DNA from: Opisthorchis felineus
Lineage: Eukaryota; Platyhelminthes; Trematoda; Opisthorchiida; Opisthorchiidae
Length of the DNA stretch: 64,000 nucleotides
NCBI GenBank assembly: GCA_004794785.1
Contig: SJOL01002263.1
Span: 850,363 to 914,362, forward strand
Direction of reading: 5' to 3'
Every line of letters begins with the position of its first letter. Positions within the stretch are counted from its first letter, which is position 1. A program made the translations under genes and the position numbers. The notes under the pieces are model-generated. The model did no database searches. It saw only the letters and a program-made list of their open reading frames with translations, and was not told where the DNA came from. This document shows positions 1 to 64,000 of the stretch, in pieces.

Positions 1-830
1 ACCCCCATCAAGACGATTAACTGCTCTGAATCGATCAGAAAGTTAAAATCTACCGTCTACCAGGAACCGACGGACACAGTGACCGTTTTAAACTACTCAA
101 AAGCACAACCAAATTCCTTGTACGCCAGTATTGTTCCATCAGTGTTTGGTCGGGTCAGAGCGCTGTGCACAGAATAGGTCGATCGAACAGCAGCTCAAAT
201 CGAGATTGCCAGCAGACTTCAAGAAATAGGATACCCAGTGAGTTTGATGAGGCGGTCATTAAGAAGGACATCGCCTACGGTATTAAGACCCAGTTAAGAA
301 CGGTTTGGCACAGCAGTCATTCCATATAAACCAGGAACCTCGGAGGTTATTCAAAGATTGCTGAACATAGCTACCATTCGAGTAGCGTTACAAAATGGAA
401 AAGGTTACGCCCAGTTTTGGTGCATTTGAAGGATCTCCTCTTGGTTGAAAGGACTAGGGACCGTGTGCATAAAATTAAATGTAAAAATTGCACCAAGATT
501 TACATAGGACAAAGCCAGGAAACTTCAAGCCAGAATTGGCGAGCACCAAAGAAGGATAAACAAGTCACCAATGAGTGCAGATGAATACTAAGCGCTGGCC
601 AAAGATTCAACGATGGCTGTACATGCATTGGACGCAGAACATAGAATAGACCTCGAGAATGTAGACGTTTTAATATGGAGACCGCGATTCACACTACAGC
701 AGCTGATGACTGAGGCGGTGGAAATCACCAAGCCTCACAGGGTGAATGGAATTGAGGGTGTGAAACTGGCGACCGATAAGTTTATTCGACACGTGACGGT
801 AGTTGGTTGTCAGTAAACTTAGAATCACTA
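1..830 (+). mobile_element. Penelope-like element (PLE) remnant, linker plus GIY-YIG endonuclease end
   Basis: Translating the plus strand in several frames gives the PLE C-terminal layout. First comes a linker with a 'GYPVSLMRRS' block near 230-265 and an 'IPYKPGTSEVIQRLL' block near 322-366. Next is the zinc-like/GIY-YIG start 'KIKCKNCTKIYIGQ' near 470-515, then 'VHALDAEHRIDLENVDVL' and 'WRPRFTLQQLMTEAVEI' at about 616-735. PLEs are retroelements that encode a reverse transcriptase joined to a GIY-YIG nuclease; the RT part would lie left of the window. The copy is dead: the first GIY-YIG block and the 613-816 open frame are in different frames, and stops interrupt both. The right end is approximate. 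Family assignment rests on motif order seen by eye. Confidence 0.75.
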
Positions 831-1275
831 GCAAAAAGGAGGTAGACATCCCAGCCCGAACAAGTTTCTCAGAATCTCTCTCCTTTAAACAACTATCGCT
901 GCACCAGCTCACACACACACGGACAAACAGTTCAAATGATGTTCAAAAAGGATCATCGCATGAAGAAAAACAAAGATCTAGACCCTAATCTGGGCCCAAA
1001 TCCATGTAGGTTCCCCATCGGTCTTAACACATGCTTACCTGCTATAACAAACTAAATTCTCTAACAGACACTTAACACTGTTTTAGCCTAACTTAGCTTA
1101 CTGGTTTCCATTCTGCCTTAAATCTCGCCGAACCTCGTTACCTAGTCACGGCCTGACGAAGCTTTTGTGTCAAAAGAGGAACGTCTCACGGCAGTAAACC
1201 TACCGATTGTTTCCCAAACTTTTCTGAAAACGATAGTTTGATTTACCTATAAAGCCTGTTTTACTGTTTGACTAC
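831..1275. other. No gene recognised; short AC tract just before
   Basis: An (AC)n run sits at about 910-920 at the end of the PLE remnant. The rest is unique-looking sequence with no splice-bounded block on the plus strand. It may be intron or flank of the minus-strand lipid transfer protein gene. Confidence 0.4.
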
Positions 1276-1460
1276 CAGTATGTATATAACTTTTTATGGG
1301 TAGAGACTGCTCTCTTCTATTGGAAAGCAGTTCATGAACAAGCGTAGAGCCTTGGGTTATATGGATGTCTTTCGGCATCGTAGTAAAGTGAATATCAGCT
1401 GATACTGATAGGCGACACAACGCACTGCCGTCGACAAAATACATCTTATTCAGGTCCCAC
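1276..1460 (-). CDS. Probable fifth exon of the LLTP gene (helical domain)
   Basis: The acceptor 'aacctgcattag' gives an in-phase that accepts the two bases left by exon 3,334-3,565: aa+g makes Lys, followed by 'WDLNKMYFVDG'. The pattern 'YFVDGSALCR' loosely recalls the family's 'FLDALp..GT' helix start, and 'DIHITQGSTLVHELLSN' resembles the following helix pair. The frame is open as far as a TAG at 1,247-1,249. That TAG abuts a good donor (TATAG|GTAAAT), so the exon either ends earlier, for example at CTG|GTAGTC (1,276), or the block is not coding. Phase agreement is real; the sequence match is weak. Confidence 0.4.
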
Positions 1461-3896
1461 CTAATGCAGGTTAAAATAATTTCGGTAGATGTTGACATCA
1501 TTTTAGCTCAGTAACACAACGGATCAACTAGTTTTGCTGTCTTGTTTCAGAAGCAACAGGGAAGCACTCGATGGCTAAATTGGGTAACGGGTCACATGAA
1601 ATGCCTTACAAAACAAATCGTAACAAAGAATATTTGCTTTGTTGAGCCCAAATGAGGAAACCTTCAACTTCCTACCAATAATTTGGATCATGATGAGTTA
1701 CCTTAAGCAGCACCAGGACTTCGGCTGCTATGAATTGTAATAGTGTTTTTAGTTGTATAGCAAAACGTTTTTCAAGTGTGACATTGGGAGGTTTGAATTC
1801 TGTGGTTTCTAAAGTCGTGACTGCTGAAACTTACAGTTAACAATCCGAACAAGACCTCATCTTTTCTCAGTGTTTGATGTTTATAATTTCGACTCAAAAG
1901 CTCAATGTGGGGTACCCCAAATGAGGTTACCATCCTCTGCTTGGACAACCAGAAAGTGTCACTTTCCCTCACTGCTCTTTGTTCATCGATATCCCTCCCC
2001 GGGCCTTTCCAGCCCTCCGAGCAAGAGTAGCTGGATCATTTGCTTGTCACTTATGTGACCAATATGCCTTGTCAGTCACTTCATTTCGGTCCCAGTGCAA
2101 CTTCACCTCAGATGTTGTTTTCATCCTCATATTCCTTTATTTTTACATTCTTTACATTTTTTTCTTTACATTCTTTGCATTTAAAGTTAAGTGGAACGAT
2201 TCGAATTATAGACAGCGTTAAAAGGTCTGTTAGTGAACCTAAAAAAATCCTCAGAATCCTGAAACATATATTAAATATAATAAATAGATTAACGTATATT
2301 AACTTTTAACGCCACCGTACATAAAATAAAGTAATGATTAAACTTTTTCATAATGTTAATTCATGCAGACAAAGCACAGTTCAGACGAGAAATTTCTGAC
2401 TCCTGAATTGATTATTAATATATTTGGATCTTTTTCTTTTCACCTGGGTTTTTTTCTTCCAACCACTTGCTAGTTTCAACAGCTTTGCACCAAACAGTTT
2501 AATGTATTCGAAACAGCCGATCAACGAAATACTAATCACTAATTCTTATGACGGCATATTCTGTTTTCCCTACTTTTCAATATGTATGGGATTTTTGCCT
2601 CTACAGTTGAAAAAACGGGACATGGAAAAAAGCCAGTTAAAATTCCTATCCCCATCAAATGAAGTGTTATATGCTAAGCTTTAAATAGATGATAGCAAAA
2701 CCAGTAAAATAAATTAGCTGAAGCTTTTACCAGTCCAAAGTCCCGCGGTCACATTCGTTAATTCCGAGTTTGATTAATCTGACACAATACTCTTCTGCTA
2801 TTAACAGCTGCTAACTTTTCGTGATGGCTCTGATTCAGCTCAAAAAGTCAGCCTTCACTGAGAAGCAAAATGATACTGCATAGTTTTTCGAGAATATCAT
2901 TTACTCATCCATGAAAAGCACAGAGGAATAGCATTCTACCCGGTGTTGAACGGCCTGAGGGCGTTTTCTCGGATAGGCGGAAATAAACTGGGTCTACGGA
3001 TATCAAAATTTCACCCGGAGTTCCTTCGCGCACAAATTTCCTATAGTTACTTTCAAGTTCGGTCGTAAGCAGTTTTATTTATTATATTTACAGTGTGGGT
3101 TCTAAACTTTTCACTGCAAACCAGTAATCGGAAGTGCCCGAACTCAGCCTTTTCCGTCGGGCTCACTCCGTAACTGACTTGTTAGTTTATTTTCTTTAGT
3201 ATCCTACTTGACAGAATTCATCTTACCTTCACTAGTTGGTCATCTTGATTAAAAGTAGTTTTGGAGCGACTGGAATATCCAATTCAATGCATCAAACATA
3301 CAACAGTACGTTAAAAGGCAGAATTTAACTTACTTTATGTGAGTTGAGCTTAGTCGCGAAATTTTTCGGTTCAACTCTTCGAGTTGCTCCAATCCCATGG
3401 CTCGAATAATTTCGGTCAAATTGTAAAATCGTTTTGCCTGTTTAGTCACATCCAAATTATCCAGTTCAACAAATAATTCCACAAGTTCGTCAAATTTGAA
3501 CCGGTCATAGTTGATGCTGGTGACGGTAGGGTGCGTAAAAAACATTGAGGTTTCACGACTACCCTCTGCCAAAGGAAGATTTTACAGAGAAAAATGAGCT
3601 CAGGAACACACCTGATCAGTCAGTTTGCATAGTGTGTGTTTATATCGGTAATTAGTCCATGAGTTGCATTATGGTCAGTGACTGTGGCCTGTCTTTGTAA
3701 AAAGCTTCTTCCGGTATTTGGCTAGTACCTTCTCGCCTAGGTTAACTAAAAACTTTCAAACCACTAGAAACTGAAATACACAGACTGAATGACTACAAAG
3801 TTACAGTGTGGTCCAAGCGTACTTCAAAATTACATTGACTTCTTTGGCTTAGTGTAATCCTGAAAAGTTCACACTTCCGCATCCAGTGAAGACTCC

Positions 3897-3933
<37 letters not shown>

Positions 3934-6900
3934 GTCTCCAGACTAGGTGAACTAGGCCTATGGATACCAGCGAACAATGGGTACTGGCATATACAGCTTT
4001 CGCCAAGCCGAATATGCATCCATTTTCACGTCCTATATCCAGGATAAACCCCTGAGGAATGAGGTCAGAGAGTGACTGGCACAGAAGGAAGCGGCCTAGG
4101 AGTTGAACCCAATGGATAGACCGGGAGCATATTAACAAGAAGCTGACCCCAGAATGCATCCGCATGACGTTCTTTAGTTGGTCACGATTCAACTTAATTT
4201 CGTACATAATGATGGTAATTGAATGTCACTTTTAGCACCATTGCAGGCCTAGCACACAAAATTTATCAGTGTGCCAGGACATTTTCTTAGGCTTTGGTTC
4301 GTACTACTGTTCACTTTTATCAATTTTAATTTATCCGACGACGTTTTGTCGACGAATTGCTGTGTGCAAGCTGGTGGCCGACCAATCCAATGCGATTGTC
4401 TCAGACATGATCGCAGTCGCTGTAGAGACACCTTGTTCGGAAAGAAAATTTAAAAGCCCCGATGATGCCATTGTGTTTTGCACGCCTCAACCCTTGCTCG
4501 ATGTTGGTACTCGTTGAACTGATGAAAACCAGTTCGCAACACTTCCATTCATGTCATCCTGTTGTGTGCACACGCTCCCCACTTTAACAGATTTACGTCA
4601 TCAGCCTTTAGAATTCCTGTTCACCCATCAAGCAAGGGCTCCGTTTCGTAGTATTCAGCTGACCATGAAGGAGCTGCTTCGGAATCCAATGCCAATGCAT
4701 ATGGCAAAGACGGCCATCGCACACGCCCGAATGTGATCGTGTCCTCCACTCCATCACGGCGCATCGGTCGGGGTATCTCCCTATCCGACGCTCGGTCGAG
4801 TGAACACCAAGTATCCCTTTCAGGTAACCCACGTGAAGGCTGCTCAGTTATCGAAGATTGTGCCGATACTTAGTCGGTGCTTTAATGTCGTACAAAAGGA
4901 TGAATAGAACAATCACCCTGTGAACGTGCGACTTGGTTTTCAACGCAAGTTTCCGTTCCTCCACGTTCTTCTCTCAAGTTTACCGAAACCTACACCGAAT
5001 CTCAGCCCACAGTTGACGGACTAGTCGGCAGAAAATATGCTTTCGCAGCAGCAGAAGTCCGCAAGGGAGCATGCAAATTCTGTCCCAATCTTGATTCGCG
5101 GAATGTTCAGGACCTCAGCTTGGGTTGTTTGATGTATATTGAAGGTCTTGTTTGCGCCGACCCTCAAGAGAACTGCAAGGCAGCAGTTGAGATCTCCCCA
5201 GACAGAAGCCGCAGTTTAGCATGCTAGTGTATAAACAATACCTGGTGACATGTAAACTCGAGTGTGCGGATATTTAGCTGGTGAACCAGACTCTGCACCA
5301 AAACGTCTTTCAGTGAACACACGTCCATCAGACTGGTATTCAAATTATATACCAGCACTCTCATCCAAGAACGCCGCATATAAGATGGCTGCTGAAGACT
5401 GAATAGGGCGGGGACACATGTGCACCCCCTTTCAAACCACTGAGGATTCAAAAGCCATTAAAACTGACCCTATCGACTGCATCTTTACTCTCATTCCGTC
5501 ATACTATGTTTGGAGGAGTTTGGCGATATTTGGCTGAGCGCCGTTTTTAGAGACAACTGTTCACGACACTTTTGTCGACGGATTCGAAAGCCTTCAACGA
5601 GCCTCTGAGGATGTTCGAAGGATTTTTCTCAAAGCTGTCATGAAGAAAATATCAGGTCCGTTGTGCTACGGTCAGCGCGGATTAAACATTCTTCTTTGGG
5701 TGTGCTTCGATTACTTCAACTGTTAGGCGGTTGAGTAAAACTTGTGTAGTTGCCCGGACTGACACGAATAAAGCATCTTTGAGTTTGATGGAAGTTCCTG
5801 TTCCTGCCAGATCATGTTTGTCAGTTGAAGAAATGTATCCTCCATAGTCGGGTCACCTTATCTAAACACTTCTGCTGCAGACATACTTTCTCTAGCTGTC
5901 TTGCCATTTCTAAATTACATTTTCGCCCGCCACATCTCTTCAATAGTCGGGAGAAAGTCCAGGGCCAGTTCCAACTCTCGTTGAGGAAGTCCGTCCACAG
6001 CAGTCCTTTCGAGGCTGGTCGGTTGATTCAGCAGTTTGTTCAAGCACTTGTGTCATACACCCAGTATTCTGCAGGTGATGTTCGCTTCAATCACGTCTCA
6101 GCATCCTGGAAAGTTGGAGTCCGTAGGTAATTTTCAAGAAATCGTAAAACTTTTTTGTGCCGTCACTGAGCAGCTTAAACTTTGGGATGCTAACTTTGCT
6201 ATCTCTAACTTCAGCTTCTAATACGGCTGATATACCGAGACAGATCATTTCGATCACCATTTAGCCGACGTTTCTAGAGCTCAATATCCGGATGAGCAGG
6301 TTATACGGCAGCTGCTCTGGTTTTCTAAGTACCAGATGCTTTGTATGATTGGTTTCACCGTCTTTTGCGTGTTCGCCCGATCTGGCCGACTGACGTCGTT
6401 ATCAGATTGGAGCTTCAAGTTGTGCCAGGCTGGGTGGACTGAAGACCACTTGTATCGTATTTTGCAGTTAAATGCTTTGTTGTCTGGTTGAGTAGATTTA
6501 ATCTGGTGGTATTAACAGAAAAACGCCTGTGTGATTTTTCATATCACGTTAGTATATTATCTTCATAGATTATTATAATTCATTTCATCTGTTTCTTGGA
6601 GAGTTCAATTTCCCACATTGAATTCTCAGCGTACGTACCTCGGTTTACCTTGGTTAAGTATAGTCACTCTCCGCTCGCTTAGGATGGCCAATAATTTTCA
6701 ATACGCAGATATCATTACGGAACCATATTCAAACTAAAGGAAAGAGATCTTTCACTCATTGCTAACTGATTCAGGAGTTGAATGTATCTGAGAATTTTCA
6801 ACGAGAGAAAAAGAAGAAATGTAGTAAGCATGCAAACTAGTGACTTGCATGGAATGAAATAAAAATTTTACAATGATTGTGAAGATTTTTAACGAAGGTG

Positions 6901-9900
6901 TGCTAAAGTTTTCTTTCTCGCATGTTAGTCCACAAACCTCTACGACAGCACCATTCAGTAGCTATCAGAACCTGCTTTCTCATTTCCATTGCAACTGATT
7001 TAGGGATGAGGTTTATCTAAATCTCGCCAACCCAAAAATTTTTAGTTTTCTTTTGGCACTTCTTGTAAATGTCTCGAACTAAGTCTTGAGACGATTGCAA
7101 TGGAAACTTAAGGCTCAGTAGCGATTCAGAAGTAGCCTGACCTTAGTCTGAGTTGGGGACGGTGGTGTTCTGCTTTATGCGTGAAACGAAGAGCGTTGTG
7201 CATCGGTCAGAACATACTGAAGGAATATCGCATCATTTTAGGATTTTTATCGAAGTTCTGCAGAATTCTTACGATCCAACTTTAAATTTGTATTAAAAGA
7301 TTCTCAAAGAACATGTCCAAACTTTTGATGTGATAGAATTCCGTCAGTCTGGAGCAATATTTCTGCACACTGAATATTTCTGATTAGCGTGAGCAAACTG
7401 CGAAATTTCAGCTTTATTATGAAACAACCTTGACAAAATCCATCAAATACAACTAGAACAATACATTGCACATTCGCCAATATATTTTGAAAACACTTTC
7501 AGTTTGTTTGATCTTACCTGTCTTGAAGATGTTTTTTTGTTCTGACTGAATTTTCCGAACAAGCCGGATTTCGGTGCTTGTTCTCACCACAACTGACTGC
7601 GAATTTTGCATCAGGCTGGAAGATGTTATGTTCAGCGCCTCATTGCAACTGGTTTGCAGTATTTCTTGAGTCGGTTTTAGTTGAATTTCGCATTGCATTG
7701 TACCCGTAACGTGCGGCAGTTTACTTGATTGCTTTGTATACAATAAAATAAAATGGGGGTTCAATTAAACGAGATCATTGCAAATATTTTAATTTTTGAA
7801 GCACAAGTGTCTCACCAATGAGATGATTGTAGATAAGCTTGTGATGCAATATTAAAAAAAACATTTCTCCACATCCGTTTTGTGAAAAGTTTTCACTTAT
7901 ATGGTTGTGCTTCCGTTATTGTGTGACTGGAAATCTCGCGCAAAATCATACTGCAAAATGCATCACACATCTAAATCATACATATTGTTTCATGCTATAG
8001 TTACATTCATCACCATCGTTGCAAGTGCACTTGTTTTGGAAAACAAAATAAATTTTCAACGGATACTCAAAATGGTGCCATGGAAAGTTTTGCCCATCAT
8101 TCAAAGACGCCTTCGTTTCAACTCGTGGTGCTTCCTAAAAAGTTTTATCAGAAGCGTAGAAATGGACTATTTTAAGGGGGTATGTCAGCAAGGTAAGCCA
8201 AGGCGCGGTCCGATGCCTTGACAGACGAACAATATTGAAAATAGTCGGGCAAATATGAATACACGGCGGTCTGATATTCCTGTTTGCAGCAAGACCCAGA
8301 AATATGCCCGACGCTCAGTCTAATTACGTCACCCAACGGACAGCAGGTGCACACCACACACACCGCATTAGAGAAAGTTATGTGAATGGGAATGCAGGCC
8401 TCAGTTGAACCGGTTTGCCGGTTACCTAGTTGACTAGTCACAATGATCGGCTGATTCGGCGGGGGCGCTTTTCGTTACAGTTCGGTGAGTGATTACACAA
8501 CTGCACCAATGAACGTAGTACTCTACATTCGAGGCTGCCAATACTATCCAGTGGTCAATACATAATTATTGTATTTATGGGACTAACTCGAACTATACTA
8601 CAAAATGGAAATGGCCCAGCGATAACGTATGAGGACCGTTATAAATGATGACAGAAACAAGTAAAAATGCAACAACTCACCGTAGGTTCATCAATTTCGT
8701 AGTTTGTCAAAGGTGACCGGAATACATATTTGTCAGTGCAACCGGTAGTATACTTTGTTTTCATGATGGTCACGTTCGTCGTTCCTTGTTTGACAGGGTG
8801 AAACTCCGTGATACATCGTCCAGAGATATCATTCTAGAATGCATGTGGAGTGGAGAAAAACTATTAGTTTGTATGAAGAAGCGTCCTGTAAAAAGTAATG
8901 AGTGTTGCACTGAAGATGAAACTGAACTCAGGATATTGGTTGTGATGACTTACTTCTATTTGACGGACGAAGTTGTCTAAAGGTTTTTTAAGCACTCAGC
9001 TCAAAAACCAAAAATTCTAACCAGAAACCTATTTGTTGAGATAGAGCTGATAGACGACAATTTTTAGAATTGCCGGCCGTAAGGCCCGAGCCTCAGTTTG
9101 AAACGTTTTAACATACTGAGTAAAGCAGGCCTCTTATCCTGAGAAAATAACTTCCTTTACACCTACCATAAGCTACTCAACACTGCTATGTCCCTGAAAC
9201 TGTTTAGCATGTTGCAACGTCGGCAGTACGGATATGTATTTTTGGGATGACTAATTTCAATGTTTGACTTTAGGTCTGCCGCGTTGTTGAGCCAGATAGC
9301 TTGCACTTTTAAGTTGCGGGAATTGAAGTGAGCCAAAACGTAACCATCTATGTCTCAGTCAACCGGCCCAGCTCTAACTACTGTGGTCCGTCTTGCCGTA
9401 TCACCCAGGCTACATCGGAGTTAGATACAAAAGTCAAGAGGCGGCAGCGAGCGTTGTTGAGCTTCCAAACGCTACATCATTTAATCAAAGAGTCTACATC
9501 ATGTGGTCACTGGCTGTACGTTGCTTCTCGGTCTTTCGGAGTAGATTGCCTGGATTAGATTACAAGACAAAATATCCCATCATAATCCTCAAAATCTCAT
9601 TATGCTAGCATATCTTCTGCATAGGTCTTCCCATACTCAAACCTACGACTTTGCTTTTCGAGGGGTCGGAGAGCAACAAGTGCTAGTCAGAAAATAGTTG
9701 AGGTTGACGTCAGTAATGTTATTGATGTCAAAAAATCAACTATAGGGTGTCGTATGAAGTAAACTTCGTATTGCATTTGTTGATGATAGGAATCAACTAT
9801 GCTATGTTTGGTATCACAAAACATATTTTGTCTGGTGAAGCATCACGTTTCATGTACATATATCACGGCCAGATACATTAAGTGAAACGTGTTTGACGTA

Positions 9901-12900
9901 CTTTCTTACTCAATCAGCCTTATGGAGCCATCCAAGTTAGCCCTAAATGAGATTGTTCTGAGAGACACTGATGTATACAAGGTTACGGCTCACAGTAAGT
10001 ACAAACCTATTGGATGAACATGCTGATGAGAATTTTGATACGGTCTTGGAAAATATGAGTCTTTACTCTCGGTCACGATCAGATGCTTTAGAGTAACCTG
10101 TGACAAACGTTTTGTCTGACGTCAAGGCAAGTTACGTAAAAGTCACCAAGGAACTAAGCCAATTTGCAAGGCTAAAAAAAGAAGAGTATCATTTTCTGAA
10201 AGTCACAACAGAAACATAAGACATCATAGGCCAGAAGCGTTTTCCATCTTTGAGTTTCCGGAAGATTTTGTCCTATTTATCAGGGTAAACTTTAAGTAGT
10301 GTCAATTCCGGCTTTTGATCAGGTGGCAGTTAATCTTTTCACCGAGCTTGCAAACATTTTGTCGCCAAACGGGGCGACACCTTCTGATATGGTGACAATT
10401 CAGTCGAAAGCTAACAGTACTCATCCACTACGAGTGATCGATTTCGAGATGGGCGTGATCTTGTGCAATCCCAAAGAAGCGCACTGTGTTTGGATTTGAT
10501 AAGCTTAGAGATACTCGGGCCTGCTGCTATCCATTATACAGCCAATGATGTCATTTTCCAAAGTAAATCCTTGGCTTAGCGAAAAATCGTTATACTGCTA
10601 AAATTTGAACATTTGTTCAAGTACTCTACGGTACTGTATCTCTGAACCGGGAGAGGTAGCTTGCCAAAAGTCAGGCATGTTTATGGAATTCATGAAACAA
10701 TATTTATGCTATCAGTCGCTCGGGTGAGAAATAACACCGCGATTGGGGTCATTCAGAGAACAACATCCCCTTCAGAGGGGAAAAAGTTGAAACCAAGCCA
10801 TTGTTTCCGAAAGGTCCCCAAAATGGATTCACAGCTAAGCAAAATGTTGGTTTCACGAAAGTAGCTTCGTCATTCCAAAAGCGGCTACTAGGTTGGACAT
10901 GCCCTAAGGCAGACGGATAACTAATCGGGAAAATCTCTTTAGACAGCCCCGCTAGACCAGCATTGATTGTCGGCTAAAAGGTCTCATCAGTTAGCCGGAG
11001 TGTCCAACTTTTATAGTCGATGGGTTGAAGGATTCACATTTAATTTGGTCAGGTTTGGATCTTTGATCCTCCGGTTAAGACTGTTTCAGTTGATGATTCC
11101 TCTTTGGCGTGATTTGCAAATCTTCTTGGACTGCGTGAGTTCTTTATTCTTACGACAACTAATACATAATTCAGACCCAACCCACGTCTTTTTATGCTTC
11201 CTCTCCAGTGATAACTGAACACCACCACGTATCAGTTCAACTGATCTGGAACCACTTTCTGCATCCCCACCAGTTCTGCGCCTTCTATCCTAGTTGCACA
11301 GGGGCGTCCGGCAATTTCCATGGTCTCGGCCGTCGGACCGGTTGACATACTTGTGAAGTTCCACATAAACTCGTTATGTACGCCAGAGCTTTGTGTCCGC
11401 TTCACGTGCATGCTACAGCTGGTAACACTGGACGATCCCGAAGCGTTGCAAACATCTATTTGACTGAAAATAATCGTGCGTTTCTGGCACGGCTTCCCAC
11501 TGTTATTGCGCCAGGAACTAAAAAACCACCTTTTGTGTGTTTGTGATTCGGATGCACGAAAGAAGGAACAGTTGTAAAAGTCACTGGTCAGATGTGCTTA
11601 GTTTTTCAAATTTGGCTTTGGACTAGACTCTCCTATAATTACTTTTTCTGTGCATAAATTCGATGATAACCTACCAGACCCAAACTGAGTTGGGGCAGTT
11701 ATTTTCACAGACAGAATTTTTGGCGGCCGTTGCCGACGGCGCTGTGGACAGATTCAAATCCGATCCAGTCAGTATATGATCTCAGTACAGACCGCCCAAG
11801 CCCATAACTAGAGGTTCTACTAGCGATCCCCACAGACTGGCTTATGAGCAGTTTAGAAAGAACATGCATTTCGTCGTCTCGAGACCAGGTAAAGGAAAAT
11901 GTGGGGAAAAGTGATGAAAGAATGAAACATAACGACAAACTGGAATAACCCTATGTTACAACACTAGGCCATAGTTACAGCTGGAAGAGAGGGAAAGTAC
12001 AGCAGAAAGGCATCTGACAGATTTCAGGAGAGTAAGAAGAGGTATCATAACAGGAGAGATTGAATTCAACTATTTCGCGCACCTCGCACGTTACGTACCA
12101 GAGAGAAAAGTATACGGATCAAATACTGAACTACAACAGTACTCATCCAGTAAACCACAAGGGGAGTTGCCTCCAAACTCTGTTTAAGAGGGCGAAGACA
12201 AACTGCAGCACCACAGAATTACAGAAGAAGGATGAAAACTACCTACTGAGAGTGTTCCAGAACAATGGATACCCAAAGAATTTTATCAAGAGAAGCCGGA
12301 AGAATAAGTCATCCCAACAAAAACAACAGCAAGGAAAAGTGACCAGGCGGGTAGCTCTACCTTACGTCGAGAATATATATGAACTCACAACCAGATTAGC
12401 TTAAAAAGGGATCCTCGTAACTCACAAACCGAGTGCCACTTTAGGGAAACTGATCTGACGACCGAAGGTCAAATAATAAAAAAACAAAAACAGTATAAAA
12501 ATGGGGTATGCCAATTTAACTGCAGCAATTGCACTGAAAACTACTTTGGATAAGATGGGAGGAAATTGTGCACATGAATAAAGGATCAAAATGCGGCGGT
12601 CAGGAGGCATGGCCTCCTACTCATGATATCCATATACGAAGACAAAAAAAGGCCACAAATTCAATCTGGAAAACGCAAAAGTTTTGGCGCACTGAGACAC
12701 GGAAGTTAATTTTTGGACTCAGAGTACTTCACGGCGGATTCGATCAACCCATGCAATTTACGCACCACTACGTGCAAAGGACCAACATCTCAACCGGAAT
12801 ACTCAAGAAGAGCCGAATATGGGATTCGCAAACCAAGAGACAAGCAACTCCTTGGAGTCGGATCAACAAGTCACAAGCCCTAACCTAGAGGGGCCAAGGA

Positions 12901-15900
12901 CTGCGGTCACTCCACCGTTGTCTAGAGTACGAGAGCAGGAGAGGCCAACATCAAAGGTCACGTGGTCATCGATCAATCAGGACATAGGATAACAGAGCAA
13001 CCAATGGAACGGTCCGACCGAAAAACTAATCATGATCGGAGGTCATCCCAGGCTGGCAGCACGGATATTAACACACACGCAACACTACGCAACGCACAAC
13101 CATCGACCCATGGCAACGCTCCACTAGGCCCCTTAACAAAGCACTGATGACGTCACCTCGATTGGTGATGGAACGTTTGCAATCAGACTGTCCAGCTCAG
13201 AGAACAAACCAGCCACCATCTACGCTATCTGAGCTACCAAAATTCCCTTCTATGGAGAAAGGTATATCAGTCGAACAATCAGGCAGTTATCCAAACAAAT
13301 TTCCGAATACATTCCACTAGGTTTTCATCAAGGGCAAAAACGTGCCAATAACAGCCTAATTCTAGCCCACCTACGAGGAAGAGGACATTGTCACGGCCTA
13401 TAAATTTGTCCATGAAGTCCGATCAAGGTTGTTGGGCTCAACTCGGACCAGAATTTTAGCCACCACCGTAGCCATTGGTTTACGTATTTACAAGCCCCGA
13501 ATTTGCATTCAGAGACGCCCTCTACAAACAGCTACAATCACGAGGCAAGAAAATAACGCCTGAATTGTAAGGTCAATTCAATTACCGTGTTATTACGGAC
13601 GAACACTTCGAAACTTTAGTATTGGTCTTTAACTTGACAGCTACCAGTTGAGTTTCCCGATTTATCTGTTCAATATGTATGTCTGACCTAGCCGAAGAGA
13701 TATCGAAAGGGTTAACTTAGCTCAAACTCTAACGATCTTAATACACGAGTGTATCGGAGGGGGGCTGTGTATACAAAGCCAACCATAGTTATTGGCAAAC
13801 ATAACCAGCATAATACTCAGATTTTGATGGATTAGACAGGTTGATGGAGCTAAGTCACTCACTCTCACAAGTGTAATATCACTGGAATTTGCCCAGTTAT
13901 TCGTTTAGTTCAGTGCATTTTGCCATTGAATTGGTGTTTGATCACGTCGCCGTTGATCTTTTCGCACAGTTTAGCAGTTAGCTTGTAAACGCTTCGTCAC
14001 CGATCGAGGTGGCATCATCAGTGCGCGAATGATGAATGGATAAGACGTGTGCTAGAATGGTGTCGAAAGGTCTACAAACTAACTACGCAGGTCGGCAAAC
14101 AGATCAACAGTCATCTGATTGACCAATGAAAGCCCCAGGACTACCGTTATTGCAGTGCATTGCCCCGTGATTATAGAGGTACATGCGCTGGAATTTTCAC
14201 AAACTTATTTTATTCATGCAGTCGTCGGTTATTTTTATTCATAAATCGTGTAGTGAGGTTCAGCTGGAAACTTCTCATACTTGGCATTTTCTGTTCCAAA
14301 AACTGATATCATTTCTGCCGAAGAAATTGGAACGTCCTCCCAGGCACCCTTGCTGTACTTTTACCAACAATAGATTAAGACAAATCTAATGTGAACTTTC
14401 AACAAATGAGTGTTCACAGCTTCCTGATGGCCAACTGTTTTCCTCATTGATAATTCCCGAAACCAAAAATAGGGCAGTCACGGTCATATCCACTGAAAGA
14501 CTGGTGAGATTATTGCTGACAGTGATTCCCAGTAAATATCATAATTGTGATTTTTTTTGCTGAGCACTACCCTGTGATGAATCATCTCTGCACAAATGAC
14601 TAAAGTTATGACGTTCTCTTATCTATGGCAGTCAAGTATCAGTAAGTACAGCCGGCGCTTCTGCATTTATCAACTAATTTTCTCTTGTTTAATTCTTTAA
14701 TGGTTTCAAGCTTCGCGTGTTAGACGTAGTTTTGGAATAGCGTTTCCAAATACGTGTATCACGAATGACAGGACACTTCTAGAGACGCGTAGTAACGGCT
14801 GCCTTCCCACTTACTGGGCGGATGTTCTACCGACAAAGCTTCCAGTGACCCTCTCTCTCTGCAATCAGATTTCACGACGGATTCGTCACACCTTTGCCTA
14901 ATGGTGACTGGCACTCATCAGCGCCATTAGTGGGCCTCCGGGCCATCAAGGGCCAGACGCTGACACCATTCAGATGCACAGTTTCGATGTAAACATACAT
15001 GAGCAACTGATGGGTCTTGAAATGAGAAATTGAATGATGCGTAGCATATCCGTCTCCCATGAGAGTCTTCTCTTTTATCCTACGTGTACTTAGATTTCGC
15101 ACCCCAAGGCTCAATCGTCTTCTGCTTGTTGAGAATAATCACAATTTAACATTTCATGAAAATCTTGTTTCGACCGACTGGGAGTGCGTGAACGTTCACG
15201 GCCTCACCTCAACCGATGGTCAGCACTAAAATTACGTCTGATACTTGGTTCATACCAAGTGATGTTGATTCTAAGTGATGTTGTCTGGGAATTTCCCCTT
15301 AGGATAAATAATCAACGCGGAAGTGGATGATAATCGTATTTTACAGCATTTACGGAAACTCACCTCGATGGTGTAAGTGGGAAGCTCCAGGCTGTCAATC
15401 GATAGTTGCAAATGTGACAAGATAGCACGTTTCAAATTCGAAAGCTGTGTGCTGTCCTCATCATGCATCCAAACCTTTTGTATCCGTCCATTATCGTAGC
15501 AAAACTGCACGGCTTTGTCGCTAGCGTAGTCTAATGGTGAAGCATACTGGACGTCTTCGCCTTCGTAACTGACTTGTGATTTTTCACGCACCTCCATGAG
15601 CTGCGTGGTCAGTAAACCAATGATATATGAGTGCACATGCAAAACCAGAGGAAGAAAAAAGACCCGGTTGATATCGTGGGAAATCATTTTAACCAAAAAC
15701 CACATTCTAAGGTGTGCAGTGTACGAGGATAGGTAGAGGGAAACTGGTCCAAATCAACCTGCATGGAATTTTGTGTGAGGTTAGTCCGTCTTTCAGACTA
15801 TGTCTAGTATATTTTTGATCGTATCCTTCATTCATTTACCTCCAACTATCTTCATTTTTGCAAACAGTAAATGAATCTACTTGAGGATATGGCTGATATC

Positions 15901-16751
15901 TTTTTTTTGGCAGGCTTTTTAGGTGCTCTGAACTGTTTCGTTTCTGCAGGCTTTTGGACAACTCATACTCAATCTATCCGTACTGAATGGCATGAATAAC
16001 ATCCGAAAATCCGGTTGGAGAACCTAATTAAACCTTGGATGCAAACCAAATCTGTAAAGCTCCCCTAAAGCTTGACCAGTTTCTGGAACGTATCCTCCCA
16101 CCCTTGGTGCAGTAATCGGTCTAGCATGTTTGTGCTGCCTTGTTTTCAATTAAAATAAGGTTATCTTATAAAATTACTACAGAAAATAACATGCTATTTA
16201 TAACTGCCACCGGAATCAACATTTCATTCAAACCCAGTTTCCAAAATTCATTTGTTGGTACAGAAATGTCAAATTTTGAGTGGTGCAAGCTGTTCGCATT
16301 ACAGCTAAAATTATTTCTTATGAAACACAATAGTCCCGGTCCAATTCATGAAGTTTGATTTGTCAAAATCAGTTTATCGAAATTTCATTTCAACTATTTA
16401 CAGTTCACTGCTTTACATTTCACTGACGTCATTTGTCGAGCTTCCAATTTATCCGTGACCACAGTGGAAAGAAATTACACTTTCAGAATACAAACTTTTT
16501 TCATTCTCCATCAGTTTTCTTAGTAACGTCACTACTAAAAATTGGGCAAATAACAGGGTAACTAATCATCTCTACTTATTGAAACAATTCCGATGTATAG
16601 ACAATATGCCATGAATATCAGCACAGTCTGTCGATAGTGGAGAGAGACCGTTGAAAGAAATCACAGCAGAATAAACACAAAATTCAAAGCGCAAGTAAGC
16701 CATTCTGGTAACACCATTGGAGACAAGATTCAATTGCAGCAAATACAGCAT
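1276..16751 (-). CDS. Large lipid transfer protein (vitellogenin/apolipophorin/MTP superfamily), N-terminal part, multi-exon
   Basis: LLTPs bind lipid in an N-terminal 'lipid transport' module (beta-barrel, then helical superhelix) and load lipoproteins or yolk in the secretory pathway. Minus-strand blocks join through GT..AG introns with matching phases: 16,576-16,751 (out 2) to 15,364-15,706 (in 2, out 0) to 7,518-7,731 (in 0, out 1) to 3,334-3,565 (in 1, out 2) to about 1,276-1,460 (in 2). The joined protein, roughly 380 residues, follows the family order: an early beta strand ('MAYLRFEF'), a Cys-bounded strand pair, the 'NLKRAILSHLQL' block (family N(I/L)KRG(I/L).S.LQ), a 'HVTGTMQCEIQ' block (family D(V/I).G.C...Y), then the start of the helical part ('FYNLTEIIRAMGLEQLEEL'). 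Intron sizes are 869, 7,632, 3,952 and about 1,873 bp. The signal-peptide exon and everything 3' of the fifth block are missing. The subfamily cannot be fixed from this much. Confidence 0.72.
1461..3333 (-). other. LLTP intron 4 (probable)
   Basis: Starts GTAAGT at 3,333 and ends at the CATTAG acceptor at 1,461 if the fifth exon is real. It contains an imperfect repeat of CTTTACATT-like units near 2,140-2,185 and AT-rich sequence at 2,250-2,420. No gene was seen in it. Confidence 0.45.
3334..3565 (-). CDS. LLTP exon 4: start of the helical domain
   Basis: 232 bp. A strong acceptor (pyrimidine tract then 'tttggcag' ending at 3,566) and a consensus donor (AAA|GTAAGT at 3,333) bound a fully open block. 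Its first two bases complete a codon with the single G carried from exon 7,518-7,731 (Glu). The product includes 'RFKFDELVELFVELDNLDV' and 'AKRFYNLTEIIRAMGLEQL'. These match the pattern of the LLTP helical-domain start, where a short linker is followed by helices of the form L..L..L...(A/S)..F..L...+R.L..E.L..L. I see no membrane segment or unusual composition. It is the third of four well-supported splice junctions. Read alone it would be unrecognisable; the assignment depends on its position between the matching exons. Confidence 0.7.
3566..7517 (-). other. LLTP intron 3, with a pure TA repeat
   Basis: GTAAGA at 7,517 to TTGGCAG at 3,566. A pure (TA)n run lies at about 3,897-3,929. Small open frames at 4,249-4,517 and 5,825-6,221 overlap each other on both strands and have no splice or domain support. 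Confidence 0.6.
3897..3929. repeat. (TA)n microsatellite in LLTP intron
   Basis: Pure alternating TA run of about 33 bp. Confidence 0.95.
7518..7731 (-). CDS. LLTP exon 3: Cys-containing beta region of the lipid transport module
   Basis: 214 bp. The acceptor is 'tattgtatacaaag' (ends 7,732) and the donor is ACAG|GTAAGA (7,517), in-phase 0 and out-phase 1. The protein begins 'QSSKLPHVTGTMQCEIQLKP' and includes 'EILQTSCNEALNI' and 'VVVRTSTEIRLVRKI'. In ApoB, MTP and vitellogenins the stretch after the KRG block reads as a D(V/I).G.C...Y strand, then a lysine-rich strand and a second Cys; this exon gives H-V-T-G-T-M-Q-C-E-I, then C-N-E-A. The following alternating Val/Thr/Arg strands fit the rest of the barrel. 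The open frame around it is 103 codons, but the splice sites trim both ends. Confidence 0.72.
10312..10395 (-). mobile_element. PLE 3' tail fragment
   Basis: Reads 'gatcaggtggcagttaatct' through 'gtcgccaaacggggcgac', an aged copy of the repeated tail. The reverse complement corresponds to the PLE C-terminal coding end seen at 13,141-13,222. Weaker similarity continues toward 10,700, where 'gtcaggcatgtttatggaat' resembles 39,920-39,960. Confidence 0.6.
11960..13240 (+). mobile_element. PLE remnant with linker, degraded GIY-YIG and 3' tail
   Basis: The open frame 12,060-12,404 has the PLE linker signature: 'NSTHPVNHKGSCLQTLFKRA', 'FQNNGYPKNFIKRS' and 'RRVALPYVENIYELTTRL'. After frameshifts, 'THKPSATLGKL' (about 12,420-12,455), 'CSNCTENYFG' (about 12,520-12,550) and 'SIYEDKK' (about 12,625-12,650) mark the GIY-YIG nuclease start and core. 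The copy ends with the tail 'gatgacgtcacctcgattgg' at 13,145 onward. This remnant identifies the short repeats elsewhere in the window as PLE tails. The RT domain is absent, so the copy is 5'-truncated and inactive. Confidence 0.8.
13930..14036 (-). mobile_element. PLE 3' tail fragment
   Basis: 'gatcacgtcgccgttgatct' through 'gtcaccgatcgaggtggcat' and 'catcagtgcgcg' is the tail in minus orientation. It lies about 60 bp from a shorter copy in the opposite orientation. Confidence 0.65.
14094..14135 (+). mobile_element. Short PLE tail fragment, opposite orientation
   Basis: 'gcaaacagatcaacagtcat' followed by 'ctgattgaccaatgaa' matches the last 40 or so bases of the tail (compare the reverse complement of 41,413-41,452). 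With 13,930-14,036 it makes an inverted pair. Confidence 0.5.
15364..15706 (-). CDS. LLTP exon 2: lipid transport module with the N-L-K-R block
   Basis: 343 bp. The acceptor is 'cactgcacaccttag' (ends 15,707) with a pyrimidine-rich tract; the donor is CGAG|GTGAGT (15,363). The first base completes AAA (Lys) with the AA carried from exon 16,576-16,751, and the exon ends in phase 0. The product starts 'MWFLVKMISHDINRV', corresponding to the family's Cys-bounded strand (ApoB pattern C.FILK.S), and continues through 'AVQFCYDNGRIQKV' to 'STQLSNLKRAILSHLQL'. The last block is the most recognisable LLTP signature here. A second possible acceptor (CAG|CTCATG at 15,601) would shorten the exon by 106 bp and break the phase with the upstream exon, so I prefer 15,706. 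Confidence 0.78.
15707..16575 (-). other. LLTP intron 1 of the visible set
   Basis: GTAGAG at 16,575 (a weak donor) to CCTTAG at 15,707, 869 bp. An ORF at 16,140-16,358 on the plus strand has no support. No repeat was recognised. Confidence 0.5.
16576..16751 (-). CDS. LLTP exon 1 of the visible set: first beta strands
   Basis: 176 bp if the acceptor is 'gtgctaattcag' (ends 16,752). The donor AATAA|GTAGAG is weak, but the in-frame TAG two bases later forces a splice there or earlier. The product includes 'NGVTRMAYLRFEFCVYSAV', 'GLSPLSTDCADIHGI' and 'LSIHRNCFNK'. LLTPs begin their mature part with a strand of the form G..Y.Y.(Y/F)E, then a Gly-Leu/Val-Pro turn, then C.(I/V).(I/L).(I/V)...C; this exon gives the same order and spacing. 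The out-phase of 2 fits exon 15,364-15,706 exactly. The 5' limit is uncertain: an alternative acceptor CCAG|AATGGC would start it at about 16,701. The block contains an ATG (16,751) but is too short to carry its own signal peptide. Confidence 0.65.
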
Positions 16752-17099
16752 CTGAATTAGCACCACTCATGTTTGAGCAGACCTCCTCTTGTTTTGGTGC
16801 AATGTTTTCGGGTAATTTACGCCAAATGGAGAAAGAACTGGATCCCAGTTCCTCTCTTATTACAGCTCATTAACAGTATATTTGGTTGGTCGTGTCGGTT
16901 TTGAACCTTAGTTATCTAGCTTATGACTAATAAGAAGTTGTCCAGCAGCTTTCCTTGATACTATCTGACAGAATTTCCAACAGGTACAGCAGTCAGTCGG
17001 CACAACCAGGACAGCTCGTCGTTCAACAAGCTTGGCATATCTGTTCACATGCCCCAAGCATGAACAAGTCCTCCTCTCCAGAGCTGACAATTCAGGCTT
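16752..17099. other. No gene recognised
   Basis: Between the first visible LLTP exon and a SINE-like segment. Overlapping frames on both strands near 16,908-17,214 are shadows of the repeat. Confidence 0.35.
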
Positions 17100-17226
17100 G
17101 TCTAAATGCGCTTTTGGGGTGTTGGCGGCATGCATACCGGGTACCTGGGGTTCGAATCCCAGCACGGACAAGGAAATAGAACACGAATGTGGCCCACTAA
17201 GGGCAAACATCTAGTGCAGTGAAAGC
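17100..17226 (+). repeat. tRNA-derived SINE-like head
   Basis: 'cctggggttcgaatcccagc' at about 17,142-17,161 contains a good pol III B box (GGTTCGAATCC). The preceding 'ggcggcatgcataccgggta' stands where a tRNA body would be. No clear A box or folded cloverleaf is seen, so it is not a tRNA gene. Confidence 0.5.
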
Positions 17227-17371
17227 TTGATCGCAAAAGAAAGCATGGAATTATAAAGTCGCTGAAGTGGCTTGTTCATACAAGTGCCTCACGTGGCACA
17301 GTTAGACTACGGCACTATCCAACGTATCCCGTGGCTTAACCCTGCTAACAACGCTCCTGGATATTTTTTAG
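17227..17371 (+). repeat. Direct repeat, copy 1 (145 bp)
   Basis: Nearly identical to 17,634-17,764. It begins 'ttgatcgcaaaagaaagcat' and ends 'ggatattttttag'. It contains 15 bp ('ctaacaacgctcctg') absent from copy 2, flanked by CCTG on both sides. Confidence 0.9.
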
Positions 17372-17425
17372 TTGCGCACCGCTGATGACTGCCAATAAGG
17401 GTGAAACAGCTTCATGGCTTTCGTC
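17372..17425 (+). repeat. SINE-tail-like segment
   Basis: 'cgctgatgactgccaataag' then 'ggtgaaacagctt' matches the segment after the tRNA-like head of the 23.5-kb SINE ('ctgctgatatctctgaataa', 'ggacgaaacagct'). It is probably the same repeat family. Confidence 0.45.
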
Positions 17426-17633
17426 ATGGGCTGACTCTACTTTCAGGAAGGAATCTCGGTTAAAATTCCTAGCAGAATTACAGCAGTGCTTTTTATGTTT
17501 GGCAAAGCAGATACATGGCTAATGATCCCATATTGTTACCAAGAACACAAAACGACGAGCGTTCATCTTTTTTGGAGGAGCTTGTCTTCAGGCCAACACG
17601 TATCCAGCGGCTGAGTAGTTCATATTGGTTAGT

Positions 17634-17764
17634 TTGATCGCAAAAGAAAGCATGGAATTATAAAGTCGCTGAAGTGGCTTGTTCATACAAGTGCCTCACA
17701 TGGCACAGTTAGACTACGGCACTATCCAGCGTATCTGCGTGGCCTAACCCTGGATATTTTTTAG
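17634..17764 (+). repeat. Direct repeat, copy 2 (131 bp)
   Basis: Same start ('ttgatcgcaaaagaaagcat') and end ('ggatattttttag') as 17,227-17,371, with a few substitutions, one inserted base and the 15-bp deletion. The two copies are 407 bp apart, start to start. Confidence 0.9.
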
Positions 17765-20700
17765 ACAAATTCAAAGTCCATACGAACCGCTTATGACAGA
17801 ATAACGCTGTCGTCACGCAGAAGTATTGTGAGCGTTTTAGCTGTTGTCAGGCTACATTCCCCAGGTCGATATCGACAACCTATGGGGCACTCTGCGGACA
17901 ACTTGATCATATTTCATCATGTGACCTTTCCCAACGACATGTGACGTGACCGAAATTTTGACCGAGGTCGTAGGTCTACTGTTATCTCGGCATGACAAGT
18001 GCTCGCTCGTCTTCTTGCCAAGTTGTTATGTCATGCGCCTAACAAATTCTGATTTACAAAGGCAGAATATTTTGGGGTTGGACCGCTATCTTGTCTTTAA
18101 CGTTAACAACCAGCAGTGTTTTTGTTGTGAACCAAGGTCTTGGTGTTGCTGCCGGGAAATTTCTTTGACTATGTCTGGCGGAAGTTTGCTTTTGTACGGT
18201 TGCCTTCTTTGTAACGGTCGTTACTGTTAGTTTACAAGGTCCCGGAACCACTCTGTTAGTTACGAATCCGTTTGGGTAACCATTAGCACTTAGTTTGTTA
18301 GGATGTACTTCGATCCAGCTTCTTCGGTGTCATCAGAGCAAATCCGTCCAGCTCGGTTCGCTAAGTTGATTGTCTGAGTTCTCCTCTGTATGAATGACAC
18401 AAAACTATAGAAGTTTCTGCCTGCCCACTCCATATGGGCTTTTTGTAAACAGATTTCTGTAACGAAGACCGATATTCAATAAATAAAAAGGATTCGACTT
18501 CGATTGTGCGCTGAATGGTCGGATTGACTTGGTTAAAAGTTTGCAAGATGGGGGGGGAATTTTGAAAGACTTGTTGCGAGAATAAAACTGTCATCTAAGT
18601 AGCGTTCAAAAAACAGTGTTTTTTATCCCATCGTTCAATTTGTCGCCCATAAAAGTATCATTCAACAGGGGAACAAGCGGCGAAATCGTAGCAACTCTTT
18701 CGAGTTTTCCATAAAATATGTAGTTTAATAGATTGGTAGAAAGCTGCAGCTTTCCCTATACAGCACCTGCCGGCTGTTATTTTATGAGGTTATCGGAAAT
18801 TCTGAGCTACGTAGTATGGTATCAAACTTCAGATTGAAAAGACCGACAGAGGCGCAAGATGGACGCTTATTGTGTACATTAAGGCCCCAAATGCGAAAGC
18901 ACAAGTCGTCTGGCATGATGGCACCAAATTTAGCCTTTACTGTCCTAGTCAAACAAACAGTGTGGACAACCAGCTACATCGCCGAATTACTGTAGGAACA
19001 TGCAATCCATTTGCACGCTCATATGAACCGTGAAAGGAGTAGGTACACTTTTGGTGAGTGATGAACGCCTGGGCAAGAATTAGAGTAGCCATCAGTTCGT
19101 GCATTTCACCTAAATTTAAGCTGCGTGACCACCAAGCCAGCAGTAGGTGTTTTTGAGCTAATCAATTCATTCTCGTTGTGAACCTTTCTTGGTCTTTTGT
19201 AATTTCAGACTTGAAATTGCTGACTTGACAAAATGGCAGCAGGCCGTCACAGAGACATCTACGATACTTGCATGGATGGACGGTGGCTCAGATGCACGCG
19301 TGGACAAATGTATACAAGTGTTCGATAGGCCTGTGCATTTATCAACATTTAACTAAGACAGACAGAATCGTTCGAAACAGACCCGGTTTCATTCAGTCTA
19401 TGAGAGGTTTCCTTTTTAAAATGCTTCCATTTCCGCTCACTGATTTGTTTGCTCCTGTAGTGACATCTGCACTGATTGCACATGAGGGTGGCTGGCTGAG
19501 CAGACATTGAACATCTCCTGGTAACACACCGTAGACGTTTTTGTTTGAGCCAGCTGTCTATGGACTTGACATTAGATAATGAGACAGCTTTCAGACCATA
19601 GAGCCATAGATCTATGAACTCACCGCAGACTTCCAATCAGGTAAGATGAGGAGTTTTGACAATAACTGAAGCCAATCAACCTAAGCTTAAAAAACCACTA
19701 CGTGCATTCACCATCACACATGTGGGAAGATATTCATTTCTGAGTTTCACGTGGCTCTCAGGTATACCAAACGATTGGGCCTTTCTTTTGTTACTTCAAA
19801 AGTCTGACGAAGGCCAAATCGACTTTTATCGGTTTTGTCTGGCTCACACATGTTTGTACATGACATATGTGGACGAAGTTATGTTTGTCCATTTTGTCTT
19901 GTTCGCAGCAGTACCACAGATATTTCCGCGGTTTATCTGGCGCAACCATCTTACTAAACCTTTTATATGTACAGAACGGGTGTTGGGCAAACATCACCAG
20001 CCTCATTTCAAAAACTGTTCATTTTTTGAAACCGTTCGGGTTTTTTTCGGTTACTCAATCTTACATATTCCTGTCTTGCATGTTAGACGGTTCAAAAATT
20101 TGATTCGGCTTCGTTCTACAGACAGACCAGTGTTTAATTAGAACTTCCAGGAGGAACTGTTCAGCAGAAACCCTTTAGACACATTATTGTGAAATGTTTC
20201 AAGGCAACAACCAAACCGCGTCAAGTGTTAGCTAACAACGGCTCACTTCACGAAAGCTTCATTTTTTTACTGCAGAAATTACTTGTCTACCTCAATCACA
20301 CTTGATGCAAGTCGAACTTGCTTTCGTTGAAAAAAAAATTCCCTATAAAAGCACACTCAAAGCACGTGGAACGCTATCTCACAGTCAAACAAAGTGGCAT
20401 TTTATCTACCACGGAAAACAACATTTATCCAGTTTACCTTAATTTCTGCGAGACAAGGGGATATTGTAGTCAAATGAACCAGCCCGCTCTGCGTCTTTTC
20501 AATTTGGTTGTCCGACAGACTTGGATTAACATAGTGCTTGATTGTGAAGGCATAGGTGTAAACATTTCCAGCGGAGAGATTCACAAAGCTCGCTTTTCCT
20601 AAGGCAACAGAGGAAGAAATAGAAACTGTTTTAACCCTAGCTCGTACACCATGAGGAAAAAATATGTTTGTTAACCTTTACGTTTCCAACGATTTTGTCC

Positions 20701-23491
20701 AACATCACCGGTGCCAAAGTGTTAGGCAGAAATGAAAAATCTAGGCTGTGAACATCATGACATAAAAATAAAATTCTGCTTACTAATATTTCTTCCAAGC
20801 GATTTTCCCCCTATTCAATAAGTGAATCATCACTCGTTTTAAAAAATCATCAGGCGTAGGTCAGTTGATTGTTTACGGATTACTACAGGTAACTAGGATG
20901 AAAACTCTGCTAAAACATTTCGCCTTCTAAAAGTAAAGTAGGTTTGATGTTTAATTCAGAACAGAGCTACGTAGGAAAATTCGATCCCACCAAATACACT
21001 ACCCTCACATCAAGATACTACGTGAGTGTATTGGTGTTGTAGTAACCCCTAAGCTCTTACTCAGTGTTCCACAACTGGACGTAGGGCACAACCGTGCACT
21101 TCAATTAATACAGATTAAGCCGGCTAAACAGCAGAAGGTGGATAGAAACTCTGGTACGTTACTGGATTCAGCTTGCAACCGGCTCAGGATGGCGAACTAG
21201 ATAAGATAATGGGCCAAAATTTCGATGACCTGCCATTAGGCGCCCTCCAGAAGACTTATTGTTCCCATCCTTAAAATCCACCAACATCTTTTTAGCAACT
21301 TTAGTTTGAAGGAATGCCTCTCCTGGAACGGAAACACTTGAAGCTCATTAAGTGCTAGTTGCTCAGTTCTACGTCACTGAAACTTACCCACATAGTATAA
21401 GACAGCCCCTCATTGACCATGAACTAAACAAATATTGCGCGTATCAACCTTGTTCGGCGACTTACCCACTTTCTGAAGGGGATCTTCGGTTCATAAGGGG
21501 AAATAAGCACTAGTTCCTTTGATGCCGGCTTCCTGGAAGGTGTACAAATTCATACTCAAAACTGGTAATGACATATATGTTTCATTTTCCGTCGATGTGG
21601 AGTTCGGATGTTCAAGGGATTTTCAAACTCTGGCATGAAACCTGAGGCGTTCCACGCACACACCTGACACCAAGTCACGTGCACCTATCCGCAGGGGCAC
21701 TGAGATTCCCATCAGGTCATCGTGAGAACTTCCGGAGGATCAAACCACGAGCACGACAAAGCTCTGACAAATATTTTAACATTGTCATCCAGTTTTCTTG
21801 AACAGTTAAGAGATACCATAAGATTGAAGGAATGACAATATAGCAGAATATTTCGCATTGCATAAAGTCATTGTTTGCTCTAAGCAACTCTTGAAATCAT
21901 CAGCCCGTTACTGAATCAGAATGCCTGGTGACATAGACTGGTATAATGTGGTTGGAAGATTAGCTGATAGGTTTGAACACCACGTTGAATGTAAAATCTC
22001 TCAGCTGTTAACTTCTTAAAACAACCATATGACTACTGGTGCTTTATCAGTATTTTTTTTGTCTGGATAGTCATCAGTCCTTAAGAAGGGTTGATAAATT
22101 ACAAGTCATTGGCTTGGTGTGGAGATGATGCTTCGGGGTCACGGACACTTTTGCCTAAATTTGTTTTCATTGAATAGACGCAGATTAACTGAATATCTGG
22201 CTTCCTGGCAAACAGTTCCAGACGCATACCCTCCGGGGGCTTCCACCGATCCCACAAAACGTTCTAACCATTCAACACCATTCAGCTTGGTGTCTAAAAA
22301 ACCAGAAGCTCATTTGAAACAAGCTTCACTTATTATTGGAACTTAGTGTTGAATGGAATTTGTATATTTGTTTTTATGTCCCATTCAGTATGCTTCCCGG
22401 AAGTAGTCGCTCCTTGAACTGGAGTTACCACGGGGATCCAACATAGGTGCTCACCAGCAATGGCTTCATTTTTACCCCGCTTCCGCCAGAAACTGGACTT
22501 TTAGATGGGATAAAAGTGTGAAGGTTTTGTCCACGAATTTTTCCAAGGGTTTTTTATCTTCCTGGAGTATAGCACGCAAAAATTACGTAAACCGACTTCA
22601 GCATTAGTACCTTTCCGTCGTTTTTTGAATTATAAAAGACCACTCGGTGGCACTCGATAGCTGTACTGGGGAAATTATTCCGAACTTACTTTCCCAATGC
22701 GCTCCATCAAAAGTGAAACATTTTGGCGTAGCCAAAGTCATTTCTCTTCCAATTTGTAGCTGTTAATCCTTAGGTACTTCTCAATGTCCTGTCGCATTTC
22801 TTGTCCGTTGTCAATGTGAATGTATGCAAATGAGTTTTTCCTCTTCAAAGTCTTCCGTCTAAGCAATGAATTGCATTCAGTCCTTCCTGTCTTCGAAGGC
22901 ACGTTATCCCCTTTTTTCCAGAAATAGACGTCGGCTGAGAACTATATTTCTTTCGTTTCCAGGTCCGGAAATATATGAAAAACTCATTCATTTGGGGCTT
23001 GTGTACAATTAGATTCAAATTTCTCTGATTGCACACGTAATGTTTATGTTATTTCAATGTCATCAACTCGCTTTTCTAAAGTCATTACAGATAAATTTCT
23101 GATCATCGGCAAAGTACGGTCGAGAGAGGGATTTTCAGCATTCTCGAGCTGCTAAACCGAAGTTTTCTTGTAGGTAATTCGTTTCGGCACAAGTTCGACT
23201 TTCCAGCACATTATCCACAAAGAAAGGGTTGTAATCGGGACTAAAATGTCTTTTCCATAAATTTTCGTAAATCGATTGCAGTTGCAACATTGAATCTTCA
23301 TCACATGTCCGTCTCAAGAATATGAATGTAGTCAGCAACAGTCTTTAAGTAGCGCAGAGTGAAACTTCTGTCTGAGAAATTGTGACTGGAGGAGGCAGTC
23401 AACACGTGACTAGGCAATATGACGTCTTTGACTAAAGGATAAGTGACGCTACATCCTGTAAAAAAATTTTCTTTAATAGCACTGCTAATCA
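17765..23491. other. Long stretch without a supported gene
   Basis: The longest frames (plus 19,656-20,141, 161 codons, and others under 100 codons) lack recognisable domains, splice-bounded edges or low-complexity signals. A G8 run lies at about 18,550-18,557. It could be intron of an upstream LLTP exon or intergenic. Confidence 0.4.
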
Positions 23492-23655
23492 GCCGCTAGT
23501 GGCCGAAGGGTTAAGTGTTTAAACTAGTAGCTGGGAGGTTGCGATTTCGAAACCTCCTGGGATTTCGTGAGATACTCACTGCTGATATCTCTGAATAAGG
23601 ACGAAACAGCTGTGCACCGTACCTTGGCTTTTCAACATAGATTGGCTTTACTTGC
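23492..23655 (+). repeat. tRNA-derived SINE with hairpin B-box region
   Basis: 'gctagtggccgaagggttaa' resembles a pol III A box (TRGYNNANNNG). About 25 bp later comes 'gggaggttgcgatttcgaaa' then 'cctcc', a B-box-like sequence inside a GGAGGTT/AACCTCC stem. The tail reads 'ctgctgatatctctgaataa', 'ggacgaaacagctgtgcacc', then 'ttggcttttcaa'. The head-plus-tail arrangement and the shared tail at 17.37 kb support a SINE family. Confidence 0.6.
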
Positions 23656-25925
23656 AGAATGTACTTCCCACTGAAAATTTCCAGATCTCTTTACGCCATC
23701 AGCGAAGATAGATGTCTTCAAGTAGCTGACTATCACACACAGGCATGTCACCCGCGGCCACAAACACTTGCATTCAAAGTTTTACCGAATATTGACTTTG
23801 TGTTTACTCATTGCATAGATCTAGTTTATTACCTCCTCTTCGTCCAAACTGGACCCGACACCTCACGGCTTTGTAGAAATCTACGTCTCATGTAGGTATC
23901 CCGTGAATAACGTGTTCATACTACCGTTCATTCTAGGATTAGTTCATTACCATAATCGAATAAGAGAGCAATAGTTTTCGGTAATGCAACAGTCACTCTG
24001 CCGTACGCAAAGACCTAGTGCCCATGAATGTGATAAAATGTCAGACTCAGGTAGTGATACAGATAGCCTCCCATTCTACTGATGTGCGATTTTACCTACC
24101 TGCTGAAATCTGAAAGGGCTCATGTGCAGACACCCATTTGAAGAATATGGTAAATTTGGTATTTATCTGGGATTCAGTTGAGTTGCCTGCTAACAGTAAT
24201 TGAATTTTCAAATCATTTGACTTTGCCATTGGCGTAGAATTTTGGGTTCAAGTGGAACAAGCTGTTGACGGCTTCTCTGGCACTGCAACTACATGATTGC
24301 CACGAATAAGGATGACACCGGTCGTAAGTTATTAAAACGTTTTCGGAAAATTACTTGCAGTTAGCTCCAAAATGAAAGGAGAAAGCTATAGAATAAGCCT
24401 TTGTCAATTAACCTTTAAAAATCTACTGTTGGATCTAAAGCTTCCCCTCTGTTTAAAAGCGGCCAGTTTTTTGTGGATTTCAGGTAAGAAGTGATGAGAA
24501 AACAAAGGTTAACCCGCAAATGTGAAGAGGTTTTCTGTAAGAGGTTGGGTTACTGTAACAAACTAGTTTTACCCCCTTTCGTATTCATGGATATAGATTT
24601 GTGCCTCATGCGGAATATAGTGGAATGCAATTACCCACAAGTACTGTATTGCTGAGACTTGTATGGAATGCCTTGGAAATAAAGTTTACCAGATTTAGCC
24701 TATGTATATTGCCATGTGAAACCAACGTAGACGTAAAACGATTTACCACCCACAACAAAAGATAAACGCTGTTTGCCTTAACAATAGTTACCGTCTAGAG
24801 CCTCGCCCTGCCGAACGTAATGAAATTAAAACAGTGCGACAAAATCCGAAAAAAATTCAGACACTTTTAACTGCGAGACTGGTCTTTTTCCCTCCGACCA
24901 AATCTGGTTAGTAGCTTAAAAACTTTTTAGAGGATTTCGCCCACTTGGTGTAACGGGAACAAGACTATAAACAACCTTCATAGGTGGTTGATTTAAACGA
25001 CAACAAAGAGCTTTGGTTTTTCATTACGTTTGCCATCCGAAAGAAATAAAAATCTCAGCTTGTTACAAGAGAGGAATGCTACTCATAATCGTGCTCTTGT
25101 TTTAACGGTACCGTACAACAGACCGCATACTAATGAGCATACAAATCACATTTGCCTTTTCAGTCAGTTTGGCTTTGTGTGCAACACCAACTTTCGTTGA
25201 TTTTCTCACAACACATGCCCAACGATTTTTATATCTTAGAAAGCTTAAGAACCAAACGACTTTATAAAGCTCTCTTTACTAATGGTTCGCAAGCAAACAA
25301 CCGCGAAAATAAAAACTGCACTTACCAGAGCAATGTTGCGCGCACGGCGTTTCACTGGTTGCGACTGTCCTTTGAACTGAAAAAAAGATAACTGATGATT
25401 TAATCCAGTACGAAAGAGTTGTCTGTCATGTATATCAATTAGTGCCGTTTTCTGACAAGCGGATCACGCGTTCAATTTGAAATATATGCTAACTAGGCAG
25501 GCTTCATTTTAGGTAAACCATAGAATCCAGTGCCCTTACTACATTGGTTTCGACGATCAGATGTGTGCTTTATCCAAAGCCGAAGTTCCTCTTGGAATAC
25601 AAGCACGGGTTTTAGGCCTTTAGGATCCCGTCATTATCAGTTCTGGATTAGTTTTATAGGAGTCTGAGAACTGTGATAAAAGCCGCATTTTAAACATCGA
25701 TGAGTCAGACCTGCACAAACTCTTCCTCAAACTTCCAAAGAAACGATGGCTCCAATAGATATTAGCTTTATCTGGTGAATGATATGAATAGCTTTAGTAA
25801 AATCTTAAGTTAACTCTACTTTGGTCGAGAAGCCATTCAGTACTCTTTTAGCAACACATGCGTGATGTGTTTTCCATCGCCACTTGTTCTCTATTAAGGA
25901 GAACAATCTGATTTATTGTTGTTCA
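23656..25925. other. No gene recognised
   Basis: No splice-bounded or domain-like coding block. Small frames only. Confidence 0.4.
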
Positions 25926-26045
25926 ACGCAAACGTCAGTTCAGACAAGGGGTTTCAATCTAGAACCCCCAGGCTCAGTGTATGATACCAATACAAACTAA
26001 CGGGCAGGTTCACTAAAAGTGAACTCGAATCGCGGTTCACTATCA
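25926..26045 (-). repeat. Decayed SINE head, minus orientation
   Basis: The reverse complement contains 'cctgggggttctagattgaa' then 'accccttgtc', matching the hairpin B-box segment of the 23.5-kb SINE. Next to it, GTTCACT-aaa-AGTGAAC (26,008-26,024) is a small perfect hairpin, with GGTTCAC repeated at 26,034. Confidence 0.4.
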
Positions 26046-26433
26046 GCAGGAAGATAGGTACACACAAACGTATAAGCTGTCCGATGATGCAAAATCTGTA
26101 TCTGGTATTGCGTTTCTGGCGACCTCTTTAGTAAAGGCTCCCGGCATCATGTGTGAAAACGAACGCCCAACTGGGGCATACCAACAGGTCATCCGTATGA
26201 GTGGCTCGGCAGTTTTGTCACACACTAGAGTTGTGTATATTTTTGTGTACGGCAATAATTCTCTGGGAAAATGAGTGGGTACGATGTGAACATACATTTG
26301 TTTGCACTCCTAGAAGCGAAGTATTTTGGTCTACGACTAATGATACTAAGTGAATGAGTGGGTGTCAAGAAACCCTTTATGCTGAACCAAGCCTCCAAAG
26401 CCCCAACTTTATACTGGTTTTCTCAAACATTAC

Positions 26434-26508
26434 CTTACATGGGAACCCAACTACGATATCATCTTTTTTCACCATTCCTATAGACATCAACTTATGATCG
26501 GTTTGCAC
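26434..26508 (-). CDS. Candidate small exon, 25 codons, phase 0/0
   Basis: The acceptor 'catttatatacctgaag' (ends 26,509) and donor GTAAG|GTAATG (26,433) bound 75 open bases encoding 'VQTDHKLMSIGMVKKDD' and 'IVVGFPCK'. The out-phase 0 would fit the first visible LLTP exon, and a Cys just before the first barrel strand occurs in ApoB-type LLTPs. Chance splice sites are common, and the intron to 16,751 would be 9.7 kb. Treat as a hypothesis only. Confidence 0.2.
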
Positions 26509-29371
26509 CTTCAGGTATATAAATGGTATATAAATATGGAATATTTTACAGTCCACGTAGCAGTTGCGATCGCGCAAGCCTTCGTACATAGTCCACACCA
26601 CCCCGCATGCTGTTCGTTTATGTGTGAGCAGGAAATCTCTAGCAGTATGGATGCATTTTACCTCGCGTAACCAACTTCGTTGGAAAGGTTTGTTCATTCG
26701 CGCAAAAAATATGCTGGAAAATTATGCTCGGAGACGTTTGTAGTTTAATAGCTGAGATAATGTTGTACGAAAAAGAGTGCACAAATCCGTCAGCGACCAA
26801 TTAACTCACTGTGGATTACTCTGAGTAAACTTCACAAACGGTTAAGAGATCCGCGATTAGGTCTGCCTAGACGCAGACCGCATGGAACTTCGAGGCGTTT
26901 AAGTTTTGATGAAGAAGTTTCCTTAATGGTTTGGCTTCCACCAATAAATATTGCACTAGCTGCCACATTAGTGGACCGGTTGTGATCCTCTATTTTCAAA
27001 TTGGTCATAGTCATTGTAAGTCGTCGGAGGTCTGAGGGACGTAATAGTTAGAGGAGGTTTACTCCTAATATCATGATAAATTTTTCATTCGAAGCAACAC
27101 AATGTGTCTAGGACGAACGCACTACGAGTACACTTTGCTTATCTAGGCTGCCGTTGACTCACTTCATCTAGAAATGCATTCCTTTGGCTGTCTGACTTAG
27201 CAAAGAATTTGCATGTTTAAATCACCCCAAACCATGCATGCTATGCTGATAAAACTGTGATAATCTTGCCTTAGTTCGGTACACTATGAGCCCGTGATTC
27301 TCTATTTTTTTATATACAAGAAACATTTTTCTCTAAACGTATTTTTAATGTGATTTGAGGACTAGTTGCTGTTAGCTGGGAAGACAAAAGATCTTCCGTC
27401 TTTTGGTCTGCGTCTACTGAAAACCTACATCACCCACACAGACGGCATTAAAACGTTGACGGAGTATAATGTGAGTCACACGGTTCGTCGCGTACGTTAG
27501 GCGGATTGCCCAAAGTGAGTTATCCTGTCAAAATAACTGCTGCAAGATCTGCAACGTTACGTACAAAGACAAGTACAGTTGATACGAGACATTTATATCT
27601 TTTTTCTTGGGTTCAGGAAACGAGACAATACTTTTCCGTTGTGAATACCGAGAGCAAGCACGTTACACACAGAATAGACTGGACAATACAATCAACAGGA
27701 AGTATTTTTCATTATATTAGGTGACGCTCTATGGTATGTTACTATCCCCATATTTCTGAACTGATGAGAAATAACAAGCTATGGGTCTAAGAATTAATTG
27801 TGCTTTAAAAAACGTGGTCTGCAACAAAAGGATAGGTCTAATAATTCCTCTACATCCACCGGAACAGCTAGTCAGGTTCCATAAATAGCCAAATACCTAA
27901 TACCTCTCCGGAGTTGATGCCTCTTAGTAAAAATTTAGTTCCGAGATTAGATCAGCTGCAGCCCTTTTAGAGGTTTTAGAGGTGACCTGAATCCCAGCTG
28001 AATCTATCTTTTATGATGTCCTCCAAATGAATGTGCTGTACAAAGGCCGCCTCATTTTTCAGTTGGTATGATATCATAAAACAGATTCAGCTTGTATTCA
28101 GTTGAGTCCCCCGTTAAAACCAAATCACTGTGCAAATGGGTGTATTGCGCAACATTTGTGCAACTTGGGTTCCGGTAAAACAAAAGGCCCACAAGAACTC
28201 GGAGATAGCCCCAGGAAGGACGAAGCGGGTAATGACTGTCGAAGAGTGTTCAGCAACCTTGTGCTTATTCTTCTTCGCTGTCACCTCTTTATTCTGAACC
28301 GATTGTTGACGAGACAACTACGACAAATCGGCTCCCTCTATCCAAAGCCTTTACGGTGTTGATTATTGCGAAAATACTGATTCTGGTGAGCCGTGTCGTA
28401 GTTTGTATGTGGTAGATGACTAAATGCAGAAGTACACCACACCGTTCATTTCCAAATATTTTGATTTCTCAATCGCTATAAACATTTTGCCCTGCTTAAA
28501 AATCGAAACGGACTTTGCAGCTGTTCTATCCTTAGTGGAAACACTTCGTGCTTTGCGTCTCACAAACAAACAGTGGACGTCCTGTTGCTAGTTGAGCACC
28601 AGAAATTTCGGCCAGGAATCGCTGATCAAAATCGTGACTGATTTGAACTTGGACGCGATGTAGCGCTCTCAATCTTCACTGATCCCGACCATAACATTAC
28701 TAACCAATACGAGTTGAAACCCCTTGAGTTGCACACTACCGACAATTTCCCACAATATTTACGGCCGTACAATGCGTTTCAGCACTTTGTAGCAATTCAC
28801 AGGGTGAAATTTCCATTTAAACCCCTCATTACTTAGAATCCTTGTGCATTCTGCTCAAAACGGAACAATTCCCACAAGTCGAGAAGTTATCACCCGAGTA
28901 GTGAGACAACCCAGACCGCTAGAACAGAACTGAGTGAATGAAAGATTCCTTCGCTATCTTCTGTTGGAGTTTAAGGCGACCACACTGTTTCTCAGTCTCT
29001 TGTGACCAAAATGTATCGCACTCAGCTAGCCACCAGACATTGGTGAGCCTGATCTTTATAGAGGACGCATACTGCTATTTCCCGAAAGAAAGATGACAGA
29101 ATTTTCCACAGGCGTCTGAAATAAACAGATTTCACTGAAAGGATGGAGTCCGTTAGGTAATTTCAGGATCTTATCACCACACACTAACAATAGCTACAAA
29201 ATCAATGCTTAATAATTAATTGTTGAGTGCTTTAACGAAAAGGCAATATATATCTCAAAAGATCTGGGGAAGAAACTTCGTGTATGCCTAATTTTGACGA
29301 AAAGCTAAGAGGTCGACAGAGAATAAGGCATGTCATTCAATAGTGAAAAGCTCCAGCCTAAGCATAGTAAA
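26509..29371. other. No gene recognised
   Basis: Overlapping frames on both strands at 28,102-28,362 lack support. No clear repeat seen by eye. Confidence 0.4.
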
Positions 29372-30731
29372 CTATTCTTGCTGTCCTTTGGATAAGAATA
29401 TATATCTGACACCTGGCGTTGTTTCCTCAACCACCGCCCAGAACAAAAACCAGGAAGTTGCGTTGCGTTTCAACGGTGGCAGCCAAGTAACGAAGCATTG
29501 ATCGAGATTTTGTTTTCTGAGTAAAGGTGGTTTATAAGGAAAGGCCAAGAAGTACTGTACAACTGTTCCACTCCCGGTGGGAATCTTCAGTAGTGCGCTA
29601 ACCACGAATTTCTGGAGAGACTGAGACCCGCTACCTCCTGGACAATAGTAGAAGACTAAATAAAAAATGAACAAGTGTTGAGTACACTTCCTAGAAGAAT
29701 GAAAAATGTCACTTTCAGGGTTGCTACAAAAGTAGTAGCTTCCGAGATGCCATTCCGGCCTAGTAAACTCTTTACGATCATTCCGTGGCCAAGACCTAGT
29801 CGCTGTAACCGTATTTCTTGTCCATGAATTCTATCTACCTCTGGTATAAAGCCGGGTAGTCTTTGAGTTTTATTGTAAACCTCGATGAATGCCAGGTCTG
29901 CTACACTGAAGAGTCCCGTTCAGATGCTTCTGCTGTCTGTCTGTTTCGGAATCCACACCGGTATGGATGAAATGGCCTAGTAATACGGAGGAAAACTTCC
30001 TACAGAAGATGATCCGGTGGGCCTGATGCAGTTGCTTGGAGGAGCATACATTCTAAGACCAACAAACGGGGGATAATTCCCCGCGCTTGTCCGGCTCTTT
30101 TTGTTGTTTTATACATGCTTCAACATGTTCACGTACTTCCACTTTTAGAATAACAACGCATCAAGACGTCTCAAACCCTTGACTGCACTGTTACAATGAG
30201 GGTTGCCTTCCTTTTGCCTTACTCTAGGCAAGTAATCGACCTTGAATCGGTGAGGAAAACTTATGTACAATCATTCTAGTGTTTGTGATTGCAAAGGTAA
30301 TACTCGAATTAGGTGATGTGAGGGCAAACGTGATCGATCAATTCATTGATCTATCAACCTTTTGCTCTGTCAGGAAATGAGGTTCACACATGGCAGTATG
30401 AGAACTGGACACTGGACATTCACAGGTGACTCGCAGTCCTCAGCGGCTCAGATTCTCATCCTCTTCAGTACTACTCTCATTTCCGGTGTTCTGTCAAAGG
30501 CCTCACTGGGTGTCGTTTTGCACCAAGTAGTATGTATAAATCCTAAGTGAACCGAACCACACTTGGGGGAAGATATCTAAGTGATGGCTTTACCGCGAAA
30601 TTATCCTCATAGTTTCGTTGGTTAATCAGTCCTCTCTGTCTATACAATCTAACGCAAACAACCGTAACAAACGTTCTGCAAAACTTACCAATCAGTGATA
30701 TGAACAGAAGTAAGCTCAATATTATCACCAT
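29372..30731 (-). CDS. Candidate two-exon small secreted protein, about 102 aa, function unknown
   Basis: Exon 1 (30,689-30,731) is an ATG followed by a textbook signal peptide, 'MVIILSLLLFISLI', then one G and a consensus donor (GATTG|GTAAGT). Exon 2 (29,372-29,637) follows a strong acceptor ('tcttctactattgtccag'); its first two bases complete a Gly codon with that G, and the frame stays open for 87 residues to TAG. Exon 2 contains 'SLQKFVVSALLKIPTGSG', 'VVQYFLAFPYKPP', one Cys, an N-glycosylation site (NAT) and strands of alternating hydrophobic residues. A second acceptor-like sequence ('tatgcttccctag') ends one base before the ATG, so spliced-leader addition or an upstream non-coding exon is possible. 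I recognise no family, and no AATAAA was seen downstream. Exon 2 could also splice onward at GCCAG|GTGTCA. The intron would be 1,051 bp. Confidence 0.4.
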
Positions 30732-32029
30732 CCTAGGGAAGCATAGTAAATTCGGCACGTGCTAACAGTATAAGCTCCTCACTGATTAGCTGCTAAGAGC
30801 TCGCTCTTGATCCGCAGACTGGTACATACGTGCTTCGGATGGTTCTTTGTAGTCGGAACGGGACTAGTCGAATGATACGGTAACTGCAAGTACCGTAATG
30901 TAAACTTAAACTTATGAAGGTCAATCGTCCCACATGTTAGTCTATTACCTAGGTGTGAAGCCTGGTTGGTGAATAGACAGGCACCAGCAGCATCTGGCAG
31001 TCTAAGAGAAGTTCGGTTATTTGTTTGTTAACAGTATAAGACGTCAAAATCTAGTCTAACATATACAATTCGCGGTATCTGAAGTTTTGTTCGATAGAAA
31101 CGTAAGCAGTGAGCCGCTTCGAATGTGTTTATACGTAGGTACCGATGGCATCCTTTGCGCCTAATTGAATTTTCAGAACAAGGGTAGAATAATATAAATG
31201 GGATGAATTTCATCGGCCTTAGTGTTCCAGTATGTGGTGCCCCTTCAGTGAAGATTCCTCCTGGGAATGGCCACTACGGAGGATGGTCGATCCTCGAGGT
31301 GATCGCACACAGTTTGTTGGCTGGTGGGTTATGCTATCGTGGACTATCCAGTCTCTCTTAGAGGGAGATTACTTTACCCGTTCGGATTGTTAGAAGCACA
31401 CTTTCCCATGGGGGTTTTGCTTGAATTTCGATCTTGCAAAGTAACCCCTAAAACGTCACAAATTAAGCCATTTTCGGTCAGATTGGTGCTCTGGTGTATG
31501 TTGGAACTGACTGGATGGGGCAACGTGTTACCAGTCAACCATATTGATGAACATTAATGCAATTGTAACTCGCTGAGTGATAATCCACATTTGGCATCCT
31601 CATATATTTGCAAATGCCTATTTGAAACATACCGTGGTGATCGCAGAATCTCTAGTAGATTGTTTTTTAAAAGTATCCTGTTTAATTAAGGTAATTTAAT
31701 ACAAGAAGTAATGGAGTAAGGCAAGATGTATGAACATGGGACACACAAAACCATGTGGAAAGTTTTGTAAAAACACGGTGCATGGCTCCTAAAAAGTCCC
31801 GTGAACGGATGCCTGTCGAAGAGCCGTTGATTCACTGCTTTGCCTTTCGACCCAGATTCCTCAGCATCTTTGCGCATCCAAATTATTCACGCAGGCCTAG
31901 TATCTCCATCGTTTAATACCGGTGCATGGCGAATATAAATGTGCTATTGGTATAGGACAGAAATAGGCTTTAGAAACCTTAACTTTGAACACAAAGGCAT
32001 GCAATTTAGACTAAAAGACAGAGTTCTTG

Positions 32030-32115
32030 AACTGCGAGCGAATCCAATACCTCTCAATTGATAAAGAACTCGCCCAGTAACCGGAAGTTCGCAGCTTCGA
32101 GTCCGGCCCAAGGAC
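32030..32115 (+). repeat. Weak tRNA-like (SINE?) segment
   Basis: 'gttcgcagcttcgagtccgg' at about 32,087-32,106 resembles a B box (TTCGAGTCC). The upstream body is not convincing. Confidence 0.25.
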
Positions 32116-35100
32116 TTTTCTTCTCTCTTGTTCGTGTGTGTTCAGGTTCAACATTTGCCATTGTTTAAGAAATCTCGACCAAATTCAGTTCGCTACGTTC
32201 TTGCAAAGTTATTTGTCCCTAAAGCATTGGAGGAGTGTGGGAGAAGAAATTGGACTCAGCCCACAAAAAAGCATTCAAGTGTCAGCCTCGGTATTTCGTA
32301 GGTCTTCCTTTCTTGCGAAGAAGGGTTGGAACTTCATCCCCCTGAAAATGAAGGGCTCATGTAATAAAATATGCCGACCTTACCACCAGAGTGGTTTTTG
32401 ACGTAAATGTGTCTAAGAGTGCATCACAAGGGTATTTTTTCACAAAGATCATTTACAGTGAAATTTGCGAATGACGATTCTACAGCAATTGGTGAACCTC
32501 ACCAACGGAAGGAGAAAAGTAGTGGATTAGGATTTATCGCGTCACATGCGACTGCTTATTTACTCATAACAATGAAACTAGTAACTGCGCAACCAGAATT
32601 GCGCACCCCATTCCATTTTTATCTTTATTTATCCAGGAATTCGAACGACCTCAAGTATATAAATTCTGACGTCATTTCGTTTCGTCTGAGAATTTGTCTT
32701 CAAAAGCGGAAAAACATGCTCGTTGAGCTGTCTAACTTTTTTTGTGTATAGTGCACTGGCCTTTCTCCGCCAAAACGCTGAACGCGTGTACACTCCAAAA
32801 TGTCGTATGTTCTTCATCTGTTTCACTTGCTCCCACCTGTTCTGCCTGCCTCAAACTCCTTTTCTACACACCACTTTTCGTACAAAAGCAGCTACCTTGG
32901 TCGAACAGAAGAGCACTTATCATTCCGTATTGAAGAACACTTTCCGGCTTGTTTTTTAAACTGTTCAATAAGGTTTCATAAACTTCCACCTCAAAACATA
33001 TTTTCGATGCCCAACTTGCACTTGCACATAAGACTCATTCTGAATTGTCAACCTTCTAACCCAATGGGGGGAACTGTGGAGATATAAAGCCTAGAACCAA
33101 ACCTTCGTGACCATATGATATATATATATATATGTGACTTATATATGCATATATACCACTAATATATACATACGGATGGCTTTGAGTCTAGCTTAGCCCT
33201 GGAAAGACAAGACTTTGAGTCTCTGACTTATCTCATATCCCATAAATCTGTCTTCATTCGACACTTCGTTCCCGTCCAAGCTAGCTTTTTCATCCTCCCA
33301 TCTCATCTGTATTCAGACCATTAATTTTTTTTGCTCAGGCTTCACGGAATTACCACTCGCATTCACACTGCGCTCCTGAAATCGATCGTTCACACATCCG
33401 AATCCGGCTCTCCCCTATTTGGTTAATTTCTCTGTTTTTTACGTCTATTCCGTATTTACTGGTACGACGACTGATAGCCGCATAAGATAGCGCAAATAGC
33501 GTGAGCTCAAGTCTTTATGTCAAACGGTTTATCCTTAGAAGCGTATCAGACTTTCTGTGGTGTTTTCAATATCTCGTTCAAGCCAAAAGCTATAGTAAAT
33601 GATCTGAGGAATAAATCGCATGCAAGTAATGGGGGAAGTTACCCCTTTCGACCGTTAAGCCCGTTTGTCATTCAGACAGCTGCTTTTATTCTCTCCATGT
33701 TTCGATATCGTCGATTTGATGGCCCTTGTTACAAGCAGAATGCACTGGTCTTTCTTTGTAGTGAAAGCACTTGGCAGATCTCTAAGTGAATACAGTCAGG
33801 GGATGTCTGTGAATCATACCCATGTAGATATACGGACTGCAGTTTCAAGAAAACAGACAGTTGTGAGTTGGGCACCACAGTAATTACAACGAACATAACT
33901 CATATGGCTTTGATAAACTGAACCTGCTTAGCCAACAGAGCACTCATTTCAGCATTTGAGAGAATGAATAGTTAGCCAGAACTGATTATGTTTTGGTAGT
34001 TTATACACAATTTCAGACGTATACATGCTGAACCATGTTAAAGTAGCCGGAAAAAGTGCAGTTTGCTATGGTGATACATAAGTTGGATGGGTGGTCTCTA
34101 CCTCCAGAAGCTGGTCTACCGTCGTCACATTTTTTTCAGAGGTACTCATTTAAAACGCGCAACGGCATTATTATGGCTATTCATGAGAGGGTTTTAGTCT
34201 ACTGAAAAATGACTGATAAATGACCCAGTTGGAATTCTACTGCAACACTAGGTTTCGAAACGCATCGAATCAACCAGAGTTTGAATGAGATTAATCGCTT
34301 GACGCCAGTAACCGATAGAAAGCTTCCCAGTGAAACTTGTTAAACTAAAGTGGTTTTAGAAGTAATACAATACTCATCAGGCTGCTGAACTCTTGGAAAT
34401 CTACCACCGATTTCGACGTTCTTGGGGCTCATCAAGTAGACGCAGTCCCCGAGTTTACGTCAACCTTATTTTTATCATAAATGACAGATCCAGCCTGGTT
34501 CCAGGTGAGTCTCTCTTCAAAACCGAATTGATATGCAAAAATATTTTTATTTTCGCGATTCCTCCTGCCAAAAATGTTAAGACCGGTTCTCCATCAGTTT
34601 TGTACCCAAAACGGAATAATAGAGTTGTCATTTAAAACTATCATCTCTCTTGAAAGCCAGTTAATTAGTGTGTAATTATATGTCACAGTATAGTATAGTA
34701 TAGTAGCTATAGCGGAGGATACCGCCGGCGGATAATTTGGATAAAAGCAGCGAAAAACCAGTCGCACTTGATGCTATAAATTTTGGCAAAACTAGACACT
34801 TAAGAGGGGATGTTGTCTTCCTTGTATCTTTATGGAAAGTGAAGTAAAGAAAAGAGGAATCTTAGCAAAGTAATGCCCTGTTACGCTCATTCTGAGTATT
34901 CCACATCAAAACAATAAGCGCTGGACTCGAATTTTAACCTAATTAGACCTCACCAGCAAAACGTATCCTTGGTTGCGAGGGTTTTGGAAGCACCGCACAC
35001 CTGATATTTGCGGTGATCGATTTACCATGGCTCTTCGAGTGCATGTTGAAAGCGCCTGAACTGCCACATCTGAACAGACGAATATGTTCACTTCCCGAAC

Positions 35101-37739
35101 GACTGCTCGGTAATGGTTTCACTTGTGTCCAGCGACTGACCCACCGGTTAGGACGCATCCGTCAGGTGATGGGATTAAAAGGTCAGCAATACTTTATTCC
35201 TTGTGCACATTTGAAGGAATTGTGGAGTTTGAATTCAAATCACTATCAGTCTTCCTCATTCCGAAGCGTCCTTTGCTGGCACAGCCAGTTCGTGTCTATA
35301 AGCGGGGGGGGGGGTCTAAAAATCTGCCGAGCACAATAATTTGAATCTTGCTCATTGTAGTTGGAAACAGTTTTAATTCGACTTTTAGATAAGTAGTTTT
35401 AATAAGGTTTCGTTTTAAAGAAGGTCACAGCGGTTTTTTTTAATGCTTCAGCTTTTTACGTAAATGCTTTGTCATACCAATTGCTTAAGTTAAAATCTAC
35501 GCTGGGATTAAGGGAAGACTCAAGTGAGTGCGTCTGTTTGACAGAACACAACAGAATATGCAAAACAAAATACCTGAAGCATAATAATACATATATATTT
35601 CTGGTGGTTAAGCCAGTGGACACTTCTATCCGGATAGCCTTCTCAGCGACATTGTTAGTCCTTAGACGATTCACGCAACTGTTATTCTGTTAGCTTAATG
35701 CCATCGGCATGTTTGTTAGCCCGTCAGGTTTCGGACCACTGTGCAGCAAAACGAAAGATATGTGGCAGGCTCAATTCCAGCCATGCAAACGTAGATGAAA
35801 GTTCCTCCAAATGATTCAGTGATCTGTAAAGCCAATAGGGAAAATAATCTACCGTTCGGAAAACCGCTAAGTGAAAGTGATGGAGTTCTACCAGGAAAGA
35901 AATTGAGTATCGCAGTCAGTACAAAGTAAGTAGTTCCTTAACGTTGCGCTTTCGTTTTGAAAACTTCACTTAACGGAAGCGGAAAAACTGTGTGTACGCT
36001 TGGCCACGATCCTAAGTTTCCGCGAAACCAGTTGTTCCAGACAGTGCAAGTCAGCACCCTATCAAGATCCTGAGGGCGGTTAGGAGTGAAGTGACAAACA
36101 GTATGAATAAATGGGATGGATAATCAAGGTTAAAGAATATCACGTGTCTTGTCCCGTCTAGCCCGCAAAAGTTCATTTCTTATGAGTTTGGAATTTGAGG
36201 CATTTCAGTGTTTCAGTTTAGAATACAGTGCGCTGATAGTTTACGAGTTCCTCTGAGTATATGACATGAAAAGGTTTTTCGGAATTTTAGTGAAAATTTG
36301 TATTTACAGTGCATTTGTTGGGCTACTACTAGTGCAGGGTAAGCGGCATGCATGTCCCACACAGCCACTGGTACCGCCAAACCGGTACGTTGCGGTAAAC
36401 TCACTAATATGTACAACGCGATGAAATTACCTATGGCCATCAGGAGTGAAGATGGTTGTTTTGGTCGTGACCATGCCCACATTGTGAGTTAAACTGACCA
36501 TTATTCTGAAATATACAATCCAGTTTGGTTTCCACAGGGCACTAAAATGGATCCCAGCTAAACCACTGGATTCCCATATCCTCGGACCAAATGAGCTGCC
36601 TTACGGTGAGCTCATGTTCCAATTGCTAAGATATTTAGGATATCGCAGCATATTTTCTAGATAGGAGGCACTACTGTTAGCGTCTCCCACCGGTTACACC
36701 CGTATGGCTCTCATTACGCAGGCGAAGTCCCTCACTTTCTATCAGTCCTCTGTTCTATTCGAACATCAAACTGTAAGCAGTTATCTAAATACACTTATTT
36801 GCAAACTCATTTAAAGAGGGATTCAGCTGAATTCCATCTAAATCGCCGGTGATGCATGATTGTGCGTTGTACTTTTTCACATTGAAATTGATGCATCAGT
36901 CCCGCATAAGTCAATACTATTTTTCGAACATCACTCGTGAGTGCACTCCAAGCTCTGCTTTATTATGGGAATATTTATGTACTCACGCAATTGACAGTGA
37001 ATACTAAATCTGGTGTCGTTTGCAACTCACAGTCCTGAATTCCCAACCAGTGTTGCTGAAGCCCATCTTTAATGGTTCTAAATACGATCCAAGATGCTGT
37101 GCTGATCAGACGAAGACTCTGTTCTTTTTTGGTCGTATTGGGATTGGTGCCTCCGTACTTTCGAAAAAAACCTTGTTTCATGATTGCCCGATTGTTGTGG
37201 ATTACGCGGAATTCGGCTTGACTTTAAGTCAGTATGTTGAGCCTACATCTTTCGACGCCGTCAGATGTGCATTATTTGTCCACCTCATTTACTTGTGCGT
37301 GATTCGGAATAAACAACACGGAAATCCATTCGCCAACTATAGGCACAAGCCATCCAATGCGGATTTGACGACCAGCCAGACAAGGGTCCGAGAGATCGAC
37401 TGGTTGCCAGCATTATCATTCCGTTTTGTGTCCATTCCGAGCAGCTTCATACCGTTCTGTGCCTATTACGTCGGACAGAGCTGAAAATCTCGTGAGGAAA
37501 GCTCACTGATTTGCCGTTGAATTAGATTTTGCTATTGTATACACAGCGGCAATTGGAATCAAGCCTGGCATTGGGGAAAACCGATATACCTCCAAATCTG
37601 GTTGCTTATGTTCACCGTATCTCTGGCTCCCTAGTGAGGAAAAATTCTGGCCATTGAATTATAACGGACGCTGGAGGTGTGCATTCGCCGGCCTCAGAAG
37701 TAGCTTTGATGCAGTGCATGCCTATAACTCGCATACCGA

Positions 37740-37740
<1 letters not shown>

Positions 37741-37777
<37 letters not shown>
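37741..37777. repeat. (TA)n microsatellite
   Basis: Pure alternating TA run of about 37 bp with no interruption. Confidence 0.95.
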
Positions 37778-37778
<1 letters not shown>

Positions 37779-37935
37779 CTATGAAATTATGGGTTCTCAT
37801 GGAACCATTATTCCTGTTGATTGTTTTCTCTTAGTATTGCGTACAACGTGATTCCCCGTTTTTGTTGCTTAGGTTTCCCGCCTATACCGCCTTTCTTGTT
37901 TTTTTTACCTGAACCGGTCTTTGACCTTGTCAGCG

Positions 37936-37960
37936 CACGTGTTGTTTAACTCAACACGTG
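37936..37960. repeat. 9-bp inverted repeat (hairpin)
   Basis: CACGTGTTG, 7-base loop tttaact, CAACACGTG. Both arms contain the E-box-like palindrome CACGTG. Confidence 0.8.
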
Positions 37961-39777
37961 GGCGTCGCTACCTTGTAAACACGCTGCCTTGAGTCTGTGT
38001 GGACTTCGGGATCCGTTAGGAAGTAGCAGTTCTTAAACCGGTGAATAGAATCCGGCGTAGTCCCACGATTTAAGGTTTGTACAATTTTGTTATTTTGTTA
38101 TTGTATTAAGAGTACCGCATTTGTTGATAAACCTCCGTTGAACGATTTGACTTTTTGGGTTTTGCGCGCAATTCAACGTGGCCCAAATGATTGCTGTAAA
38201 AAAATAATTGGTTGGTTGGTGTCAGGTTTTGTTATCGTCGGAGAGGTTGGTCTACCCATAATTGGAACCAGTGCTGCGCAGGTTCCTTACATTTTACTCA
38301 CCCAGATTTCCACTACCAGTTCTTAAAGCTAATCCAAAGGCCAAATTCTGAATGGTAGTACGGACACGGGTGGTATTGAGACCTCACCCGTAAAGATATA
38401 TATACCTGGAGAACCTGTTCCCATGAGACGGCTTCTGATCTCATACGATCTTCGCAAACCTGTAGCAAAACCGATTTGGTATTTATGTTGCGAAGAGTCA
38501 TAAAACTAGTTGATCATTCAGCCTGAAGAACAGTTTTATTCACTCCGTTGGAAGATGACAGCAAGAAGCCAGGAATTTTGAGTTCATCGTCTTGCGGTCA
38601 TTTCGCCCAAGCAGACTCCCACAACCGCCAGTCCCAAAGACGTTCTAAACGGACTAGCCAGATATAAATGACCTCAAAGATGGGCCTAAACCATTCACGT
38701 TTTTCAACCCCACTTGAAAGTGTTTCTATTAAGTCGACTGGTGCAATTAGCGCTTTCGGGTTGCAAAAGCAAAGCATTTTAAAATCGAACTTTGAATATC
38801 AGCAACCATTGAACAGCAAGGTCTGAGCACAATTGGAAGAATTATTTGTTAATTTATTATTTGTAAAAATTACTCTGGGAGTGGGTGTTGAGGTATACCA
38901 AATTGTGTAATCATCCAATCTGATAAAAAATAAACATGGTACACCTCTCCTCGTCATGGGTCGTCCAATTAGTTGTGAGCGCTAATCCTAAGAAGTACCC
39001 ACGTTAGGTGTCCAGTACCAAGATTTTGTGTTTTAGCCGTTCCGGATGTCTGCGCAGGCTAATTACAATGGTTTTGTAAAGAAAAAATCATGTGTGTTCA
39101 GACAAAGAAACTGTCAGTGAGAAAGTGAACTATAGAAGGATGCACTTCTGGCTAGAAACTTAGCTATTTTTCTTGACCACAATCCTTAAATTTAGTTCAG
39201 GACTGATAGATTTCCTTCACCCACTTCCAGGCAGTCAGAGGACGGAAGAATAGGCCAGACAGAAGGGAGGTCAAACAACTAGTGAAGCTTACTGAAAGCG
39301 ACTGGTTGCCTGGATGAAACGTACGTCCAAACGCAGTAGCAACTGCAGTGAGATATAAACTGCCTTGAAAAAACTATGCCTTAGGATGCATAATCTGCCC
39401 TACCTGGGAGTGACCTAGGTAGATTCAACTGCGAATTCATCGGCACACGTAGCAACCTAACCCAATTTATTCACTTATGACAGTTCAACTTTATCACCAA
39501 AACTTCACGTGGCGTCGTGCACGAGCAACTTATCCGCATTAAGGATACGAAAGATGTAACCATAATCTGCCACCACCCATGTTACTGGAAGTTTCTACTG
39601 ACTTTCTCACCGAACCAGTGAGCCCTTTATTCGAACAGAATCTCGCTGCTTGGAAAACTGTTGATTATTGGAGTGTCGTAAACAACACTCGTGCACCTAG
39701 GAAAGATGCGTCAGAATTTCGCTCCATTGTACGTTTACAATTGTTCGAAAGATTAATTTGAAATGAAAAATGCGCTT

Positions 39778-39890
39778 GGTTGTTAATCAGGTGGCTGTTG
39801 ATCTGTTCACCGAGCTTAACAATTGGCTTTCAAACGTTTCGTCACCGTACGAGGAGACATCATCAGTGCGCAGTTGGGTGCACACTGATT
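39778..39890 (-). mobile_element. PLE 3' tail fragment, well preserved
   Basis: 'caggtggctgttgatctgtt', 'caccgagcttaacaattggc', 'aaacgtttcgtcaccgta' and 'catcatcagtgcgcagttgg' match the tail at every block. Probable further PLE sequence extends toward 40,100. Confidence 0.7.
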
Positions 39891-42800
39891 CAATTTACAA
39901 TTCTCTGTTACCGAAATTCCCCACTCATCCGAGGTATGTGGGTAATATTCACGAGACTATGCTTTCTTCCACTTTCTTACCTTCGTGCGGTAGTAGCATG
40001 TCTACACTCGATTCTTTTCACCCAGTACTTGACTGTACAAAGCGGCACTCAGGGAGCTCACGTAGCTCTACGGGAATAGTGCATATAACATCGTTCACCG
40101 ATACTCAATGATCTGAAGTGACAGGATGCGGTACTGTCCCTAACTGAAGGACCAATATACGACGAATCATCCAGTAACTATTCTACTCACAGTGGTGCTG
40201 TTTTTGTTTCAAAATCCTCCAACGCAAATTATTTGAGCATAGTTATCCCAAGTGCCTTCACCAGACTCCGATGGCTGGCACTCTGCGCTATCCAGCTAAA
40301 GCTGCTGCTTGTATCCAAGCAATCTCATCTTGAAGTTAGCTAGTACATGTTTTGTCACACTGAATTCGCCGATTTTCCGTTGTATTTCTCGAAATGTTTG
40401 AGCAGAAATAATGCACGTTTCAGCAAACAGTGGAATATCAATCGGTTGTGTGATCAGCAAAACCCAATTGCGCCTATTATCACTTGTCCCCGAGGATTGT
40501 ACGTAATTTCTAAAGTCCTATTTCTATATCTCGCCGTCTCATACCCCTAAACCCGACCAAAACCCAATGGTGTCTAATGGTGTCTGTACTGCACCTTTCC
40601 GTGATTCCCGTCTTCCCGACTTGCTCGGATACATGGATAATAGAACATATGCGATAAGCAGTCTGAGGCCACGGCCTCTGGCCGAATGTAGATAATCCTT
40701 CTTTTCATGTTCCTATGTGTTCCTCTAACTCTTCCATTGTTTTGCATACTGAGGAATTTACCTTCCGACGTTCGTTTCATTGGACATGTGAGCATTTGTC
40801 GGCGATCAGTCACCATTGTCGCACATAGTGTTATTATACCCGTGTAAATTTCCAAACTACTTGCGAGTAGCCGGTTTCCCTCTGTTTTTAGTGGTGAGCC
40901 ATGACCAGTGGGGTACACGGGAAATATCCACGATATATTTATGATAAAAAATTCATTGACCGACTGAGTCAAATGTGTAGTGATATCAGTCAAGTGATTC
41001 TATCTAACTTCTTTGAGACCCTCCACTTTAGTAAAGAATAATGTTGGGATATCAGTTGTCATATCTCACACCCCACCGAAATACTCCCAGGGGACCGAAG
41101 GTGGGTTGTCTACCTGTGCGATTGGTTAACTTTTGTTTCATCCCACCAGCCGAACGAAGATGCATCCCCCGCTGCGGAATGAGCTTAAGATATTACGGAC
41201 GTAACCTAGAAGCGATGGTGGAGGTGCTAATCAACCGTTGTATCCAAAATCCTTACATTGCCTATGCTTTCTTGCGAGTTAAAATTAGTCAATTAAGGGG
41301 ATAATGTATGTCTTACGGAACTAACCCGTGTAGTGTTGAGAGTACCAGCTATTCATATGTCCCCATAAAGTACTGTTTAATATAGGAAATGTACTGGAAT
41401 ATTTGTGCATTCATTGGTGGTTGATCAGGTGGCCGTTGGTCTGTTTGCGGAGCTTGCCAACTAGTTTGCATAAGTTTCATCACCGATTGAGGTGAAGTCA
41501 TAAGTGCGTGCATTTATTACTTCCGGCCCTCTCTCCCGCCCGGCCGTACCTGGTGAGCGGAACTGATTAACTTCAATGCCTAACGGTCTTTCCGACGTTT
41601 TTGTTCCCCTTCCTGCCTGCTCGCAGTTTGCACTTGGCTGAGCAAAGTTTAGGTGTGTATTTGCGAAAGTAAGTTATACAATGCTGGGGATGTCACCTGT
41701 ACACAAACTGTTATTTCCCTACGGTGACCCTGGTAACACTTTCTCTCTCTTCCCTCAAACCCGGAAAAGCATTGCACATAATTCATTGAAATGCGTCACT
41801 CTCTTTCACATCGGAAGCCAGAGTCTGAGCAACCGAGGTCCCCTTGACCACCAAGCTGACATTACTCGCCTTTCCGGGACACCCATTTCTGGTTTCCGTT
41901 CAAGGCCCGTCAGATTCCCACGGGTGGATACCCTCGTGATAACTTGAGACCATATCGCGTCCATGAAGCCCAGTCATCTTGTTCTGTTACCCTATTAATC
42001 TGGCCGTCCCCACCACCTTACGGCTTCATGAGACGTTCTTGTAAAGGATGCTTTCTGCTATGGGCTGTGTTTTGAATCCTAACACACCAGGAGGCAGCTA
42101 CTCACCGCGTATTCAAAAAATGATCAGTTTCCTAGAATGGCTGATTACTAGTAGCAACATGACCGCTGTATGTTAAAGACTTCCGGTTCGTTCGTAGGGC
42201 AAAATCCGGGAACCAATAAAGCTCGCAACACACGACTCCTAGTTCAAATTTCAAGCTGCACCTTATGGCCTGTACAAGCTACGATCTACAAAAAAAATCA
42301 GCGTGATTAACCCCCAAAAGCATTTCCATTTCCCACTGGCTTAGCAGTCATCTCGCTGTCAACTTACCACCATCTTGAAGACATAAATCGATATCAGTCG
42401 ATATGTGCCACTTAACGCCAGTGCACATAATACAAGTCGTATCGCAACACCACAGACTGGATCTTCGAAGAAATCGCCCACCTATTCTGGTCAGTTACCG
42501 GTGTACGTGTGAACAATCCCCTCGATATGCGAAACTCATGTTACCGGGAAACCCAGTCTAAAAAATGGCACGTTGGTGACTGCTCACAACTTTCTTGTTG
42601 GTCCGTCAGAACTACGGTCAAAAACAGGGTCAACGAACTTACCATCATTGACAGCAATACCTCGGTAATGCGTACTAGTGCTTAACAACTGGCACCGCTT
42701 AAATCAACACACTAGTTTTCATTATGCTCGAGGATAACTTATAACGCACTACGATGAAAAGTTGAAGGTGCGAACCGAACACTTCAGCCCACTACTCAAT

Positions 42801-45554
42801 CGTCCACACCAGCACCATCCACCAGTCCAAAGATGAAGTTACCCAGAGGAAATCTAAAAATCCTGTTTGCAATAAAAACTCAAACCCTCTCACAATCCTT
42901 CTCCTTCAGTGTGGAATGTTGACTCTTCTCCGATACCCAAAAAGAACTACCGGGGTATGGGCATGAAAGAGGTGGTAGCAGGAGCGTTTGCCGTGATACT
43001 ACTGTGCCGCTTTGTACTGGAATACATTGAGGAAGACTGTCGAAGAAGTTGCGTCTATGCTACAGTTGCGCCAAGTTACGTTTTGGAACAGTGCTGCAGG
43101 TTCCATCAACCAGATACCGCTTGAAGTCCAGCTGATACTATCTATTGATATTCTTCAACTGGACGTGTTGTGCAAAAATCGCTTCATGTTTCAGTTAGAA
43201 TTACATTTAATGTCCACTCATTTTACCTTACACGGCACTACTCATAAGATTGAAAGACAATATTATCATACTACTGTTGTATTACAATTTCACCCAAGTT
43301 CTCGTTCACACCAACTTAATTTGGAAGTGGGTGTTCACTGCCACACATTCAAGTACGAAATAAGACTGATGGAAACTAGACCTAACTGATGAGTCCCAAG
43401 AAGGACAAAGCTGGTAGTCCGGAATTTTCAGCGGCCATGAGTGTCACGTGAAAGATATCTGCCGTCCACCCTATTGACTACTGTGAAACATTTAACTCAG
43501 TGAGCAGATACTGCCTTGAAGTCTAGCGGTATGCCAGGTGAACTGCTGAATACTATTAGAGCCTGACACCTAAGCATGGGATCTTACGTTCGAGACAGTG
43601 GCGAGTATCTTAGATTCCGGTATTCGACGGGATTCCAGGATTCCAGCTAGTTCTTTCGATTTCTCAGTCAAATAGACAATGACGCATGCCCGTAACAATT
43701 TTCCGAAAGCCAAAGTAAGCCCTGTCACATAGGCTTCTGACATTAACTACGTTGGCGATATCGTCATTCTGATCAAAGATCGGGAAGGGGTGATTTGTCC
43801 TTGGTCCACCTGCCACCATGTCTGTTGAACGAGCTGAAAACACGTTGAAAAAGATCCTCTACGACGATCTAGCATACTCAGCATCGACAGAGAACATAGA
43901 GACCGAGTCAACCCCTTCGATTATATGCACTCTAGAATCCAAGAGGTTAGGCACTGAGGAAAACTGGATGTTCACATCGCTAACACCAAAAAAATCTTTG
44001 CGTAGCCCACAGGCCAGGCAACCAAATTCCGAACACAGTTGCGTGTGCACTACCTGGCAGCTCGACCAGTAATGACAAGCCTCTGAGTCCTGATCTGTCC
44101 GGACGGATGCGAAGTGTTTAACCACTATTGCTTATGGTCAATCATGAAAGTCGGTCAGAGCGACGTAGTACTTATTCACGGATTCAGAGGTACGATACTG
44201 ATAGCCTTTCACAAGTGATTCGGTGATTTCAAATACAATGGCTTAGACGTGCCTTCCGCAAGCCAAATATAGGACTGTTCCAACGATCCTTCGCGCGACT
44301 GCCTAGTTCGGAATGGCACTATCACGAAGGATGGTCTAAAACCGGGCTATCATAAATCAGTGCTGGCGTCGGACCCCTGGGTCACCAGGCTATCAGTAGT
44401 ATGTAGCAATGGAAAAAGCAGTGAAGGAGAGTACACTCGAACGCTTGGGCTGATCTGGTTCCGGTGACAACGGTGATTCAGGGTACTCTTGGGGATGTCC
44501 CATACTTCTCCTGGATTTACCGCAGATTAATAACAGAATAACGTAATTGGATGTAAATCAAAAAGCAGACTACACGCCCTAAATATGTAATTTCATTATC
44601 CTAGTTGTCCAGCTTTATCTTCCAAACCAGTCACAATGGCTATTACTTGAAACAAACACATAAGTCTGCGAACGCCATAAGTCAATATGAGACAAACATT
44701 ACTGGAAATTAGTGTGTGATCTGGTTTTGTTTGGCAGATTAACGTACAACTGCGTCCACTAAACGTTGAAAATTTGTTCAGAACCGGGTCATGAATATGC
44801 AGTGCAAAACTGGACCTCAATGTCCTCAACACAAGATGCAGTTCACATGCCGTCATTACACGAGTCTGTACTCAGAGCAAGGGTATGAAAGCCTTTCCTT
44901 GTCCGACCAGCGACTGGAAACATTGTCACGGTTAAATGAGCGGATACTACGGTTTCTTGTTCGCTTGCAGATCTCGATGTCATATAGACAAAGCTCTTGT
45001 CAATCTAAAGCGCGCCAGCTGGTGCCATTTTGTGTAAGCTCACTCACAATGAAACGCTCAGACATAGAAGTCTTGGTAATAAGCATGTAGAAAATCCACA
45101 GCTAAATGCCACCGAGTTAGCGGGATGTCCCATGATGTAAGGAGTTCAACTCACAGTTCAAGAGTACCTTCTGGCCGAAACAGTTGGATAACCTGGATAA
45201 GTGAATTTGAGTTGTTTGGAGTGGATTACATCTGACGCACCGCCAAACAATCGTTTTATGATTCAACTATTACGGGTTGAGTGGTACGAGCCTGGAATAG
45301 CCAACGGTCTAACAATCGCTGGTCGCCGACCCGAAGAAGTCTTAGATCTTTGCCTCACAGAAGCACTACCTGAACTGTATAGTAGCCTACACTGCCATCC
45401 GGAAAATATCACTACTTAATCTATGGGAACCTTATGCGGTTAACTATTAAAATAACCTGACTTAGGATGCACTCAAACAAAAATATTCGGTCAACTCACT
45501 CCACTGCTGAAGATACTGCGGAAGGACAACCATCCAGTCTGTTACCCCCCCCCC
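39891..45554. other. No gene recognised (apart from the PLE tail inside)
   Basis: The largest frames are minus 40,574-40,993 (139 codons) and plus 43,012-43,389 (125 codons). Neither shows a known domain. The first has an internal donor (GGAAG|GTAAAT) and a poor acceptor. A C10 run precedes the assembly gap. Confidence 0.4.
41413..41515 (-). mobile_element. PLE 3' tail fragment
   Basis: 'gttgatcaggtggccgttgg' through 'atcaccgattgaggtgaagt' and 'cataagtgcgtgc'. Same orientation as the 39.8- and 57.1-kb copies. Confidence 0.65.
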
Positions 45555-45762
45555 NNNNNNNNNNNNNNNNNNNNNNNNNNNNNNNNNNNNNNNNNNNNNN
45601 NNNNNNNNNNNNNNNNNNNNNNNNNNNNNNNNNNNNNNNNNNNNNNNNNNNNNNNNNNNNNNNNNNNNNNNNNNNNNNNNNNNNNNNNNNNNNNNNNNNN
45701 NNNNNNNNNNNNNNNNNNNNNNNNNNNNNNNNNNNNNNNNNNNNNNNNNNNNNNNNNNNNNN
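45555..45762. other. Assembly gap, 208 N
   Basis: Undetermined bases immediately after a C10 homopolymer (45,545-45,554). Open frames reported across the N run are not real. LINE sequence resumes right after it. Confidence 0.99.
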
Positions 45763-48150
45763 CTTCCTCCGGCTGGTGCTCGCATAGCTTTCACTATTCG
45801 TCTCAAAACTGCCATTTTTTACACTAAAAACCCTCTGTGTACATCAGCAGTCTAACGACAATGACATCGCCCAACTTTCCTTCCTATTGCGCACATCTTA
45901 CAATCCGACCCCATCACTTTGTATGTCCGGCGATTTAAATGTCAGCTGTGGCTAGCACTCATATAGCACGCGGACTTCGCTGGCCTTAAGGCAGAATCTG
46001 TTGCCATCTCCAACCCATCATCTAAAATTGTTCCTTCTTCAACGCGAATTCCGTCTTGACTTGATAACCACTCCGCCATCATATTCAGTAAAGACTTCTA
46101 CCCTCTCTCAGCTCCCCTGACAAATTCGTAACTAACCATTCCAACTTAAGTTGCGATACCCACCTGCTGACTGGCGAAAAGCGACAGTACTCCCACTCTT
46201 ATTCCTATTATGGTCATATAATTCTCACTGGAAATATTGTTCCTAAACTAAGGAATGATGCATTTGGTGCACCGCTTTTTTCTAAGACAGTAAAACCTCA
46301 CCCATGGAATGGTTGTCATAATTGTCTTCGTGCTGCCGGAATATAAGAAAAATAATGTAGGAACTCCTGCGTTCCCTTACACACGCTCCCTGCTACACCG
46401 TTCTAACCCTCTTTAATTGTAATTGCCAAGCCCAAGGGCACGTTCGCCAGTCACAAGGCGGACAGAACGTCCAAAATATCCATCGAAATTCGGTGTTCCT
46501 GTAAATTACAAAAAGCAGTCAGGATTTCTGTTCCCCCTACCTTCCTAAACCTGCACTCAGTATAGTCTTAAGCACTGTCAGCAAAATGAAGTATTTGATA
46601 ATCATCGTTGCCTTGCACCAACTACCTTTAACCTCTGTTTGTCTACTCGAGCCCAAGTCCTTACTACCTGCGATTTCAGTTAGGGCTGCTCGTCAGTGTC
46701 TCCCTTCACTAAATACCTTTAAGCCCCTTGGTCTTGATGGGGTCCCTCCACATTTTGCTCTATACTTACGCTCCAACCATCCTCATCTCTAGTCTTTCCT
46801 TCTTAATCATTAAGCTTCCCTCTTCTTGAGAACGATCCCACTCACTCCCCATTACTGAGCGCGGTTCTTCACCCAACCTTAAAAACTATCGCGCCATCCA
46901 CATAATCCCTAGTTTGTCCCGAAATGGGTCATGTCAAACACTTCCGGCATAACCTGATTGACAAGTCTCCCAGGCGACCACCAGCATGTAATCGGGTGCC
47001 ACCATCCCGGTAAGTGGTTATACACTCTGTGCTGTACCTGACTCGTTCGTCAAGGGCGAACTATTCGAAAGTGATGTCTCATCAGCATCCAGACACGTGT
47101 GGTACAACGACCTGATTGTCAAATTGATGAACCGGATCGGAAACTCCATGAAAAACCGGTTTACTCAGGTAGACCTTGGCAATATTTTCCGATTAACAGG
47201 ATTCTTCGCCCTCATCGTCTTCAATGGTCCTCTTGTATCCGGTTGCACACACGCTCCTGCAAGTGATGCAACCGCCGACATTTCTAATCCTTATCCCCCT
47301 CACAGTCTGCTTCATCTCGGCTTGATAACTACGTGCACACAAACGGCACATTGAACCGACCTTGAATTAGGGACTGAGCCTACCTGGACGCAGCTACATC
47401 GAATCCTACCAAACTTAAACATGTTTCCCTCCGCCAACCCCTCTTACCAGTCTCCATCGCTATCCTTGTCATCTAATTGTTAGCTCTTCGGTCTGTTCTT
47501 TTTCAGCAGTCACAATCTTAACTGACTATAACCCGATACCTCAGAAAATTATATCTCCTTCTTCATCTTCCCACTTCCTCATTTGCGCAAGTCTCGGATC
47601 TGTCCTACTATAGAATACCCATGCCATATATGGGGTGGTATTTTTTTTTACACACTTGCTACCAGATGGTACTCAACGGGTCTCACTGGTTTGCAAGCTG
47701 TGACTAATAATCTGCAGACCCTCTCTCATCATCGGGACGAAGCTCTTTCCCGCTGCATTGTCACGACTGCTATAGTAAAGGTCGATTGGATTCGCTTCCC
47801 TCGTCTCATTCCCACAGTCGTTCAATCGGCTGAACCACTCAACCACCCGCATCGTTTCAGTTCCCGTGTTAAAAGTAACTGTTTTCTGTTTCATTTACTT
47901 TCAGGATCAATGGCCTTTAGAATGCTTCTCCGACTCTTTTGTAAATCGTCTTAATCTTCAAACTCTCAAGACGAGGACTAACATCCCTCTGCCCAGGCCC
48001 CCATGACGACCCAATGGTGTGCACCATCTATACGCCGTTCATCTCCATATTGGCGTGCTTTTTTGCTACATGATTTCAGCCAAACTGACGCCCACTCTTC
48101 CTACCCACAGTCCTTGATCATGGACCCTCCGTTCTCCCGGTAAATCACTC
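45763..48150 (+). mobile_element. LINE (CR1/Jockey-like) remnant: endonuclease end, RT pieces, C-terminal domain
   Basis: Frame-shifted plus-strand translation gives the LINE ORF2 order. 'LCMSGDLNVSCG' near 45,920-45,955 is the GD(F/L)N endonuclease motif. 'FKPLGLDGVPPHF' at about 46,718-46,757 is the RT fingers block with the family K..G.DG(V/I) pattern. 'LKNYRAIHIIPSLS' near 46,880-46,920 follows. 'TIEYPCHIWGG' at about 47,605-47,640 and 'LQTLSHHRDEALS' at about 47,715-47,755 belong to the conserved region after the RT (family LEY..H.WGG and L..L..RR). Many stops and shifts show the copy is dead. The 5' part may sit in or before the N gap. Confidence 0.75.
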
Positions 48151-48910
48151 CTGTGAGTAACGGAAAACCCATACACTGCAGCCATGACATCTACATTGCT
48201 CGGGAAGAAGAGGCGCTAAAATGCCAGCGACCGTTGTGTGATCGCAGTAGGCAAAGGACCACGCAATACCACGCATTACATTGCCACTTCCATTGAAAGT
48301 ACGATGCAGATATCCTCGTATTTTGCCCCTACCTTTCCAAACACGCTGATGTGTGCGACTGAAGAATCGAGTCACTGCCATCAACCGACGATTTATGTGC
48401 AAAGCAGTCCCATAAACCGCTGAGGCGCTTGGTCAAACCATTTTGTACGACTAATAAGAACTGCTGCACGCTTGGACATGACTGGGGTTAGCAGATACTC
48501 GTGACGCTTCTGACTTTGATCGAACAACCCATCATCTTTCAGTCCCTATCCGCCAATGATACCCCAGTTGACTAGCACAAACAGTGCAGGATCACTACGC
48601 CTTCAGAGCGGTGCAGGGCCACGCCTCACACTTCCAAAGCTGTACAGGGATGAACATCGGAAGCAGCTGAACTAATCGGCACTAGAATAATTGCACCCAA
48701 TTAGTACGAACAGATAAGGTCAACGAAAGAAATCCAGTTGGAGTGGCCAAGCAGTTGGGGAATAGCGAACCAGTTTCAGGTTAAACGCCGGGTGGGTCTT
48801 GAAGAGTTTTACTTTAAAATTCAACGTTGGCACATTTCCGGTTTATGAGCGTCATGCGACCTGCAGTAAGGACAACCATTGGTGCATCCCTACGTTCTGC
48901 TCCGCTCTCC

Positions 48911-48995
48911 AACAACGCACTGACATCACCTTGATTGGTGATTAAACGTTTGCAACCGAAGGGCCCACCTCAACAAACCAACGACCATCTACCAA
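48911..48995 (+). mobile_element. PLE 3' tail fragment, plus orientation
   Basis: 'acgcactgacatcaccttga', 'ttggtgattaaacgtttgca' and 'caacaaaccaacgaccatct' match 13,141-13,222. Upstream 48,440-48,900 is probably also PLE-derived, but no motif is clear. Confidence 0.6.
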
Positions 48996-49539
48996 CGTTC
49001 TCTTCAACAGCATACCACAAAACTATCCAGTTCCCTATGGACGCTGCGAACGCTTCCCAATGCCTAAGTTACAATTACAAGCTCATAAACGTTCCGCTGC
49101 CCAGCCATGTGCCAACCTGAGTTACGAGGCGAGGCTTGACATTCTCTTACGGCCTCTACAGATCTGCTCACCCACGGTAACCCTATATGACTGATGAGGA
49201 TTCGTCGCAACAGGTATTAATTGACTGACTCCAGATCGGCGAGTCGGTACTGTCGCACACACTTTTGAACCCACCGATCAGTCATTGGACCGCGACACAA
49301 GTCCCCTCCATGTGATCGTTCTGAACCGTTTCTGATCTACCACCACCATTTCGGGTCTAATTCATCTTTGTTCCACCGTCACATTTTCCCCACAGCAGAG
49401 ACAGCCTTAAGGGTTTAAAATTCTCAAGCCAATGTGGTACACATTTTTGCGGTCTTTATTCGAGGTCGAACGCTGCCCACCACCAACCTTCTAAGGTATG
49501 TATGTAACAACGTTTGAAGCAAACGCCTTGTAGAAACAC
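48996..49539. other. No gene recognised
   Basis: No domain, splice-bounded block or repeat that I can name. Confidence 0.4.
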
Positions 49540-49838
49540 CGTGCAGCCTTAACATTGCTCTCGAAAATGCATGCGAGTTGATGTCTTCTCACGCCCCATC
49601 CCATGCTTCCATACAACCAGTTCAAATAATTTACATAGTGATATTCATGCATCGTAAAAAAATCGTTCAGCTGTAAAATCCTTCCGGGGCCTAGCTGCTT
49701 TGCCACCCGAAGGAAGCACGAGGGCTGGGATACTGCCAGGTTACCCAAGCCTAGGCAGGGGAAGTCGAAAGGCAGAGATCGGGTTCGAACCACGGTCTGT
49801 AAATTCGCGCTCTAACCACTTGAGCCATCTTGCCCCCT
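49540..49838 (-). repeat. tRNA-derived SINE with canonical A and B boxes
   Basis: On the minus strand the element starts 'gcaagatggctcaagtggtt', where TGGCTCAAGTGG is an A box. 'gaccgtggttcgaacccgat' carries a perfect B box (GGTTCGAACCC) about 30 bp on. The body continues 'ctgcctaggcttgggtaacc' and 'cttccttcgggtggcaaagc', then a T-rich stretch near 49,657-49,663. The acceptor and anticodon stems do not pair, so this is a SINE rather than a tRNA gene. The 3' limit is approximate. Confidence 0.7.
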
Positions 49839-50391
49839 ACTCACGTATACACTACGTTATCATCAGCGTACTTGGTAATAACCACAGCCGAATACATCTT
49901 TTTACGTTCTGCGGTCAGGGGCTTGTAGTAAGGGATATCTAAAGAGTCAATGCGAAAGTCGATGGTACCAGTAACTCCAACTAAAATGGATTTTGCCACC
50001 GCAAAACTGCTGCTGAACACAGGTGTTCCGTACACTAACGGATACTTCAACACTGAAAAAGTGTGTTGTATGTAAACGACCAATCCAGCCTGAAAGGTCT
50101 TCACTCCTCACGACAGGCATACACTTAGCCACTACAATGAAAACAGCCTCCAAGAAGTGGCCGCACGAATGTGGACGAAACCCCGGCATTACATGAGAAT
50201 CAAAGTAATATCCAACGCAATGTTCATTCAAAAGAGCACTGTACATTACCGACAAGTTTAAATCAACAACCTTAAAAAGATGAAAAACGAGAGAAAAACT
50301 ACCATTACAACTCATCACCTCGACTCAAAGTAACAGCGCCAGCATTGTCCTCGACGTCATCTGAAATGGGAACGACACATCGGCCAAAAGA
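49839..50391. other. 3' flank of the CRELD-type gene
   Basis: Probable 3' UTR and flank on the minus strand. No poly(T) on the plus strand (which would be a minus-strand poly(A) retrocopy scar) and no clear AATAAA were found close to the stop. Confidence 0.4.
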
Positions 50392-51642
50392 TCACAACTG
50401 CTTGCCGAATACATTGTCAAGGACGATACTTTGGTTGTAAATAAATGCACCCAAAGCAACGCTAGCAGTCATCGTAAGGAGAACATGTCGCCTCATAAAC
50501 CAGAAAAATATCCCAAAAGCAAACAAAGATGCTAGATATTTCCCGAACTCCTTCGTATAGGCTACTGTCCATATTATTCTGGACGGCTTATGTGACGCGT
50601 CCAATGTCGTTGGACTTTTACGGGACTTACCACTCTGTTTTGCTGTACATCGACCATCATGTCTTTCGAGGTGTGCGTAACACTCGCACACGTATGATCC
50701 GGGGGTGTTCCTACAAGTTTCACCATCGCCCTGGCATGGGGATGGTTTTCGTGAACATTCATCAACGTCCTCACACTTCCCATCGACCAAATGGTAACCT
50801 TGGCGGCATCTGGTACAATCATGCGCCGAGGGCCCGTGGCAACCATCGCATGAAACTGAGCAACGATGACACTCGTAGGATCCCGCAGTATTCAAGCAGT
50901 ATTCTGTCGAACGCTCACAGGGGTCGTGTTGACATTCATCCACGTCTTTGCAGACAGCGGGAGACTCTTCTTCAACCCACGTCCATCCTGCAGCGCAACC
51001 CGTACAATCAGATGGGTTAGGGCCTCGACAACCCCCCAGACAGGATGCGTGGCAGTTCAGGCAGGCACCAGCATCTCCATTTTCGGAAGGAAGGCTGTAG
51101 TGTGTTTCGGAATTGCATTTATTGCAAGCTTCGCCTACATAACCCTCACGACATATGCACTTCCCGGAGCCACCTCGAGTCCCGTTGCCATCGCACGAAC
51201 CACCCTGGACGACACAAGGAGCGCAAACATTGCAAGTTGGTCCAAAGTGGCCGACAGGACAACAATACTTGGCCTCCGTGAGACAAAGATAGTCACCGAA
51301 CTCGAGTATTTTGCTTTGATTAATCTTGAACACATCATTCCACCAATCGCTGATGAGCGGTTCCAACAAGCCAAGAATTTCATGACACTTGCTATCAGAC
51401 TTCACGCAAACGCCGGCGATAATATCATCAAACCTTATTTCACTTGTAGCGTAGCTGCCAATATTTTTCTGTTCCCAATGCGTGTTTCCACCACTGAAGC
51501 CTTTCGTAGCCGTACGGTTCAGTCCAGCGGAAAAAGCACTCACAATCTTCTGGCATTGTTCACAATCATCGCATGCAGACAGTCTGAGGTTACTGAATAA
51601 AATGGTTATCGAGTAGAGGTAAAACAAGGTCAAACCGACCAT
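50392..51642 (-). CDS. CRELD: CRELD-type protein: cysteine-rich with EGF-like domains, two C-terminal membrane segments
   Basis: 416 aa from the ATG at 51,642; the open frame reaches 51,699 but only through a GTG. Residues 1-23 are a signal peptide ('VGLTLFYLYSITILF'). The mature part begins CDDCEQC, the CxxC start of the CRELD N-terminal (DUF3456-like/WE) region, with an NRT glycosylation site near 42. A laminin/furin-like Cys-rich part follows (about 125-230). Calcium-binding EGF modules start at DVDEC near 233 and again near 292. Hydrophobic segments at about 368-382 and 387-401 fit the paired membrane anchor of CRELD1. The order and length match the family (about 350-450 aa), whose members work in the ER and at membranes. 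The CDS is one uninterrupted exon, unlike the multi-exon vertebrate genes. An acceptor-like 'ttctgccatgtgcag' lies about 100 bp upstream. The long plus-strand frames here are antisense shadows. Confidence 0.93.
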   Translation of the reverse strand: MVGLTLFYLYSITILFSNLRLSACDDCEQCQKIVSAFSAGLNRTATKGFSGGNTHWEQKNIGSYATSEIRFDDIIAGVCVKSDSKCHEILGLLEPLISDWWNDVFKINQSKILEFGDYLCLTEAKYCCPVGHFGPTCNVCAPCVVQGGSCDGNGTRGGSGKCICREGYVGEACNKCNSETHYSLPSENGDAGACLNCHASCLGGCRGPNPSDCTGCAAGWTWVEEESPAVCKDVDECQHDPCERSTEYCLNTAGSYECHRCSVSCDGCHGPSAHDCTRCRQGYHLVDGKCEDVDECSRKPSPCQGDGETCRNTPGSYVCECYAHLERHDGRCTAKQSGKSRKSPTTLDASHKPSRIIWTVAYTKEFGKYLASLFAFGIFFWFMRRHVLLTMTASVALGAFIYNQSIVLDNVFGKQL

Positions 51643-51849
51643 TCGCCTCTTCAGTGCGCTAATGGCAGAGCGCAAAATCAACCACACGCCTAACCACACG
51701 TGTATGGTCCAAGGTCAGTTCGATGGTTCAGAGGTGGCCTGCACATGGCAGAACAAGACACGTTCAAAGAATAGGGGGCCGAGCTAAATACAGCAGCCAG
51801 TTTGCTACGCGGCAGACAGCAAAGGACCATTGTGCAGAAACAAGAGCGA

Positions 51850-51933
51850 AGTTTTATCCGTTCATCTGATCATCACTTAAGGCCTCAGATGAAATCCTAC
51901 CTCTTACTTATGCCCTGTTTGAACAAGGTTTTT
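51850..51933 (+). mobile_element. LINE fragment (RT C-terminal part), plus orientation
   Basis: 'cttacttatgccctgtttga' then 'acaagg' encodes the same 'LTYALFEQG' as the minus-strand LINE at 52.3 kb but on the opposite strand. It abuts that LINE's 3' end directly. Confidence 0.65.
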
Positions 51934-52637
51934 TCACGGATTCACGGATTGATACACAGGATCGAGGCTTTTGCCCAGGTTTCCCGGGTCGGTTGTGTTC
52001 TTGTCGTTCTGCGGTTGTCGTTCACCTGAAAGGCACAAGCGAAAAAGGGTGTAGCACTGCTCTTTAAGTTCTCAGCGTGGGGCAGTAATTTTGCCAGCAC
52101 GAGGACCCGCATAGGAAAGTGTCTAATAGTGCTTTGAAATGGGTTCTAGAAGGAACGTGGACAACTGTCGGAGGAAGGTTATTCCACGCAGCTACTACAC
52201 GAAATGAGAAAAAACTTTGCCCAGTAAAAGTATGCGCCCTGAGCTTGAAAATCTTACCATGTCCCCGCCGTGTGTTTGCTGGCTCAACGGTGAAAAACCG
52301 GTTGGCCAAACCTTGTTCAAACAGGGCATAAGTAAGAATTAGGTCCCCTCGGAGGCGGCGATACTCAAGGGGAAAGAGGTCAAGCGCCGTGAGACGCACT
52401 TCGTAGTCCACGGATTTAAGGCCGGCAACCATTTTCGTGGCAGCTCGCTGGACACGCTCAGTGGGAGTTACGTCCTTCGTGCGCCCCGAGTAGACAACTT
52501 GGTTGGCGTATTCAAGAAGCGGTCTGACGTAGGCCCCATAGAGTATTTGGAAGTCCATAGGAGTAATACGGGGGAAGGTGCGCCTAATCATTCGTAGAAC
52601 GGCGAACGCCTTTGGCCAACAGGTTTTTCCCCGTTGA
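51934..52637 (-). mobile_element. CR1-like LINE 3' part (RT C-terminal domain plus 3' tail)
   Basis: A nearly 195-codon open frame (52,064-52,651) reads as the conserved post-RT domain of CR1/Jockey-type LINEs: '[13 protein letters not shown]', '[13 protein letters not shown]', '[14 protein letters not shown]', '[19 protein letters not shown]' and '[19 protein letters not shown]'. The 3' tail ends in two perfect TCACGGAT units (51,934-51,949 as seen on the plus strand). Short tandem octamers at the 3' end, instead of poly(A), are typical of CR1-clade elements. The long open frame suggests a rather young copy. The upstream RT core is missing. Confidence 0.85.
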
Positions 52638-52975
52638 CCCAGCAAACGCACGGCGGGGACATGGTAAGAAGATTTTCAAGCTCAGAGCGAGCACTTTCAT
52701 TAGACAACATTTTTTCTCATTTCGGGTAGTTTCTGCGTGGAATAACCTTCCTCCGACGGGTGTCCACGCTCCATCTTGAACCGGGCTGGCAAGCTGGCAA
52801 GCTTACTGCCCCGCGCTGAGAACTTGAAGAGCAGTGCCACACCCTTTTTTCGCTTGTGCCTTTCAAGTGAACGGCAGACACCTAACGACAAGAACAAAGC
52901 CGGCCCGGGAAACTTGGGTGAAAGCCTCGATCCTGTGTATCAGTCCGTGAATCAGTGTTGCCCAAGAGCATATCA
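52638..52975 (+). mobile_element. Second copy of the same LINE 3' end, opposite orientation
   Basis: 'cccagcaaacgcacggcggg', 'tgcgtggaataaccttcctc', 'ctgagaacttgaagagcagt' and 'gcctcgatcctgtgtatcag' are the plus-strand counterparts of the minus-strand LINE at 52,300-51,940. The head-to-head junction is near 52,637. The two copies differ by point changes and a small insertion (around 52,785-52,800), so they are not a recent perfect palindrome. Confidence 0.85.
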
Positions 52976-53049
52976 TCAGACCCCATCGGGGAAAAAATTG
53001 CTTCCCAGTTACCACAAACAGCCAGGGCGAACACATCGTTGTCATTGAA

Positions 53050-53570
53050 AAATATAGAAATGCAACGCTGGGAGGGGGAAAGTTCCAGGTTTATCACAAT
53101 GGGATCGCATTTGAGTTAAGAAAAAATTCCACCGGTGCACCAAGACGGGCTTCCTGACTAACCAAAGAACTTCTTGAAGCAAGCTGTTACACTCCGTATC
53201 GAGTCAAAGCACGAAATAGTGAATTTTTCCAGGGAATTGCTACGCTGGCGGACAAAAAAGCAACGGCAAGTGGGATTAAGCTCTTTCTTTTCCATGGATA
53301 AATGTGCAACCTCTTATCTATGACGTGCTTCTTATTTTACTTGGAAGGACACAAGATGACAGTGGAGTGAGGAACCCTTGAAGGCCCCAAGAATTTCAAC
53401 TGGATTGTCCCTCAGTCTGCAACTTTTCCGGGAGAGAACTTTTGATCCATTCAAGTCTTCTTGGTAAGATAAACCTTTTAGCTTCATGAGCCGCTCAACA
53501 AGTTTTCGGCAGGTTTCCCTTCTCCAGGGGACAACGGCGCCAGAACTGCACCCCTGGTCCCATAGCAACT
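53050..53570 (-). mobile_element. Different LINE, RT C-terminal remnant
   Basis: The open frame 53,332-53,568 includes 'CRKLVERLMKLKGLSYQED' and 'KSCRLRDNPVEILGAFKG', matching the LINE pattern (R..K(L/M)..GL..L.Y..RL...L.S...RR.RGDL.E..KI.KG). It diverges clearly from the neighbouring LINE copies, so it is another family or an old copy. The lower boundary is approximate. Confidence 0.6.
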
Positions 53571-56500
53571 ACATCACATAGCAACTCGCACATCAATGAA
53601 CGGTCCATTGCCACTGCACATCGTACACTAGGCCTAAAGTCTTCAGCGACTAGTCTTCATAGGCCCCTAGTGACTGACATGGTCCGAAGAACCTCAGTTA
53701 CGTTCTCAGGTCTTATGTTACTACCACCCTCTACGTAAGTGTAGTCCAATAACCTGCAGTATTTCGTTACGTCCTGAGAAATCCTAACTTGAGCTCAGAC
53801 GATGTCGCATATAATCCTATGACGAGCTACCAACTACTTTGAAGTAGTTGGTAGTTTTCTGCCTCATACAGACCAAACTAGGCAACAACCGCCTACAAAT
53901 CAGCGCTGAGTCACACAACTGCATAATAGTGACGGTAAAAGGCTAAGGATGGTACGGTTTCTGGCCGTCCAACCGGGAAGTAGGCGGGCCTTCATTCGGC
54001 CAGTCAGTGTTGAAAGCCGCGGGTAGTCCGATGAATGCTTCATCGCCCTCACTCTACCCGGTTGAGGCTACACTAAAAACCAATCTGGTCCGCGATGGAT
54101 TTGGTCAACATGCGGAGAAAAAGCACCTGTTTTTTCTCTGGGCCATACATTCGTCCAATCTATTTCCTAAATATGGGACCATGTCCGTAATACACAGCGT
54201 CTTCCGGTAAACTGCTCCACTGACTAACCTCGTTGGCAGTGTGATCAACGCATTCTGGCGTATCTCACGGCTTGCGAACCGTCCAGCAAATGCCATACAG
54301 GCTCTTAATCCCTCGACAAGTTCATTGCTCGGTGTCTTCTACGTGTAGATTAGGTCTTGCGCGTAAGAGAGAGGAACCCTAATGCGTGTATCCTCCGAGG
54401 GCATGCAACGTCCTTCTAGACCATGGGGCACTTCGTTCCATATTGTTCAACTTTCTCCCACGGGAAGCATTCCCATTTTTTGAAGCAACAGATGAACGGT
54501 ATTCCGCATTTCAAAATGTGCGTCGCAAGGTGCGAGTAGGGAGGCTTCAAGCGTTATTTGTTTGAAGCGGCGCAGACTAGTGCATTTCTACGCCTCAGGA
54601 CGTATATGACTACCACTATAGGCACCGACCGGCCCTGTTTTCTGAGTAGCTGGTAGCTTGCGTTCATTACAGCAGATTAAGTGCCCTTAGTTCTGGCTAA
54701 GCTTCGCGAGGGTGACTGATTCACAGTTTTGGCACTGGGAGAAAGGTTACACATTTCTCCTAGACGCAGTATATTACATGGTTCTAACTTTTCCTGACTC
54801 CTTGAGTGCAGGTGGGGCATACGCGACCAACCATTTTGAGCAAGTCCTTCTGAAAAAAATATTTCTAGGGAGTGTGTTAGGCCCCAGAACATCCTGGCTA
54901 CCGAGGTCTTCGGCGTTGAGCGTCTAGCCCTTGTAGACAGCAAGCAGGTTGCTTCCCTCAACACATGCATTCATCACAGTGCTTGGCAAACTGTGATATT
55001 TTATCTCGCTCTACTTACACCACTTTTCGGCTGAGTTGGCTGAACCGCACCCACTTCGCACGCTGCTTCAGCTACCTTGGTTCAGCATCGCACGTTGGTC
55101 GTACACACGAGCTAGTTCCGTGAACGGAACAGCGTAGGCCAACTGCGTATGGAACCGCAGGTAGCCTTAACTAAAAACTTGAGAATTTTCCTCGATATGT
55201 GGTTAACACTTAGCACCTCAGTGTGTACTTATTTACTATCAGTTCGTGTAAAGCTACGGCAGAGATTGCAAGGTATTTATTTTTGGTGCCACTTGTAAAC
55301 AACTGCATCCCCTGAGTGTCTTATTTCTTCAATGATGATGTCGAGCAGCTTACCGCGAAAAATTTGACTTGTCGACTCAGGTGATGCTCGGTTTATGGCA
55401 ACGTGTGCCTGGTTCTAATTAGTAGGCGTTCTGCGAATAAAATCGATATCCTGAAGATGCCGCATTTATAAACATATATATATAAAGCACTGGTGATAAA
55501 TACTCCAAATGGCTTCTTCCCAGTTATAAACACATGAAAGTTTGCGCCCGTTTATTCAAGCAGATTTGGCGTTACGGAGTGTGTTGTAAGCAATGAGAAA
55601 TTGTCGCATATTATACTAGCCAGAGTACTACCTACAGCCAGCGCCCTGCAATAAATTGATGGATTCCGTCAAACGCTACCGTCAACTGCATTTCGGACGT
55701 TGGGTTTTTGGTGAAGACTATTACCGGGCAGAAAAGAGAACTTATTGTTGGAGAGCTTGTAATTTGCTCTTGCCTGAAGGTTCTGAGAATACAGTATAAT
55801 CTGCCAAGGAAACAACTTTTTGGTGTGGTGCCAGGAATGACCTTATCAGCCACTGTAAGGTATCCACTGGACTTTTACTCTGGAGGTTCGTGCTGAAGAG
55901 ATCATAGGGAGACTTATCAAATACCCCGACTATCTCAGGGTCAGTGAATTTATGTATGCCACGGAAAGCTATTCCCTAATGCTGAACCTTGCTCAATGGA
56001 GCTAAACGCGGCCAAAATAAAAAATCAACAACCAGCGGCTCTTGGACCACTTATCCGCAAATAAGACAAAAGCGTCCTGCTTGAGTTCCAACGTATCCAG
56101 ACTGCTGCAAGCAAAATCATTTTATACGCCTATGCCAATCAACTTCGGTTAAAATGGGCCATGCAGAATCGGTCAACTGTGATACTAATGAGTTGAGAAT
56201 CTGTCGATTGCGTTTCTCAAAAAGCTAGGATGTTTCAATTTGACACGAACTGTTTCCCAATCACTGGTAATTTTTGACCCCCAAAAATCACTCGTCTGAA
56301 CGAATCACCATCACCAACACTTCCGAATGAGAATCACAGCTCACGTTTTTCTTTCGAAGTAGGAAATGTGATGCCTTTTAGGATTGACAACTGGTTCGGC
56401 TAAGTTTAGCCCGTGACTTCTCCGCTCACTTTGCTTAGCTGGGGTGCATTTTTTGCTGTCAGCCCCATGAATATCATAACCGGAGATTCTGTGCAAACTT

Positions 56501-57062
56501 TAAATCTATCTCGTATGTGTTTTCTATCTTGGAATGTAAGCGCAACTCCACATAGATCCACCGCATATCCCATTAAAGATCCCGCTGCCTAAGATCTAGA
56601 GTGAACTAGGCACACAGGCGGAAACTCTTGTTCCCAAAGAAACCCTGCGAAATAAAACGTTAACTTCCGCAAAACCTCAGGAGCAATCTTCACATAAAAC
56701 CTTACGTATGCAGTCTCAGTCCATAGAATTATTCTGTGGAATCGTCTCGGAAAAACCCTTAGTCAATGACAACAACCAACTTATTTGGTGTCAGGTTTCA
56801 TAACATCTCCTAGCGTAGTGATGCCGACGTGAAAGATTGGTGAGTGTTTGATCAAACTGAAAATAACTTGCCACAGAAATGAAGTCAATGCAGAGTTTCT
56901 AATGGTACTTAACAAAAAGGTTTGTTTGTCCGCCAGCGAACAAGAAGCTGTCCCGCACATGTAAATATGATTAGGATTTAACATCAAGGAATGTCGCTAT
57001 ATCCGGGACTCCGGCGAAGCAGCTGTTTTCGTAGTCAGGTAAACGGTGGGTTAAATTAGTAC
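53571..57062. other. No gene recognised; one perfect hairpin
   Basis: It contains the hairpin at 53,827-53,854. Small frames near 54,677-54,970 and 55,632-55,896 lie on both strands and have no support. A segment near 56,085-56,200 ('FQRIQTAASKIILYA') may be a very old retroelement trace. Confidence 0.4.
53827..53854. repeat. Perfect 13-bp inverted repeat, 2-base loop
   Basis: CTACCAACTACTT, tg, AAGTAGTTGGTAG, followed by TTTT. No coding block is adjacent. Confidence 0.9.
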
Positions 57063-57690
57063 TTGATCGGGTGGCTGCTGATCTGTTTCCTGAGCTTGGC
57101 AGTTGATTTGCAAACGTTTCGTCACCATTTGAGGAGACATCTTCAGCGCGCTGTTGGGTGGGTAATCTTCCTCTTCTTGCTTGCGTTTATATAGTTTAAA
57201 ACCGAGCAGCTTTTGCGGCGTAACCTAATTGGTCATTGATAATCATCACGCTTGGGTTCTGGTTGGTCCGATCATAATCTGTGTTGCGTTGTGGTTTATA
57301 TTTCTTGCTTTTTACGGCCACACTATTGTCGAAATTGCCGTCCATTATTCTCTCTTCCGGTTGGTCCGTTCGTGGTCTGTATTGCGTTTTGGTGAGCATC
57401 TTTGTTGTTTCATTAATTGGTGGTATACCTTCTTCCAATTTTCCGTAGCAAAGCCTGACTGGAAGTTGGATCAGTTTCCCACACATTTTCCCTCTTTGAA
57501 ACCACTGGAAGCTTGCTGGTGTCCAGATACTTTGGATGCCTGCATGTCCGTCAGGGGTATCCAGAACGTAGTTTTGGGATGTTTGTTTTCAAGAAAATTT
57601 GACCACAGAAATATCCATAACAACCGCAGCGAACTTTGCTTGAAGGTAACCTATTTTTTAATGAAATACGTGGCGACTGATTAACGCTGG
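57063..57690 (-). mobile_element. PLE 3' end fragment with part of its C-terminal coding region
   Basis: 57,063-57,160 is the PLE tail in minus orientation ('gatcgggtggctgctgatct', 'gcaaacgtttcgtcacc', 'catcttcagcgcgctg'). Reading on in minus orientation, the sequence stays semi-open through 57,486. The plus-strand 151-codon frame at 57,229-57,684 lies antisense to it and is probably not a gene. The upper limit is uncertain. Confidence 0.55.
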
Positions 57691-60399
57691 TTACCCTTGC
57701 TTCTGCGGGAATAACCCTAAATTTTATGGTTTTCCTCATCCGGGGCTCTATTGCCTGCTAATTAATTTCACTGTTCATTCGATTCACAGTGCCACGTAAA
57801 CGATAATTTCGGTTTACTCCCAACACTTTCGTCAAACCTTTTCCACCAATTAGTGAACCAGTGATGCCTATTTTATCCAGATTCCCTGACGAATAACCAT
57901 AAATTACGACTACCAATCGTGATAATGTTTTATTTCGTAGTCTTCTTACAGCATCAACTCTTTTATTTCACAAGCACAAATTAACAATGGATATTGTCAT
58001 TTGGCGATTATTTAATCAAACTAGGCCATTTTCGATGTTTAAACAAAGTGTAAACAAAGTGTGTAAGACAGAACGGCCACGATGCGGAACTTGCTTATTG
58101 TGCGTTCGTGGTCGCGTAACTTTTTGCAAGCCAACACACATCACTGATAGCCAGAAGTCGGCCGGGTATTTGTTCTCCTTTGCTTCATGTGGATGTAAAT
58201 TTAGGTAGATTTTTAGCCTAAGTTATTGCGCAACGCCATAGCTAACCAATCAGCCATCAAAAAGCCTAATATAATATATGGACATCTATCTTGTTTGTCT
58301 TTTGTCCTATTTGTCCATTGTTTTGCCCAAAAAGAGTGAGGACGCCCAAACACAAAGCAGAGATGTTGGGCGGGCATGCTTATGACAGCCGATGGTTATC
58401 AATACTACCTTCGATGAAATAGTAAAACAGATAACGCGTAGGCTCCCTTTGGCTGACTATAGCACCTGTCAACCTCAATGACTTGTTTCTCGACAGACGG
58501 CTGGGAGCATTTTCACACATTTAATAATGTTGTAAAGAAGCCATCCCAGCACACCGGATCAATGGACTATGGGAAGCAGGTTGTTTGCCCCATTTGATGG
58601 TTACAACGTAAACAAAAAACTAACAGACAGGTTCAAGTTTAATGTGCCAATTGACAAATTGCCTAAAATAACAAAACAATAACTAAAACACCGCGGGCAA
58701 CTGATGGCACTATCAGTAAAATTGTTAACGACTCACCTGAAGAAGCTAGCGATGTAGACATAACAACGACCAACCAATAGCTGTCAGACAGCTATTCGGC
58801 AGCGGGGCGACTGAATCTGCTCGAAATCCTCAGTGAAGGGGTTAGAAATCTCGCTCTTGCCTGTAAAAGTAATCAAATTGTGATAAATGCATTTAAGCTA
58901 CGCTTTTGACTGCCAGTCGACTTTTGAAGCTATGCTGTCTGAAAACATAGCGGAAAAACGATAAACTTCTTCCAAGCGGAAACACGTTCAAATAAATAAC
59001 AGTGCTGGAAGTCCACCCACACCTAGTTCTTCTTTGACAAGCAGCACAAAAAAGTGATATCAGCTTCGCGGATGCCATTGAAACGACATCTACAGACTTT
59101 CCAGTAGACGCCAGGAATTGGTTGCGGATTTCGCTTGCCAGCGTTTAATAATGACAGGCACCAACGGCACAGTGTTCAATTTAAAAGCTATTGCAGTCAG
59201 AGGCCATACACCGGATAATTTTTTTATTCGAATACTGTTAAGCTATCTGAATTGTCGTCGAATGTGCACAGTCAGCCAATGCTTGTATACCTGGAAGACA
59301 ACTGAATAACATTACCTATGGTGAGGTCTGACTTCTAGAGACCAGCTTCCAAGTGATGAGCGACGTAAACCGGTCAACCGAGAATTTGTACAAAATACAC
59401 ATCTGCGCAAGCTGAGGCTAGGATTTATCTAGTCTGCTTCACAAGACTCGCACTATATACTTCAGAATTCCGTTGACAACCATGTTGTACAGTCTAACGT
59501 GTTTGTGCGGCTGATTTCACGTGTGGATCGACTTACAAAAACCACTTTTAATTGAAAATCTGTAGAATAGAGCTGCATAGCCGCCCCACAACTATTACCC
59601 ACACTTCAGTGGCAACTACTGGCAGTTACTATGATATCAGCGGGATCTATACGTTATATTGAAATTGCAAATAACTTTGTAAACTCTCACTGTTACTTTA
59701 CGCCAACTGTTCAGCTCCTCGGTGTCAATGCATGTTGTTCTACTGATGGCTTTGCCTGCACCTTACTCCCAATGAATGTCATTAAAGAATTCCCGTAACA
59801 ATAGATTGTCTTCACTCGTATTTTATTACAATACACCGGTTCAATGGGAAATGCTTACGAGTTGTTATGTTCAAAGTTAGTCAAGCTGCGGTTCATTGAC
59901 TGTATCTAATCTGTCAGTTTAACGTGAACATGGCAATTGGCTTGGTCCTTCCAACCTTTTAGTCACGGATTTATGGGGCATCGGTGAACAACTGGAGCAA
60001 AATTAAAACCCCGCTCATCAGAACACTGCGGACTTTGTGCATTACGATGACAACTCCACGAGGGTTTTCAAGAGTACTATTGTAGGTTTTCATTAATGTA
60101 TACTGCGACGCATTTAGTGCGGCAACTTAACGCTATAAAAGTAACAAATGGGTGTGCGCGCATTGTGTTAAAGGTGATCTTATTCAGGCGTAATTACTGG
60201 TTTAAAGTGTAATAAAAATGAGCCACAGTAAGCAAATCCAGTGAACTTATTATAAATAGTAAGTTATGCGCGATTTTATTGAAGAATCTTAGGGTCAGGC
60301 GTTGTAAAAATATTTTTCGGACACTAGTCCGACCGTAGCATTTTACTTACTTCTAATGTAGCATTTAGTTACCTATTTAGAACACCACAACTATCCCTC
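57691..60399. other. No gene recognised
   Basis: Short frames such as plus 57,987-58,208, with 'CGTCLLCVRGRV' Cys pairs, and scattered protein-like stretches near 58,500-59,300 do not assemble into a known domain. A decayed DNA transposon is possible but cannot be supported. Confidence 0.35.
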
Positions 60400-60491
60400 C
60401 AACTCATTCCCGCCTGATTAGGCTTCCTTGAGTTATAAACTTGCCAGCACCATTCCAATGAGGCTTGCTACTACCTAAATTAAATCAAACA

Positions 60492-61182
60492 ATGCCACCA
60501 CTCCCATCTTCCTCTAAGCGGTTGTTAGACCCTGATTTCCCATCATCCTTCCCCTCGTTGTGTCCAAAGAAGCGCCTTGCAGGCAAAAGGCCCAGCATTC
60601 AACCCTATCACTCATCAAGACCCGTCGATCGATTCAGACTGCTCAGTTGTACTAACCGACATTTCCCTTCCTGCCCCACTCAGTAGCTGTCTTCAATCGT
60701 CTTTACCAAAAGAACCTCAGCACTACACTGACCTGGCAACTCTCAGGGCTCGTGTGCATAAGATGGAGAGCAAACTAATATTATACCATAGCATGCAACC
60801 AATTGTCTGCCTCCTAACTCCTGGTTCAGCGTGTGGTCCATCAGATTTCGCAAAAGCGTCAGCCCGTATTGACACACTCGCCTCCGAGATTAGACGGCGT
60901 ATGGGATGCCGTAGACAGGTCTTAATATACAATGCTCCCGATCGCCTCCCAGTGGGACGCACAAAAGCTGCTATCCTGGCAGCACGTAACATGAATGACG
61001 CAGGGCGTACAGCTCGACGGCTGCGAACGTCGAAACCATCCTTGCGTTGCCCAACGTTAATGCAATTCAGAGATAAAAACGACGAAATGCGCCTGTTAAC
61101 ATCCCAGGCCTTCCGTCCTCTACCCAAGCATCCCAGACCGTTAATTTCAAAACTGCCCGCACTCGACTACGAAGACAGCTGA
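60492..61182 (+). pseudogene. LINE ORF1 (nucleic-acid-binding gag-like protein), frameshifted
   Basis: ORF1 proteins of CR1/Jockey-type LINEs bind the element RNA. The ATG at 60,492 opens a frame with basic, Pro/Ser-rich sequence ('FPSLCPKKRLAGKRP'). The reading then moves to another frame at about 60,577-60,620 and runs to TGA at 61,180-61,182. That second part has a short heptad-like helix ('DLATLRARVHKMESKL'), then 'RIDTLASEIRRRMGCRRQV' and an RRM-like end ('QVLIYNAPDRLPVGRTKAA', 'LMQFRDKNDEMRLL'). Further similar-frame sequence continues past the stop. The antisense frame 60,723-61,127 is a shadow. Confidence 0.65.
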
Positions 61183-63184
61183 AAAAGAATTCACTCTCCA
61201 AACTTCTAGAGGCGACTACCAATAACTATCAAACGGATCTATCTCCTCTTCAACAACCTGTACCAATACATGCGCTGGGTGTGATTCAATCGCAGGCTTC
61301 CCATGCAGCCAACCTCTAGGAAAACTGCGCAAGTCATATCAGCGATAACATGTATGCACATGGCAGCCGGAGAACATCCGATTCAAACAACAGTTTACCG
61401 AATCTGCCAACTGTTCCGGCCACGTCTACAACCCCCTCTAGTTCCGTTGGGGACCCAAACGTCCCCGACATCAGAGTAGCCTGTTGTAAACCGGCCTGAC
61501 TTACAGCTGCCCCTCCAAATGCTGGAGCTGACGTGTTATCCCCTAAAGCTCGATGCTGCAGCACTGATCCTCCCCCTGATCTTCATTATCCCGGAATCGC
61601 TCCACGTCTAAGCTCGCTATACTGTGATGCTAACTTGCGGCTTGATGCCACACAAACCGGCATGATAGTCCCCAGCCCCGCATCTCCTGTTCATGACCAT
61701 GAGCTCTCCGCTTCTACCTTTGTACACCTGTCTATGCTACCTCTGACCTCAATCGCACCAACAAAATTCACCGCTGAGATGACAGATGCAGTATCTCACC
61801 ATCCCCTACACAGTCTGTCGCTTCTGACTTAATGACACTTCGTGTCTCCCCACCAGAGCGCTTCCCCGGGCTGTAACACCTGCTGTCAAAGCCTCCAATT
61901 GCAACGCCTTCTCCAAGACGCCTTCTGTCCGAGTTCCTGCTCTTCGCCCTTCGTCTACAAACCTAACTATACCCCGAACTCCACATAAGCACATCTGTAG
62001 CCCCTCAGACTGTCCAACCCAGCCCCTTGGCAGGATCTCTACACCACAACAACCATTACCTAATCTTAGACCCTATTAAGTTCCGCCACCCGCGTATTAT
62101 TTACCTGAGATACCTTTTTGGCAGCTACCTACTCCACCACAGCCCCCGCCGCTTCCGAAGCCACGTGCCGCTCCAACTCTACCACCTTTAACTGTTTCTC
62201 GCCTTCCCATTTCAAAGCCCTCTCCACTACAACAAATGCAGAGGATTCCTGTTCATCCCCAGCGGAGCCAGTTCCTCACGGAGAGCTTGATTACACCACT
62301 AGCTTCCTCGCTGCATCCTGTTCCCTCACTTTATCTTGCATCTCTTACTATAAGCCTCCTATTTCATCTCCTCCAATCAGCCCAAATTGGCTACCCGTGT
62401 AACGGTGGGTGCTACCGATGACGCATGCCAGTAGCATGTGTGTCCTCGTAACTTCGCCTTGATATAATGGAAGGTGGGATTTATTACGGAATTTGCGGAA
62501 CTTCTTTGTAGTTTTGCTTGTAATCGTGCGATAGTCAATGAATATCTGGGAGAGTTCCAGAAGACGCGTTCAAGAACAAGACGGATATTCAGTTTTTAAG
62601 AGCAACGTGCAAATGAGAGTTTAGCTTTCCTGTCCAATAGTCTGTAGCTGTTTAGTTGGCGTTTTTCTAATAAACAACTCCGCAGCGAGAGGCTTTCCTC
62701 CTTACACCCGTACCCTCCGTCCCCCGCCCACGATTCGGTGCTGAGGGCACTACAAGGCAGATCCTCCTGCCCTTTTAGTGACCCTGTCATACCCTGTCAT
62801 TTCCTCTTTCTTAAACTCCGCTCCTGCTCATCTATCTTGCGTGACCTAAATCCCGCTATATCTGTTCATCTGCCACATATGGTACCATACTCGGATGCTG
62901 CTGATCACACTGTTACAAACGAATACTCGACCCAGCCTGTAACCGATTTTCCATGGAGCCCCACTGCCTGCTCTACCAACCAAACGCTGTCTCCGTACCA
63001 ACCACGGTACGACCCAGCATCTTGTTCTCACACATCTTTAACTGGTCTTACCCCCACCAATTCGAGAACACCAGATTCCCCTGTCCCTATTCCATTCCAT
63101 ATTGGCCTCTCCGAGCTTACCAACTTTTTACTAGCAACCTACACACGTCCTCAGATCCCGCTAGTAATATTTTTGTCCTTCTAA

Positions 63185-63920
63185 TCAATACCCACTCTCT
63201 TACCTAAAGTGGACTACATCCAAGCTATCTCCACTATAGCTTGTCTAACCTTCATATGCATCACTGAGATGTGGCTCTCTCTTAGCGCGCCTGATGCTCT
63301 GATCTCTCTTCCGGGATACATTATCTTCCATTCCAATCGTTCCAACCACCGTGGTGGTGGTTGCCTCATATACTTCAGAACGGCAACTCCAGACTCTGTT
63401 TGGCTTTCCGCCTGTCGGGTTAACCCGCCGTTCATCCTCGGGTGCTAATACATGCTCCCTCCACACTCAGCTAGCTCGATTAACCAACTATCCACGCTTC
63501 CTTCCCACACCCAAGCTCTACCTCACCCAAAAAAATTAATCGTTGGTGATCTCAACCTTCCTGAGATCTCCTGGTCTGAACAAAAATCCCCTTTGCGCCC
63601 TACGCCTCTGATTGCCCAGCTTAATGTTGAAGGCTGGTTCCAGCTTGTAAGGCATTCAACACGCGGTTCCCACACCCCGGACATTGCCCTTGTCAACGGT
63701 TATCTGTAGCCCACCGCTGCAGTTGGCCCGAAGTTCCCTGATAGCGACCATCGTATTGTCACTTGCAGCTGGACGAGTACTCAAACTTCTTCTACTACTT
63801 TCCCCTTAAGCTCTTTTATCCTTTCCCCTGGCATCCTTGAAGCCTTTGCGGTCTCGTTGCGCCACAAAACCTGGGACGAGTACTTTCCTTCTCGTGACAC
63901 GCAAAGCGTGGCCAACACTT
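63185..63920 (+). pseudogene. LINE ORF2, APE-type endonuclease domain (partial)
   Basis: One frame with a few stops gives the endonuclease motifs in order. 'SIPTLLPKVDYIQAI' corresponds to the family NARSL..K.D. 'FICITEMWLS' is the ITETWL motif, with Thr changed to Met. 'HRGGGCLIYFR' follows at about 63,345-63,380, then 'LIVGDLNLPEISW' (GDFNLP), 'HTPDIALVNG' (TLDLV-type) and 'FPDSDHRIVTC' (the catalytic SDH). This enzyme nicks target DNA for target-primed reverse transcription. Stops at 63,446, 63,707 and about 63,923 disable it. Confidence 0.8.
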
Positions 63921-64000
63921 TTTAACACAATGTATTGTCATCACTATGTCCACTTGCTCACACAAGAGCTTCCTATGTTTCTGGTTGTCGTTCAGCCAGA

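What the first reader, a model, noticed from the sequence alone, without database searches (positions are those of the whole stretch)
1276..16751. A lipid transfer protein gene hidden in five small exons on the minus strand
None of the blocks stands out alone, but four have good splice signals and every junction phase agrees (2, 0, 1, 2). The joined order matches the LLTP lipid transport module: first barrel strand, Cys-bounded strands, N-L-K-R block, V-T-G-x-x-C block, helical start. An ORF-only reading would miss it.
Basis: partly seen in the sequence, partly recalled or inferred. Interest (0 to 1): 0.75.

Follow-up and report, generated by a model that had tools for sequence, protein, structure and literature searches.

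The report
Liver fluke apoB-like lipid carrier gene

Summary
The gene is real. The window is Opisthorchis felineus DNA: seven minus-strand exons between 30731 and 3334, with GT-AG introns, translate exactly to residues 1-363 of the deposited protein CRM22_001205 (P0003, 3591 aa). Exon 16751-16576 and the 5' end at 15706 are not in the protein; an in-frame 153-nt exon (8833-8681) was skipped; three upstream exons were missed. The whole protein has Vitellogenin_N and Vit_open_b-sht domains, then about 2700 residues; it has no strongly serine-rich stretch. Six of the eight cysteines in residues 1-363 fall in register with apoB cysteines 12, 61, 159, 185, 218 and 234. Best reading: the fluke's apoB/apolipophorin-like lipoprotein scaffold, comparable to planarian apob-1/-2. 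Subfamily placement is supported, not proven: without P0005 the only credible solved match is lipovitellin. A new member of a known kind, of modest interest.

The parts
30689..30731 (-). Exon 1 (43 nt): start codon and hydrophobic, signal-peptide-like N terminus (P0003 residues 1-14; phase 1 after it, donor GTAAGTTT)
   Evidence: tblastn and the single splice solution; no signal-peptide predictor was run
25326..25376 (-). Exon 2 (51 nt, phase 1/1): end of the signal region, C26 and C30
20438..20598 (-). Exon 3 (161 nt): N-terminal part of the lipid transport module, C80
15364..15600 (-).
   Evidence: the partial O. viverrini protein P0002 begins at this same residue
8681..8833 (-).
   Evidence: 45 of 51 residues identical to the C. 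sinensis segment; part of P0003
7518..7731 (-). Exon 6 (214 nt): V-T-G block with C229 and C244
3334..3565 (-). Exon 7 (232 nt, phase 2 after it): start of the helical domain; no further exon found in the window
16576..16751 (-).
   Evidence: peptides absent from P0001-P0005, no Pfam match

Best explanation
This is the 5' part (seven exons, six introns of 949-6530 nt) of the Opisthorchis felineus gene for a secreted, about 3600-residue large lipid transfer protein of the apolipoprotein B/apolipophorin-like type. Shown: exon structure, exact identity with the predicted protein, LLTP domains, cysteine register. Inferred: the N-terminal signal sends it into the secretory pathway; the module takes up phospholipid and neutral lipid in the ER, probably with MTP help; the long C-terminal part wraps the growing lipid particle; the particle is secreted to move lipid taken up from the host between gut, parenchyma and yolk-producing cells, as planarian apob-1/-2 move lipid out of the intestine.
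For: P0003 (O. felineus CRM22_001205) is 100% identical over the 278-aa query. One GT-AG solution gives residues 1-363 exactly (ends of exons 4-7 were fixed beforehand, those of exons 1-3 enumerated). The C. sinensis protein P0004 is 87% identical. Vitellogenin_N 166.3 bits and Vit_open_b-sht 36.9 bits in P0003. A profile of P0003+P0004+P0005 matches human apoB-100 (9bd1) best: 81.2 bits, E 1.4e-22, over 23-680; lipovitellin is second at 64.5 bits; no other chain at E up to 10. Cysteines 30, 80, 171, 196, 229 and 244 align to apoB mature cysteines 12, 61, 159, 185, 218 and 234; lipovitellin has Y and H at the last two. That these apoB cysteines pair as 12-61, 159-185 and 218-234 is recalled. 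Planarian apob-1 has Vitellogenin, DUF1943 and VWD domains, and both planarian genes are enriched in intestinal phagocytes and mediate transport of neutral lipid (PMC9249923: passages found, with part of the abstract, and section 6).
Against: P0003 alone and P0003+P0004 as a profile find only lipovitellin as a credible solved match (42.4 and 49.3 bits; the other six hits are T4 endonuclease V chains at E about 1). P0005 alone finds no apoB either, and lipovitellin only at E 0.58. ApoB appears only when the three are combined. Two of the eight fluke cysteines (C26, C119) have no apoB partner, and apoB 51 and 70 have no fluke partner. VWD is not detected and C8 stays below its cutoff. DUF1081, recalled as common in apoB/apolipophorin, is not found. 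No furin-type R-x-K/R-R site in P0003 or P0004. No expression, secretion or lipid-binding data here. AlphaFold models of a related fragment, P0001, were useless (mean pLDDT 34.2 and 34.6).
Confidence: 0.8

Rival explanations
1. It is a vitellogenin: a yolk precursor taken up by egg-forming cells.
For: For P0003 alone and for the two flukes together lipovitellin is the only credible solved match; the Pfam family is named for vitellogenin.
Against: 3591 and 3736 aa instead of the recalled 1600-1900; no serine-rich phosvitin-like stretch (at most 10 Ser in 60 residues of P0003, 11 in P0004); C229/C244 match apoB and not lipovitellin; flatworm egg nutrition comes from vitelline cells (recalled).
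Confidence: 0.12
2. [quoted passage not shown]
For: MTP shares the Vitellogenin_N module (recalled).
Against: The protein is about four times MTP length (MTP about 900 aa, recalled); no chain named MTP is among the PDB matches at E up to 10 (that the PDB holds MTP is recalled).
Confidence: 0.02
3. The reader's four-block model is a genuine alternative transcript with another 5' end and exon 5 skipped.
For: The frame stays open and the skipped exon is 153 nt with phase 0/0. The C. sinensis model P0001 starts at the corresponding ATG inside the intron; 20 of 29 residues there are identical.
Against: P0003 and P0004 (contig of 168.7 Mb) use the upstream exons. P0001 carries exon 5 and reads into the intron after exon 6, so it looks like a prediction error. 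Peptides of the 16751-16576 block are in none of P0001-P0005.
Confidence: 0.04
4. The gene is a decayed copy that is not expressed.
For: None found; expression itself was not tested.
Against: The seven exons translate without a stop to the deposited protein; the two species keep 87% identity over about 3600 residues.
Confidence: 0.02

Closest known systems
Clonorchis sinensis CSKR_203002 (P0004)
   Same: Same length class (3736 aa), same Pfam families, 87% identity
   Different: 145 residues longer at the C terminus; its Vit_open_b-sht match covers only residues 626-696
Planarian apob-1 and apob-2 (PMC9249923)
   Same: Flatworm LLTPs; the paper reports Vitellogenin, DUF1943 and VWD domains for apob-1. 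That DUF1943 is the older name of Vit_open_b-sht is recalled
   Different: Their sequences were not compared here; VWD is not detected in the fluke proteins
Human apolipoprotein B-100 (9bd1)
   Same: Module aligns over profile positions 23-680; six cysteines in register
   Different: 4563 aa; hit only when P0005 is in the profile; two cysteines on each side unmatched in the aligned stretch
Lipovitellin/vitellogenin (1lsh)
   Same: Aligns over P0003 residues 115-687 at 42.4 bits; shares C171 and C196
   Different: Shorter protein (recalled); Y and H in place of C229 and C244

Membership tests
Large lipid transfer protein superfamily | Vitellogenin_N (PF01347) module above the curated cutoff | tested here: met
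   166.3 bits against a cutoff of 24, P0003 72-587; 74.0 bits for four window exons
Large lipid transfer protein superfamily | Open beta-sheet domain PF09172 after the module | tested here: met
   36.9 bits against 23.7, P0003 626-879; 30.8 bits in P0004, residues 626-696 only
ApoB/apolipophorin-like | Protein well over 3000 aa with a long part after the module (recalled) | tested here: met
   3591 and 3736 aa
ApoB/apolipophorin-like | N-terminal cysteine register of apoB (12-61, 159-185, 218-234; pairing recalled) | tested here: met
   These six positions align; apoB 51 and 70 and fluke C26 and C119 have no partner. The alignment comes from a profile that includes P0005
ApoB/apolipophorin-like | Closer in sequence to apoB than to vitellogenin | tested here: inconclusive
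   ApoB first with the P0003-5 profile; lipovitellin only with P0003 or P0003+P0004; P0005 alone finds neither well
ApoB/apolipophorin-like (invertebrate type) | C-terminal VWD domain | tested here: inconclusive
   No VWD family reported up to E 10; C8 below its cutoff, at best 14.2 bits against 23.7
ApoB/apolipophorin-like | DUF1081 (recalled as common, not as universal) | tested here: not met
   No match up to E 10 in P0003, P0004 or P0005; the scan's filters drop most matches above E 0.1
Vitellogenin | Serine-rich phosvitin region (recalled as absent from some vitellogenins) | tested here: not met
   At most 10 Ser in any 60 residues of P0003, 11 in P0004
MTP large subunit | About 900 aa (recalled), ending after the lipid-binding module | tested here: not met
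   3591 aa; no chain named MTP among PDB hits
ApoB/apolipophorin-like | Secreted lipoprotein carrying lipid | not testable with these tools
   No expression or biochemical data

The most novel reading that the evidence does not exclude
Opisthorchiid liver flukes, living in lipid-rich bile, keep their own apoB-type lipoprotein export system (without a recognisable VWD domain and without a furin-type site) to distribute host-derived lipid, and other parasitic flatworm lineages may have lost or strongly altered it. The comparison with schistosomes and tapeworms was not made here.
Probability: 0.15. Interest if true: 0.5.

Novelty: new member of a known kind. Interest (0 to 1): 0.25.

Why it matters
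It assigns a likely role to a deposited 'hypothetical protein' of a human liver fluke: an apoB-like lipoprotein scaffold for moving lipid inside the worm. It also shows that reading frame, splice sites and phase can all agree in a gene model that still skips a real phase-0 exon. Beyond that it is an ordinary animal gene of a well-known superfamily.

Tried and rejected
Rejected: the 16751-16576 block as exon 1, the 15706 acceptor, and a fifth exon near 1276. AlphaFold of P0001 alone and with a 5-row alignment gave mean pLDDT 34.2 and 34.6, so no fold search was made. The second protein search (query padded to 1183 aa) had 1210 candidates, none at E 0.01 or better; the first found 2 of 246, the third 3 of 831. 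A failed search of that kind is no evidence of absence in schistosomes or tapeworms: only relatives sharing exact 5-residue words are candidates.

Literature: ten searches in a library that lacks most subscription papers. In the listings (capped) I saw no title on an apoB-like protein in opisthorchiids. The O. felineus genome paper (PMC6530080, passages found) has no occurrence of lipoprotein, vitellogenin, lipid transport or apolipo in its main text. A helminth vesicle paper found by 'apolipophorin' (PMC10744797, one passage) lists apolipophorin and vitellogenin under Nematoda. The other listed papers were not opened, except PMC9249923.

Full report
Observation. The four stated blocks exist, and their join is open with the stated phases. 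That hit, residues 86-173, lies wholly in the 15706-15364 block, so it did not test the other blocks or the junctions. The same join finds no solved structure at E up to 10.

Identification. A search with blocks 2-4 found two short fluke proteins among 246 candidates, C. sinensis CLF_107566 (P0001, 305 aa) and a partial O. viverrini protein (P0002, 255 aa). tblastn found them in the window at 8833-8681, 45 of 51 identical to the C. sinensis segment, between AG and GT. A search scaled to large proteins returned 3 of 831 candidates: O. felineus CRM22_001205 (P0003, 3591 aa, 100% identical over the 278-residue query), C. sinensis CSKR_203002 (P0004, 3736 aa) and P0005 (3509 aa, no organism named). 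The window is therefore taken to be O. felineus (lineage).

Gene structure. P0003 mapped back to the window gives seven minus-strand exons: 30731-30689, 25376-25326, 20598-20438, 15600-15364, 8833-8681, 7731-7518 and 3565-3334. With exons 4-7 fixed, enumeration of splice sites for the first three exons gave one solution that translates exactly to residues 1-363. Phases after the exons are 1, 1, 0, 0, 0, 1, 2; introns are 5312, 4727, 4837, 6530, 949 and 3952 nt. The genome paper gives a mean intron length of 3546 bp and a mean gene length of 25,615 bp (PMC6530080, passages found), so this layout is normal for the species. Residues 364 onward were not found in the window.

Exon 5 is 153 nt with phase 0 on both sides, so skipping it leaves the frame intact; the frame check could not see it. 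The C. sinensis model P0001 uses the corresponding in-frame intronic start, and the O. viverrini fragment P0002 begins just at the true acceptor.

What it is. P0003 has Vitellogenin_N (166.3 bits, 72-587) and Vit_open_b-sht (36.9 bits, 626-879), then about 2700 residues with only a sub-threshold C8 match near the C terminus. P0004 has the same families, its open-sheet match being partial. The length speaks against MTP and is far above vitellogenin (typical lengths recalled). Of eight cysteines in residues 1-363, six (30, 80, 171, 196, 229, 244) align to apoB mature positions 12, 61, 159, 185, 218 and 234; C26 and C119, and apoB 51 and 70, have no partner. Lipovitellin shares 171/196 and not 229/244, and its match does not reach the first two. 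The six are invariant in P0003, P0004 and P0005. The PDB comparison is mixed: apoB first with all three in the profile (81.2 against 64.5 bits), lipovitellin as the only credible match without P0005, and neither convincingly with P0005 alone. I therefore call it an apoB/apolipophorin-like member of the LLTP superfamily, with exact orthology open.

Mechanism. By analogy with planarian apob-1/-2, which are enriched in intestinal phagocytes and mediate transport of neutral lipid to other tissues (PMC9249923: passages found, with part of the abstract, and section 6), the most likely role is a secreted lipoprotein scaffold. Lipid loading, particle formation and secretion are inferred; nothing here tests them.

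Verdict. A real and ordinary gene, already deposited as a hypothetical protein.

Noticed in passing
window 50392-51714, minus strand: A 440-aa open frame with two calcium-binding EGF stretches (EGF_CA 37 bits), resembling CRELD proteins (name recalled); it lies upstream on the same strand.
   Followed up: partly
window 52064-52675, minus strand: A 203-aa open frame that looks like the end of a non-LTR reverse transcriptase (recalled resemblance; no Pfam match at E up to 0.01).
   Followed up: partly
window 30732-30750, minus strand: The start codon is preceded by TTCCCTAGG, so an AG lies one base upstream of the ATG; it could be a spliced-leader trans-splice site or the end of a 5' UTR intron.
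   Followed up: no
window 7371-7107, minus strand (intron 6): The tails of the C. sinensis and O. viverrini models P0001 and P0002 match this intron in different frames, so those deposited models seem to read into the intron.
   Followed up: partly
P0003 C terminus against P0004: The O. felineus model ends 145 residues before the C. sinensis one, both sharing LYLCEE at residues 3586-3591 of P0003, so its 3' end may be incomplete.
   Followed up: no
window 3897-3929 and 37744-37777: AT dinucleotide microsatellites, 17 copies each.
   Followed up: no
window 45555-45762: One run of 208 unknown bases makes several spurious open frames of X in the ORF list.
   Followed up: no
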